NCBI RefSeq assembly: GCF_024713975.1
Contig: NC_091102.1
Span: forward strand, 10,483,001-10,547,000
Reading direction: 5' to 3'
Length of the DNA stretch: 64,000 nt
Origin: Paralichthys olivaceus
Taxonomy: Eukaryota > Chordata > Actinopteri > Pleuronectiformes > Paralichthyidae
Shown: in pieces, positions 1 through 64,000 of the stretch
How the letters are laid out: each line of letters starts with the position of its first letter
How positions within the stretch are numbered: the first letter of the stretch is position 1
Notes under the pieces: generated by a model
What the model was told of the DNA's origin: nothing
Seen by the model: only the letters and a program-made list of their open reading frames with translations
Databases searched by the model: none
Position numbers and translations under genes: made by a program

Positions 1-382
1 AGGGGTAAACTACTGCAGGCTGCTTGGCTTGTATCCCATTTTGACTCTTTGTGTTTTGCTGCTGTCCACAAGTCCGGGGTCCGGCCACTGGCACCGGGGC
101 CCCCTGCTCAGTCTGTGCGTCAAAGGGGCTCGCGTGGCCGGATCTCTCCTGCACATGACCCCGTGGCTGCACCGTGGAGTCCTGCACAGTGGTGCAGCTG
201 AAGGGCTGCTCCGTGTAGTTTGGCCGTGGGTAGATCCCTGGATGCTGAAAGTCTGTGTCCTGCGATGGACTGAAGTAGTCCGAGCCCTGCTCAGGTATAT
301 AGTTATTCTGTGAATATTCCTCGCAGGGAGGAAATTTCGGGTCCACATACTTAGAGTTCACCATATACGAACTCATGGCCAT
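1..382 (-). CDS. hoxd4a: Homeobox protein Hox-D4a, exon 1 (partial, cut by window edge)
   Basis: Group-4 Hox transcription factor of the nucleus, acting in hindbrain and anterior trunk patterning. Seen: an ATG at 382 (minus) opens a frame that stays open to base 1, 127 codons. The first residues [20 protein letters not shown] are the conserved Hox4 N-terminus; the next block carries the [14 protein letters not shown] and [11 protein letters not shown] segments typical of Hox4. The frame ends in KQPAVVYP at the edge, which is the start of the hexapeptide (YPWM) just before the intron, so the homeobox lies outside the window to the left. An alternative in-frame ATG at 376 would remove two residues; the 382 ATG fits family practice. 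The assignment to D rather than A, B or C rests on the linked hoxd9a-d12a, evx2 and lnpa. Confidence 0.95.
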
Positions 383-487
383 TAATTTCTGAAGGTAGAA
401 AATACTAATTTTTCTCGAGTTGTCTTTTTTTCCCCTTCCCTCCATAAAGCCCTCCTACTTGGTGTCAACTGAATAAAGTTAGCGAAC

Positions 488-508
488 CATGTGACCAGAT
501 CGGCCAAT
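488..508 (-). promoter_or_regulatory. hoxd4a proximal promoter module: E-box plus CCAAT
   Basis: About 105-125 bases upstream of the hoxd4a ATG the plus strand reads CATGTG (488-493), ten bases, then CCAAT (504-508). The mammalian Hoxb4 promoter is known to be controlled by USF1/2 at an E-box and NF-Y at a CCAAT/Y-box, so the pair is likely functional in this group-4 paralogue. The same spacing recurs at hoxd9a and hoxd10a. Confidence 0.5.
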
Positions 509-1365
509 GGAGGTGATGCTGGTCCACACGCGAGTAAACATACAACTAAGAGCAATTTGATACAACTTAAGATGCGTCTAAATCAAACCCCTGTGGGAAT
601 AAAACAATCATAATAAAGCTTTTAAACAGAGTCACGTGAGAAAAAATGAAAATGAAGCCGAAAAATGAATAGAAAAAACACGCATGGTTTAAATACATCT
701 CAATATGTATGTTTAGAATTTATAAAATTCCTGAATAAACTTATATTGTTGCACGAGGTTGTTTTTTTCCGTGTAGATACAAACATATCAGTTTCTAAAG
801 TCTAACTTGAAGGCGCTGTGTTGAACAGAGAAACCAACAAAAGACACAAAAAGCCCCTTGGCATAAAAGCAGCGCATAATGACTGAGGACAATTGATGGA
901 CACTGTCTTTGTCAAGAAGGGGTCATCCAAAAGTTACACGAATCTCATCACTTCATCTGCTCCCATCCCTTTGACCACAAAAAAAAACTGTCTCATGCAG
1001 GAGCCTATTGGCTGAAAGCAGCAGCAGCAGCAGCCTCTGGGAATCAATAATGCAGAGACAGAAACGAACGCACAGGAGAGAGAAGATACAGCTGGATTGT
1101 GCGTGTGTGTGCGCGCACTTTTACCAAATCCATTGCACTCCAACCACAAACATCATCCACAGCCCCCGTCCTCAAACATGTGAAACATTTTGCATCAGAT
1201 TCCCTGGGAGCCTCTAGAGTTTCAGCACGCCCCCACAGGAGCCTCTCTCTTATGAAGCATGTGCTGTTGTCAGATCCACTCTCATTCATAAAACTCACTG
1301 TCACTGTAGCCTGTGCGCGCACCACCAAGCTCCCGATGAACGCCAATCAATCGAAGTTTTTTCAT
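509..1365. other. hoxd4a upstream intergenic DNA
   Basis: Between the hoxd4a promoter and the mir-10b hairpin. AT-rich, with an isolated CACGTG E-box near 633 and a short GT-rich tract near 1099. No coding region seen; the reading frames here are short and show no protein family. Confidence 0.5.
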
Positions 1366-1367
1366 CG

Positions 1368-1443
1368 ACCATATACTCCCCTAGAATCGAATCTGTGACT
1401 GTGGTTGCATCACACAAATTCGGTTCTACAGGGTATATATAGA
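1368..1443 (-). ncRNA. mir10b: mir-10b precursor hairpin
   Basis: The reverse complement of 1413-1435 is exactly the mature miR-10b sequence beginning UACCCUGUAGAACC. The opposite arm (reverse complement of 1377-1396, ACAGATTCGATTCTAGGGGA) matches the conserved 3p arm. The two arms pair around a loop of about 16-20 bases, and outer bases (TCTATATATA with TATATGG) extend the stem. Position (about 1 kb upstream of hoxd4a) and strand are those of the conserved Hox4-linked mir-10. In other vertebrates it represses some Hox mRNAs and is processed from long Hox-region transcripts. The paralogue number cannot be settled without comparing all fish mir-10 copies. Confidence 0.97.
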
Positions 1444-2970
1444 CGACGGGAAGCGACCACCATTGGGCCCATGAATCACAAAAACTGGATTTGGAAGGTG
1501 CCGAAGACTGAGGGTGGAAAACACAGAAATGGGGTTGCATCAGGAAATAAGAGGCAAAAGGCGACAACGCCCACTGAATAAGTCTTATTATGGGTTATGA
1601 TAATATCTGAGTGTCACTTTATGGTTTCAATTATTTTTCTCTCAATGAATCATCCATTTATTCCCATTTTTGCTGATTTCCTTCTGTTGCATTTCTCCAG
1701 CACAAGCCTCTCCTTCTCTTTCACTTTCTGTAACGTTGCATCAAAAGTTAGTCACACAGTGGCTTCAAAAAGTCCCTGTCAGTCAAAGCTTCTCCAAGAA
1801 ACAAGTCAAACAGGACCTCAGGGCACAGCTGACCGGGCCATCCCTGTCATTTTCAGCTGTAACACGTCAAGAGAGAAAACCACACTGAACGAAAACATGA
1901 GCCTGTAAACTGCAGGTCAACCAAAGATTCTGTGCAGCGGCTCTCCTTTAAACTCCACATTCCCAAAACGATAGACAATAAGAAGAATATAAACCAGTTT
2001 CCAGCTCAGAATCAAATATATAAGCTTCTCTGTCCGGTAAGAGATCAGTGGTGTAAACGCATCAGCAGATACCAGGCTCATCAAGCAGAGTGTTTATCAC
2101 CAGTGGCCAAAAGATGGGGCCAGAGGCCACCGAGGTCAAACCGAATCATTTACAAAGTTATCAAAAACTTCGATTATTTCTCGGCTCTGCTGACAGCTCA
2201 AAGGGTGCAAAAGTTTACCAAACCCTCGTCAGCCATTAACCAAACCACCATGGCGACCACATACTGCAAAAAATCATCTTTTACAAATGGTTGGAGGCTG
2301 GGAACGATTGAAACTGAGGTCTTATATTTATTCGTGAAAAGGGACACACATATATTCTAATGATTCAATTCCCACTAAAAATGTTTATCAAAAAATTGAA
2401 TTTGAGAAATTTAGCTTCAATTTTGAAATGTAAAGAAATCCACCCAAAATCATTTGAAGGATTTAAGGGAGCTGCATTACGCATTGAGTTGGTTACAGTC
2501 AGATTAAATTATTAGGTAATTATCTCTGATTTGAATGTGAGGCAAAATATGACTCTACGGCTCAATGGCACGATTGTGAAAGTTTGAAGAAATATTGGGC
2601 CAAACATAAAGTTTCCTTCTTTATTAGGATAAACTAAGCAAATAGTTACAATTTTACTAACTAGTTATTTACTGGAATATGAGCAAAATAGTTTTGACTA
2701 CGATTCAATATTCTGACTTTATTGAAATAGAGCAAAGCCCTAAAATTCAAAGTTGAAAGTTATCAAACAGGCCCCCAGCGAGCGAGAATAAAACAGGAGA
2801 GGTCAACTTTTAATCATGACGCAGCTTCAGGCTGTAAATTCCTCTTTAAACTCCAGTAAAAGCATAAAACAATCGTTTCACCCGCAGTTAAAGGCCATGA
2901 AATAATAATCTTTTTTTCGTTTTTTAAATGTCGTTCTTGCACTTCACATTTCAGTGTTTGTGAGACAGGC

Positions 2971-2987
2971 TGACCTGTCTGTCACCT
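2971..2987 (-). promoter_or_regulatory. DR5 retinoic-acid response element candidate
   Basis: On the minus strand the bases read AGGTGA, five spacer bases (CAGAC), AGGTCA: a direct repeat with spacing 5, the RAR/RXR class. AGGTGA as first half-site is the form I recall from Hox4/Hox5-region elements. It lies about 2.6 kb upstream of the hoxd4a ATG and 1.5 kb upstream of mir-10b. Binding is inferred. Confidence 0.55.
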
Positions 2988-3162
2988 TGCCCCTGCCAGT
3001 CCTGCAGACGGGTCAAAGCCGAGAATCCCAACAAAAGAAAGATAAAGTCAGCGTTTCCTGCAGCAGCCCCACTTCAACGAAAAGCCTCAAAGCTGCAGCT
3101 GCACTCCTTCACGTTTTAAAACAGAAATAAAGCCTCGTGTGATCGTATGGCAGCGACAGAAA

Positions 3163-3209
3163 ACATGAGGCCTGCTTAATCTAATTTTCGGGATAAGCAG
3201 GCCTCATGT
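3163..3209. repeat. Perfect 16-bp inverted repeat (hairpin)
   Basis: ACATGAGGCCTGCTTA (3163-3178) and its exact reverse complement (3194-3209) are separated by 15 bases. CAGAAAA at about 3157 and TTTTCTG at about 3219 can extend the stem after a bulge. It could be a structured RNA, a cruciform or a small mobile-element remnant; no known family is recognised. Confidence 0.8.
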
Positions 3210-5204
3210 GAAGCCTTTTTTCTGACTGACAAGAATAAAAAGTAAAGCTTAAATACTCCAAATAAACCCATTTAATCATTAGACTGGATCCCTCCCAATG
3301 AGTGGCGCAAATTAATAATTTAAAGGCCTATAATTGAAATGCATTAGGCCTGCAGTGACGGTTATATTGAGAATTTTAAAATGGCTTTATTGTGTAAGGT
3401 AGTGCAGGTTTTTTCTTGCAGGATTTTTGTGGTTTATAAAATCCAGTTCGGCTAAAGTTAATCTCATTGAAACGAATTGTGATTTTTCTTGGAACCATAA
3501 CATATTTATAAGAACATATTCATAATAAAAAAAAATATATATCGTTTTAATTGAATTAAATCAAGAAAATCAAACAAATCTTCAACAAAATGAGTCTTAT
3601 ATTTACAATATATGAGAAATTAGCGAATAAGAAGCTCGGTGTTGCACAATAACAAAATCATGTGACAGGGAATCACTTCAGCAACATCCAGACAAAAAAG
3701 GCACCGACTGGATCATGGAAAAAAAATGTTTTAAACGCAAAACACGGACCAGAGTTACACGCAGCTTCTCATAGAGCAGCACATTTTCTGTGAGACCATC
3801 CGGAGCTCGCACTGTTGCAGCATTGACAGTAAAAGCAGCACTGATGACATCACACGCCCATAGCACACCACGAGCACGATGATAAAACGCAGCTTACCGC
3901 AGAGACCGCAACTCATGGCGCGCCAACAAAACGCATCCACGCACGCAGGAGCAGTAAGAAGAAGAAGAAGAGAAGGAATCTGGCTGCCACCGCCGCTGCT
4001 GCCAAGTCCAGCTCTATTCCAACCCATCTGCACGCTCCCTACTAATACACAATGAGAATTATATTTTGGCTTGTCAAGTCTCAGGCCATAAAACAAACTT
4101 TAATGGTGTCACGTGTTTCCTCGCAGCCATTCACGGCGGCGCGCTGGCCCATAAATAACCCTCAAAGTTGCACTTACTCAATAACGCCGATTACACTGAT
4201 GTGCGCCGAGGAAAAGTCGTGGAAACGAGGAAGCCGAGGGGCTGCAGGGGCTGTCATTGCGCACAGGGGAACAACAATGCACTAGGATTCAAATTAGAAG
4301 TCGTTTTAATATAATTTTCAGTATGTTATCTCATTTTGACTGAAGTAATTAGCAGAAAAGAAAAGTCTCATAACTGCATCTGCTCATTAACATTCACAAT
4401 CATTTCGTCTGAATCTAAAAATTCTGAACATTCTTGCACATCTCAACTTAGATGAATCCACTGCTGCAATCTGACCTCGAAATGTAAAACACAAACATTC
4501 AACGTGCGTCACTGACTCGTGCCAAAACACACGGTCCCCCCCCCCACCACCACCAGTGAACCTGCCACAACAAGACTGATGTCACTCATCCTTCCGGACC
4601 AATCCCAGAGCGCAGGAGACGTTAGCCCCTCCCTTTCCTGTCCAAAGCTGCACACTGAGCTGCATGATGAGGTCCAATGTTTGGATGCTCGCCACATAGA
4701 GAAAGGTAATAAGATTAATCATATCCAGATCAGAGGCTTGTCACTTTCTACATGCATGTCCTCGTAAAAAAATATTCTTGTGTAAGAGCCCCAGCATCGC
4801 CCCCTGGGTGTATGAGCAGCATCCTTCCTTGTGTATCTGTAATGTAATGGCTTGTAGGAAATGTCATGTCCACAAGCTCTCTTCTGAAATATGTTCTTTA
4901 ACATTAGGATCCTCTTCATCAGGAGGAAGATGTCAGAGTATAAGATTAAGAATCTGTCACAATGTGGGATCTTGTCTGTGCGACATCTTGAAACTGTCCA
5001 AGTCTCCCATGGGAGCTTTGAGTGAGAATAATACGATCAACAGTTTTCTGTTTTACTTTGAAAACAGGAAACATCAAACCGCTAAAAATACAAAAATATC
5101 TCAGATGCATTTATATCTATTCACAATGTCTGATCATTCATCGTTCATCTGAAACAAACTCAAACACAAGTTCTCCAAAACCCACTTTCAAACAAGAACC
5201 ACAT
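3210..5204. other. Intergenic DNA upstream of hoxd4a
   Basis: No gene recognised. It holds a GC-rich island with CACGTG (4110-4115) near 4100-4260. On the minus strand there is a good splice donor (GCG/GTAAGC, donor at 3897) downstream of it, so an upstream hoxd4a/hoxd3a promoter and noncoding exon are possible but unproven. A CTCF-like core lies at 4797-4810. Confidence 0.35.
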
Positions 5205-5229
5205 CACATGACCCCGCGTCTCAGCCAAT
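5205..5229 (-). promoter_or_regulatory. Orphan E-box/CCAAT module, promoter-like
   Basis: Plus strand: CACATG (5205-5210) followed after 14 bases by CCAAT (5225-5229), within a GC-rich patch. It resembles the modules next to hoxd4a, hoxd9a and hoxd10a, but no Hox gene follows within several kb on the minus strand. It could start a long mir-10/hoxd4a/hoxd3a transcript or be a relic of a lost gene. Confidence 0.3.
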
Positions 5230-5296
5230 CACAGCGCCCAGGAGGCTGCCGGGAAAGGACTGCAGGGTGGGAGCAGTGATGCTGAGTGTTGGGCAA

Positions 5297-5312
5297 CAGC
5301 GCCTTCTGCTGG
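5297..5312 (-). promoter_or_regulatory. CTCF-like core motif
   Basis: CAGCGCCTTCTGCTGG matches the reverse form of the CTCF core (GCGCCnnCTGnTGG) well. Predicted by eye only. Confidence 0.35.
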
Positions 5313-5323
5313 AATTTTAACGA

Positions 5324-5338
5324 CCCCCCCCCCCCCCC
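5324..5338. repeat. Poly-C tract
   Basis: An uninterrupted run of 15 C on the plus strand, just upstream of the broken reading frame at 5354. Confidence 0.9.
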
Positions 5339-5353
5339 TCCCCACTGTAAAAA

Positions 5354-5776
5354 ATGTCCATGTATCCACACGAGCTATTTAAAGAAATGGTATCTTTCAT
5401 CAAGCTCTTGGTGCAGATGCGCAAAGAGGAAGAAGGAAGTGATATTGAGCTTTCAAATATTCACATGCAATTACAATATTCGTTCAATAAAGTCGATTTT
5501 TTTAAAACAAGTGAGCTGCTGATATATGACTCCAGATTTGGTTGATTTAATTCAACAAAGAAGAAGAAATCATCTGGCAGCCTATTTGAAAGGTTATCTT
5601 CATTTCTAAAGTCTGAATTTGCAAATCTCATAATATTTGAAAAGTATAGACAGAATGAGTCATTGATTTGCACCGGAAGGCCACTTGAGAATCTTCTGCA
5701 GTGTAGGCTAGATGTTAATACTCGTTATTTAGCAGATAAAGCAAAAAATAAACTCGTTTGGGAAGATGGTGATTAA
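5354..5776 (+). pseudogene. Unidentified 141-codon reading frame broken by one TGA
   Basis: From ATG 5354 the frame runs 63 codons to TGA (5543-5545), then stays open in the same frame for a further 76 codons to TAA (5774-5776). The composition looks protein-like: charged, with amphipathic stretches, for example FKEMVSFIKLLVQMRKEEE in the first half and SGSLFERLSSFLKSEF and TGRPLENLLQCRLDV in the second. I do not recognise the family. It has no intron and no Hox similarity. It may be a decayed retrocopy or a transposon gene fragment, or a chance opening in AT-rich DNA. The ATG is close behind an in-frame TAA at 5348. Confidence 0.3.
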
Positions 5777-7356
5777 GTTAAAACAAATATTTTTAAGTAA
5801 TTAAATCAGTGCAATAATTGGATTATATGACTGGAACAAATAATAAATAAATAAAGAATCAAGGAAATAGAAAATAATAGCTGCTGTATCTCTTAGGTTT
5901 TAAATATGTAAAAACCTGTTTATAGAAGCTTCCACTGTGTCACAATGAAACAAAAGAGCCGAAAATAAATGTGAATGGATTTGAATGAAGGATGGAACCA
6001 CGTCCATACATGGAAGCTGCATGCTCTGTTAAAATGTGCACATGCAGGCCCTGTGGTCAGACACTGATCTACATAATTACATATATAAACAGAGACAAAA
6101 GAAGCTTTATATACACCTCCAGATTTCACCATTACAAACTGAATCCTGTCTTATTTCCTCAGCTTTGCACTGGAGCCTGCTGTCTTCCACAGTGTCCATT
6201 TTGCCGCATTGCAGCAAGGCTGTAAATACTTTCGCAGCTGCCTGTCAGCCAGCGGTGAAATACTGTCTTTGTTCAGTTGGCCCCCATCTCCAGGCAGCTG
6301 AACACAGCAGCTATGAAAACTGAGCCTCTTCTGCCTGCAGACCTGCATGTGTGCAATATACAGCAACGCCGATTTGTTCTGTGGCCATTGTAGTGCGGTG
6401 TTTCTCTTTTAGCAAGTGGAACGAGTGTGCGCAGATAAAGTGGGTTCAGGGGAGCGATGCAGATTTTCTGGTGGCTGAGGAAACGCAAGATCATACAAGT
6501 GTGGGGCTCAGTGTCACATAACAGAAGGGGAAATGGGGGGAAAGGCTCGTTGACAAAGATTCAAAACGAAAACTAAGATTGAATTAAACAAGCTCTTAAT
6601 ATGTGTTGAGAATACTGCAATGACCAATCATCAGTGTCTTCAAATTGAAGCGACATGACAGCAAAATTACCAGCACATTTCCCAAAATATTTACAAGTGA
6701 ATCCATTTAAAATCCAGCATTCGCACACAATAATTTCTGAGTTATTCGTGCAGCATAAAGGCTGTAAAACATCTTTCAATCATCGCTAAAACAAATCTTC
6801 AAACATTTCCACGTCTAAATCATTAACAACCATTTATTGCAGCACACCTACAAACACGTGAATTCGCCAAATTACCGGCGAGCTGCATATGACCCTTCAG
6901 TTAATTTACATGACTAATGAAACAGGAAGCTGTCAAACTTCACATGCACATGGAAAGAAAAGCTGTTTTCACACGCTCAGAATCAAATCTTACCTATAAC
7001 CAGGAGGTAATCCATGTCCATTCTGGGACTTTGACTTATGCGCTGCATTAGGATGTTTTTTCTGGAAAAGCCAGTGTTGTTGCTGCTGCTGCTGTTTGTA
7101 AAGACGAGGTGAGACAGTGAGGAAGTTGAAACGCTCCTCTTGTCATCCAGGAGAAGGAGGCAGCTCTTGTGCCGCAGATAACAGCAGACCGGACGTTGAT
7201 GAAACGAATGAGTGGGAATTTTCTTTTTTCTTTTTCTTTTTTAAATAAGAAAGCTGAGCGTGGCGCATCGGTTTGAGCAGCATAGACGCAGAATGCAGTG
7301 GGAAAAAGAATCGCCTGGGAAATCAGGAAAAGAGCCATGAAGACGTTTGCCTCTCA
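5777..7356. other. Intergenic DNA with a possible noncoding exon
   Basis: No coding gene recognised. On the minus strand a strong splice donor (ATAG/GTAAGA, last exon base 6994) lies about 360 bases downstream of the promoter-like module at 7357-7378. Together they could form a first noncoding exon of a long Hox-region transcript. The longest minus-strand frame (7048-7338) resembles no protein. Confidence 0.3.
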
Positions 7357-7378
7357 CACATGACCAGTGGCATCCAAT
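7357..7378 (-). promoter_or_regulatory. Orphan E-box/CCAAT module, promoter-like
   Basis: Plus strand: CACATG (7357-7362), 11 bases, CCAAT (7374-7378), nearly the same layout as at hoxd4a (10 bases) and hoxd10a (9). A CATAAAAAG stretch at about 7396 could instead act as a TATA element for plus-strand transcription, so direction is uncertain. Confidence 0.3.
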
Positions 7379-8247
7379 GACAGGCGATGGAGGCACATAA
7401 AAAGGTCTATTACCAAGTTGTAAATTGTCCTCTCACAAAAAGGAATTTCGACTGCAGCAGTGCTCCCCATCTTTGCGCATAATGGCTGAAGCCCCTCCAT
7501 GTCCTCTAGAGAGAAAAACACACAATAAGGTCGCCCCACTATTCTGTTTTCTGTTTCTATCAAGCAACTTCACCATTAAATGTAAGGCTCCATCTGAAAA
7601 CACACTTCGTAGCCTTCAAATGTTTAAGCTGCAACACAGAGCAGATTTGGTGAACATTTAAGTTATTCGCTATTTAAAAAAAACATGATGGTACAATGTC
7701 TGCTTAGGCCACAATGAAGGACAATCTATTACTGTTTAAAGTTTGATAATAAAGAAACATTTTAGGCGTAATTATAAATCATTCTGCGTCGAGTGGAAGC
7801 TTTACGCACTAACGAGGAACAACGAGATTGGGTGTTTCTCTTCTTTTGGGCTTTTTTCAGTGTGGAGGCCTGTGCAGTAAATGTCAACACAATGGCACAT
7901 TATAAAAGCAGTGGGCTTTTTTTTGGTCACAACTAAGATAAGAATACATATTTATATTTTGACGCTGGCCTCCATCTTGACGCACAGCTATTGTTCTAGT
8001 TCCTTACGAGTCCCTGAACGAAATATTTTGCAAGAGATGTGGGCTAAATCATAACTGCATATAATTTCATTTTGGTTTTTCCTCTTCTCGACATTTAAAT
8101 TGTTGCAAGTGCATTATTGTTTGTGTGTGAATATTTGTGCAGCAAAAAGGAATTTATTCCATTTCATTCTCGGTCATCTGGTGGCATGCCAGAGTCAGCA
8201 TGTGCGATTTATAGTCAGGCTCTGTCTCTGGTTTCCTGTCTTATAGA

Positions 8248-8252
8248 GTGTG

Positions 8253-8299
<47 letters not shown>
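8248..8299. repeat. (GT)n microsatellite
   Basis: An almost pure TG dinucleotide run beginning with GAGTGTGAGTGTGA. The cysteine/valine-rich reading frame over it is an artefact. Confidence 0.95.
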
Positions 8300-8302
<3 letters not shown>

Positions 8303-8810
8303 GCGCAATGGCGATGCAAGAGATCAGGATTTGTTGCATTACACGACTATGACAGTATGGTAACACTATAGTCCACTGTAATCTATGTGGATTAGATGGT
8401 TCTATTGGAGAAAAAGAGAATCTGGATTAACGTCGCTTTAGTCGCGGTGCAAAGATACGGGACTATTTTATCTGCTCATTCTTCTGTCGTGAAGTTACCG
8501 CCTTTTTTTATTGGACATCACAGATGGAGAGAGAGTGGCCACGTTGCACTGAGAAGAACGGTGCTACGGCTCCATAATATAATGCGTTAAGTAAATGGAT
8601 GAGAGCCACAAACCAAAGAAACCAATCAGTGGCATTAGATTATGGAAAATAAATAGCGTTTAGAACATGATAGAAATTGAATTACATGATTTATTAATAA
8701 TGTACACAGGGTGCACGTGTGGGCCTTTTAAAATGTAAAGCACAAACTTTATTATGGGGCCTAAATGAATAAATGTCCTAGGTGTGACTAAAAAGGAAGC
8801 TAGACGTTGC

Positions 8811-8843
8811 TTGTGTGTGTGCGTGTCTGTGTGTGTGTGTGTT
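8811..8843. repeat. (GT)n microsatellite
   Basis: Short, slightly impure GT run. Confidence 0.9.
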
Positions 8844-11618
8844 CTCAATCTATATAACACACAGCTGCAGCAGTGTTACCTCGCACATTAAAAAATATGT
8901 GGCAACCACCAGCTCAGCACGTCACAGGGCTGCAGGCCTCCATGTTTTCATATTCTGTATAGTCATAAGTAGTCGTCATGGTTTAAGGCCAAATTAACCC
9001 ATTTTTATACCAGTTACGTTAATAAAGACAAACATCCAAGATTATTAAACTGGATAAATCAACTCTTTTTCCGCGCGTATTGTCGTCTCCAAATACTAAG
9101 AGATTTCTAGAAGATAAAGACGTTTTATTATTGAATGAAAATGTAAATGAATTTAGAAATTTGACACGTGCTCCCAAGCAGAGTCTAACAGGACAGTGTG
9201 TGGTGGGTTTACGGTCAATGTGACATAATGTTCTGATAGGCTCAGATGTTCCGGTTTGCTGTGACCACAGGGCTCTGATTGTACTTTCTGTGCGGCCTGA
9301 TTCCTCAGAAGTCAACCCTGAGGCTACATCTCGATTGTGATTGTGTTTTTCTTTCTCCATTCTTTTCATGTTTTCTCCCCATGACGTTACTGATAACGTA
9401 ATTGCAGTGATGTGTGTGCATTGATACTTTACTGTAGTTCCTGGAACAAATACAGTATTGTTGCTTTGATCATGAATTAAAAGGAATCACAAACTAATGG
9501 GCGAGTCAAAACTCCACTGATCATCTTGGTGGATCTTCCACTAGTAGTGGTTTGAATTGAAGCCACAATATTTCAATGTGTTAGATTTTATCTCTTCTGT
9601 AAGAAATCGAAACAGCATCTCTCAGTGTTTTATGACAAGGCTTCGTGTTGCACTTTCTTCCTTCTCATTATCCACAAAACCAGAATATTAGAGCCGCATA
9701 AAAACCTCGATCTGTTTAAACTTCAACGGATGAAAGGAAAATGAAACGAATTAAAAACAGTGCAGTGTGGAATCTAAAGTTGAAAATAGTAACTGAAAAA
9801 TAATGTGCTAAGAATATTTATGTTGCAAAGAGAATAGATCAAAAATGGATATGTATTTTAAAACAGTAACATATGCACACTAACATTGAGTGTGATAATT
9901 AGGAGCCAACCAAAGTCCTATATCATCTCGTGGTGTTTTTTGTTGTTTTTTTGCGATTGGACATTTTTTTCCTGTGTTGCTTTAAATCTTACATTTAATA
10001 GAAAAGCTCAACATTAGGGAGGGAGTGGGTTTGTGCTCCACATTGGCTCATGTTCACAGCCACGACATCTTGGCCTATGCAGCCCTGACAGAAATAACGC
10101 TGCACCACAAGTCTGTGGATGTGCAGCAACAAACAGGGAGTAACGTGAACGCAGCTGATGGTGAGAGTGAAATAACTGACCTCACCCGTGACCTGTAAAG
10201 TCAAGAGACACATGACTGTAGCCTTCAACAGTACAGCCAGGACGACTGCATGGAATCCTCCATGCGCATGCCCAGATACGCAGTGTTTAATCCAGTTATT
10301 GTGTGCGTAAAACCCGTGCGTAATCGGTTTGCCACATGTATTTTTTTATTCAAATAAAGACGTAGAACGTCGTCACTCTGGGGTCAAGTCTCCAGCAATG
10401 AAAGTCAGCAGTAATTACATAATTATATGCCGTAGCGTTCATCATCAAATGTCGCATCAAGGCTCAAATAATCGATTCAGCCGTTTCTCTGATTGCTTCA
10501 ATATTGTTGCATCCATCTTGTGCTCTGCGCGCGCTGCCAATGGCTGTCATTGTCTGGTTGCTAGAAACAACTGGAGACCTCATGACAATCATCGTTTCTA
10601 GTGGCGTCGGCGACGACTGAAGACACGTTCGCTCCAACTCCTCGGGACACGGAGTAGTAAAGCGTCTACGTCCAATGTGTCAGATAAGAGTCATGTGATG
10701 TTTGAAGCGCGTATATTTCCGCTGAAAGTCAGCCACATGTACAGTGAACGCCTCATGGCCTAATGGAGATCAGAAGACTTCAGAGGCCTGGAGTGTTTTG
10801 TGGGTCACTCAAACTGCAATTAACCCGACTGTTAATTATTCTTAGTTCCAGGTATGTTTTATACACATGCAGTGCTTTTAAAAATGGAGGAGGCTGCACC
10901 ATTTGGAAAACAGGAAAATATCTATAGGATATTTCCTTCCCTATAGGCCCAGTATAGCACCACGTCTGAGCTCGACATATCTACAGCAACAACAAAAAGA
11001 GAGGATCCACAGTGCTTCAGCGCTTTGTGTGTGTGGCCTTGATAAAAACCAGTGGCTGCGCATGAGTCGCTGTGACGTTTGGTAAAATGAAATACGAGTC
11101 TGCCATCAGTATTTTCATTAGGCCAGGATTAATATGCAAAGACAACAGGGGACTTACTGTGCTGCATACTTTCAGAAATAATAAATCAGTGGGGTTGAGT
11201 TGATGAGAGGATATGGACTTTGCAAGGAAGTTAATGTAAATGGTGATAAACAGAGGCTGCTCCTGGAACTTTCTTCCCCCTTTTCCGTATGGATTAAAAT
11301 GACAAAGTGCTGGAATGTTGCCTCTGAATATTTTAACAACTACATGAGGAACTAATAGGAGCGATTAATAAACACACATTTAGAGTTTAAGGTTTTTAAA
11401 AGAAGCTTGAAGATGCTTTTTAGTAGCTTTGATGTCAAATCTACTTCTCTGGACTTTTTAGAGAATTCCCCCCAACATTCGTATACCAATAGAGATATAC
11501 AGGACAAGTATTTTTTATATATATGACTGAATCTGTGAATAGGTTGCATGAGGTGTTGTGTAAATGTCTGCATGTTCCAGCTTTGACTACACTGCTGGGA
11601 CTGGGACTAAAAGATCAA

Positions 11619-11634
11619 CATCGCCCTCTAGCGA
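11619..11634 (-). promoter_or_regulatory. CTCF-like core motif
   Basis: CATCGCCCTCTAGCGA fits the reverse form of the CTCF core (GCCCTCTAGTGG type). Predicted by eye only. Confidence 0.35.
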
Positions 11635-13082
11635 TACCAGTACTACTCCAACGTAGACCGGTGCTACAATGTAAATGCAAACACATTGGAGCCTATTTTA
11701 AAACGACCTATTTATCTATTGATCATTTGAATATTGCAGTTGAACATTTGTATCAATCAGCAATAATATAAAGTATAAATGTTACTCCAGCCTATTTGAG
11801 GTAAAAACCTGGACACACCACATTTTTAAATCAGAGGAAATTCACCACTGCATCACACACCAGTCAAAGTTAAGTTTTTTTTTCCCATCGGTGGGAAGTG
11901 GAGTTGATGAATAAACGTGACCATTACGGTGGATGGGTGGGGGGTTGATTTCCTCTCAAACAATTCATCGAACAGACACCCTGTGGAAAAAAAGAGAAGT
12001 ATCCACATTCTGTTTGTCAGCAACAGACCCAAACGCCTCAGAAAAAGAAAAGGAGTTTCAAAGGAGGGGGTGTAATTACCTGCCATAAACTCATTTAGCC
12101 CAGACGTCTAGCCATTTCTATCGTTTTATTGGACCACGTCTCTTCCTGCTTTAAAGCAATTCTTCGTACAAGTTGAACAATAAATTGGAAATGCGCCGCG
12201 ACACCTCTCCCATGTCGTAAACACTTTACTACTTGTGTTTTCTACCGTTCAAATCCAACATTCAGAAAAGTGGATTTTAACAAAGGCTCGTGCAGAATTT
12301 AAGCCTATTTTGGATTGAAAATCTATTGATTTAGTTTGGCTGCAAATAAGGAAGTCGAGTGATTCCGCATGGTTAAATTGTGCGTTATATTATTTGCCTG
12401 AATGAAATTGTTTCTGGAGTCAAGCAGCGTTTGTGCAAACAAAGCCTCAGGGACTAATGTTTTGGTTTACGAAGAAATAAAATAAAATAGGTCACAAAAT
12501 AGCAGCAGCACGCAGGAAATAAAAGTTGTCAAATGTGTTAATTAAAGGGAAATATGTATATACGTGTATATATTTAAAATGAAATGTAGAATTTGATTTT
12601 CTTGTTTTAAGGTTTTTCCAGAAGGCAACGCAGGGTCAGTATTCACCCACAGTCTGCGTAATAGTGTGCGTCCTGAGACAAACAGTAGTCAAAGTAGTTT
12701 AGCTGTGAAAGTGTTTTATATATACACAACTCCAAATTCTTAACAACTATAAAAGCAATACACATATAGGCACGTTTCCTACTTGGGAGAAAGGGGGACT
12801 GCTCAACAATCATCACTTTGTGATTGTGTGGAAAATAATAGAAACAGAAAACTTCCGAGTGGCTAAAGTCTCTGATGAGGGATCCTGTCTGTACCAGTCT
12901 CACCGGGACAGACTCCTGCGCATTGGGCATACAAGTAGTGACACTCACACTCAACATTTTGCTAAAAGAAAGTTTAAAAGAATGGCCATCGAGGCTCCTA
13001 CCAAAAAAGAAATGTAATGGTTCAGATGGCGTCAGTTGGTACAAACATGGAAACGTGTGAAATGGCAGCAGCAGCAGGGGAC

Positions 13083-14337
13083 TCATAGCAGCTCCTTGCC
13101 GCCCCTCTCCCTGTTCATCTTCTTCATTTTCATCCTCCTGTTCTGGAACCAGATCTTCACTTGTCTCTCGGTTAAACTCAGTATGCGGGCGACCTCGTAG
13201 CGCCGGTCTCGTGTCAGATACATGTTGAACAGGAACTCCTTCTCCAGCTCTAAAGTCTGATATTTTGTGTACGGGCATCGCTTCTTTCTCGTGGAGCGTG
13301 CGTGAATCCAGTTTGCTGCAGGGTTGTCTGGGGGGAAAGACAAGAGGCACATGTTGAAATTCAACTTAAATAATTTCAGTAAATGGGTTTCAAAGTGAAT
13401 TTGGGTGATATTGAATACAAGGAATAAAAAGCAAGATGAGAATTCTGATTTATTTTTGGGGATAAACGATGCGTAAAGAAGACTTTTACGTGTTTTTTCC
13501 AATGGGTTCTTGTAAAATGAAGAAAGTGAATGTTCCCTAAATCCAGCCCTCAGGTAAAATCTTATCGAAATGCAGCACTGTATCTATTTTGGGTGTCCTG
13601 TAACATGAAAGAGTTTAAGATCCCCCTGTAATAACCCATGTAGGGTGGGTTTTTTCTCCCCTTCCCGAGCCGCGGTATAGCTCGAGACATTTTTATAGGT
13701 TAGTAAAACCTCCAGTTTTACACACCCAGCTCATACAGTTCTTGGGGCTGTAAATCACTACAGGCTATTTCGTTTACTTACTTGGGTCAAGTTGTTGTTG
13801 TTTCTCCTCTTTGGGCTCGCTGTGGCTCGACAGCTCGCTGCCACTGTGCTCTTTGCTCGGCTTCTCCGGACACTCCGACGCCGCACAAGCGAACTCCAGC
13901 GGCCGAGCCTCTGCCTCCAACGCGTCGCACTCCGCCGCAGCTTTGGGCGGCAGCACCTCGGGCTTTGTCCCGTACGAGCGGCTGCCGGCGTGAAATCCGG
14001 CGAACGAAACGTGGTTGGAGATGGGGTCCATCCAGGAGCGGACGCCCACGTATCTGCCGTCCGACGCGGGCAGATGCGGGGACTGGTGGTGGTGATGGTG
14101 GTGGTGCGCGTACGGATGATAAATTCCCTGCGGGTGAATCGAGGACCACGACGAGGGGAAGACGGCGGACTTTGGTGCAAAATTGCAAGAGGAGAAGTCT
14201 GCGTTGTCCCCGGCACCTGACGGCCTCGGGGTCACCGAGTGTGGAGCCTGGAGAAAGCGAGCGCCGTAAACATCCTCCGGCTCCTGCCCCATGATAGCGT
14301 CCACATAGCAGTTACTGAGAGTGCCACTGGAAGACAT
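13083..14337 (-). CDS. hoxd9a: Homeobox protein Hox-D9a
   Basis: Posterior-group Hox transcription factor. Exon 1 is 14337-13782 and exon 2 is 13327-13083 (stop included), giving 266 residues. The donor reads CCCAA/GTAAGT and the acceptor CCCCAG/ACAACC; joining restores DPNNPAANW, the Hox9 signature. The start at 14337 ([19 protein letters not shown]) is the conserved Hox9 N-terminus; an in-frame ATG seven codons upstream (14358) is less likely. Exon 1 carries a 7-histidine run and an acidic/serine-rich stretch before the splice. The homeodomain spans about residues 198-257 ([20 protein letters not shown] to RRMKMKKMN), with Trp48, Phe49 and Asn51 present; the reduced hexapeptide is ANW (W192). 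It lies 2.2 kb from hoxd10a on the same strand. No break is seen. Confidence 0.98.
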
Positions 14338-14437
14338 TTTTGATCTCTTCCTACTCATATAATAAGGGTTGCACTGTTACGGGAAGCTTCCCTCTATGAA
14401 CAATCATGGTATTTTTGCTTGGCCTGCATCTACAGGG

Positions 14438-14473
14438 ATTGGTTACATGGATCACGTGGTCATATTTACCAAT
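14438..14473 (-). promoter_or_regulatory. hoxd9a promoter module: E-box with CCAAT boxes
   Basis: Palindromic CACGTG at 14453-14458, CCAAT ten bases further (14469-14473) and an opposite-strand CCAAT (ATTGG, 14438-14442). All lie 100-140 bases upstream of the hoxd9a ATG. The E-box-10-CCAAT layout is the same as at hoxd4a. Confidence 0.5.
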
Positions 14474-14701
14474 ACAGCAAGTAAATCAATCCTGTCCGGG
14501 CTCCCTCGGTTTTTTTTCTTTTCCTCGTCAGGTTTAATTTCGCTTTTCATTTCGCAAATAATAAAAAGCTCCGTCAGATGTGACTTGAGGGAGAAAACCA
14601 TCGCTCAAATAAATGCAAATGATTTTTTTTCTCCGTTTCTCATGAGCTTGAGGCTGCAGGATGTTGCAACAATACAAAAAAGGAATAAGACCCCCCCCTT
14701 C

Positions 14702-14741
14702 CCACGCGCACACACACACACACACACAAACACACACTCAC
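14702..14741. repeat. (CA)n microsatellite
   Basis: Impure CA run, about 360 bases upstream of the hoxd9a ATG. Confidence 0.9.
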
Positions 14742-16074
14742 TTCACCAAGACGGATTCTCTGCATCTCAATATTTGAGGAAAACTCTTATAATATCGTCC
14801 CGATACCCTCAATGCCAGTAAAATGGTTTATAGACTGACGGGGTCCTCGTAAAATAGATGTAATAACATGCTGTAAAATAACAGACGCCATTTCCCCCCT
14901 TTTCACACAATGCGGCGGATCCATTGTTAATATTTCGGCCAGGAAACATATTTTTCTGGGTTGCTTTAATTTTTTAAAAAGTCGAGCCGGAAATGGCAGT
15001 TGTGAAAATGATTGCATTAATTCAAAGGAAGGCAATAATGCCTTTATGTATCAATAAATGTTTTATGAGGTGCGTGTGATTATACATGCCGTCAATAAAA
15101 AGGAGACTTGAAGAGGATAAGTACATCTGTATATTGCTGCGTGAAAGATGTAATTTAAAAGTAATGGCTTAAATTCACTTGGATTAAAAAAGAAGGTACG
15201 TTTTTGCGTGTTGTGAAGCAGATTTATTTTTACAATCACTCCAGAATGAAAGTACTATAGTTGCAGTATGAGTCAGATCTGCAGCTTTATGTTATTTTAT
15301 CACGCATAAGGATCAAATAAGTGATGCCAATAAGGAGTACAACGTGGATATTGAGGCCTGCGACCCTCGTACAGGGAGGAAGAGGCGATTCGTGTCTGTG
15401 AATTTGTGCTTGAACGTACTTACCCCGCCTGATGAGTCCTGTAGACGGTTAGTTTAGTTACAAACAGACCTGCAAATAAAAGCAACTGCATATTTATTTG
15501 ATTACAAGACCCCCGCCCCTGTGCGTCTCTGCTGCAGCTTTCCTTATACACAGAAACAGACGAGTGGAAGAGAACGGCACAAAAGGCTGCAACCTTTCTG
15601 TTATTTAGATCATTTATTGAATCTTTTTTAATTTAGTTTAACAAATAGCAGTATTTTCTTCTCTGTTTAGCTTGAGGGAAGTGTAATTTCTTGAAAACAT
15701 GTGATGGTAGATTAGGAGTTTTCTCCTAACATCTTAAAAATGCGTGCGTAAAAACGGTGGTACTGTGCGTAAAAGAGATATAATCAAAAAATACTTACCT
15801 TTGCAAGAAGTTATATCAAACTGTATCCCGTCAGTTAAATCAGGAACATATTAGCAAAATGTTTGGATGCCACTTTTCAACTTTCATTAAAGTAGAGCCT
15901 CATTCAGAAAACATATTTTCCTCCTCCCGATTTTAAGCGTTTTAAGGAGAAATAGTTCCTGCATGAAAGCAAGCAATACCACACATTTCCACTTCGGTGC
16001 AGCAAATACCGATAAATGACAGTTGTTGGACCACAACATGAACAAAAAGGAAAACAAACTTATTTGACAATCTA

Positions 16075-16080
16075 TTTATT
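16075..16080 (-). terminator. hoxd10a polyadenylation signal candidate
   Basis: AATAAA on the minus strand, about 480 bases past the hoxd10a stop. Other hexamers may be used. Confidence 0.35.
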
Positions 16081-16561
16081 GCAAGATACATGCCACAAAC
16101 ATGCAGTAAATTCACAGATTAACACTGTTTTCCTTCACTTTTAAAAGGCCCATAGAAACATTTCACTACTGAGCAAATGGCTTGCACACACTGTAAAACA
16201 AATGTTGCACTATACGACAATAAATGTGCTTTCATGACTGAAATAAAAGCAACGTCTTTTCCCACACACAGCTCACCACCACCACCCCGACACAATAGAT
16301 TTATATCCATATACGGGCAGAGGGGAGAGGAAGAAGTCTCCAATAATTTAACAACACAAAATCTTACCCTGATGTGATACAATAACAAAATAATAAATGA
16401 AACAAATAGAATACAAGATGCCATACAAAGTACTGAAATATATATAGTCACAGTTTCGCTGAAATTGAGAATGAACGTCCAATGCCACCAAAAAGTGAAC
16501 TGAACTGAACACGAAGAGACATATAAAAAAAAACAGCTTTAACCACTGAGAGCATGCGAGC

Positions 16562-18359
16562 TCACGAAAAGGTGAGATTTGAGGTCAGTTCACGGATGCG
16601 GTTTTCCCTGTTCATCTTCTTCAGCTTCATCCTGCGGTTCTGAAACCAGATCTTGACCTGCCTGTCAGTCAGGTTGACGCACCGGCTGATCTCTAGGCGG
16701 CGCTCTCGGGTCAGATACATATTGAAGAGAAACTCCTTCTCCAACTCCAAGGTCTGGTGCTTTGTGTAAGGGCATCTCTTCTTTCTCCCACTCTTCGCTG
16801 TTAACCAGTTGCTGGTCGGCGTGTCGCTCTTGCAATCTGTGGAGATTCACACACATTTATTTTTAGCCTCACCTGCTGCTTCACACCTCTCCTCATGGGA
16901 AATAACACAATATAACAACACCATCCCAGAATAATTCATATGCAGCGGATGTTATTAGTCACGACCGTGCCACCACTAATAAAAGAGAAATGAAATCAAA
17001 CCCCAACTGATCAAAGCGCACACGGGGGATTACACCTGTATACGTGCAGCTTGAAGGACGATGATAAAAAAAATCCATTAATTGGATTAAATATTAAATA
17101 TATTAACGTGTAATTAATGCAATGCTCAAAGTACTCCATTGGAAATTGAATTTCAAACACAGTGGTTTTTGATATGTTGCCAGGCTGCAGGAACTGAACT
17201 GTGCACTGTGGCTGCAAATGCACCAATTTATTAAAGAGCCTGCATTTTTAATTTACACCGCAGAGATTGATAATAGGATTACAAGTACAGCACGAGAGTC
17301 TAGAAATAACGCAATAGTACAATGCATTTTAAAATAAAGCATGCTATATCTATTTAAAAAAATACAATGTAAGAATTTAAATGTCTGAGTTAAAGGAAGG
17401 GGTCAGAGTCTGCATGCTGCATGGTAAAAACCATTCTCTGCTGCCTATAACTGCAACTTGAGAAAGACTCTCATTAAACATTACGACTTTCGGGGTTGTT
17501 TGTGTTTTATACTTGGTTTTATGATGCTCGAGCCTTCTCTCAACACAGCGCCACAAAGATAAAAGCATTCATTTGCAGCCAACCCACCTTTCCCTTCCTT
17601 CTGCTGCAGCAGCTCAGGACTGGATACCGGCGCCTCCATGTCCACGGAGCAGCTCTTCTCCTCCGAGCCAGACTTTGGATCCGGACTCTCTGCGGGTACC
17701 GGGGTCCTGGAGTTCTCGGGGTCGTGCCGCAAGTCCTCACTTTTCTTCTCGACCTCTGCAAAATTAGACGACGTGGAGGACGTGGAGGAAGTGGACTGCG
17801 GTTTTGGGGTGAGCCGGCTGAGCTGCATCAGTGTTGGGTTTGGACTCGGCGGCTCATGGCAGTAGTTGTCCTGGTGCTTCCCATTCGCGTAAGTTTGGCT
17901 CAGTCTGAAATAGCCCGGCACCGGGATCTCGGGGCCGTCGACGGGACAGGACTCGGGGGCGACATTGGGATAAGCAGGGACTTCTGTCAGGCTGACTTTT
18001 TGCACTCTCTTATCGGAGTACATGCAGCAGTTACTCTCTTCCTTTATGCTCTGTGAGAATGAACAGTTTGTCATCTGACTTGACGGCTCTATCCTGCAGG
18101 GTCTGCTCGGATCAGTCCAGTTATCTAGTTGAGGTATGTAGGAGTGCACGTTCATGCCCATGTTTTGGTGGTTGAGCTCCCCTCTCTTGCCGAAAGACGG
18201 CAGGAGTCCACAGGTTTGCATTCCGTAAGTTCCCATGTCTGAGCCGGACGGCATGTACATGTTGCTGCTGCCGGAGTAGAAGCTGTCCGTCCTGCACGCA
18301 CCAATTAAAGAGTCCACCAAGAAGGTGTTGGCCGCAGGAGAGCTACCGGGGAAGGACAT
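16562..18359 (-). CDS. hoxd10a: Homeobox protein Hox-D10a
   Basis: Posterior-group (Abd-B-like) Hox transcription factor. Exon 1 is 18359-17588 and exon 2 is 16836-16562 (stop included), 348 residues. The donor reads GGGAAAG/GTGGGT and the acceptor CCACAG/ATTGCAAG; the split codon gives Asp258 and the [20 protein letters not shown] junction typical of Hox10. The N-terminus [20 protein letters not shown] is conserved in Hox10. A serine/threonine run ([10 protein letters not shown]) lies near residue 205. The homeodomain spans about 274-333, with [17 protein letters not shown], and the tail [13 protein letters not shown] is the Hox10 C-terminus. Frames on the opposite strand of exon 1 are shadows. 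Spacing to hoxd11a is about 3.7 kb. Confidence 0.98.
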
Positions 18360-18455
18360 TTTTGGGGGTTAAGCTCTTTGGAGGAGAGAGATGTCCTGTG
18401 GAAGCTGACATATCTAGGAAAAACAATCTCCCTGCAAGTCAGGATGCCTCCCGAC

Positions 18456-18475
18456 CACATGACGAGCCCACCAAT
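18456..18475 (-). promoter_or_regulatory. hoxd10a promoter module: E-box plus CCAAT
   Basis: CACATG (18456-18461), nine bases, CCAAT (18471-18475), about 100 bases upstream of the hoxd10a ATG. Same plus-strand order and nearly the same spacing as at hoxd4a and hoxd9a. Confidence 0.5.
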
Positions 18476-21267
18476 GAGATTTGAAAATGGCCTTGAGACG
18501 CAGCCTCCTCTCTCCCCGCACTCGCTCTGCGCCGCGGATGCAGACGTGGTCAACAGCGACACCTACGACGCGGACTTGAAATTGGTCTGAACACACAACG
18601 CGGGGGCATCGCGGGACTTTCACACACGCAGGCTGCTCAATAAAACTCAGGCAATTATCACGTTTGATTTGAATTGGAGGCAGACGCAGACTTTCATATT
18701 GGACCCGCTCCGCCACCGAGGCTCTGCAGAGTCCGTGCGAAACACCCAGAGGACATTTGTCTCTTTGTGTGAAAGACTAAGGATGTACATATGTGTGTGT
18801 GTGCGTGCTTGTATGTGTGTGTGTGCATGCTGCCTGCATGGCGCATAGTCGACAACTGCAGACTAATAGTGTTTTTTATTCATGTTAATAATTGAAATGT
18901 CTCCAAACCCAAATTAACTCTCTCCAATATTTTCACTTCAACTAAGAATTAAATTGATAAAATGTTTTGCTGTAAATATACTTGCTCTTAGTGAAAACTA
19001 ATTCAGGGTTTTGTATTTTGCTTTATGCTCATTTGCACAAATGTTTTTCAAATGTTGTCGAGTTCAGTCGAAAATAAAGACTTTCACATTTCCTGCAACA
19101 TGTCAGCGTTAGAATAAACCACCTGGACAATCCACCATTCAAACTTCGAGCAATCAGTCACTCCAAGCTGTGCTTGTATATGAAGGTCAATACTGTTTGT
19201 GAAATAAAGTCCATCTAACGCACATAGAAATGTGTCTTAAAGTTATTTTTATCATTTGCACACGCCATTGACGTCAACAGCCGCTGTTCGCAATTCGTCA
19301 CAAGTTTATTTTTAGACGTTCAAATGCAAAACTAAAAAAAAAGAGGAATCTGCTTTAGGTGGCGGTGCGTTCACAGTCATGGGGACTATCTTTGCAGGGC
19401 TCCATCGTTTTTGTTTGCAGAGGAAGGAAAATGTGTGTAATACAAAGACTTAGACTCTCAACTGAGAGGGGATTCAATTAAAATGTTAGAGTAAAAAAAA
19501 AGGGAAAAATGTTAAAGATGAGAAGCCACGGTTAATTTAATGACTCCTTTGGTTTTTACAAAAATAGAATATAGTAAGTTGAAATAATTATATCCTTGGC
19601 CTTGCGGCAAGTTTGAAATAATCATACGTGTTTGCGGTGTGTAGATATCGTATTAGTTGTTTCCGTGTTGGGTATTAAAAGTTGTTTTTAAATAAACATG
19701 TGCAAATCAACGACATCGCAAAATACACAATGAAAGGCATAGAACTAATAAACTCTTCATTTTAATCATTAAAATTAGGCTTTAGAAAATCTACTTTCCC
19801 CACACAGCCTTTCATATTCTGTGATTTTAAATGGAGGAAAAGGTAAACATGTAAGTGAGACTTATGATGACACGGACATTATGTTTGCTTTAATTATCAT
19901 GTTGCTTATTTTGACAATTTCTCAGACATAACATTGGGATTTAGTACATCATGTGACGCAGTAAAAAAATATAAAATATGGGAGTATATTATTCGTGTAT
20001 AGTCAACTATCAGCCATATTAATAACAATAATGATAAATTGCAAATACACAGTGATGTTTAATAAAGGATAACAAAAAAGGGAGGAAATAAAAAAGTATG
20101 AAAACTACAACAACGTTTCTTCGGAGGAGCTTTGTTCTTATGGAAGAAAATCGAAACTACAAACGCAGACAAAAGACAGTTTACACAGATTCAGAAAGAT
20201 GCAACGTGAATCAAAATAAAAAAGAAACAAAGCACATGATTGATTTCCACTAAGAATGCCATAATATCTGCAGCCCACAGATGTGTGTGGCCTGTGCGGC
20301 CTTCAGGTACAGATCGAAGTGTGTGAGGTCCACAGGACAAAGACACGAGAGGAATTATATTTCTTTTGTTTACCTTGTCCTTCCTCAACACTTGAACATG
20401 ACTTGCACATGTAGTTGTCATGTGTGGAAGACGCCACGTAGCGTTTGCACAAGTTAAACTGAGTGGAAAATAATCTGGGCTACAATTATCAGTTTATGCT
20501 CTGAAAGCGCCACAGAAAATAGACCCTTTAACAGTTTGATATCAAACCAGGGGACTTTTAACCAAAACATCAAGATAGTAACGCTGCAAAAATATAATAT
20601 TTATGGCTAATGGGGTGCAGTTAGAATAAAAATAAAATACATCTAAATAAAACCTGTGTTGGGTGGTTTACTCCTGGTTTTCGTGCAGGGTGTTAAATTG
20701 GCTGAACTCTGCATTTCCACTCCGAGCCAAAGTGGCAAGTCTGCCCTCATGTGGATACAGAGAGAATCAGAGTGAGATCCTCCACACAGTTGGTAATGCA
20801 ATTTCACTGTGGGACATGATGACAAGCCAATTAAACGCGTAATGAAACCTCAGTTCTCTAACAACCTTTTTGGGGCAAACTAGTGAATGAAATAAGCAAT
20901 GATCCCACTTCGTTGTTATTTTTATAAAGCTCGCTGAAACAAGGAGAGTGGGTGAGGTCCAATTGTTGCTGGAGTGGAAATTATCTGGTGGCATCACGAG
21001 AACGCATTTGTATTTTCTTTGGTGATTACAGAATTATACCCTGCTGAGATATTGCGTTGAGATGAGTCCCCTATAATCACCTTAGGTTCTTATTATGGAG
21101 CTGGTCCACCTGCATTAATAAAACAAAGAGGAAAATGCGCCTTTTCCCTTCATCCTCTGCGTCAAAATCCACATTTCGTCCATTTTGAAAAACGCACAAG
21201 CAGATTCACTCGCGGGTGAATGTACTTATCTTTTCAAATGGCGATTCTTAAATGTGCTACATTTAAA

Positions 21268-21289
21268 CCCCCCCCCCCCCCCCCCCCCC
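21268..21289. repeat. Poly-C tract (22 C)
   Basis: Uninterrupted C run on the plus strand between hoxd10a and hoxd11a. Its length is prone to sequencing error. Confidence 0.9.
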
Positions 21290-21652
21290 ATGGATGCCAG
21301 AATGCGCCAAATTCGGGCGAGATACGGAGAAAGCTTAACTCCTGAATTCTCCAAAGTATCTACAGCCTGGGTGAAACTACTTTTGAGACAAGGAGGTGAA
21401 AAATAACAACAGTCTTCTTGTGGTCTGGGGGTTGGGACACCAAAGTCCAATAGCCCCCTATTTAGACATTTACAGCTGCTTTTATTGTACTGTCTAGACG
21501 GTTCAAGGTTTAGTAAACAATCTAGTGTTTGAAAGGGAAAGAAAATAACTGGACCAAACAGGCCTGAGAACTCCCTCCATGTAATCTCACATATATGGAT
21601 CATGTGACAGGTTTCGTGACTATATGACGATACATATTTTTTTCGTGTCTAC

Positions 21653-21658
21653 TTTATT
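21653..21658 (-). terminator. hoxd11a polyadenylation signal candidate
   Basis: AATAAA on the minus strand about 355 bases beyond the hoxd11a stop. Confidence 0.35.
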
Positions 21659-21983
21659 TCACACCACAACGTACATTACATGCGTCTTTATAAATGCACA
21701 TACAGTACACAAGGAAGAAGGCTACATATTATAGGGTTTATATAAATTATTTCAAAGCACAGCTCGCGCTTTGCAGAGATATTCAATTGCCAGTAACGCG
21801 AAAAAAAAATATATGAACACAAATAAATAAATGTATTATTGGATTGTAATGCAAAAACATAAACATAAAAATTATGGCATCTTGTTTGATTTTTTTTTTT
21901 TAAATGCCAGAATTTTTTGGAATAAAAAGAGGATGATCAGGGTTCATATGTACAGAGGAGAGCAGTCTTTGAAAAATGTAGTG

Positions 21984-22004
21984 TATGTGTGTGTGTGTGT
22001 GTGT
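21984..22004. repeat. (GT)n microsatellite in hoxd11a 3' UTR
   Basis: Starts nine bases after the hoxd11a stop codon, so the transcript carries CA repeats there. Confidence 0.9.
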
Positions 22005-22012
22005 CACATGCA

Positions 22013-23519
22013 TCAGAATAAAGGGTTCCCGGTGAAATACTGTAGGCGGTCGCGGTTGAGCTTTTTCTCCTTCATGCGTCTGTTCTGAAACCAGATCTTC
22101 ACCTGTCGATCCGACAGGTTTAACATCCTGGACAGTTGCAGCCGCTTCTCCTTGTTAATGTACACGTTGAAGAAAAACTCTCGTTCAAGTTCTCGGATCT
22201 GGTATTTGGTGTAAGGGCACCTCTTCTTCCTCGACTTGGTCGATGAACCTGCAGGAAGAAAATAAGTAAAAGCGTGAAAACAATGTTGACAGAAATGAAC
22301 ATCATGTCATAAAATGTTGTAAATTTGAACTTAAGTCCACTTAACGTGTTGCAGATAGTTATACACCAAATGGTGAACAAAAAGGCCCCTCTCTTTCTTT
22401 GCACACACACTCAGACACACACACATACACTCAGACACGCACACACACAGACTCAGGCTACACACACCACCACTAGAGAAATTAGCATCAAAATGAACTT
22501 ATATTGCACTGGATTTTACGCATACGTTGCTGTTTGGAGATTTATTCCCCTTTAAGTGTCGCTATATCTGCACAACGCTGCCTATAAGCAAATTATATTA
22601 ACTTTAATAAAAAGATGCATATTTTATTTCCAGTTCTCTGCCAATAAAAATCAATTCCACCAACCTCTTACTGTTACTAGACGCCAGGTAACCTTTAAAC
22701 CACGGTTACTTGACTGTTTCCCACAGTAAATACCTTTACAAGCGTAAAGTAGATCTTATTGGGATATAAAAAGCGTTTGCATGCTTATAAAGGAGCCACA
22801 TAACCGTGCACGGCCACAGTAGAGGACGCATAGTGCGGTGCAGACACTGCTATTGTCTCTGGGTGAACACCTTGTAGGACAAAAGAGGAGGAAAAGGGTG
22901 ACTTACTCTGTTGGCTGCTCTTGTCGCCGCAGTTGGAGGATGAGTCCTCGTCCACGCTCCCGCTCGGGTCCGCTTTGTCCTGCTCGAGTTTGGTTAAAGA
23001 CTCGGTGTCGTTGTTGTTGTTCGCAGCATCTCCGGGCGCAGCAGAGTCTGTCTTTTGTTTGGGGAGCTCCGCGCCGAGCTTGTCCGAGTTAGGGGTGTCC
23101 AGGAACTGGTCGAAGCCCTGGGGGAGCACCCCGTTGCGGCCGACACCGGTGAAGAAATTGCACGGCGAGCTCGTCCCTCCGTGGTGGCCGTACAAGGACT
23201 CGTTTTTGAAGATCACTTCCGCCCTGCTGCCCGAGGACTGGATCAAGTCCCGGTGCATTATCTCGTCCGTTGAGTAGTACGACGCGTAATTGCCCCTGTA
23301 GTGCCATTTGCTAGGATGGTCCAGTCCATAATCCCTGAAAGCGACCTCTCGTACAGGTTGGACTTGGGCTATGTTGGGGGAATAGGGGAAATTGACCTGG
23401 CACGAAGTGGTCTGCGGTAGAAACGACGAGACTGATGTGAAATCGGGCGTCGAAACGTAATAAGTGCAGCTCGGTAAATACATATTTGACGCACAGCTGC
23501 GATCATCGTATTCCGTCAT
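22013..23519 (-). CDS. hoxd11a: Homeobox protein Hox-D11a
   Basis: Abd-B-like Hox transcription factor of the posterior trunk and fin. Exon 1 is 23519-22907 and exon 2 is 22248-22013 (stop included), 282 residues. The donor reads CAACAGA/GTAAGT and the acceptor TCCTGCAG/GTTCATCG; the split codon is Ser205. The N-terminus [20 protein letters not shown] and the block [20 protein letters not shown] are Hox11 hallmarks. A run of four Asn and acidic/serine stretches precede the junction. The homeodomain is about residues 210-269 ([20 protein letters not shown], then [18 protein letters not shown]), and the protein ends [10 protein letters not shown] as in other Hox11 proteins. Splice sites, frame and key residues are all intact. 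Confidence 0.98.
22402..22453. repeat. (CA)n microsatellite in hoxd11a intron
   Basis: Impure CA run interspersed with CAGA, inside the single hoxd11a intron. Confidence 0.85.
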
Positions 23520-24087
23520 ATCTCTGCTTCCCTTTCCCTCTGTGCAAAAAGGGAGGAGAGGAATTGGCAGCTCGACTGTGCTAAACTTTGTCCATCTATA
23601 GCACCGCGGGCGCGTGGAAAGACCCCGCCAGGGAGAAAAAATCGGAAACGTAGGCAGACCTGCAATACATCTTGATCGATTCTTGAGGTAATTGTGTCAT
23701 GTGATCCAGCTAAGAAATTACCATACATAATATCAGTCATTAAAACCTGTCCGGAGAAACTCATGTGAGCGCATACGAGAGACTTCATTGGCTCCCTGGC
23801 TGCAGAGGAAACTCCTCTCCAGCCTTCTTGCCCTATAGCTCAGGGAAGAAAAAAAGAAAATTTGTGAACCACTGCTGGAATATTTGATTTAAAGCTCTAC
23901 AGCAGCACCTTCTCCATCTTGTAATGACATGTAATGACAGCCGCACAGGCGCATTCCGCTAGAGTGGCGCTCTTTTGGGGAGGAGGCATGTTTGTTTGCG
24001 GCAACAGTTAGACTACAAACATTGGAGTTGACCTCCCTGTAAGACGCAACGCTTGAGGAGAATGGCACCAAGGCCAATGTGGGTGAA

Positions 24088-24088
24088 G

Positions 24089-24146
<58 letters not shown>

Positions 24147-24177
24147 ATTGCTGCTGCACGGTAACACAGTACTGCAG

Positions 24178-24213
<36 letters not shown>
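24088..24213. repeat. Two adjacent (GT)n microsatellites
   Basis: GT run at 24088-24146, a 33-base spacer, then a second run at 24180-24213. Frames on both strands through them are artefacts. Confidence 0.95.
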
Positions 24214-24214
<1 letters not shown>

Positions 24215-24440
24215 TGTCTCATTAAGTCAGTTTTTATGCAAATACACTTTAGGGTTAATTGCATATAACACACCAAGCACCATGATAGTTGGAGGAGAGT
24301 TAAATAAGCACACACGAAATAAATATTTGAATACTAGAATAATAGATTAGACTACACCTTGGTTAAGAAGATGATGTCTAATAACCATCGTCAACTCTGG
24401 TGTTTATAAAAAATAAAATAAAATAAGCTAAGTTATGCTG

Positions 24441-24596
24441 CACTTACATTTAGCACTTGTAGTTTGGCTATTTGAAGCTATTGTACCTACATGATTATTG
24501 CTGTTCGGGGTTTGTACCCTAATGGTTGAATGAACTTATAGTAAGTCGCTTTGGATAAAAGATTGAGATAAATAATATGTAATGTAAATGTAATGA
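24441..24596 (+). mobile_element. L2-type LINE/SINE 3' tail remnant
   Basis: Contains GTAAGTCGCTTTGGATAAAA followed by a TGTAATGTAAATGTAA-type end, the familiar 3' tail of teleost L2/UnaL2-related retroposons. No reverse transcriptase part is present. Confidence 0.65.
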
Positions 24597-25333
24597 ATTC
24601 ATTGTCACATTTACGTGCATCACGGTGCAAAAAAGCTCATGCACAATAAAGTAAATACTGCAAAACTGCTGTGCCATTACGCACTGTGACACATTCTATT
24701 GTTCAGCATGCACTCTCACACATTTGCCTCTACCTCTCGCACTGGAATGCTAAAACATTTGTTGCATCGTCTTTATTTTCATTGCCAGCACCTTAATGTT
24801 GAATGCTTAGGAACGCGTTTTTGGACGCACCCAAATCCAACAGAGCACGGTGTGCGCTCTTGCAAAGTGGATTTTGGAACTCAAGTCAACTTGCAAGCAT
24901 GAATCACTGAGCACACCATGGCCAAGTCCAGAAAAAAATTATACAGCTTTGACCGTCTGTGGTCCAGGTGATGTCCAACAAGAATTCACCAACAAGCCGC
25001 TGCGCCCAAATCTGTTTATTGCGCCAGAGCAGAGATCCCTGCAGTGTTTAGGCCTCCCTGCATGTTGGTGGGATAAAACGGAGGCACAACTTCTGGTGAA
25101 CGGATAAACGTCATATCTTCCACCAATAATATTGCATGAGTGAGTATGATTTTATCTCCATTCTTCTCATAAAAAACTACAGAATAAGACAGAAAAACAT
25201 TAAATTAAAAGCAAAGCACTTAATGGTTTTCACAGGCCTGAATCAGTGACCACAAAGTCGCCCTCTGTTCTAATTGTAGCTCAGTGTAACTGTGGCCAAA
25301 GACGCAGATCGTTCACTGCTTTGAGCTTGAAGG

Positions 25334-25370
<37 letters not shown>
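25334..25370. repeat. (CA)n microsatellite
   Basis: Pure CA run. Confidence 0.95.
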
Positions 25371-25372
<2 letters not shown>

Positions 25373-27811
25373 GTGGAAGAAGCTGTAAGGAAACTAGGTT
25401 TATTGTTATTGGGGGGTAAAATCAGCTTTGTGGTCGTCTTCTCAGCCTGCAGCCCTTCACTATACTTCACGTTGAAAGCCCTCGGGCACTTAACACGCAC
25501 CACTGTTCATAGTCCAGAAAAACGCAGAGAGGAAAACATTGCAGTGAAATCCTAAACGTCAAGACTGAATAACCTTTAAAATAGATAGAGTTTGGGGAAC
25601 CTGGACCTGTTGAGGGTCACTTCTCAGTATTTTTATTTGTTGTGAAGCACAGTATTTTTTTTTTTTTTAAATGTCTTACCCAATTATTACATAATATTGT
25701 ATTTTTTACTGTTCACTTTTGTACCTTAGAATGACTGGAAAATGCAACTTGTGCAATAACTAAGATTACGGGTATCCTCCATGACTGCACTACAAATTAA
25801 AAATGTGCTTTGGATGATTCACTTTAATATTTCACATTTATAATTATTCTGTACTGGAAAGGTTGATATTTTGAACTCAAAGTCGAAAACATCTTGTTGC
25901 TGTGCGTAATCTTCACTTTGATGCTTCTATTGACCAAATTCATGTAAGATACCACTTCAAAATCGTTCACATCATGAGTAAGACATTATTTTATGTAACC
26001 ACAAGCTTACAAATAAACTACTTTGTGCGAATATTGTGGTTAGAATTGATGCACGTCCTACTAACTTGACCTTAACTTTGTTTTGGCGCCCCCACAATCT
26101 GAAAGGAGCTTGAGCTATGGCGCAGTCTGTCTGCGTTTGGCAGTTAAGCAATAAAGTAACAAATACAGAGAGAAAACGTTACGTGTTGCACACAGAGAAA
26201 ACTCAGCGTACAGCTCTTCAAAATAGTCCGAGCAATAAAAACTAACAGTAGGTGAAGTATGGCGTGTGGTAAGGATTTTAAACTATAGGAGGCAGAGAAG
26301 CTGTGGAACAACAGGCCGGCAGCCTATGGGCGCAGAATACACATATTCTACATTAAAAAAAACTCAACAACTGTGAAGGTTAAAACGGACGCATTTAGCC
26401 CATACTGCTCTACAAAATAAAAGCCCTCGGCCGAAAACGCAGAAGAGTGATGATCTGAGAACTGTCACTCTGATGGAAAACACATTTCTTCGCATATCAT
26501 TACAAATTACAGGATTGAAATGTTACTGTGACTTTCATGAAGCTATAATATGACTGCAGTGTTACAGAGACACGAAAATAGCAGTAATGAGGTGATGATG
26601 ACGTGGTGACGATGCAATGGGAGGGACCATTATTAGATGCAGTCTCCTGTAAGGTTTCCTATCTGTTGGTGGTTGGTTTATTCTGAGATAGCTGCATCTT
26701 GAATCTCTGCTGCATATCTGAATCTCTGCTTTCAGGCTGAGCATTCGGTTTAAATATTGTCAATTCACAACCAAAATGTGGAAAGAGAACACTTAACATA
26801 ACAGTGAAGTGTTTTGGGAAAATATAAACTCCTAAATATTGTCACAAAACACATATAGTTCCCTAAAATGTCTTCTAATACGCACAGAGTAAACTCATTT
26901 GGCGCATAAACCGCATTCAAAATGTGTGTAACGTGCACAGTAAAATTAAAAACTTTTGAGTGGCACCAGATCCATTTGGTCACAGCCACAGAATCTACCC
27001 CTTGTTCCAACTGACGTGCGGAGGTCTTGGCTGTGGCTGTGAACTGCTGCTGTGTTATGCTTCGACTGAGAGCAGGAATTACGCATCAGTGCTAAGGAGG
27101 AGAGCCAAATATTACTATAGCACATAGGAGCCAAACGTCAGAAAATATAGGAATATTTCAAAGTACTATTTTGATGTATTAGCGAATGAATTTACAAATA
27201 AGAATAAACTGGATGATTATGATAAAATATTGCTGAAGCAGTGTGACTATATGAAAATGTGTACTTCTCTTTTTGAAAAGACGAGGACAGATATGTGCAA
27301 ATGGGAAAGCTGCAAACCAGGACGTTAAATTGTAAGATGGGGGTTGCTCATCCCCACTCATTCAAAATTAAAGATTTTGGGTATAACAGAAAAATATTTT
27401 TCATTATGCATTATGTATTTATTTATCCATACACACTTTTATGAGGTGAGGACTATTCTGTTTATCTTAAGGAAGAGGTATAAGGACAATGGCATACGCG
27501 GTTTCTCTTCCATCGCCGCAGACATGACCATCGAGGTTTTCTGGATAAATCCCTCTGACCTCCAGTTTAGAAATAGTTCCTAACATTTTGTGGTACGAGG
27601 TTTACATAAGCTCAAAAAAATGAATATTTTGAACAAATAGTGACCGCCTGACTGAAAGATCCTGAATTTGCAAATCTGTAAAAGTGGAGCCTCGCTATGG
27701 ATTAAATTCGAGGTTTAATTACCTGTTTAAAAATATAAAACGACTCATATGATGTTCAATAAGTTATTTACAGGGTATTCAATATGTTCTTTATTTATGA
27801 ATGGGTTTCTT

Positions 27812-28178
27812 CTCAGGTTGCGGCTACTTTACAAGATCTCTGATCCCTGCGTAAAGAGCTGGAGGGTCGTATTCACATTTTCATGTTTACGAATAACAGG
27901 TTTTATGGAATTATATTTAAAATGATTCCAATCAGAAGTTTGAATATCTTTATTAAATTAATCTAGTATAGTTATAAAGAATGGAGTATTTATAATTTAT
28001 CTCGGGTTGCGGGTACTTTTCAAGATCTGTGGTCCGTGCGTAAAGAGATGACCGGTCGCATTCACATATTAATATCTACCAATAACATGCTTTATGGAAT
28101 GATATTCTAAATTGAGTCCAATCCGAAGTTTAAATATCTTTATTTAATATTAATCAAGTATAGTTATAAAGGACAGAG
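27812..28178. repeat. Diverged tandem duplication, two copies of about 180 bp
   Basis: Copy 1 (27812-27987) and copy 2 (28001-28178) lie head to tail with a period of 189 bases. Shared blocks include GGTTGCGG, CAAGATCT, TGCGTAAAGAG, TTTATGGAAT, AATATCTTTATT and TATAGTTATAAAG. The blocks stay aligned although the copies differ at many positions. No coding potential is seen. The location 5' of hoxd11a and 3' of hoxd12a suggests a regulatory element, but that is inference. Confidence 0.85.
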
Positions 28179-29033
28179 TTTCAAAGCAAGAGTGATTCCA
28201 ATGCAATCTCATGTGGTATTGTACAACCATGTTGGTTTGTTTGTTTAGCGACACAAAAACCAAGTTTAAAGATGAAAATCAAATCTTACTTCAGCACAGT
28301 GGAAATGTGGAAGACAACCAGAACGTTTCACATCCACAAACTCGCGTTGTTTTACAGACATTTAAAGAAAAAACACTTTCCACCACTGAAAGCGTCGCAT
28401 TGTTTCTCCTCCATACAAGCGACCTTGAATGTGGACGCGGTCACACATGGAACAAAATGTAACGTTACTTATTCTAACAGACTCACAATAAACTGGGAAG
28501 GGGTGGGGGGGATAAGACATGCAGCTATATAATATTTGAAATACTGACTTTTTGTTTACGTTCCATCCGTCGGTAAACATGAACTTGACTGTTTGGGCCT
28601 ACACTTCATGCGCAGGCCAATTTATAAAAACACAAAGACAGACTGGACTATAATCCTGATTAAACTGGAGTAACGCTTGTGTTGAATGAGAAAGAATTAG
28701 TCTCACAGGTTTATTTTAAACGCATTACGGCCCATCAGGAGGCCTCCTGCGCATTTGAGGAATCCCAGTCAATGACGAACACTGCGTAAAATCTAATCTG
28801 TAATCTCTTTTTAAATTAGGCTACTATTAATATTCCTGAACTCATTGTGTGATCATTGATAAAACTGTAAAACATTTTGTGATTTGACTGTAAACACTTT
28901 ACTTATTTATAAATACATGTCAATGCCTTAAAACCGAGAGGGCTCGTGAGGTGCTGCAACATTCATACCATACACACACAACACAACATATTCTGTGCGC
29001 TGCTGGTCACGATCAAGTCCAAAGGTCATCGCA
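28179..29033. other. Probable hoxd12a 3' flank
   Basis: No gene recognised. On the minus strand AATAAA at 28710-28715, about 320 bases past the hoxd12a stop, is a plausible polyadenylation signal. A TGCGTAAAA motif lies at 28783-28791. Confidence 0.45.
28710..28715 (-). terminator. hoxd12a polyadenylation signal candidate
   Basis: AATAAA on the minus strand about 320 bases past the hoxd12a stop. Confidence 0.35.
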
Positions 29034-30307
29034 TCAGTACGCGGAGAAAGCCTGGTCGCGCATCATGAGCCGCTTCTTCTTCATCCTGCGGTTCTGAAAC
29101 CATATTTTCACTTGCTGGTCGCTCAGGTCCAGTCTGTTCGACAGCTCCTTGCGCTTCTGTCTGTTGATGAACTCGTTCATCATGAATTCGTTCTCAAGTT
29201 CAGCCAGTTGTGGCTTCGAGTAAGGCTTCCTCTTCTTGCGGATTTTCACTTGTGAAGAGCACCACGGGGCACCTTGAGAGGAGAGGCAGAGTTTTTCACT
29301 TTTAAATTAACACCAACTTCAGCAACAGTTAGAAGCTCTGTAGGGAAATAAAAGCTCCCAGTGGCACTGCTTATACATAGAGCTGCTAGTGCCTTACAAA
29401 AATACGGTTTAATATTGCTAACCCATGGAAGCACGCCTACAGTGTGAATGTGAAAACAGGGCTATTGCAATGAGCAGTAGCATCTATTTGGACATTCTAT
29501 GAATATTAATATATATAATAAAACTGATGCTATAGGAGAAATAAAGTGACCCTACTATATGGCCTAAATATAATTCTTATTTAACAATATTTCCATGATG
29601 ATGACGCGTAATACTGGATAAAGAGTTGTTGCCATAAAATAAGACACAAACATATCAAATCATTCTTGTAATATCATGGTGGGTTTTTTAAACAGTATTA
29701 TTAATCGTAGAAATGGTAGAAAACATTAAATGATCACAAATGCTACTTAACCTTCAGTAAAACTGGTCCTGGAGCATGTGTTCCTCGCTGGAGGCTGCAG
29801 AGGGTCGTGCTCCTGCTTGGTGCCGTTCACGTTTAACGGGCCTGCTGACTCCGCATCTGTATGGGCCGCAACACCGTGAGGCCGGCCGTGCACATCCGAG
29901 TATCCGCCGTCACTCAGCGCCCCGTGCTCCCCGGCGTAAACCTCCTCCCTCCTCCCAGCCTCCTCCGCCTTATGCCCAACGTCCTGGAAGCACCGCACGG
30001 GCTCCTCCAAATGCGCCCTGATGTGTCCGCCGGAGGAGTTCAGAGACACGGAGCTGGACAGAAACGGCGGACAGTAGCCTCCGAAGGCGCGGCTCTGTGC
30101 GGCTGCTGGCTGTGCTCCTCTGGACGTGCACGAACTTGAGGAAGTCCACGGGAGCGTGCACACCTCTCTCCTGTTGTACGGGAGCTGATGCAGCCCGGGT
30201 ATGTGGGCTCCATTGCCCCGCAAGTTGGAGAAATATAGCGAATCAGGTGGAGCAAAATTCAGCAGAGAACCAACGTAGCTGGGATTTAACGGATTCCGCT
30301 CACACAT
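29034..30307 (-). CDS. hoxd12a: Homeobox protein Hox-D12a
   Basis: Abd-B-like Hox transcription factor, the most posterior intact Hox gene here. Exon 1 is 30307-29752 and exon 2 is 29272-29034 (stop included), 264 residues. The donor reads ACTGAAG/GTTAAG and the acceptor CTCTCAAG/GTGCCC; joining gives [20 protein letters not shown] chose ATG 30307 because it gives [20 protein letters not shown], the conserved Hox12 start; in-frame ATGs lie two codons (30313) and twelve codons (30343) upstream. [12 protein letters not shown] is a second Hox12 hallmark. The homeodomain is about residues 196-255, with [20 protein letters not shown] and [15 protein letters not shown], and the tail is RDQAFSAY. 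The gene next to it should be hoxd13a, but only a relic is present. Confidence 0.97.
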
Positions 30308-30404
30308 TTCCATGGAGCTCCCCTCAAACGCGTCTTCTTGCAAAGCCTTTTAGCAACTCCTGAAGAATAAAGCCTGGGTAATTGTTGATTTGTTAATACG
30401 GCGT

Positions 30405-30410
30405 CACGTG
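30405..30410 (-). promoter_or_regulatory. hoxd12a promoter E-box
   Basis: Palindromic CACGTG in GTCACGTGAT, about 98 bases upstream of the hoxd12a ATG. No CCAAT box is seen at the usual distance. Confidence 0.4.
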
Positions 30411-31782
30411 ATATGCAAAATATGTTGTTGCGCTCCACCCTTGCTCCAACACTGCAAAGCAAATACTCCATGAGGAAATATTTGGGTATTGTGGGTGGAG
30501 GATGGAGGTTCAATTCAAACCCTGCGTGCAGTGCTCTATATTTACACTGAAAAAAAACGCGTCACATCTAAAGAATTCTTAGGCTTCTGTCAGTTTCAGG
30601 GTCACATGACCACGGGTTTTATTTTGGTGCTGTGACATGAGCAATAACAATGTGACTATAGACTGAGCCATAGGCTGCAGGGAGAAATGCAGGGCCATGC
30701 ATGCACAAGAGAACAGTCCTAAGGCAATGAATAACCCACACCCTAAATATGACACATTTAGAATGATTATAAAATAATGATTTGCTCTTAAAAATGTTTT
30801 CTTGCATAGATAGAAATGAAGCGAACCAATGCACAATGCAATGCCTTAAATACACCATATGATACACTAACCACGTTACAATGCATATTTGCATTGTAAT
30901 ACATCATCACAATCATAAAAATCCCCCTTTCCCCCCCACACACTGGAGGACCACTGCTTATTTCAAAGAACACTGGAGCCCTGGATGTGCGCACTGTTCC
31001 TGCGGACCCTCCCCAGTAAACAATGCGGCCTTTATGCTCGAGTTCGCCACGGAGCTCCATGAGCTGAAGACAACACACATGATGAAATATCCGTATTTCG
31101 AAAAAAATACACATTCAAGGAGAAAAAAAATGAATAAACCTCCAGTGTGAAGCTCTGAGGAAGATTTAGTTTTAGGAATCATGTAAATATCTTGTTTACA
31201 AACTGTCCTATATATATATAAGGCTTCTGTAAAAACTAAATGCACTTATCTTAAAGTCATATTTGATATTAAAACTTATCTGTCCGAGAAAAAGGGAATT
31301 TTACTATTTTCGGGTGTAAAGAAAAGGATCTTTACAAGCAGTGATATCGATAAAACCCTCTGTATGACAACGCTACTGAAAAACTACAACCGTGAATGTA
31401 TGCGGTCAAATGTACCTTCAAATACAAATACTTGGAACTAGAAGAAAAAGAATTATCTCCCACAACAAAATGATTCCACTCATTCACGCTCATGTTGAAT
31501 TTAAGCACTAATTATCAAAACTACATACAAGCACAGTATCATATTCCAAGAGCATTTTACCAACCCTGTTACGCACTTCTCCAGCGGGGATTTAACAATG
31601 TATATGGTTAGGTGTTTAACTGCGTGTTTTATACTGAGTCATAAGAATAATCCTGTAGTATTACCATTACCACATAGTACAGCAGAAACATGGAAACTTT
31701 ATAGTCCGAAATTCTATTTAATAATCGATTTAATTGGATCTTTACATTTTTACAATTTACTTTACAGATTAGGATTAAGTAA
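30411..31782. other. hoxd12a upstream DNA
   Basis: AT-rich intergenic sequence. No gene or known repeat recognised. Confidence 0.45.
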
Positions 31783-31934
31783 GAGTTGAGTGTGTGTGTG
31801 TGTGTGTGTGTGTGTCTACTCGTTTGTCGTCACCTCTGTAGGTATGTGAATTCTAAGATTATGGTTAGGTGAAATTGGTCATGGTTGAGGTTATGGGACG
31901 AGGTCTGTGTTATAGGCGGTACACAGTGAATGAA

Positions 31935-31978
<44 letters not shown>

Positions 31979-32233
31979 CATATTTTTCTATAGTTATGAG
32001 GCCACATTTTGGTTCAAAACCATCATCACGACATTTTGATGTGAGGACATTTTGGCTGTTCCTCAGAAATTTAAATTCAGGGCTGTTTAAGGGTTAAGAC
32101 TTGGTTTTAGGGTTAGCGTTAGGGTTAAGCATTTAGTTGTGATGGTTAAGGTTAGGGTAAGGTGATGCATTATCCCAATGAGTGTCCTGAGAACTATAGA
32201 GAGACAAGTGTCTGTGTGTGTGTTGACACTGAG
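31783..32233. repeat. Teleost low-complexity repeat with GT runs and telomere-like GGGTTA
   Basis: Two GT runs (about 31788-31815 and 31941-31974) flank unique DNA. Then GAGGACATTTTGGCTG and TTAGGGTTAGCGTTAGGGTT stretches lead to a third GT patch. This combination is a familiar dispersed fish repeat; I cannot assign its class. Confidence 0.6.
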
Positions 32234-33964
32234 AAGCTGTTGTATTTTCATTGGGCCTCCATGTGTAGTAGTGCAGTGGGAACATTATATTTAGGAGATG
32301 CTCATCCTGTCCGCTTCCCGAGAAACTAAACCTAATCTGTATCTAACAGATCCCTTACGACTTCATCTTGAGTTCAAACAGGTTTATTTGGGTTATTAAT
32401 GTGATAAAAACCAGTCTAAGGGCACATCTCTTCGGGGGTGCAGGCCAAGAAAGGCGACTGAACCTGCTCGTCTTTCCTGAAGCAAGCTCTATAGCATATG
32501 CCCAGATGTAGAACTCCTGAAAAAATCCTGAGGATATCAGACATAACACCCACCACCAGAAAAGACAAGAGATTTAAATCATACTCAGGGTTAAAACTAT
32601 AGACACGTTTCTTCATTACTGTTTGATGCAATCATGTGAGCTGTTGCTGCTGTAACCCAATAGGGGGCAGTATAGGTTCATATATAACCTCTTTTCATTG
32701 TTTGACAGTGGTTTAAATTCTACAATAAAAAATCTTCATCAGTTTCATCACTGGAGCTGAGCACATTAATGCTCGATGATAAAAATGTGTGTGTGTGTCA
32801 GAATGAGAGACCACGTGATAATGTATGTGATGCTAACATTAACCGTCCAGTTTAAAAAAAAACTATTTCCACAGGTAAACAGACGAATAACATACAAAGC
32901 ACAAAAATTAAACTAGATATGAAATTAATTAATGAAAATAAAAAGTAGGTGGTCAGGGCACTTATTCCTTTGTGTTACTGGCTACCATCCTTTAGTAGAC
33001 CTGTCTTAGTCCCATGCTGTGATTGTAGCAGTCAAGGTTAAGACGAGTAGTCTATACGGAAAACATCCTTACACAAACATTAGCTGCAGATCACTCCTGT
33101 TAGTAAGCTACTATATTTTAAAACGAAGAAAACCAACAGAAAAAACAGACAGAGCAACCGCAATCATTTAAGGGAGATGACCAAAACATTTAAATGTAGA
33201 AATTAAACAGAATCATATAGAAATAATAAGTATTTGAATCTGGAATGGTTTATTAAAACGGGTCTCCAATTAAAAGATGAAAGTGAAAAATAAAAACAAA
33301 GATAACGACATTTTCTATAAAGTGAACGAGAGAGAGCTGAGAGCCAATAAAAAACGTTTAACAAGCGCTCTTCTATTTATTTGGATCAGCCTTTATATAT
33401 ATATATTGTTTAAAAAGGAGTTTAAAACATATTTAGATTATGGTCAACCGTGTTTTTAATATAAAGGCCAAACTACTCCAATTTGAACCATGTCTGAATC
33501 GCCTGTTGCCCCTAAGGTAAAACATCCGAGGTATAGGAATTATTTTTAAAATCTTTATGGAGATAACGAATGAGGAAAAAATGCATATAGGTACAGTTTT
33601 TACATTTTAAAGTAATAAATAGGAAATTGTTTTGCTAAGTTACCTCGGTGGGTCATTGTAATGTGTTTCCACGCGTTATGAAATATCCACAAACCTTGTT
33701 GGGTTATCTACCAGCTCTCCACAGTTTTTCTATTCAAAAATATAAATGAATAAGTTTGTATTTGGGACAAACGCGTTTGAAAGTGTTTGCTCCGTCTTCA
33801 GTGTTGTGTCCAAAAAGCAGCCAGACTTCCACAATCAGAGAAAGAAGTTTTAGTGCAGACTTTTAGTGTCTTTTACTGCTCTGCGTCCTTCACGTTTAGT
33901 GCGTCAGGAGCCAAACTGAGGAGCTGCAGTCTGCGGCTGTTTTCCCAGGCCCTTTGAAGGAAGC
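32234..33964. other. Intergenic DNA 3' of the hoxd13a relic
   Basis: AT-rich, with a CTCF-like core at 32656-32672. No gene recognised. Confidence 0.4.
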
Positions 33965-34037
33965 TATCCGCCGTCTATTGTCCTTGGTAATAAACTTGCT
34001 GCTTCCCTCGTTCAAGTTCTCTGGTCTGAGAAAATGT
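33965..34037 (-). pseudogene. hoxd13a: Hox-D13a homeobox relic
   Basis: On the minus strand, reading 34037 to 34008 gives TFSQTRELER, which aligns with TKLQLKELER of Hox13 homeodomains. Ten bases follow where an intact gene needs fifteen, so the frame shifts. Then 33997 to 33965 reads KFITKDNRRRI, against the Hox13-specific KFITKDKRRRI. About 16 of 21 aligned residues agree, and the order is right. After this the recognition helix (NLSERQVTIWFQNRR) is missing. Strand and position between hoxd12a and evx2 are those of hoxd13a. No exon 1 relic was recognised. I infer that hoxd13a was lost by decay. The match is short, so a formal alignment should confirm it. Confidence 0.75.
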
Positions 34038-36232
34038 TGCCTTGAAATCTCAGCACATTATGGAGCCAGTGGAGGACAAAGTGTTTGGCACAGGATGTAC
34101 AGCTCACCTCAGACTCTCCTGGTGTTGAACAGGTTTCACAAAGAGAATCACTCTCAGATGGTGAGTGGAGGATAAATATGTGATGATCTTCTGGCTCCTG
34201 TTTATGTCCATTTGGCTCAAAGGGAACATTTGAAGTCCTGGATGAAAATCAAACAGATCTCCTCACAGGTAACAGACGATAGAAAGAAGAGACGCTGCTT
34301 TAGATCCTTTAACGAAACAGGGTTTACATCTTTTTGTTTCTTGCTTCAGCTTCGCTTATATTTCTTTGTAAAGTTAAATTCCAGAAAACGCGTAACTGGC
34401 TTTGTTGGGATAAAGAAAGGGACCAATAAACGACGGCATCGAAACAGAATCACTTCGAATGCAAGTAAAGGTTTGGAGACAATAATAATGAGATTGTATT
34501 CAAGAAAACTGACGAATCGTCAGCTTCAATCTTAGAAACTAAAGAGCAAGGCACAGGCCCAAATTTGACACGCTCTTTTTAATGTATTTTTGAGCTTGGA
34601 GACAGTTTGCAAATGAAGGAGCAATATCAAGCTTCACAGAAAAAAACACAACGTGCAAATGTATTGAAAGAGAGGAAGATTTCGTTAAATTGCATTAACC
34701 CTAACCCGTAGACTATTTATAAATTCAATTGAGTTTATATTCAGGAACCATGCGTTAACACCGTCTCCACGTGGATTCGAAGGTTAATCCTTTTTAATGC
34801 AACTATCAGTGCAGATAAACGTTATCAGTTTAGCTCATGTTGCACAGTAATTATAAAAAAATGCAACGTAAACTTGGTAAAATGCGGTAGGCCGATATAT
34901 TGTTTGGTTTAAGTTAAACTTAAACCTGACTCCAGTATATATAAAATGAATGCGTATAGAAACGCATTCCCGTTAAACTATAACTGCAGAGACACAAAGC
35001 TATAACTTACATTGTTTTGATCCCTGCACAATACAGAACAGTAAGAGAGTAATAATCTCTCAATTATTTAGTGTTTGCTCGAGTTAAGTAAAATATCTTC
35101 ACACCAAAGTTACACAGATCTGTGTTTTTTCCTCAGTAAAAAAGTTCCTGCAATTTCTTCTTCAATTACACACGAGAAAACAGAAAATAGAGTAAGTCAG
35201 GTATAGTCAGGAATAAAGTGCATTTGCGTTGCAGTAACTTCAGTGATGATAATAAAATAATAAAACTTGTATGATTGTAACATTTTAGAAGTGTATTTTA
35301 ATTCTTATATGAGGAGCAGCACCTTTAAACCATTCATTCAAATGTGAATAACATCTGGAACTTTTACATTTTTCCACTGATGATGTTGGACAGATCATAT
35401 GATATTTTCTACCTTCCAGACAATCTTCCACTAAGTATTTGAGATTCTTGCAGATCTGACTCAGTGTTGCTCCCTCTCTATTAAAGACAGAATGTATTTT
35501 TCCAAAACACTGTAGGTGAGGATAAATCGTGCTGGTCCCTATCCTTCTGTTGAGCTGAATGCATTTACACGAAGACACCACTAGATGGCCTTCTTAGTCA
35601 AGGAAAGAAGACTGCAGGGAAGCAAAAGACGCAAAGGCCAACCTGAACTGAGAGATCAGTGACATCACAGAATAATGAGCTATTTATATCTGAAGTAAAG
35701 ACTGATCTCTAATTCTGGATTCACGTATAGACTTATCAATGAAAAAGGTAAAAGAGAGTTAAATAGGTCACAGTGTGGTTTCACTGATGCAGATACATTG
35801 GATACAGTACACAACCCTTCAGCATGATAGTTTCATAGCATTAGACTTTTTGAACCTGCTTTCAGATGAGCAATGATTTGTCCCTGACCCATTGGAAACT
35901 CCTTCAGTGTTACTCAAGGTAACATTTTTCACAAGAATGTTGAATGAAATTGAAGTTGTTGATTGTAAAGACACTACTCACATCTATTCTTTCCTCAAAC
36001 GCTCTCACTCTGTTGGAGGTTTGAGCCACAGAGAGAGGATCAATCTGCATGAGCACAAAGCACCGCTGCAGCTCAAACAGGTTGAGTAGAGGCGAAACTC
36101 ATCAAAAGAAAAAAACACTTCGTCTGTATAATTTAAATAACCAAAACAGGATAAAATATGCTAAATGATTTCTTCCTTCACTGTGTCCAATTTACCTCCA
36201 ATTTATTTTTATTCTATTCTACAGATTGAGCG
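34038..36232. other. Intergenic DNA 5' of the hoxd13a relic
   Basis: No gene recognised. The 98-codon minus-strand frame at 35285-35581 resembles neither Hox13 exon 1 nor another family I know. A CTCF-like core CCACTAGATGGC lies at 35576-35592. Confidence 0.4.
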
Positions 36233-37090
36233 ATACAGCACCGATCATCATGGCAGCACAGTCTATTCCAGCATAGTGTTCATTGCAACTCATACAAACA
36301 CTGTTAACAGTGGGATCAGCTCTCTACAAACACGTCATTAGAAGCATGGACACCTGCTTACGTTATGCTACAGTTACACAGATAACTCCTCGTTACAACT
36401 GTGGCGAGCACAAAAGCATCTCACGATGCACAACACGTCGGGTGTTCATGGGAATGAGCTGCAACAGCAGGCGATCCCGTCAGGTTCAACTGGTCTCAGC
36501 CAAAAACAGAAATGTGAGGCTGCAGTGGACACAGGCTCTAAGGGCTGGACAGATAAAGATAGAATAGCCTCGTCTGCTGGATCTACAGAGAATGCAGATG
36601 GTACAGTCAGAATTTGGCATCAACAAGAGGAACCCATGGACCCAACCTGCCTGGTGTCAACAGTCCAGGCTGCTCCTGGTGGTTTTGGTAGTGTAATGGT
36701 GTGGGGAATGTTTTCTTGGCACACTTTGGGCCTCTGATTATAATAAGTCATTGTCTGAACACAGTCTGAGTATTGTTGCTGTTGACCATTATGGACACAG
36801 ATTACTATCTTTCAACGGCCACCTCCAGCATGATGATGCACCATGAGACAAACAAGTCGTTTCAAACATGACAATCAGATCAGTATCCTTCACTGGCCTC
36901 CACAGTCACCAGATATGAAGCCAGCAGATGATCATGGGGGGGGGGGGAATTCACAGCACGAATGTGCAAATGACAAATCCACAGAATCACCAGTGTGATC
37001 ATGTCACGAAGAACGGAGGCTGTTATAAGAGCTGAAGGGAGGAACAACCCAGTCTTAGTATGGTGTTCTTAATAAAGTGCTCAGGGAGTG
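36233..37090 (+). mobile_element. Degenerate Tc1-like DNA transposon, copy 1
   Basis: The DNA follows the layout of a common fish Tc1/mariner family: CATCATGGCAGCACA near the start, AACAGTCCAGGCTGCT and GTGTAATGGTGTGGGGAATG in the middle, GGCCTCCACAGTCACCAGAT at the catalytic region, and an AATAAAGTG end. The transposase is broken into several frames and interrupted by a run of 12 G (36936-36947). It cannot be active. Confidence 0.75.
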
Positions 37091-38251
37091 AACAACTTCA
37101 CAGTCATACACTCACTCATACATATTCAACAATCTACCAACCAGACCTTAATAAACTGAAATAAATAGTATTGGTCGGATGCATGAAACAATGTGAAATG
37201 AGGAGTTCTTTAAAAAATGTGCCTTTAAGAACGTATCAATGCTGGAAGTCAGTTGTATATAAAGATGGCTCATTTACATCTTCTTGCTGACCAAACTACA
37301 TTAACCATAGCCTATTGGACGGATGCCCAAATATCTTCACTTGACTTAAAACTAAATTAATCTATTTTGATGGCTGTAGCATCGATACCATGTTTTCATT
37401 ATTATCTCTCTTTAATAATGAAATATTTACGCTTATAATCTGTTTCTGATGAGCAATTAAAAAACAAGGACTTGAGTTTGTTGAATGTTCAATACAGATC
37501 GATATACTTTCAACCAATATTTATGTTGAAGCTAGTTTACTGTGCAGTATGTCATTAATTATCGTTCCTCCAGTCACCATGAAGTTACATTTCTACATAT
37601 TATATATCAGAATTTAAGCAAGAATTAGCTTTGTGGTTGGGACCAGGGTTGGGACCAGAGAATGGGTCAGGGCCGTGACAGGGACCAGCGCCCCTTACAA
37701 CCTCTTACCAGAAACAGTCTTATATCCTCTGTATATGATTATTGATGAATTTGACTGCTTGTTCCACAAAAGAGACGTTAACGTTCGAGGGAGAAATGTG
37801 TGTTGGAGGATATTTGCTTGACTGACAAGTGTCTAATCCAGTTCAAGTCAGCCATGACGGTTGCTGCTCGTTTGTCCAGCCTCAGCTCAGCCTTGCAGGC
37901 TCCCTCCTCGGCTAATCCTCCCCAACAGTGTCTGATATCATGAAGTTATTCCATCAATGTTTTGCTGCTTTTCAGATCATTTGAATGGCTTGTACACAAT
38001 CTTGTGAATACTGATCTTATTACTATTGTTGTGGCTTTGGTATCTTGTTAGTATTTCTCAACCTGACTCCAGGGATTTTAGAGCATTTTCACAAAGAACA
38101 GCTATTAGAAAATTAGCTGGCTGGCAAACATGAACACATTTACAGAACACATTGTACTTACACATAAATAAATGGAATGGAAAATGGTCAGTATTAACAT
38201 TGGGCTTTTCTAGTCTGGATGACAACTCAAAGTGCTTGTTCAGTTTATGAC
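37091..38251. other. Intergenic DNA
   Basis: No gene or known repeat recognised. Confidence 0.4.
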
Positions 38252-38422
38252 ACACACACACTTACAGGGCATCTATGGGCAGCACTTTTTCTATGAGGGG
38301 CAATTTGTGGTTCAGTGTCTTGCCCAAGGACACTTAGGCATGCAAATGGGGAAGACTGGGATCAGACTGCAGACCTCCTGGTTAGGTAAGTACGACGCTC
38401 TACCCCCTCAGCCACAGAGGAA
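38252..38422. repeat. Dispersed teleost repeat
   Basis: Contains TTCAGTGTCTTGCCCAAGGA, then GGGATCAGACTGCAGACC and GCTCTACCCCCTCAGCCACA. This is a widespread fish interspersed repeat; its class is not assigned here. Confidence 0.6.
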
Positions 38423-40044
38423 AATGTGAAGGTATGTATTTCTAAAAAATCTATGGCTTCTTTGGAAAGGCACTTTGAGAAAAAAGGCAGCTTTCCAGTT
38501 TTTTGTGCTTCATATTGACTTTTACAGATGTCAATGTAGGTTCTTATGTACAGTATTTTTTTCAATTTCATTGTATTTTACAGTTAAATAATCTCATGAG
38601 AAAAACAGGCTCTTGGGATGTTAATCAAGAAAGAGAGCCAGGATCTAGTTTCTCAATTCATTAGCTTATGCATATAGAAACATACAATAACAGAGAATTA
38701 TCCAGTGGGAATAGTGAAACATAAGACACCCTCTGACTTTTGCTCTTTCCCTCCTCCCCCAGTTTAACAGTCTCAATCTATAGCCTCGGCCCCTGAGTGA
38801 TGAGACGAGTCATTTAAAAATAATCCCAGAAACTTTTCAATCTATCCCATTGCAGGTTTGTGTATTTATAGACCCAGCTGTTCTTAAAGGTCCACCCAGT
38901 GAGTGCTACGGTCGTTCTTTAGTGCAACTTCATGTGAAGAGCTTGTAATGCATCTGTGCCATGAATCGGCCTGAAGAACGGCCTGAGAGCCACTTCAAGT
39001 CATCCATGAGAAACTCATGCACTCAAGTATAAATGGATCAGAGGAGAAGGGAAGACATCAGCACTGATAGTGTGTGATGGATGGACCATGGGGGTTTTGA
39101 GTTACTCAACAAAAAAACATTTATCCTCTGACATTAGACCTTTACAGGAGACATTTGAATTGTCAAAGAATCTCAGGCGTAACTAATAACATTATCCAAG
39201 TGTCCCAATAATACATAGGTCCGGGAAACACCTGAAACTTGAACAGAGAAGTCAAACTCAAACATTGTGAATGTTATTATTTACACCTGGGATTCTATTA
39301 CTGTGACTTAAAATATAAAAGCTCATTTTAATTTATTTTTTGAGAAAAAAGGAAATCACATAGATGACAAAAGGGAATATTATGAGTTTGGAGATCTTAT
39401 AATCCAACAATCTTTATATTGTGCTGCATATGATTCAGAAAACCATTTCATATCTTTAATGAAACTAAACTGTTGAAACAAAAACACATTAACACATTCT
39501 CTCTGCATGGTTGAGCTGAGCAGAAAAGAGATTTCACACAAAAGGTAAAGACAAATATTATGCAGCACACCTGCAGCATAAGATTGTCCCTTAAGATGAA
39601 ACTGTTCATGGGAATTCATCAGCTGCACATGTATGCAAATGACCTAATTATATTAAATGCAAATTCCTAAAGCTCTTAGAGAGGAGAATGCATATCAATG
39701 TGTTTCTTAAATTTCATATTGTTTAATTCAAGACCCCAAATAATCCATTGTGTTCAGTAAACTTAACTAACTTTGATAATAAATAGTGAATTTTGTATTA
39801 ACTGTTTTTTTCATGTAGCTGAGCTGTAAGACATGAATGTCCTTACAAGCCTAAAACTAAAACGGCAGTTTGCATAAAAAGCTTCTTCAACAAAATGACT
39901 AAGTAAGTTGAATTGTATTATACTATTATAGGATTAGCTCCATGAAGTGTGTGGTTATTATAATGCAGGTTCCCGTACATCCTATTGCTCACCAGTATTA
40001 CACAAAATGACAAAAAGAACAAGGCTTTTTAGCTCAACAGCAGC
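38423..40044. other. Intergenic DNA
   Basis: AT-rich; no gene or known repeat recognised. Confidence 0.4.
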
Positions 40045-40410
40045 TTAAAGGTCCAGTGTGTAAAAATTAGGTAAAAGGGAGCTATTAGAAGAAATTTAAT
40101 GAAAAACATTCCTAGTTTTGTTTTCACTAGTGTTTCATCTGAATATCTCAAATTTTGTTTTCTTGACCCTAGAATGGGCACTTTATATTAAAAAATGTAC
40201 TTTATACTCAGAGTGTGTTCTGTCTACAGAGCCCACCATGTTTTTTACAGTAGCCCAGACAAGATAAACTAAACCTTTTGAGTATTAATGACAACTGAAG
40301 CTACCTCAGGTTCACTCATGTTTGGAAGAGGAGGGTGAGGTGAGGGGTATTCAGTTGCAACATGCAACTTCACCACTAGATGTCACTCTATTCTCGCACT
40401 GAACCTTTAA
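40045..40410. mobile_element. MITE with TTAAAGGTCCAGTGTG-type termini
   Basis: The left end TTAAAGGTCCAGTGTGTAA and the right end CGCACTGAACCTTTAA form an imperfect terminal inverted repeat around about 335 bases. This is a very common non-autonomous DNA transposon of teleosts. No clear target duplication is visible. Confidence 0.75.
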
Positions 40411-41273
40411 AATCATTAACCAGCTCCCAAATTAAAATATATATTCTTAATCTATTTTACTTCCGTGTTCATGTACTCAGTGTTAAGGTCAGGACATCAG
40501 GTGAAGCCCACATCCATTCAACAGACACCATCAATGACTGCAATTACCATAGAAATCCTGCAGGAGGCGCCAGAGGACGTACAAGAGGAGGATCTGCAGG
40601 GATCGTCTCCTCACATGGAAAAACCAGGAGTCCATGCATGGCTGTGATGTCTTTACATATAAGAGCCTCAGTTAGAATTAACCAGCTGCATAAACATGTA
40701 CCAGTCCTTTTCGATAAATACAAACATTAGCACGAAGCTAACAGAGGGTGCATGACTCAGGGGAAATATTTTGCAGTAATAATCTAAAAAATTTGTAAAA
40801 GATTGTGTTAAAAATGTATAATGCGAGAATATAAAATGTTAAATCTCAGTGGCATTCGTTTATTCGTTTAAATCAAGAGCCCATCGAAAAAAATGTGAAA
40901 CAGAAAAAAATAAATAAAATGAAATAAGGATTACGGTTAAAAAGATTTGTATGTTTTAGTTACTTTAAAAGATGACTTATTTCTATATGCATTCAAAATA
41001 CACAACTGTGTGCTGTGGTGTGGAGATGTGTAATAATGGTCCCATTATCACCACATCAAAATGTGCATTTGACGAATAATGCAAAAAAAGAAATGCACAA
41101 AAAAAACCCACAAGGTCCTAAAAACTCAAGAAGTATTTTCACTTTTAATGTTTTATCACAATCGTGCACGTTAATGTGCGTAAATGGCAAGGATGGTAAA
41201 AACTACGAGAAATAAAAAGACAAAAGAGGAATAAATAAATAAAAGAGGGGGAGATTAGAGAGGGGGAGGGCAC

Positions 41274-41307
<34 letters not shown>

Positions 41308-41740
41308 GAGGGGAAACAATAGAGAATCAAAGCATGATAATATTCCTAAATGAAGAGGGAAATGTTGCAGCGCTCATTTTATTAATCAGACTGTCAATTT
41401 CACCCAAGAGGCCAAACCCAGGAGCAGAGAGAGACAGAGTCAGATCAGCGCAGGGACGCGCACCTCGCTCCTCACTCCTCTCCTCCTTCTCCACTTGGAT
41501 ATTATTCGTCTGACCGAAGGCCGCCTCCATCATCAAGTGACAGCCCTCTCCTATTTATTTGCTTATAAACCTGTTACAATAAATGATCATTGGAGGAACG
41601 TCAGCCGAGCATTTTAACAACGAAACAGCAGCGGGCACTTGTTTTTTGATGAATGACATTTCGCTGCAGGAGGGGAGGATGCTCGCCTCATCCTGAGCTC
41701 GTCGGGTGCATTCAGATTCTTTCATTTTCGGCGTCTTGCT
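40411..41740. other. evx2 upstream region
   Basis: Contains a GA-rich tract (41271-41307) and a GC-richer stretch toward the promoter, with a TGCGTAAA motif at 41177. No other gene recognised. Confidence 0.45.
41271..41307. repeat. (GA)n tract upstream of evx2
   Basis: Near-pure GA run about 650 bases before the evx2 ATG. Confidence 0.9.
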
Positions 41741-41748
41741 TATAAAAA
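41741..41748 (+). promoter_or_regulatory. evx2 TATA box candidate
   Basis: TATAAAAA 188 bases before the evx2 ATG; the transcription start would then be near 41770. The GT tract at 41841-41885 would lie in the 5' UTR. Confidence 0.45.
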
Positions 41749-41928
41749 AAGCTTTAGAGACAGTTATTTAGAGACAGTTGCTGCAGTTGCATGCGGATTT
41801 AGCTCCGACACAACTCATTGCTGCTCCAGCCCCCTGGACAAGTGTGGGTGTGTGTGTGTGTTGTGTTGTGCGTGCGTGTGTGTGTTTTCCTTTCCCCCTC
41901 TCTCTTCCTGCTCGTCCTGCACAGCTTA

Positions 41929-44148
41929 ATGATGGAGAGGATAAGAAAAGAGATGATATTGATGGAGAGAGGGCTGCACAGTCCCGTCGCTGCGGGGAAG
42001 AGGCTCGCAGACGCGCCGGGGAACTCGGTGCTGGAGGCCCTGGAAAACTCCCAGCACGGCGGACGGCTGAGCCCGAGAATAACTTCGGCTTCCCTCCATG
42101 GAAATCTCGGGGACATCCCGGGGAAAGGCAAGTTTGAGATCGACAGCCTGTTCGGGACGCACCACGGCAGCGAGAACAGCTCTTCGGCGGAGATTTCGTC
42201 GTCGGAGAGCCGCAAGAAAATGAGCCTTTACTCCGAAGTTTCGCAAGAATCAGACGTTAACAGTGATGTGGAGGTGGGATGCCCTGCGCACCGCTCCCCG
42301 AGCCAGCACAAGGAAAACAACAAAGGTACAGACCTCATTTTATTCCGAGTTCATTTTTATTTTTGTATTTGAATGTTGCGGAGGATATTATTATTATTGT
42401 AATACTGCTCATTGTCACAAATAAAGACAGCAATAAAGCAAAAATTATTATAACACTGATTCTAACCACCTGAAGCTAAATTATTTTCATTATTATAATT
42501 CATCACTGTAAGACAACTACTTTTATTTTTATTATACAAATTGTATTTGTAGACAAAAACATTATTATTGCTACAACTACTTTACTATATAATACAGAAT
42601 TGTTATGAATAAAAATGTTAGTCTCGACTGTCATTTTAAAATAGTTGCATTTGTTTTATTCTTATTCGTATCAAGCTATGAAATAAACTTAAGGCCGGCA
42701 CACCAGTAGCTCATTTTATTTGAAAATTATCAATAAAAATATCTTTGTTATCCTTTTATCTTTAGGGTTTTCAGACAGTAATTCCGGCTCATCCAGCTCG
42801 AACTCCCTCCAGAACATGAACGGTAACGGGTCCAACAACTCAAACAGCGACCAGGTCAGGAGGTACCGCACCGCGTTCACCAGGGAGCAGATCGGGCGAC
42901 TGGAGAAGGAGTTTTACCGGGAAAATTACGTGTCGAGACCGAGGAGGTGTGAACTGGCCGCAGCGCTAAATCTGCCCGAAACTACTATAAAGGTATGAAT
43001 CTCCATTATTCCTGTGCAACGTGTAGCCTGGCGTGTGCATGTGCAATGAATGGTGCAGGTGTAAAAAAAAAAAGAAGTTATTTGAAAATAATGACACTGA
43101 AAACATAGTCAAGACTATTATTTCTACTCATGAAATGGTGCAGTGAGATTTTATGGTTCTATCTTGTGCAACAATTAATGTTTTATATTTTGCTCGCTCC
43201 ATCGCATGGTAATCAATTCTAGTGTGAGGCTGCAATTAATTATTGGCTATGCTTTTTATTTAAAATAAATTATGAACTGCAAAATGTTTAATATTTTACT
43301 GACTGGATTCGATTGTAAGATTGTAACTCCAGCAGCATGTGAGAGCGGATCATTTTTACGCACAATGGGTATTTATAAATTAAAGGAAATTGAGTATTTA
43401 CAAAGAATATTTAGAACCAGTGCAGGGATGAGTGTGTGTTTTGCATCATCACACTGAACCTCCTCAGGTCTAAATTTAGAGCCTGGAAACAACATGGCAG
43501 CTTCAATATGGGCCTTGTTTTGACTGTGTGCAGGTCTGGTTCCAGAACAGGCGGATGAAGGATAAGAGGCAGCGCCTGGCGATGTCCTGGCCTCATCCAG
43601 CAGACCCCAGCTTCTACACTTACATGATGACGCACGCCGCAGCTACAGGGAGTCTACCGTACCCTTTCCACTCGCACATGCCTCTACACTACTACCCGCA
43701 CGTCGGTGTCACAGCAGCGGCAGCCGCAGCCGCCGCCACCAGCGCCGCCTCGTCACCTTTCGCCACCTCCATCCGGCCCCTCGACACCTTCCGGGCACTC
43801 TCCCACCCTTACTCGCGGCCGGAGCTCCTCTGCAGCTTCAGGCACCCGGGACTCTACCAGTCACCCGCAGGCCTGAACAGCTCGGCGGCGGCGTCTGCGG
43901 CTGCAGCGGCCGCGGCTGCAGCGGCGGCGGTCAGCGCCCCGTCGGCCGCGGGGCCCTGCTCTTGCCTGAGCTGCCACAGCAGCCAGGCGGCGAGCGCGCT
44001 GGGCGCCAGGAGCGCCAGCGCTGACTTTACGTGCACAGCCTCGGGGCCACGATCCGAGAGTGGATTTTTGCCGTATTCCGCCGCAGTCCTCAGCAAGACT
44101 TCAGTCCCGTCACCAGACCAACGAGAAGAGTCGTCACTTAACAGATAA
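41929..44148 (+). CDS. evx2: Even-skipped homeobox protein Evx2
   Basis: Nuclear homeodomain repressor of the even-skipped family, expressed in posterior structures and spinal interneurons in other vertebrates. Exons are 41929-42325, 42766-42992 and 43534-44148 (stop included), 412 residues. All junctions have GT/AG and keep frame; the second intron splits the homeobox after codon 46, as in other Evx genes. The start [19 protein letters not shown] is conserved. The homeodomain is about residues 163-222 ([20 protein letters not shown], then [15 protein letters not shown]). Exon 3 adds the conserved [20 protein letters not shown] block, two alanine tracts and the conserved end [15 protein letters not shown]. 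It is divergent from the Hox genes, as usual. No break is seen. Confidence 0.98.
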
Positions 44149-44525
44149 CTCATCACGCACCCTTACGCGTCCGTTTCTTATTTCTGCTCTTAGGGGATAG
44201 GCCTACTTTAAATGTCACACCTGGGTAAAGCATTCCTTTCTTTGACAGCACTGTAAACACACACGTGAAGATTAATTTCTAAAAAGTCAGACTCAAGTTC
44301 AAAAAACTCTTTATAACATGAAAAGCTAAGCAGAGAATTTTTTGCAGCTCATGAAAATACTTTTCTATAAAGCTCTGTGCCCTGTGTTTGTGCCAGTAAA
44401 CTAATTTTTTATGGACTGTGCTGGAAACTTATTTGAGAAATTGTCAGTGTACTCATTCTGCGACCATGCCTCGATCAAGATTTCAACTTGATGCATTTAT
44501 TTCTACAATTCCCACAAATTATTAG

Positions 44526-44531
44526 AATAAA
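44526..44531 (+). terminator. evx2 polyadenylation signal candidate
   Basis: AATAAA about 380 bases after the evx2 stop. Confidence 0.4.
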
Positions 44532-47500
44532 CACTTAGACTGGGCCACGTCCACATCCACTGCAACTGAAATATCCAACGTGACACAAACGTGGGTTAAT
44601 TATACCATCTAAATATAGATAGGGTCCAGCTTCTCTGCACCAGCATCACCATCTCTTCCTTCACTATAGGCCTAATAGACTGTGATTTTTTTGGCAGCCA
44701 TAGCTTCTCCACCATCCCAGCCCCTGCTCTGTGGGGACAGCCCTAATCAGCCGGAGAGGTGCATATAATTCTGCAGCGCGTCTTTCGTGTCAATTTTTAT
44801 GTTAATAATGAGAGGATCATGACAAAAATTGCCAATCATGTACCTAGATGGAGCTCCTTTGAATACATGACTGTAAGAAAGTTGCTCGTTCTGAGACCCG
44901 CTGTCAAGTGCTAACAACCCGCGGAGGGAAGTCATTAGACATACAAAAGACCCGGAGCAAGGCGACAGTCCTGGTACACACAATGCACTGCATAAAAAGA
45001 TAATATCTGACACATGGAAGGCGTAAAAAATATATTAGATACACACACACACAAGCAGCCTGTAAAAAGAGGGTCCACTCACAATTCGTCTGCTGATCAT
45101 GGGAAATACCTAACTGCCCTCCTTATTTACATCGAGGCTCATTATATCAAAAGCCAGAGTTTTCATATAGGTGTGTGATCCCTGAAGGAGCTGCTCACTC
45201 AGCACAGTGACAGGACTGAGTTCAGATCATACTCTGGCTTTTACAATCTGTCTGTGCCTGTAAAAAAAAAACCATGGCCATGTGCTACTTTATTCGTTCC
45301 TGTTGGGACATCACCAATATGTTAATTATAAAACATGTGAACTGTAAATCGTGACAAAAAATATTTTGCAAAAAAATAATCATGGATTGTACAACTACTG
45401 GTTTAGCTGAGTTAATGATCGCCCTGGAAAAGCTTCACGAACTGTGGATGGTAGGCTATTTTTTTGTTTTGGACTATTTTTTGTTGTTATTATTTATTTA
45501 TTTGTGTGACTTGCTGAATGTTTTTAAATGTTAAAACACTGGATATACACGCTGATAGCCTACAAATTGGCCTGTAAAACACCAATATTTCCAAAATTCA
45601 GGATCTGAATTTCGCGCAACAAAAAAAAAAGAAAGAAAAATTATGACTGAGTGATGGAGAACATTTCTTCTTCACTGTCCACTCAAAAAGAGGCTTTTGA
45701 AAAAAAAAGGGCTGATGGACGAGCACTGAAATTAAATGGCGAAAAACAGTATTGGCCTTTTGTCCCTCGAGTCTCTGTTATAACTCTATATCTCTGTATT
45801 TAAAATATCAATGACTGTATGAATTTAAATATTTTAACTTGAAAAAAAATGTGCAATATGAAATGTAAATCATGTTATTTATTGATCGTGTTTGTTCTTG
45901 GAAAATAAAAAAAATGTTTACACATTTTCGTTTCTTTACATTACTGATAATGACATTTAGTTTTTTAGGTATATGTTTATATATTAATATAGCACATATT
46001 TATTTATTTAAGTTTATATATACCCTATTTATTTCAGCATGAATATATTAATTTAAATATATAGGTATAATTCATTTTTTCAACGACAATGAAAACACCT
46101 AGGCTTATTTAGTGCAATGACACAATTTCTATAGAAAACACTGTGTCTAACATTATTTAAAAACATGTGGAAAACTACAGGGAATATGAGGCCTGCCATC
46201 ACGGGTCATCCCGGCCCTATAATTTACCATTATTTTTACATTACCTCTAAATGATACAAGCTGATACTGTCGTTAATTGCACTTGGTTAAAATATAGCCT
46301 CCACCAGAATGGCCCCGAGGGACTTTAAGATAAGTTGCTTTTTTGAACGTCCCCATTATAGAAATAGGATTAGGGCAGCAAATATGGGCGTGATATATCA
46401 CCATGTTTCCTTGCTCTTTACTAAAGTGAGGGCTGCAACCCATACAACAAAGGCGCCGAGATAGATGGAGGTGTAAAAGGGAAAAGACAGAGGCCAGAAA
46501 AACACTGCCCACAATAACACGATTAGTTTTGTATCCAATGTGCACGACTGAAAAAAGAATTCATCATAATGCAGAGGACTGTCTGTCACCTTCGCTGAAT
46601 GGTTTTTGACAAGAAAATAAATCTTTGGGTTGTTTAATACATTTTATATTTTCTTTATTTCGGTGCTAATAGAAAAACCAAATTAAATGTCCACCAGCGA
46701 GATAGAAATGCAAAGATCGATGATCCTGCCCCTACTGTCCAATCACCCCTATTTAATTGACTGTATTTTCAGGGTAATTGAACTGCTTGTTGTAAATTGA
46801 GGGTTTTATAGAAACGACATGAAAACTACATTTACTGACATTCATCGCATCTTTGACATTGATTATCTGATCAGCGCTGTGTCACGCTAACCTCCAATTC
46901 TTCATTACACACTGTTTATGAGCTGTTACAGAACAACTTGCTTGTTCCAGAGTGATTGATTGCCTTATTAACGCGTGTTCTTGTAAGTGTGACCGGACTG
47001 ATTACGATGCATATGTTTAGAATAATGTTTCATTTAGCTGACTGCGAGTAATGCGGGGTGACAGCTGCTGCGGGAGGACAAAAAACCCTAAACTACAGGG
47101 AGCAAGCGGGGCCAAAACGCATTTAAGGTGGAACGAGGAGGCAGCACAACACCCGGATGGTCAAACGCATGTCGACCCAGCGGCAGATGAGGGACTGACA
47201 GGCCCAGTGAGCCAACTGCACAAAACAAGCATGTTTGGGACTAAACCCACATAAAAAGCCTGGTTCCTTTGTTACTATAAACGCTTTTCACCCGATTCAA
47301 CAAATGTGCGATTGTGCCACAACAGCTTAAAACATATCGTCCTCACGTCTGAATCTGATGCAGCTTAGTGTTTATACACTGTCACACCAGCTGTTACATC
47401 CAAACATTGACCCCATCAATCAAAATTCACCCAAAAAACAACAGCATTCTCTCCTGACACCTTTGAGTTTGAATATTTTTCCTATTTCAGGTATAGCTAA

Positions 47501-48540
47501 CATATTTTTACCAAAGTGTTAAAAGCCAGCGAGCGAACATCAGCTGCAGCCTGATGAGATTTATGCCACCATTATGCTTCTAAAGTAGTCTCTGCTCGGT
47601 TTGTCTCAAATCATTGCCTCCGTTCAAATGTTACTTTCATATATTACATGACATTAATTCAACTATAGCTCATTAAGACAGAATGAAATGGTTAAATTAA
47701 CTTATCAACTCATAATGATGATGAATGGGGTATTAATTCACATACAAGCTGGGCAATTTGCAGTTTTGCGCGTTTTGATGGTTCTCAAATAACATTTAAT
47801 AGAACGGGTCATCCCCTCAATCAATTACATGAGCATACGAGTCGGTGGCATGGAAAATCCTTTTTTCATGCATATGTATCGAAACATGTTCTCAATTATC
47901 TTTGGAAATTGCTTTTATTGGCTTAAAGACTCATTCTTCCAGTGGTCCTTAGCTGTGGGTATGGTTAAGGTGGCACTATAAATTCTCATTCCTCTTAAAC
48001 ACAGCCTGGGACACCTTTATCATAAACTCTTTGATATTATATTTGTTTTAAACCATATATAGGGAATTTTAAAAGTCACAAATTTACAAAAGAAACACTG
48101 GAATTTACAGAAATGATGTCAAACAAAGACTTTTTACACATATTTTAAAACATACTAAAATTATTTAAGACAGCGTAGCGAGTACATGTGTTATGAGGAT
48201 TACAAAGCCATAGTATAAAATCAAACACAAAAACGTGCTTCATAAAAAAAAGACAGATTTTTAAAAAATCTATAACGTGAACATCATATTGATCTGGTTT
48301 TAAAGTGGTACTTTTTCAGTTCACTGTGAGAATGCATTTGCCAGTATACATATTTTTTCAATAATTTTCAATTCTGCAGCTCTATTAGTTGCAATCAATA
48401 CGTTTCTGGTGTAATTTCTTTTAATGAGTCTGGGTTCTTATGTCACACTATAGATTTATAAGATATGTAGTGATGCCTTGGATTATTTAAAGACTATGTA
48501 AAAATAAAAATAGGACTTTTTCATAAATAGAATAAAAACA
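44532..48540. other. evx2-lnpa intergenic DNA, evx2 side
   Basis: No gene recognised. Very AT-rich near 45800-46100. The stretch 46700-47250 is more balanced and repeat-free, and looks like a candidate conserved enhancer block. In mouse a digit enhancer (Prox) has been mapped between Evx2 and Lnp, as I recall; homology here is untested. Confidence 0.35.
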
Positions 48541-48620
48541 AGAACAGTATGTATGTATATATATCTATATATAGAGATATCTATATATCTATATATAGAG
48601 ATATATAGATATAAAGGCTA
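48541..48620. repeat. AT-rich palindromic simple repeat
   Basis: Repeated TATCTATATATAGAGATA-like units that are nearly self-complementary, so cruciform formation is possible. Confidence 0.8.
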
Positions 48621-50924
48621 AAACAACGATATGCAGCTACTTTTCTTTTATTTACAAGATGCTTAAGAATCACTGTGACCACTTCACTTATGGGACTTTT
48701 ATTTTATCGTACCATGTTAAAGAAACATCCATCTAAGCTTGTGTGCACATATGGCCCATCAAATGCACCTGAACTGTCCTTGGATGCATTCACAAGTGTA
48801 GAAATACAAAGCAGAAAGTGTAAAGATAAATTGATACTGATAATCCTCTAAGTAACTCAGATTTTAGCTTTGTCATTGACACACATTTACTTTAGAACCT
48901 CAGGAGTTTAACTGCAATATAAATATGTAGAGAAGTTTTACTTTTTAAATCAAGTCAATATCAAGAGACTCATGAAACCAGACAGCATTATGTGCACAGA
49001 TTCACCCCATACTGGTCAATAGCAAAGCATGCTGTAGTCTCAATGGCTGATGGTGGTGGATAGACCAAAGAAAGTGCACTTTCTTTCACACGCTATACCA
49101 ATTTTAAATTTTAGTATCACATATTCAAAAGTATTTTTGAAAGATCATAAAAATATTGTAGACTCCTTCACAGGAAGCAGTTCAGTATGAATTAATGCCA
49201 GTTGTTGTAAATAGATTCCAATGGGAGAGTTTAAGATGTGTCAAAGCTTCTCCAGTCAAAATATGACTTAACACAATGTCTGTCAGATCTTCATGGCATG
49301 GATACTGTGCTCAGCCATATTTTGACAAAAATGAAATGACTTTTATTCTTAACTATAACTAATGATAATGTTGACAGCAATATGAGCTTATCCACTGGTC
49401 CAGCACTCAAATATCTCAACACACAAAGATAAAGACGGTTGATCCTTGAACTTTTTCTTCATCAAAATATTATCGTCTCCAATGCTTTGGTTTACGACCA
49501 AAACAGATTCTATCGGCCTCAGCTGTAATTTGCCTTTTACGTAAAACAATGCAAATGTTCAGATATTGACAAAATCGAATAGTGAACATTGTAAACATCA
49601 TACCTTCATCATACATCCAGATTATCATTGTGAGCAACAAACATTTTTAGTACAGGCTCAGAGCCGCTAGGGCTGTGGATTTTATGTGTTTTTTAAACTG
49701 ACAAATTAGAGATCCTTGTTTTGTAGTTGCACGGTATTGAAAGTTTAAAAGTTGGTTAATTTGACAATAAATAAAGTAAAAAGTAACACATGTACACAGT
49801 ATGAAATGACATACTTCATGTATGATCACACTGAAAATGAGCACAATAATCGTGATTTACTTGCAAACCTAAACCCCATAAGTTTTCAAAGTGACCGCAT
49901 ATTTTACGAATTAAAAGATTTGCCAGAATCACACATCGTAGCATTATATAGGCACCTTATTGTGGTTTTTTTCAGTAAAAGTAGATGGATCATGAATACA
50001 CCAAGGCCCTATTTACAATGGTACAGGATCGAGATATTGACTTATTAACAAAAGGACATATTCAGATCACCAACACACACTGCACTGCCATGGACCTGGG
50101 GCGAGTTCATGGCACATCATCATATGTTGTTTTACACTAAAGTCAAAACTGTGACTTTAAAGAAAACGTGTTGAGAAAGTTTATAGATGAAATCATTAGA
50201 ACAATGAAATTAAAATTAAGTGGAAAATGAAGGTAGAAGGCATTGATCTATTCAAAACATTGCACACTGACACAGGACAAACAGTTATGGTGATTTTGGT
50301 GTAAAAACCTGACTTTATAGGACGGCTAACTCAGTGTAAACTGTGTCATTATAGTTAACAGTACACATAGACAGGAAATATGGGGAGAGAAAAAGAGGTA
50401 TGACATATAACACAGGTCCCCAGCCACATGCAAACCAGGGGTATTGCAGCTATATGCATGCGCCATAATAGCTACCAGATGCCCCACAAGTAGAGTTTTA
50501 TGTAGCCTGGAATCATGCTCAACCATAAACTCAGTGTTGACCAACACACAGCAGATAACACAAAAACTAACAGCACAGGTTATATCACACAACTGCGCAA
50601 AGAACTCACAGTAGATTACCAGATCATGTTGTTGCTCTAAAAAACAATAAAGTCCATATAAGCCTTTTGCTCCCCCTGTTTCCTAATCGTGTGGACTTAC
50701 CTTCAACAGGAACAAATTGTGTTATATACACCAAACATGTTCACATCTTTTACATCTGCTTGTTGCTCAGCCAATCACGTGGCAACTTTACAATGCATAC
50801 AGTCCTGCAGATACAGGTCAGGGGCTTCAGTTAATGTTCACAACAAACATCAGAATAGAAATGATAAAAATGTGATCTGAGTGACTGAGTGACAATATGA
50901 TTGTTGGTGCCAGACTGGTTGGTT
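48621..50924. other. evx2-lnpa intergenic DNA, middle
   Basis: AT-rich; no gene or known repeat recognised. Confidence 0.4.
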
Positions 50925-51712
50925 TGAGATTTTGACACACAACAGTCACTGTAATGTTACTCGACACCATGTTGACATGAGGTTAGAGGAGAATGACTAG
51001 ACTGGCTTGAAAAGACAGAAAGGACTTAGATAACCACTCTTTGTAACTGTGGTGAGCAGAACAGCATCAGAAAAGCATCTGAGAATAATGCACAATATGT
51101 CGAGCCTTGAGGTGAACACGCTCCAACAGTAAAGACCATGTCAAACTTGAGTCAAGCCAACGACACTGACTCACCAACACTAGACAAGTTGAGGTTTAGG
51201 AAAACGTAACCTGGTCGGATGAATCAGGATTTCCTCTGAGGCTGCAGATAATAGAGTCATAGTTTGGATTTCACAACATGAATCCATGAACACAACAGTC
51301 CAGGCTGCTGCTGGTGGTGGTGTAATGATGTGAAGAAGGTTTTGCACAGTTTGAGCCCCTCATTACTAATCAATCATGATTTGGATGCCACAGCCTATCT
51401 GAGTATTATTAGTGACCATGTGAAGCCCGTTATGTTAACCATCTTGTAGTGGTTACTTCCAGCATGAAAATACACCATGAAAGTTTTCAGTGAACGTCAG
51501 TGGCTGACCCAGCCACAGGTCTGAATCCAGTAGAAAATGATTGGAATGTGGTGCAGCAGGAGATTTGTAACATGAATGTGCAGATTACAAATCTGCAGAA
51601 TTTATGTGATGCAAACATGTCTACACGGAGACGCATATCACAGGAATGTTTCGAACAATTTGTGAAATCAATGCAACAAAGCCATAACACACATTGCACT
51701 CACATAGCGTAA
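50925..51712 (+). mobile_element. Degenerate Tc1-like DNA transposon, copy 2
   Basis: Same family and direction as the copy at 36233-37090; both share AACAGTCCAGGCTGCT. The last part (51500-51712) still reads GLNPVENDWNVVQQEI and DANMSTRRRISQECFEQFV, the C-terminal end of a Tc1-like transposase. The rest is broken by stops and frameshifts. Confidence 0.75.
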
Positions 51713-51804
51713 TTCACAGTATACTTCAATGAAGAGGTTCACATAAAAAAAGATCTTGTACCATTTGAAATAGCAGCATTAAAACACTAATGAATACTAT
51801 TTGC

Positions 51805-51810
51805 ATGTGT

Positions 51811-51855
<45 letters not shown>

Positions 51856-51905
51856 TGTGCGTGTGTCTGTGCGTGTGTCTTTGCGTGTGTCTTTGCGTGT
51901 GTGTG

Positions 51906-51948
<43 letters not shown>
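51805..51948. repeat. Compound (GT)n/(GTGC)n microsatellite
   Basis: A long GT run changes into GTGTGTCTTTGC units, then GT again, then a GTGC run. Frames through it on both strands are artefacts. Confidence 0.95.
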
Positions 51949-52356
51949 CATGTGGTACATCTGTATGAATGTATAAAATATGTGTGTTATAATAAAATAC
52001 AACACACGATGGACAATTTTCTCAGCCAAGCTTGCAAGATGATTCGGAATGACAAACTTTTGCTGACTAGTTCCGCTGTTGTGTTGTTTTTGTGTACTCA
52101 CGTCGTGCTGCCATTCCCGACTTGGTCGCATTCCTATCCACATCAGCACATTGTCCTACCTTGATGTCATTTCTTCGGTGAGTCCCCTTAGTGTTGAAGT
52201 TGATGTGACAGTGAACCCTCTTGCCCTCATCAAGGAAACCAGGGAGAGGGGTCAATGAAGATGAAATTAATCCAACAAGTAAAAAGAAGATTCTTCCCTC
52301 GGTTCGTGCAAAGGAACGTGTGGATTCCTGAAAGTAAACACATAAAAAAGTGTTAT

Positions 52357-52610
52357 TAGGGCTGGGCAATATAAGACTTATTTCGCAAAATAAAAAAGGT
52401 TCTACATAATTTAATATAATGCTTATGACATAACACAATTGATCTACTCAGATTTGTAAAATGTTTTGTTGTCATTCTCTGCTCACAAAGAAGAATTTAA
52501 AGCACAAACTTCACTCTGGAGCAAAAATCACATTTTAAACTTTAAAACTAACAATGTGGTCATATACAGTGATATGATTTTTTTTCTTTACTTTTTATGG
52601 CTCAGCCCTA
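52357..52610. mobile_element. hAT-like MITE
   Basis: TAGGGCTGGGCAATAT at the left end and TTATGGCTCAGCCCTA at the right form imperfect terminal inverted repeats, 254 bases apart end to end. The GGGCTGGGC terminus is frequent in teleost hAT-type MITEs. No target duplication can be seen. Confidence 0.6.
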
Positions 52611-55600
52611 CTCACAATGTAGCAATAGCAGTTAGCAGCAAGCACTGAAACCCTTGTTACACTAGTTTCAGTTGTAGGCTCTGGTTATTGAATATGATTG
52701 ACTGACTTTCACTGTTTAATATCCAAGATGGAAACACTGACCAAAGAGAAAATGCTAACCCCAACAGTATAGAAGTGCGCCTTAACAATTCTTCCATACT
52801 TTTCATGGACCAACGTGTAAATCTTAAAATTACAGAATCACAGTTTCGATGATCACATCAGCTACAGGCTAAAGCGACAGCTTTAATCGCAGCTGTTGTA
52901 ACAAACAAACACAAGTACAGCAGCAGCTATTATCCCATGATATCAATTAAAGCATGGCAGTAACGGCAGACATTTCTGCACAGACAGTCAAAGTGTAGGG
53001 GACAAACATTAGTTAGGTTAGCATTAGCAGAAGTTAGCTAACAGGTGAGCTAACCGAATAAATGCTAACCTCCTTTATCTCCACACGAGATACATTTAGC
53101 ATTAGCTTGACAACAATTATTCCAAAACTGTGATACATGTCAGATGCTAATGAAATCAGCTGGTCGGTAGCAAAGCCACAGCAAACCCTAACAGTGTGTG
53201 AGTATTCATGCTGGGGTCATAACATGTGGCTCCATTAGGAGTTAGGCCTTTAAGCAACAATGTCACTGAAACATTAACATTAGTTAAAAACTAGATTAGA
53301 ATTCATCAATTACAAAACAAGTGATACACATGTTAATGTTTTATTTATGTAGAGAAGAGCAACGTTTAAATGTATTTAAACATTAAATCACATTTGAAGA
53401 CTTTACCTCTGCTCACCTGAAGATATTCAGCCCGTGCAACATGCTGGACTATACTTATAAAGAAGCAAGTCACACAGGCTTTCTTTTTTTCCCCAGGATA
53501 TATTAATTCTATCAGCAGCACAGTAACTTAACACACATGAACAGCAAACAGGAGTGGCTCCACAACTACTCCTTATATACCCTGTCAGTGATTAGGACCA
53601 AACCACCAGGGGGTAGCTCACTGTGGATAAACCTGAACATTTTGATAAATAGATTTACATTTTGTCGCATTATGTTTACAAATGGCAAAGTAACAATAGA
53701 GATAAACATCTATGTAACCACTACTTTCATGAAAATCTATTTCTTTTTTAAAAAAGAGACTCGCTCCCACTTTCTCTCCCCCTTCTTTTCAAACATGGTA
53801 CAACCAGGAAGTATAAAAGGATTTCAAATCCCTTGTCACTGTTTTGCTTGATAGAGAACAATTGTTTGACACGTAAGAGAATATTTTGGATTTGCAACGG
53901 ACCACACCTGCCTGGGTTTGGTTACAGGTAAAACTGCTCATGTGTGATTCATACTTTGTGTGGTTGTGATGGCTGCCAAGAACAACTGTGCAAACACAAA
54001 CACTTAAGATAAAATGCAACACTGTGATATGAACGGAGAATCTCCACAAGTTTGTTACTTGTGCTGGAGGCAAACATTTCATATCCTCACAGGTAGTAGG
54101 GAAACAAAGAAGTATATCACTGACTTTGCTTTAAATAAAGTGGAACATGACTCAGTTTTGGCATCTGTCTTGTCTTCATTTCAGGCCCTCAGTGATTCAA
54201 GACCACCTGAGAAAAAATACCTGGAGCTCAATCCAGTCACCTGCTGCCCAAATGACTGTGTATCCATTAGCCATACATCGTGTATATAAACAGTACCTTT
54301 AGCTAGTAGTATGTGGCAGCATGTTGTGAAGACCATGTACATGGTTATATACTGTATTTGCAACTCCTCAAAAACAACACATTGGGGTAATGGTAACCTA
54401 CCCATGGAGTCCTAACAACACTTTTATTGTAAATCTGAATTGATTGAGCTTTGAGTGACATTTGTTGTATGATTTCTCTTTAACACTTTAATGTGAATTT
54501 GTCTTCAGATTTTGAACTTTTGTTTGCATACCCTCATACCCACTTAAGTACTATTGCCATTAAAGGCTAAAATGCCACAGATCAAAATGTGCCTGTCATG
54601 ACCAAAAATAAAAAAATGTATATGAAATAATTGTATAAAAATTCAAAATGTATTGAATACCACCTCAGCTGTTAACATTCAAATTTGATTTCTTTACGTG
54701 CAGCATCTATTTCACCCTGAATGGAAAGTTTAACAGGTTAATTTAAAAATAATGGTGTTCATCAAAGCATATAAGTGTATATGTTTTTTGTCATCACAGA
54801 GATCCACATGGTAAAAAGGACAAAGTGCTGCCAACTAATGAGGCTTCAGCAGAGATAATCAGCCTTAGGGCACCATTTGGCCTCAGTGGGTTTCTGTGGT
54901 CACTGCATTTGTGGTGTGTGTTGGCTCTGTTGAGGCTTCATGATGACTACACATGTTGATGCAGTGGTGGATACAGTTAGGGAGAGTTAGATGTTGGACT
55001 GTTTAGCTAAGCCTTTTATTTAAACTGCAGCTTTTCTCGGTAGAGACTAAAATATCTCAAAATCTAGATTGGCACAAAATGTTGTCATGGTCCCCGAAGC
55101 ATGAAGCCTTATTTACTCAGCTGATTCCTTGACATTTCCTTTAATCTGACTTTAAGGTTGACACATTAGGTTTTTCAACAATTATTGTATGGATCGCCAT
55201 TAGATTTTGTGTAAATATCCACATATAGTGCCCAGAGGCTGAATTGCAATGAAATATATTGTCTTAAAATAGAAAATGGTAATTTATCCCTTTAACCTCA
55301 GATTACTGGGGTCTGAATCATGGATTATCTGGACTCTTTTAATGAGGAATTATGTGAATCAGTTGGATAATGAGGTAAATATTGGCAGGAGTCACATTTT
55401 CTGCACATAAAACAATGCAGCAAGATTTATGTTGATTTAAAGATATTGTAAACCAGAGCACTTTCTGACACGTGGAGTATTTTCATTTCTTTTTAGAAGA
55501 TTTCTCTAAAATAAGAGAAGAAAGTCCCTTTACTGGTATTACGTTTCAAATAAAAAATTATCCAGGTGAGACAACGCTCATCTGTTTTTTCATCTGCATT

Positions 55601-55647
55601 ATTTTTTAAACAGTAAAAGACTGGACTTAACCGTCATTAAAGCAAGT
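52611..55647. other. evx2-lnpa intergenic DNA, lnpa side
   Basis: Contains GCTAAC/GTTAGC-rich sequence near 53000-53160 and a CTCF-like core at 53603-53619. No gene recognised. Confidence 0.4.
53603..53619 (+). promoter_or_regulatory. CTCF-like core motif
   Basis: CCACCAGGGGGTAGCTC is a close match to the forward CTCF core (CCACCAGGGGGC). Predicted by eye only. Confidence 0.4.
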
Positions 55648-56306
55648 GTCTCCTGTCCCTGCAGCTACCTACTGTCCCTGCAGCTTTCTACTGTCTTTGC
55701 AGCTATCTACTCTCCCTGCTGCAGCTCTTGTCCCCCTGCAGCTACTGTATGTATGTTTGTACATTTTTATTACATTTTGTAAAGAATACTTGCACTATTT
55801 TCTATTTTTATATATTTCTTCTATTTCTTTTAATACTATTTTACTTTTTAATATTTGTATGCCGGGAGACTGAAAAACAAAGTAAGAATTTCATTACATG
55901 CTGTAAACTGTGTTTATCTGCTGTGTATATGACAATAAACATCTTGAATCTGTATGTCTTGTCCCCCTGCAGCTGTCTCCTGTCCCTTCTGCAGCTCTTG
56001 TCCCCCTGCAGCTGTCTCCTGTCCCTGCTGCAGCTCTTGTCCCCCTGCAGCTGTCTCCTGTCCCTGCTGCAGCTTTTGTCCCCCTGCAGCTGTGTCCTGT
56101 CCCTGCTGCAGCTCTTCCCCCTGCAGCTGTGTCCTGTCCCTGCTGCAGCTCTTGTCCCCCTGCAGCTGTCTCCTGTCCCTGCTGCAGCTCTTGTCCCCCT
56201 GCAGCTGTCTCCTGTCCCTGCTGCAGCTTTTGTCCCCCTGCAGCTGTCTCCTGTCCCCCTGCAGCTCTTGTCACCCTGCAGCTATGTCCTGTCCCCCTGC
56301 AGCTCC
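55648..56306. repeat. 39-bp minisatellite, split by an insertion
   Basis: From 55959 to about 56306 the unit CTTGTCCCCCTGCAGCTGTC plus TCCTGTCCCTGCTGCAGCT (39 bases) is repeated about nine times with small changes. Degenerate units also lie at 55648-55745, left of the insertion at 55753-55957. As 39 is a multiple of three, all frames stay open in places, giving false proteins on both strands. Each unit contains a pyrimidine run followed by CTGCAG, which resembles a splice acceptor. Confidence 0.9.
55753..55957 (+). mobile_element. Retroposon 3' fragment inserted in the minisatellite
   Basis: About 200 AT-rich bases ending in ATGACAATAAACATCTTGAA, the usual end of teleost L2/Rex-like LINE tails. 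CTGTATGT stands on both sides (55745-55752 and 55950-55957), as expected for a target-site duplication. Confidence 0.65.
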
Positions 56307-57215
56307 AGGACACTCCCCCATCTTGGCTTACACACCCTCTGTTAAAGAGTGTCCGGCTACAGGCTGCTCAAACCTGAACAGCTCAGCTCAGAAGGTAAAC
56401 TGCTTAATTCCTTAACATGTCCGTGCTAGTGCTCAACTTCTCCGTCTGGTTATTGGACTTTTCTCGCCAATTTAAATCCCGGGGGCTAACGTCAACTAAC
56501 TTAAGTTCGCACTTCTGTGTATGCTAGAGCTACAAGCTAGCAGTTAGCTCCCCACGGTTAGCTCGTGTTACAGCGGCGCTAACTCTTATCAGTTTGCTAA
56601 CTGCGTGTAAGAAGCAGGTTTAAAAGTGATGTAGGAAAGGTTAGCTGCATGTGGATGTGACATGGCTTCTCTGTGAGGTATCTGGCACCGTTAGGTTAGC
56701 TCTGCCTTCAGCAAACATCGCCATGAAATGTCAGCTGCCTCCGGACTCTAGTTTTGAAGTTTGCTAACTCAAGTTAGCAGCAGGTTGTTTAGCTTGGTCA
56801 CTCCACGCTGTTTGTGTTCAACCCAACAAAACACCACGACGGGTTGTGTTGTTATTATTGGTTTGTGTAAAGCAGTTGTTCATTGTGTGTGTTGCTGTGA
56901 GATCGTAACCCAGACACGAGTCCTACAGAGCACCTCACTGCAAGTTCTCATGTTTCAGTTTTATTGACATAATGTTGTGGTGTGGTGCTGTGACATCGAG
57001 CACACTTTACACCAAACTGTGTTTGAACTGTTAAGCTCATTAATAAACCTGTTTCTTATGACTGCAAATGGAGGGATGAAGGTTTAAAAACCTCAGCTAA
57101 TCTAAAGCAGCTTGATCAGAAACATTATATGAGTGTTGTGTTTCAGTGCTTCATTTTCAGCTTCATGCATGTAATCAGTAAAGTGTTTATTGAACCCATT
57201 CACTGTTGTCAACAG
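56307..57215 (+). promoter_or_regulatory. Probable lnpa promoter and 5' noncoding region
   Basis: The sequence between the minisatellite and the first coding exon. It is relatively CpG-rich near 56440-56720 with several GCTAAC motifs. Donor-like sites at 56394 (AAG/GTAAAC), 56605 and 56676 could end a noncoding first exon that joins the acceptor before 57216. Which is used cannot be decided here. Confidence 0.45.
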
Positions 57216-57271
57216 GTGGAGAGGAAACCTGAGAGTAAGGAACAGAATACCTTCAACTTCTCATCGCCAAC

Positions 57272-60200
57272 ATGGGGGCTGCTGTCTCACGGTGGAGGGT
57301 TCGTCTTTAAACCTTTACTGAGTTTGTCTTTCTACTTATTAGTGTTGTAATGTAAATAATGGAACTGCATATTCACTGGCACAATGTTTGTTTTCTTTGT
57401 TAGAGAATAAGTTTAATTAAAACCGTGGAAGATTATATTTGGTATTAACATGAACCACACCACATCACACTGGATAGATCTAGATAAATGATCACAATTC
57501 AGATGTTTATGTTAATGCTCCCCCTGTCACCACCATTCCCACGTATAGTGCCATGCACAGACTAACTTGTTTCACGAACAGAAGAACACACGTATACAAA
57601 AGTGGGAAGATTGAAACAGGAAGTTTCCAGATCTTTTAAGGAAGTTGATTACACAATCGAGGGCAGTTGATATGGCAAACGTTGAGATATTTTTCCACTG
57701 ACATGGATTTTAAAATGTCTGTCTTGCAGGCTAAACCCTCCACTGTAGAGCTTTTGGAAGGAATCGATAAGGTATGTTCAATCCCACATTGACTTAACAG
57801 ATTACTGTTTTGAATTGTCTTAACACTTTTTGTTTTAACATCATAGTTAAAAATATGACTTTTTCTCTTATTACATTTGCATGGGGTGTAAGACAACATG
57901 CCATAAAATGACTGAAGCACTTTGTAGCTTTTACTGCCTCAGCTGCACAGTGGGACCAGTTTACAATACAGTAACATTGACAAGAAACATTTTCACCAAC
58001 ATTAAAAACAATTGGTTTGCATAGAGAGATGTTAAAAGTGTTAAGTTCTCTTTTATTGTACAGTCAGATCATTGGTTTTTGAATTGGAAACAATGCTGTG
58101 GAGGAGAGGTTGTATCAGCACGCATCATCTTTAGACCATAAGCAAATGCATCTATGAATGCCAAATCCTCATTTGCTGACTGATGGGGCTTTAGTGCTCT
58201 TCTGCAGTCAAGCGGGTGTTAGGCTATTTTGAGCACCTGCCCTTGGAGCAAGAGACACTGCACAAACACTGAATAGGTCAAGTTGTGCTGAAATAGTAAA
58301 GAGACGAATGTTGGGTGCATTGGGTTCTTCATCTCATGGCAGAATGTTTTGAACATTCTAATATTACACTTGCATGGTTGCGCCACACAAACACATGCAT
58401 GATGTACTGCACCACTGAATGTGAGATCAGTTTTTCCACTGCTTAGAGTGACAGACACACATGTTACAGTAGAACCATAGTGACCAAGAGTGGGTCCTGT
58501 TCTTTCCACTAACTATTTTTGGACGGGTCAACCAGCACTGTAAAGCAGTGGTGTAACATGTGAATTAAAATATATCAAAATATGAGTGAGTCATTTGTTA
58601 TTTGAAAAAAGAATAGTCTTTTCTGCTGGAAGGGAATTCTGATCATAATTAGACCAAAACAACTTAGGTATGCTCGCAGTCATTCATTTAATGATATTGC
58701 TGTCAAATGCTACATTCCTATCTTTTAAAATGTCATGACCCGCTAAGGAAGTTGGTGTTCATTGTGACAAGTTTAGCAGTTCATTTGCTTCCATTTACAT
58801 CTATGTAAAGGCATGGCCCTCATGCACACTGTTGGGAAAGGTGGTGTCAATGCAGTGGTGATTTGCATTATGAAATACTTAGTTGCAAGTTCGCCGACAA
58901 CAGGTCAAATAATCTTAGTTCAGTTTCAAACTTGTCCGACTGTACAATATCCTCAAGCCACAACCTGTACTACATTTAAATTGGATCAGAGTAATATGTT
59001 CAGATAAGTTAACAATATAGATGGAGCCCCAAGCCTCACTGAAAAGCCTCCTTGGAGACTTTATTGATCCAGACCTGAGAGAAGGAACACACATGTCACC
59101 GTGGAGTTCATTTGAATTACCCAGGTGTTGTGTGGTGCTGTTGTCACCCTTCCATAATATTATTATGAAAACTAAGTAAGATGGAAGTTGACTTATAATA
59201 TCTAGCTAACTGAACACTTGTTTATTTTTTCCACAGAATATACAGAAACTTGAAGAATATGGTGAAAAGTATCAGAGGCAGTTGAAGATTTGGGTCGGGC
59301 GACTGCTTCTCTACTCCTCTCTTCTCTTCTTGTTAACATGTATCGTCGTGTATTTCTGGTACCTGCCTGAACAGTTAATGGGACAGTTCATATTGTCTCT
59401 TCCCTTCCTAATATTTCCCTTATTGTGAGTATACGTGATGGTCAGTCACATTTTTACTTCGCTTGAAAAAATACCAAATAACCATAATTATGTTTTCCCT
59501 TTTCTAGAGTCTGGTTACTTCGAAAAATCCTTATAATATTTTTTTCAAGAAGAACTGAAAAAAATAGTAAGGTCTTTTTTGCTATTGATACAAACATTAT
59601 TACACAATTATGTTTTTACAACTGGTGTTTAATTTACTGAATGTTTCTTTTCCAGATGAAAAATTAGAGGATCTTAAAGTGCAAAAAAGGAAAATTGTAA
59701 GTTTCATTCTTATAGTTACTTATTTCACTTGTATCTTTGTCTGTTCTGTCAAGAAGAGTACTGATAATCACCTCTCATCATTTATCTTTTACCACTGTTA
59801 CGTTATAATGTTCATTTGTTGTGATATAAAACTGAGGTTCATTTAGCAGTTTAAAAAAAGTAATTTTCATCATACGAAGCAACACCCTTTACAAAAAAGA
59901 AATTAAATATTAAGCTTATTAAGCCCATGTGTAGCACAAACAAAATATTATTTCAAATGTAATGGTCAAAGGATAATTTGTGTTTTCCTTCATAGTCGAA
60001 AATGTGCTTTATGTAGCAGAGATGATGATCTTTGTAGAAAAAATGATGCCTCACCAAAACTGTATAAGATATATGTATATGGATCCTTGTCAAAGTCTGC
60101 AAGATGCATATCATATTCATAATTATATATGTATATTATATATTGAAATGTTAAGATACACAAAACACGCTGTTTAGTCGCAGTAGTGTCCATAACAAAA

Positions 60201-63200
60201 TCATTACAAAAATTGCACAGTATCTTTAAACTTTTGATCTTCAGCCTGCAAATATTCTCTCCTGTCCTTGAAATCAGCGTTTAGCTTGAGAAAACTACAA
60301 AGTAACATTTCCAAAGGCAGCTGTCACACATGTGGCTGAGATAAGTGAGAGAACCATGTTATATAACTTATCTTTGTAGAACACATTGTAATTTTGATGT
60401 GTCAGGATCTCCAGTTTTTCTGAAAGTTACACAGGAAGCCTCGCAGTGTTCCCCTTTTTGATCCTCTCAGCATTTAGCAGCTCGATACTTGCTCGTACAG
60501 TCTTGCTGATCCAGACAGTGTTTGATCGGTACAGTACCTTAACCCAGTAAACCACTCCGCTAATGCCACTTTAATTAATAGCATTTAGTGCCGCAAAGAA
60601 ATAAATCTGAGAAATTGCTTGTCATCCTCCGTCAAGTCTAATAACTTTCAATAATTAGGGCTGATGGATTTTCACACTCTCCATTATCGAAGTAGTGAAT
60701 GTAATTATTCTTCATATCATATGTAAACATTTAGAAACGTTTGACTAATGTTAAACAAAGTTGTACTATGTGGTGAAGTTTCTGGTGGCCTCTATTAGTC
60801 ACGTTGAGTTGTAATGTTATGAAAGGTGATTTATAATAAATTGTTTGTAACATCAGATGATCATCTTCTAATTACTTGGCAATAGACCTTTTATTATAGC
60901 AATCATTTTTAGGGGAAGGTTTTGAAGAAAAAAAACTGAATCTGTCCTGTAATACTTAATTTTTTTGCAGCTTGAAGATGTTATGGAAAAAGAGACTTAC
61001 AAGAATGCTAAAATGATTCTGGAGAGATTTGATCCTGATTCTAAGAGGAAAATGGTGAGTTTTTGTACTTATTGATAAAAGTTTGGTCTAATTGTGTTGG
61101 ATACGTTTATATAAACTCTCGTTATCTGTGTAAAGGAGCTGGAATCTACTCCAGTCGGACCTCAGATGACTCCAAAACCAGGACAAGGTAGTAATGCATT
61201 CTGAAGAAATAACTGATTTCCCTCTGTTCCTCTGGCATTTCATACTGGTGTTAACCAACCTGCGTTGTTGTGTGTATTTAGAAATCCGCCACCGCAATGT
61301 CATCCCAAAAACCCCACAAGTGGTGGTGAATTCTGTGAGCAGCGCTGCCGCCGCCCGCCCTCCTCTTGCTTCTGGGCCCACCTATCCTGGACGAGCTTCC
61401 CACTCTGCTCCTGGTGGACCCCCAGAGAGGAGCCTGTCGGCTATCGCTGCTCAGCAGAGCTTGATGAGGAGGCCTGTGACCCCGGGAACACCTGTTCCAG
61501 GAGTTGGTGAGTTACCTCCACACAGGGGGACCACATCATAATGTGGTCGATTAAGGTGTGATTTACTCTTCCCTGGCTCTGTGTCCCCGGTTGCTCAAGG
61601 CCCTGTGGTGTGTGTTGTCAGCGAGGGTGGTGTATGTTACACATTAGTTGTAATGGGTAATTGTATGAATGTAGTTTTTAAATATCTTATTAAAAGGTTC
61701 AACCTTCCTCAAATAAGTGTGAAGTTGTGAACTTGCATTATAAATCGCTTTTGAGATGAACATTGCTTGTGCTTCACATCTTTTAAAGATTTCAAAAACC
61801 AACCATCAAGCACAATGATGAAGTTTCCATACAGCAGTTGTTGTGTATCGAAGACACCTGTGCAGTGTAGAGGTGTTGAATATTCAATACAAATTATTTC
61901 TGGACTATGAACACTCAATAGAAGATGCAAATAAGTGCAAACAGTAAAGGAAATGTGTTCCAAGAGGAAGCTGCATGGTGTAATTGCCATGTGGAATGCC
62001 AACTGTGAAGTTTGCATGAAGCAGGATTACATTAACTGTGATTAATTAGCCAGACCTGCGTTGTTCTCTGGGCAATGGTGTTGGAATCTCACTAAATGTC
62101 TTTTAATGCTTGGTGAAATTGCCTTTGGCATTGGGAACCCCTCACAAATGGTTTACATGACTTGATGTTATCACCTGCTTCTGTCGAAAATTGAAAGTGA
62201 AAAGCAATTTGATACAAAGAGTCACCACAGAGTTTCCATATGTTGGTAAATTAATAACCAGCAGGATGCTGAGACTCTGCCAAGTCTCACAGAAATGACC
62301 AGTCATCTTCCTATGATTGCTCTTGATGTTAGATTATATTAATTACTACACACCGACTCTGTGGGGATTCTGGACGTGCTTTGCAAGTAAGATCCAGTGT
62401 AAAGTCTTTAAAGAAAAAGAGGCGTGTTCTGTAACATTCATCATGGTTTGTGCAGTAAACTGTGAATCTGAGGCTCAGCTATTTCAAAGAGGGGCCTGTT
62501 TACTGCAGTTTGTATTCAAGACTGCAGACTGTGACCACCTCTGGTATTGTGTTTTAACAGGGATGCATCCTCCAGGTCCGCCCCTGGCCAGACCAGTGCT
62601 CCCAAGGGACAGAGGTGCTATGGACAGAGTCATTGAGTATCTTGTTGGAGACGGCCCTCAGAACAGGTACACAACTTCTGTCTTTAAGTATAGACCGACT
62701 GATTTATTGGTAGGTTGATGAACTCGGACAATATGAGCTGTTCGCAGACATATCACTATCAGCGTTTATGTTAACTGATATGAAAACTTTTATTTTATAG
62801 AATTAATAAGATTTTCATTTATGTTTACATTTTACATGAAAAAATTTATTTTCTAAATTTCAAGTTCTATATAATTGGTTGTATTTGTGTATTTCTTCTT
62901 GTTTGTAGTTATTTATAATAAAGTTGTTGGTTAAACTGTAAAACTAGCTTCAGTTATATTTCTTTGTCATAACAACAACTCTTAATATCTTTGAATCGGC
63001 CTCTATAGTTGTATTGAATTGTTTTTACTGCATAACATAGGTATCAGCATTGTTAATTGTTCATCAACAGTTTCTCATGCATATTACTAAAACAGTGAAA
63101 TGTTGCTGTACCTGAAATAACTGAATTTAAAACATTTTACGTAATAGAAATCTGCCAGCTAAGGACAGTACGATTGTATAAATGTTTCATGTACTGTACA

Positions 63201-63951
63201 CTGTCCTCACTGGATGTCTTTCCTCCCCTACAGATATGCTCTCATATGTCAGCAGTGTCTGTCCCATAACGGAATGGCAATAAAAGAGGAGTTTGAATAC
63301 ATTGGTAAGACTTTAGGAAACACAAATTCAATTCAATTTTATTTGTACATCAGCAAACCACAACATGCATCTCGAGGCTCGAGGTTTTCATTATACAGTT
63401 CCCACAATGAGCCAACACTTTGTGACAGTGGAGAGATAAAAAAAAAAAAAAAAACAGGAACTGAGGATGGGCAGCCATCTGCCTCGACCGGTGAGGAGTT
63501 GAGGAGAGCAGAGAAATCACTGTCACTCTCCATCTCACACTGTGCACTGTAGCATTTGGCAGTGTAGTATATCATATGGTCTTAAATGCCTCTGCCACTA
63601 CCGACCCCTGTAAGCAAAAACGGCTGAAGATTGAATATGCAAACCAGTCGTACCCATCAATTTGAAACGTTTATGCATCTCGGGCATGTTTTGTCATTGG
63701 TTCATATTCATGTATATTTATCTATGTCTGTGTGAGAGTGTATTAGTGCGGTGACATTAACTACATGTCTTGTTTTATTCTTGTTGTTGTTTCAGCGTTC
63801 CGCTGTGCATATTGTTATTTTTTGAACCCTGCGAGAAAGACCAGGCCTCAGGCGCCCAGTCTCCCCATGGTCGCCGGAGAGCTGAAGATGTCATCAGAGG
63901 CATCCTTCCAATCGTCTGATGCTGATGTAGACGACGAGCAGTCTAGTTTAG
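57272..63951 (+). CDS. lnpa: Lunapark (ER three-way junction protein), partial at 3' end
   Basis: Lunapark stabilises three-way junctions of the tubular endoplasmic reticulum. Coding exons: 57272-57298 (exon from 57216), 57730-57771, 59237-59424, 59508-59566, 59656-59696, 60971-61054, 61136-61187, 61282-61506, 62561-62666, 63234-63304 and 63796-63951. All have GT/AG ends and join in frame, giving 350 residues; the C-terminus lies beyond the edge. MGAAVSRWR has Gly2 and Ser6, fitting N-myristoylation known for the family. Two membrane segments lie near residues 46-66 and 75-97, and a coiled coil at about 99-133 (TEKNNEKLEDLKVQKRKI). A proline-rich linker precedes the Cys4 zinc finger C280-x2-C283-x18-C302-x2-C305. 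The HoxDa linkage suggests the a-copy. Confidence 0.96.
57772..59236. other. lnpa intron
   Basis: 1.5-kb intron between the second and third coding exons. No gene or clear repeat recognised. Confidence 0.6.
59697..60970. other. lnpa intron
   Basis: 1.3-kb AT-rich intron; nothing recognised. Confidence 0.6.
61507..62560. other. lnpa intron
   Basis: 1.1-kb intron; nothing recognised. Confidence 0.6.
62667..63233. other. lnpa intron
   Basis: AT-rich intron; nothing recognised. Confidence 0.6.
63326..63495. repeat. Dispersed teleost repeat in lnpa intron
   Basis: AATTCAATTTTATTTGTACA at the start, CAGTTCCCACAATGAGCCAA and ACTTTGTGACAGTGGAGAGA inside, and GCCATCTGCCTCGACCGG at the end match a common fish interspersed repeat. 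It also holds a poly-A run. Class not assigned. Confidence 0.6.
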
Positions 63952-64000
63952 GTAACAATGACACTCAAGCATACATTTTATTTTTATATAACTATAAATC

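Follow-up and report, generated by a model that had tools for sequence, protein, structure and literature searches.

The window, the whole stretch of DNA that was analysed, comprises 64,000 nucleotides (G000:C10:10483001-10547000) and belongs to a 588-Mb genome with 25 contigs, which we take to be that of a bony fish, judging from the Hox genes of the window. It contains four hoxd genes and evx2 (Table 1). The names hoxd9a to hoxd12a are assumed from cluster position and the usual gene order; exon 1 of hoxd12a is presumably the open frame listed, given its position and the features typical of this exon, and evx2 is assumed from its position and sequence. The start codons of hoxd12a (~30.31 kb) and evx2 (~41.93 kb) are 11.6 kb apart. 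Between these two genes lies the subject of this report, a relic spanning 34037-33965 of which ~73 bases are readable. It is separated from the former start codon by about 3.7 kb and from the latter by 7.9 kb, and it shares the minus strand with hoxd9a to hoxd12a.

Table 1. Features of the window and the group-13 homeoboxes found elsewhere in the genome
Feature	Contig	Position in the window	Strand	Remarks
hoxd9a	C10	13116..14376	minus	homeobox 13116-13289; exon 1 open frame 13774-14376
hoxd10a	C10	16613..18368	minus	homeobox 16613-16786; exon 1 open frame from 17484
hoxd11a	C10	22058..23696	minus	homeobox 22058-22231; exon 1 frame 22788-23696; DUF3528 E=5.8e-60
hoxd12a homeobox (exon 2)	C10	29064..29240	minus	found by tblastn
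hoxd12a exon 1 open frame	C10	29750..30349	minus	start codon ~30307-30313; no Pfam match
KFITKDNRRRI, relic core	C10	33965..33997	minus	DNA AAGTTTATTACCAAGGACAATAGACGGCGGATA; found by tblastn, nhmmer and the frameshift-aware profile
Frame-breaking gap	C10	33998..34007	minus	10 nt versus 15 nt in the genome's own hox13 genes, a 5-nt deficit
TFSQTRELER, helix 1 piece	C10	34008..34037	minus	DNA ACATTTTCTCAGACCAGAGAACTTGAACGA; frame differs from that of the core
evx2	C10	41929..44145	plus	start codon ~41929; homeobox split, 42858-42995 and 43528 onward
hoxa13a	C20			group-13 homeobox
hoxa13b	C13			group-13 homeobox
hoxc13a	C6			group-13 homeobox
hoxb13a	C5			group-13 homeobox

Several other features of the neighbourhood can be mentioned. 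The hoxd12a-evx2 interval holds CTCF-like motifs at 32657 and 40373 and weaker ones at 35578, 40557 and 41625, all five in the plus orientation and with 1-2 mismatches to the consensus CCASYAGRKGGCRS; they are possible candidates for domain boundary sites. The same interval includes an imperfect inverted repeat at 39162-39301 (32-nt arms, 84% complementary, 76 nt apart). The sole Rfam match in the window at the gathering threshold is a mir-10 precursor at 1368-1442 (minus strand, 71.6 bits). Open frames on both strands of 55641-56364 are built of a repeated unit of the CSCLLSLLQLLSP type, which is probably a minisatellite rather than a gene. At ~61170-63552 (plus strand) there are exon-like open frames; one of them reads YRYALICQQCLSHNGMAIKEEFEYIG and resembles, as we presume, lunapark, the expected neighbour of evx2.

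The two pieces of the relic, TFSQTRELER and KFITKDNRRRI, match Hox13 homeodomains from helix 1 to early helix 2 in the correct order, and the core KFITKDNRRRI corresponds to residues 23-33 of the 59-residue Hox13 query. The bases, the coordinates, the two peptides and the five-base deficit between them are exactly as the first-pass annotation had reported, and its statements that the frame is broken and that the relic lies between hoxd12a and evx2 in the orientation of the hoxd genes are borne out. The core differs from each of the four hox13 genes of the same genome at 8 of 33 nucleotides, with one nonsynonymous codon relative to three of them and two relative to hoxb13a; over the same 33 nucleotides these paralogs differ from one another at 4-9 positions.

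The significance of the match was estimated in several ways. The homeodomain of human HOXA13 (the query sequence was confirmed) compared with the window by tblastn places the relic at E=0.004, directly after six real homeobox exons, and the next match below it, among those listed, has E=1.9. An nhmmer search, with a DNA profile made from the four hox13 homeoboxes of the same genome, matches 34019-33957 at E=6e-6; outside homeobox exons this profile finds nothing better than E=1.8 (minus strand) and E=0.85 (plus strand). On the minus strand of 30501-41700, a frameshift-aware profile reaches 55.5. Simulated Markov sequences of 11.2 kb, which keep the neighbour-base frequencies of the interval, gave a mean of 31.6, a standard deviation of 3.5 and a maximum of 48.25; none of the 400 reached 55.5 (Gumbel p ~8e-5). 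The reversed whole window gave 41.5 and 35.75. The score remains 54.0 if frameshifts are forbidden, because it is carried by KFITKDNRRRI, and with the frameshift penalty varied from 8 to forbidden the relic exceeds the null by 7.2-8.1 standard deviations (150 simulations for each penalty). The TFSQTRELER half alone, judged in the 60 nt upstream of the core, gives a weaker result, as 13 of 2000 simulations of a 60-nt stretch reach its score, position ignored. Pfam finds no homeodomain in the 78-aa frame containing TFSQTRELER and no match for the joined relic peptide or the core-frame peptide. A plus-strand score of 37.5-39 near 35611 is within the null range (the largest of 60 simulations was 43).

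The possibility that intergenic DNA looks like a Hox13 homeodomain by chance would agree with the small size of the match (only ~21 codons, split over two frames) and with the silence of Pfam on either peptide, but the nhmmer and simulation results, the group-specific score described below, the expected place and strand, and the right order of the two pieces make it practically negligible.

Helix 3 is not detectable in the 160 nt downstream of the relic (p 0.44-0.93 against the four paralogs, 500 simulations each), and the recognition helix is thus gone, as had been claimed, as far as these tests reach; a likeness to helix 3 spotted there by eye (TGG...CCGCAGA) failed in the same test with the same p values. 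Upstream, a relic of the linker obtained p of 0.008 and 0.026 for two paralogs and 0.26 and 0.40 for the other two, and we do not claim it. Exon 1 was not detected on either strand of 30501-41700, where the best score (32.2) equals the simulated mean (32.2); this is a weak test, for its profile consists of the first exons of the four own hox13 genes, not of hoxd13a, and also misses exon 1 of hoxd12a (26.75). If a working Hox13 gene is recognised by an open homeodomain with the recognition helix WFQNRRVK, the relic is not one, its frame being broken. The first-pass annotation had attributed the loss to local decay and not to deletion of the interval. This holds for the interval as a whole; small local deletions may have contributed, since neither the latter half of the homeobox nor exon 1 was detected.

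Scored singly, the relic obtains 53-59 with the four group-13 homeodomains of the same genome, whereas the eight other homeodomains (hoxd12a, d11a, d10a, d9a, d4a, evx2 and two further ones of this genome, L001 and L003) give 21-33. The assignment to group 13 therefore rests on this comparison. When the HOXA13 homeodomain was compared with the whole genome (144 matches with E up to 10, from 150 scored among 193 candidates), four group-13 places appeared at 86-95% identity (Table 1), each on a chromosome that carries a HoxA, HoxB or HoxC cluster; the names of these four genes are assumed from the homeoboxes that lie near them and from the usual gene order. An intact hoxd13a elsewhere had been named as the finding that would contradict the reading of a dead gene. 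Among the candidates scored, no fifth group-13 homeobox is found in the 588 Mb, and the fifth best match is hoxd11a with 64% identity. The second HoxD cluster (C14) has hoxd9-like, hoxd4-like and hoxd11-like genes and no group-13 match, and a second posterior HoxC set is absent among the scored homeobox matches, which is consistent with a percomorph. The relic itself is absent from the 144 matches of this protein search (the same 150 of 193 candidates scored) because it is short. A DNA search with the 181 surrounding bases, which skips common words, returned the relic alone and no second copy.

These data bear on three further explanations. An assembly or sequencing error concealing an intact hoxd13a is conceivable insofar as one assembly was examined; however, small errors would not erase helix 3 together with exon 1, and the lack of a fifth group-13 homeobox among the scored candidates (150 of 193) speaks against an intact gene, so that we regard such an error as very improbable. 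Equally hard to accept is a fragment copied from another hox13 gene by gene conversion or retroposition. The four intact hox13 genes are possible donors, but the core is 8 of 33 nucleotides away from each of them, approximately their mutual distance, with the differences mostly at synonymous positions, and the relic has the place and the strand expected of hoxd13a. In some vertebrates hoxd14a is located between hoxd13 and evx2. A relic of hoxd14a would thus occupy the same place in the cluster, although the core reads as group 13, and we consider this origin improbable, if slightly less so than the two preceding ones.

We believe with considerable confidence that the relic is the eroded second exon of hoxd13a, that is, a unitary pseudogene. 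Its group, position, strand and broken frame agree with this, as does the lack of a second copy and, among the scored candidates, of a fifth group-13 homeobox; the identity rests on a single short stretch and its position, and it is the position that suggests orthology with hoxd13a of other fish. Presumably, hoxd13a formerly resided between hoxd12a and evx2 and was inactivated; its exons would then have been eroded where they stood by substitutions and indels, probably in this order, until ~73 bases from helix 1 to early helix 2 stayed readable. The relic yields no homeodomain, having lost its intact reading frame and the DNA-recognition helix. With hoxd13a dead, hoxd12a is the last HoxDa gene, in line with the earlier statement that it is the most posterior active one, and the group-13 work may have been left to hoxa13a, hoxa13b, hoxb13a and hoxc13a. 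According to the relevant passage of PMC5161576, adult fin-ray length shows no detectable difference in zebrafish hoxd13a mutants; therefore, a loss of this gene is plausible and could be tolerated.

The core seems hardly decayed while its flanks are unreadable. It is tempting to propose that a protein-coding exon has turned into a non-coding control element, its core kept by selection, though we consider this rather unlikely. Neutral decay was simulated on the genome's own hox13 homeoboxes with several divergences and indel loads, and we counted the runs in which a block of 11 codons held no more than one replacement and the overall score was at most 66. This combination appeared, per setting, in 0-2 of 500 runs with moderate indels, in 0-9 with more indels and in 1-19 where indels were very heavy; once divergence reached 0.3 substitutions per site, every setting gave 0-3 of 500. 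Thus no setting of the strict simulation fits well (at most 19/500), while a looser simulation based on the score alone fits ~0.3-0.5 substitutions per site. The statistic was selected after the sequence had been seen, and the own paralogs replaced the ancestral hoxd13a, which limits the weight of these counts. We regard them as a lead, not a result. They would be explained by a late death of the gene combined with deletion of its flanks or, alternatively, by a constraint that still acts on the core.

The latter possibility, a short cis-regulatory element retained after the gene death at the evx2-hoxd12a end of the HoxDa cluster, draws on the state of the 33-nt core, one amino acid away from three own hox13 genes (two from hoxb13a) amid unreadable flanks, and on the rarity of this joint pattern under uniform neutral decay. 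Passages of PMC8127814 place the split of the seahorse from other percomorphs at ~103.8 million years; if the present genome is that of a percomorph and the loss preceded the pipefish split, survival without constraint is harder still to explain. The literature passages gave no usable neutral rate for fish. Against retention, besides the post hoc choice of the statistic and the substitute for the ancestral gene, late inactivation with flanking deletions gives the same pattern, no Rfam family is found at the site, and the RNA fold is only mildly stable (z -2.31 on the minus strand, with 3 of 200 shuffles as stable, and z -1.49 on the plus strand, with 20 of 200). The retained element seems doubtful to us, and we prefer the reading of a dead hoxd13a exon.

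The loss of hoxd13a and relics of other fish hox genes are already known. The remark in the first-pass annotation that hoxd13a is missing in some percomorphs is borne out: the loss is published in PMC5168715, where passages place it before the percomorph radiation as a parsimony inference, and it is reported in a threadfin in PMC7574432. The gene and its absence from HoxDa are the same here; however, the passages of these two papers report the absence, and none of them a remaining piece, whereas a piece is present in our window. The remnant of hoxa7a in the Gulf pipefish (PMC5168715, in part) is likewise a dead hox gene recognisable at its place in the cluster, but it keeps a piece of exon 1 without a trace of the homeobox exon, while here a piece of the homeobox is kept and exon 1 is not found. 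According to passages of PMC2246111, hoxc1a pseudogenes occur in medaka and pufferfishes, and that of medaka is also a degenerate, frameshifted homeodomain at the orthologous place, although it concerns another gene of another cluster. The hoxb7a pseudogene of Astatotilapia burtoni (PMC2080641, in part) likewise shows a fish hox gene lost through local mutation; unlike the present relic, it is recent, with a stop codon near the start in an otherwise annotatable gene. No description of a hoxd13a relic appears in the titles, abstract beginnings and passages covered, although Figure 3 of PMC2080641 depicts pseudogenes and might include one, and the sequence strings of the relic had no match in the literature search.

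A physical remnant would turn the statement that hoxd13a is missing into the statement that hoxd13a died here. If the scrap can be traced across spiny-rayed fishes, shared or different breaks could indicate a single loss or multiple losses and give a rough date. Since hoxd13 is key to fin-to-limb questions, dating its loss in a very large group of fish would be useful, though unsurprising.

A minor observation concerns the second HoxD cluster. Its hoxd11b-like gene (L032 4068-3157; G000:C14, ~21612067-21611156, minus strand) has a homeobox interrupted by ~700 bases after ...FLTDR, and an open frame resembling exon 1 is located upstream of it. A GT...AG pair (GATCG/GTGCGT ... TTTTAAG/ACAGGTGAAA) would join the homeobox in frame to RQVKIWFQN, which looks like an intron gained within the homeobox.
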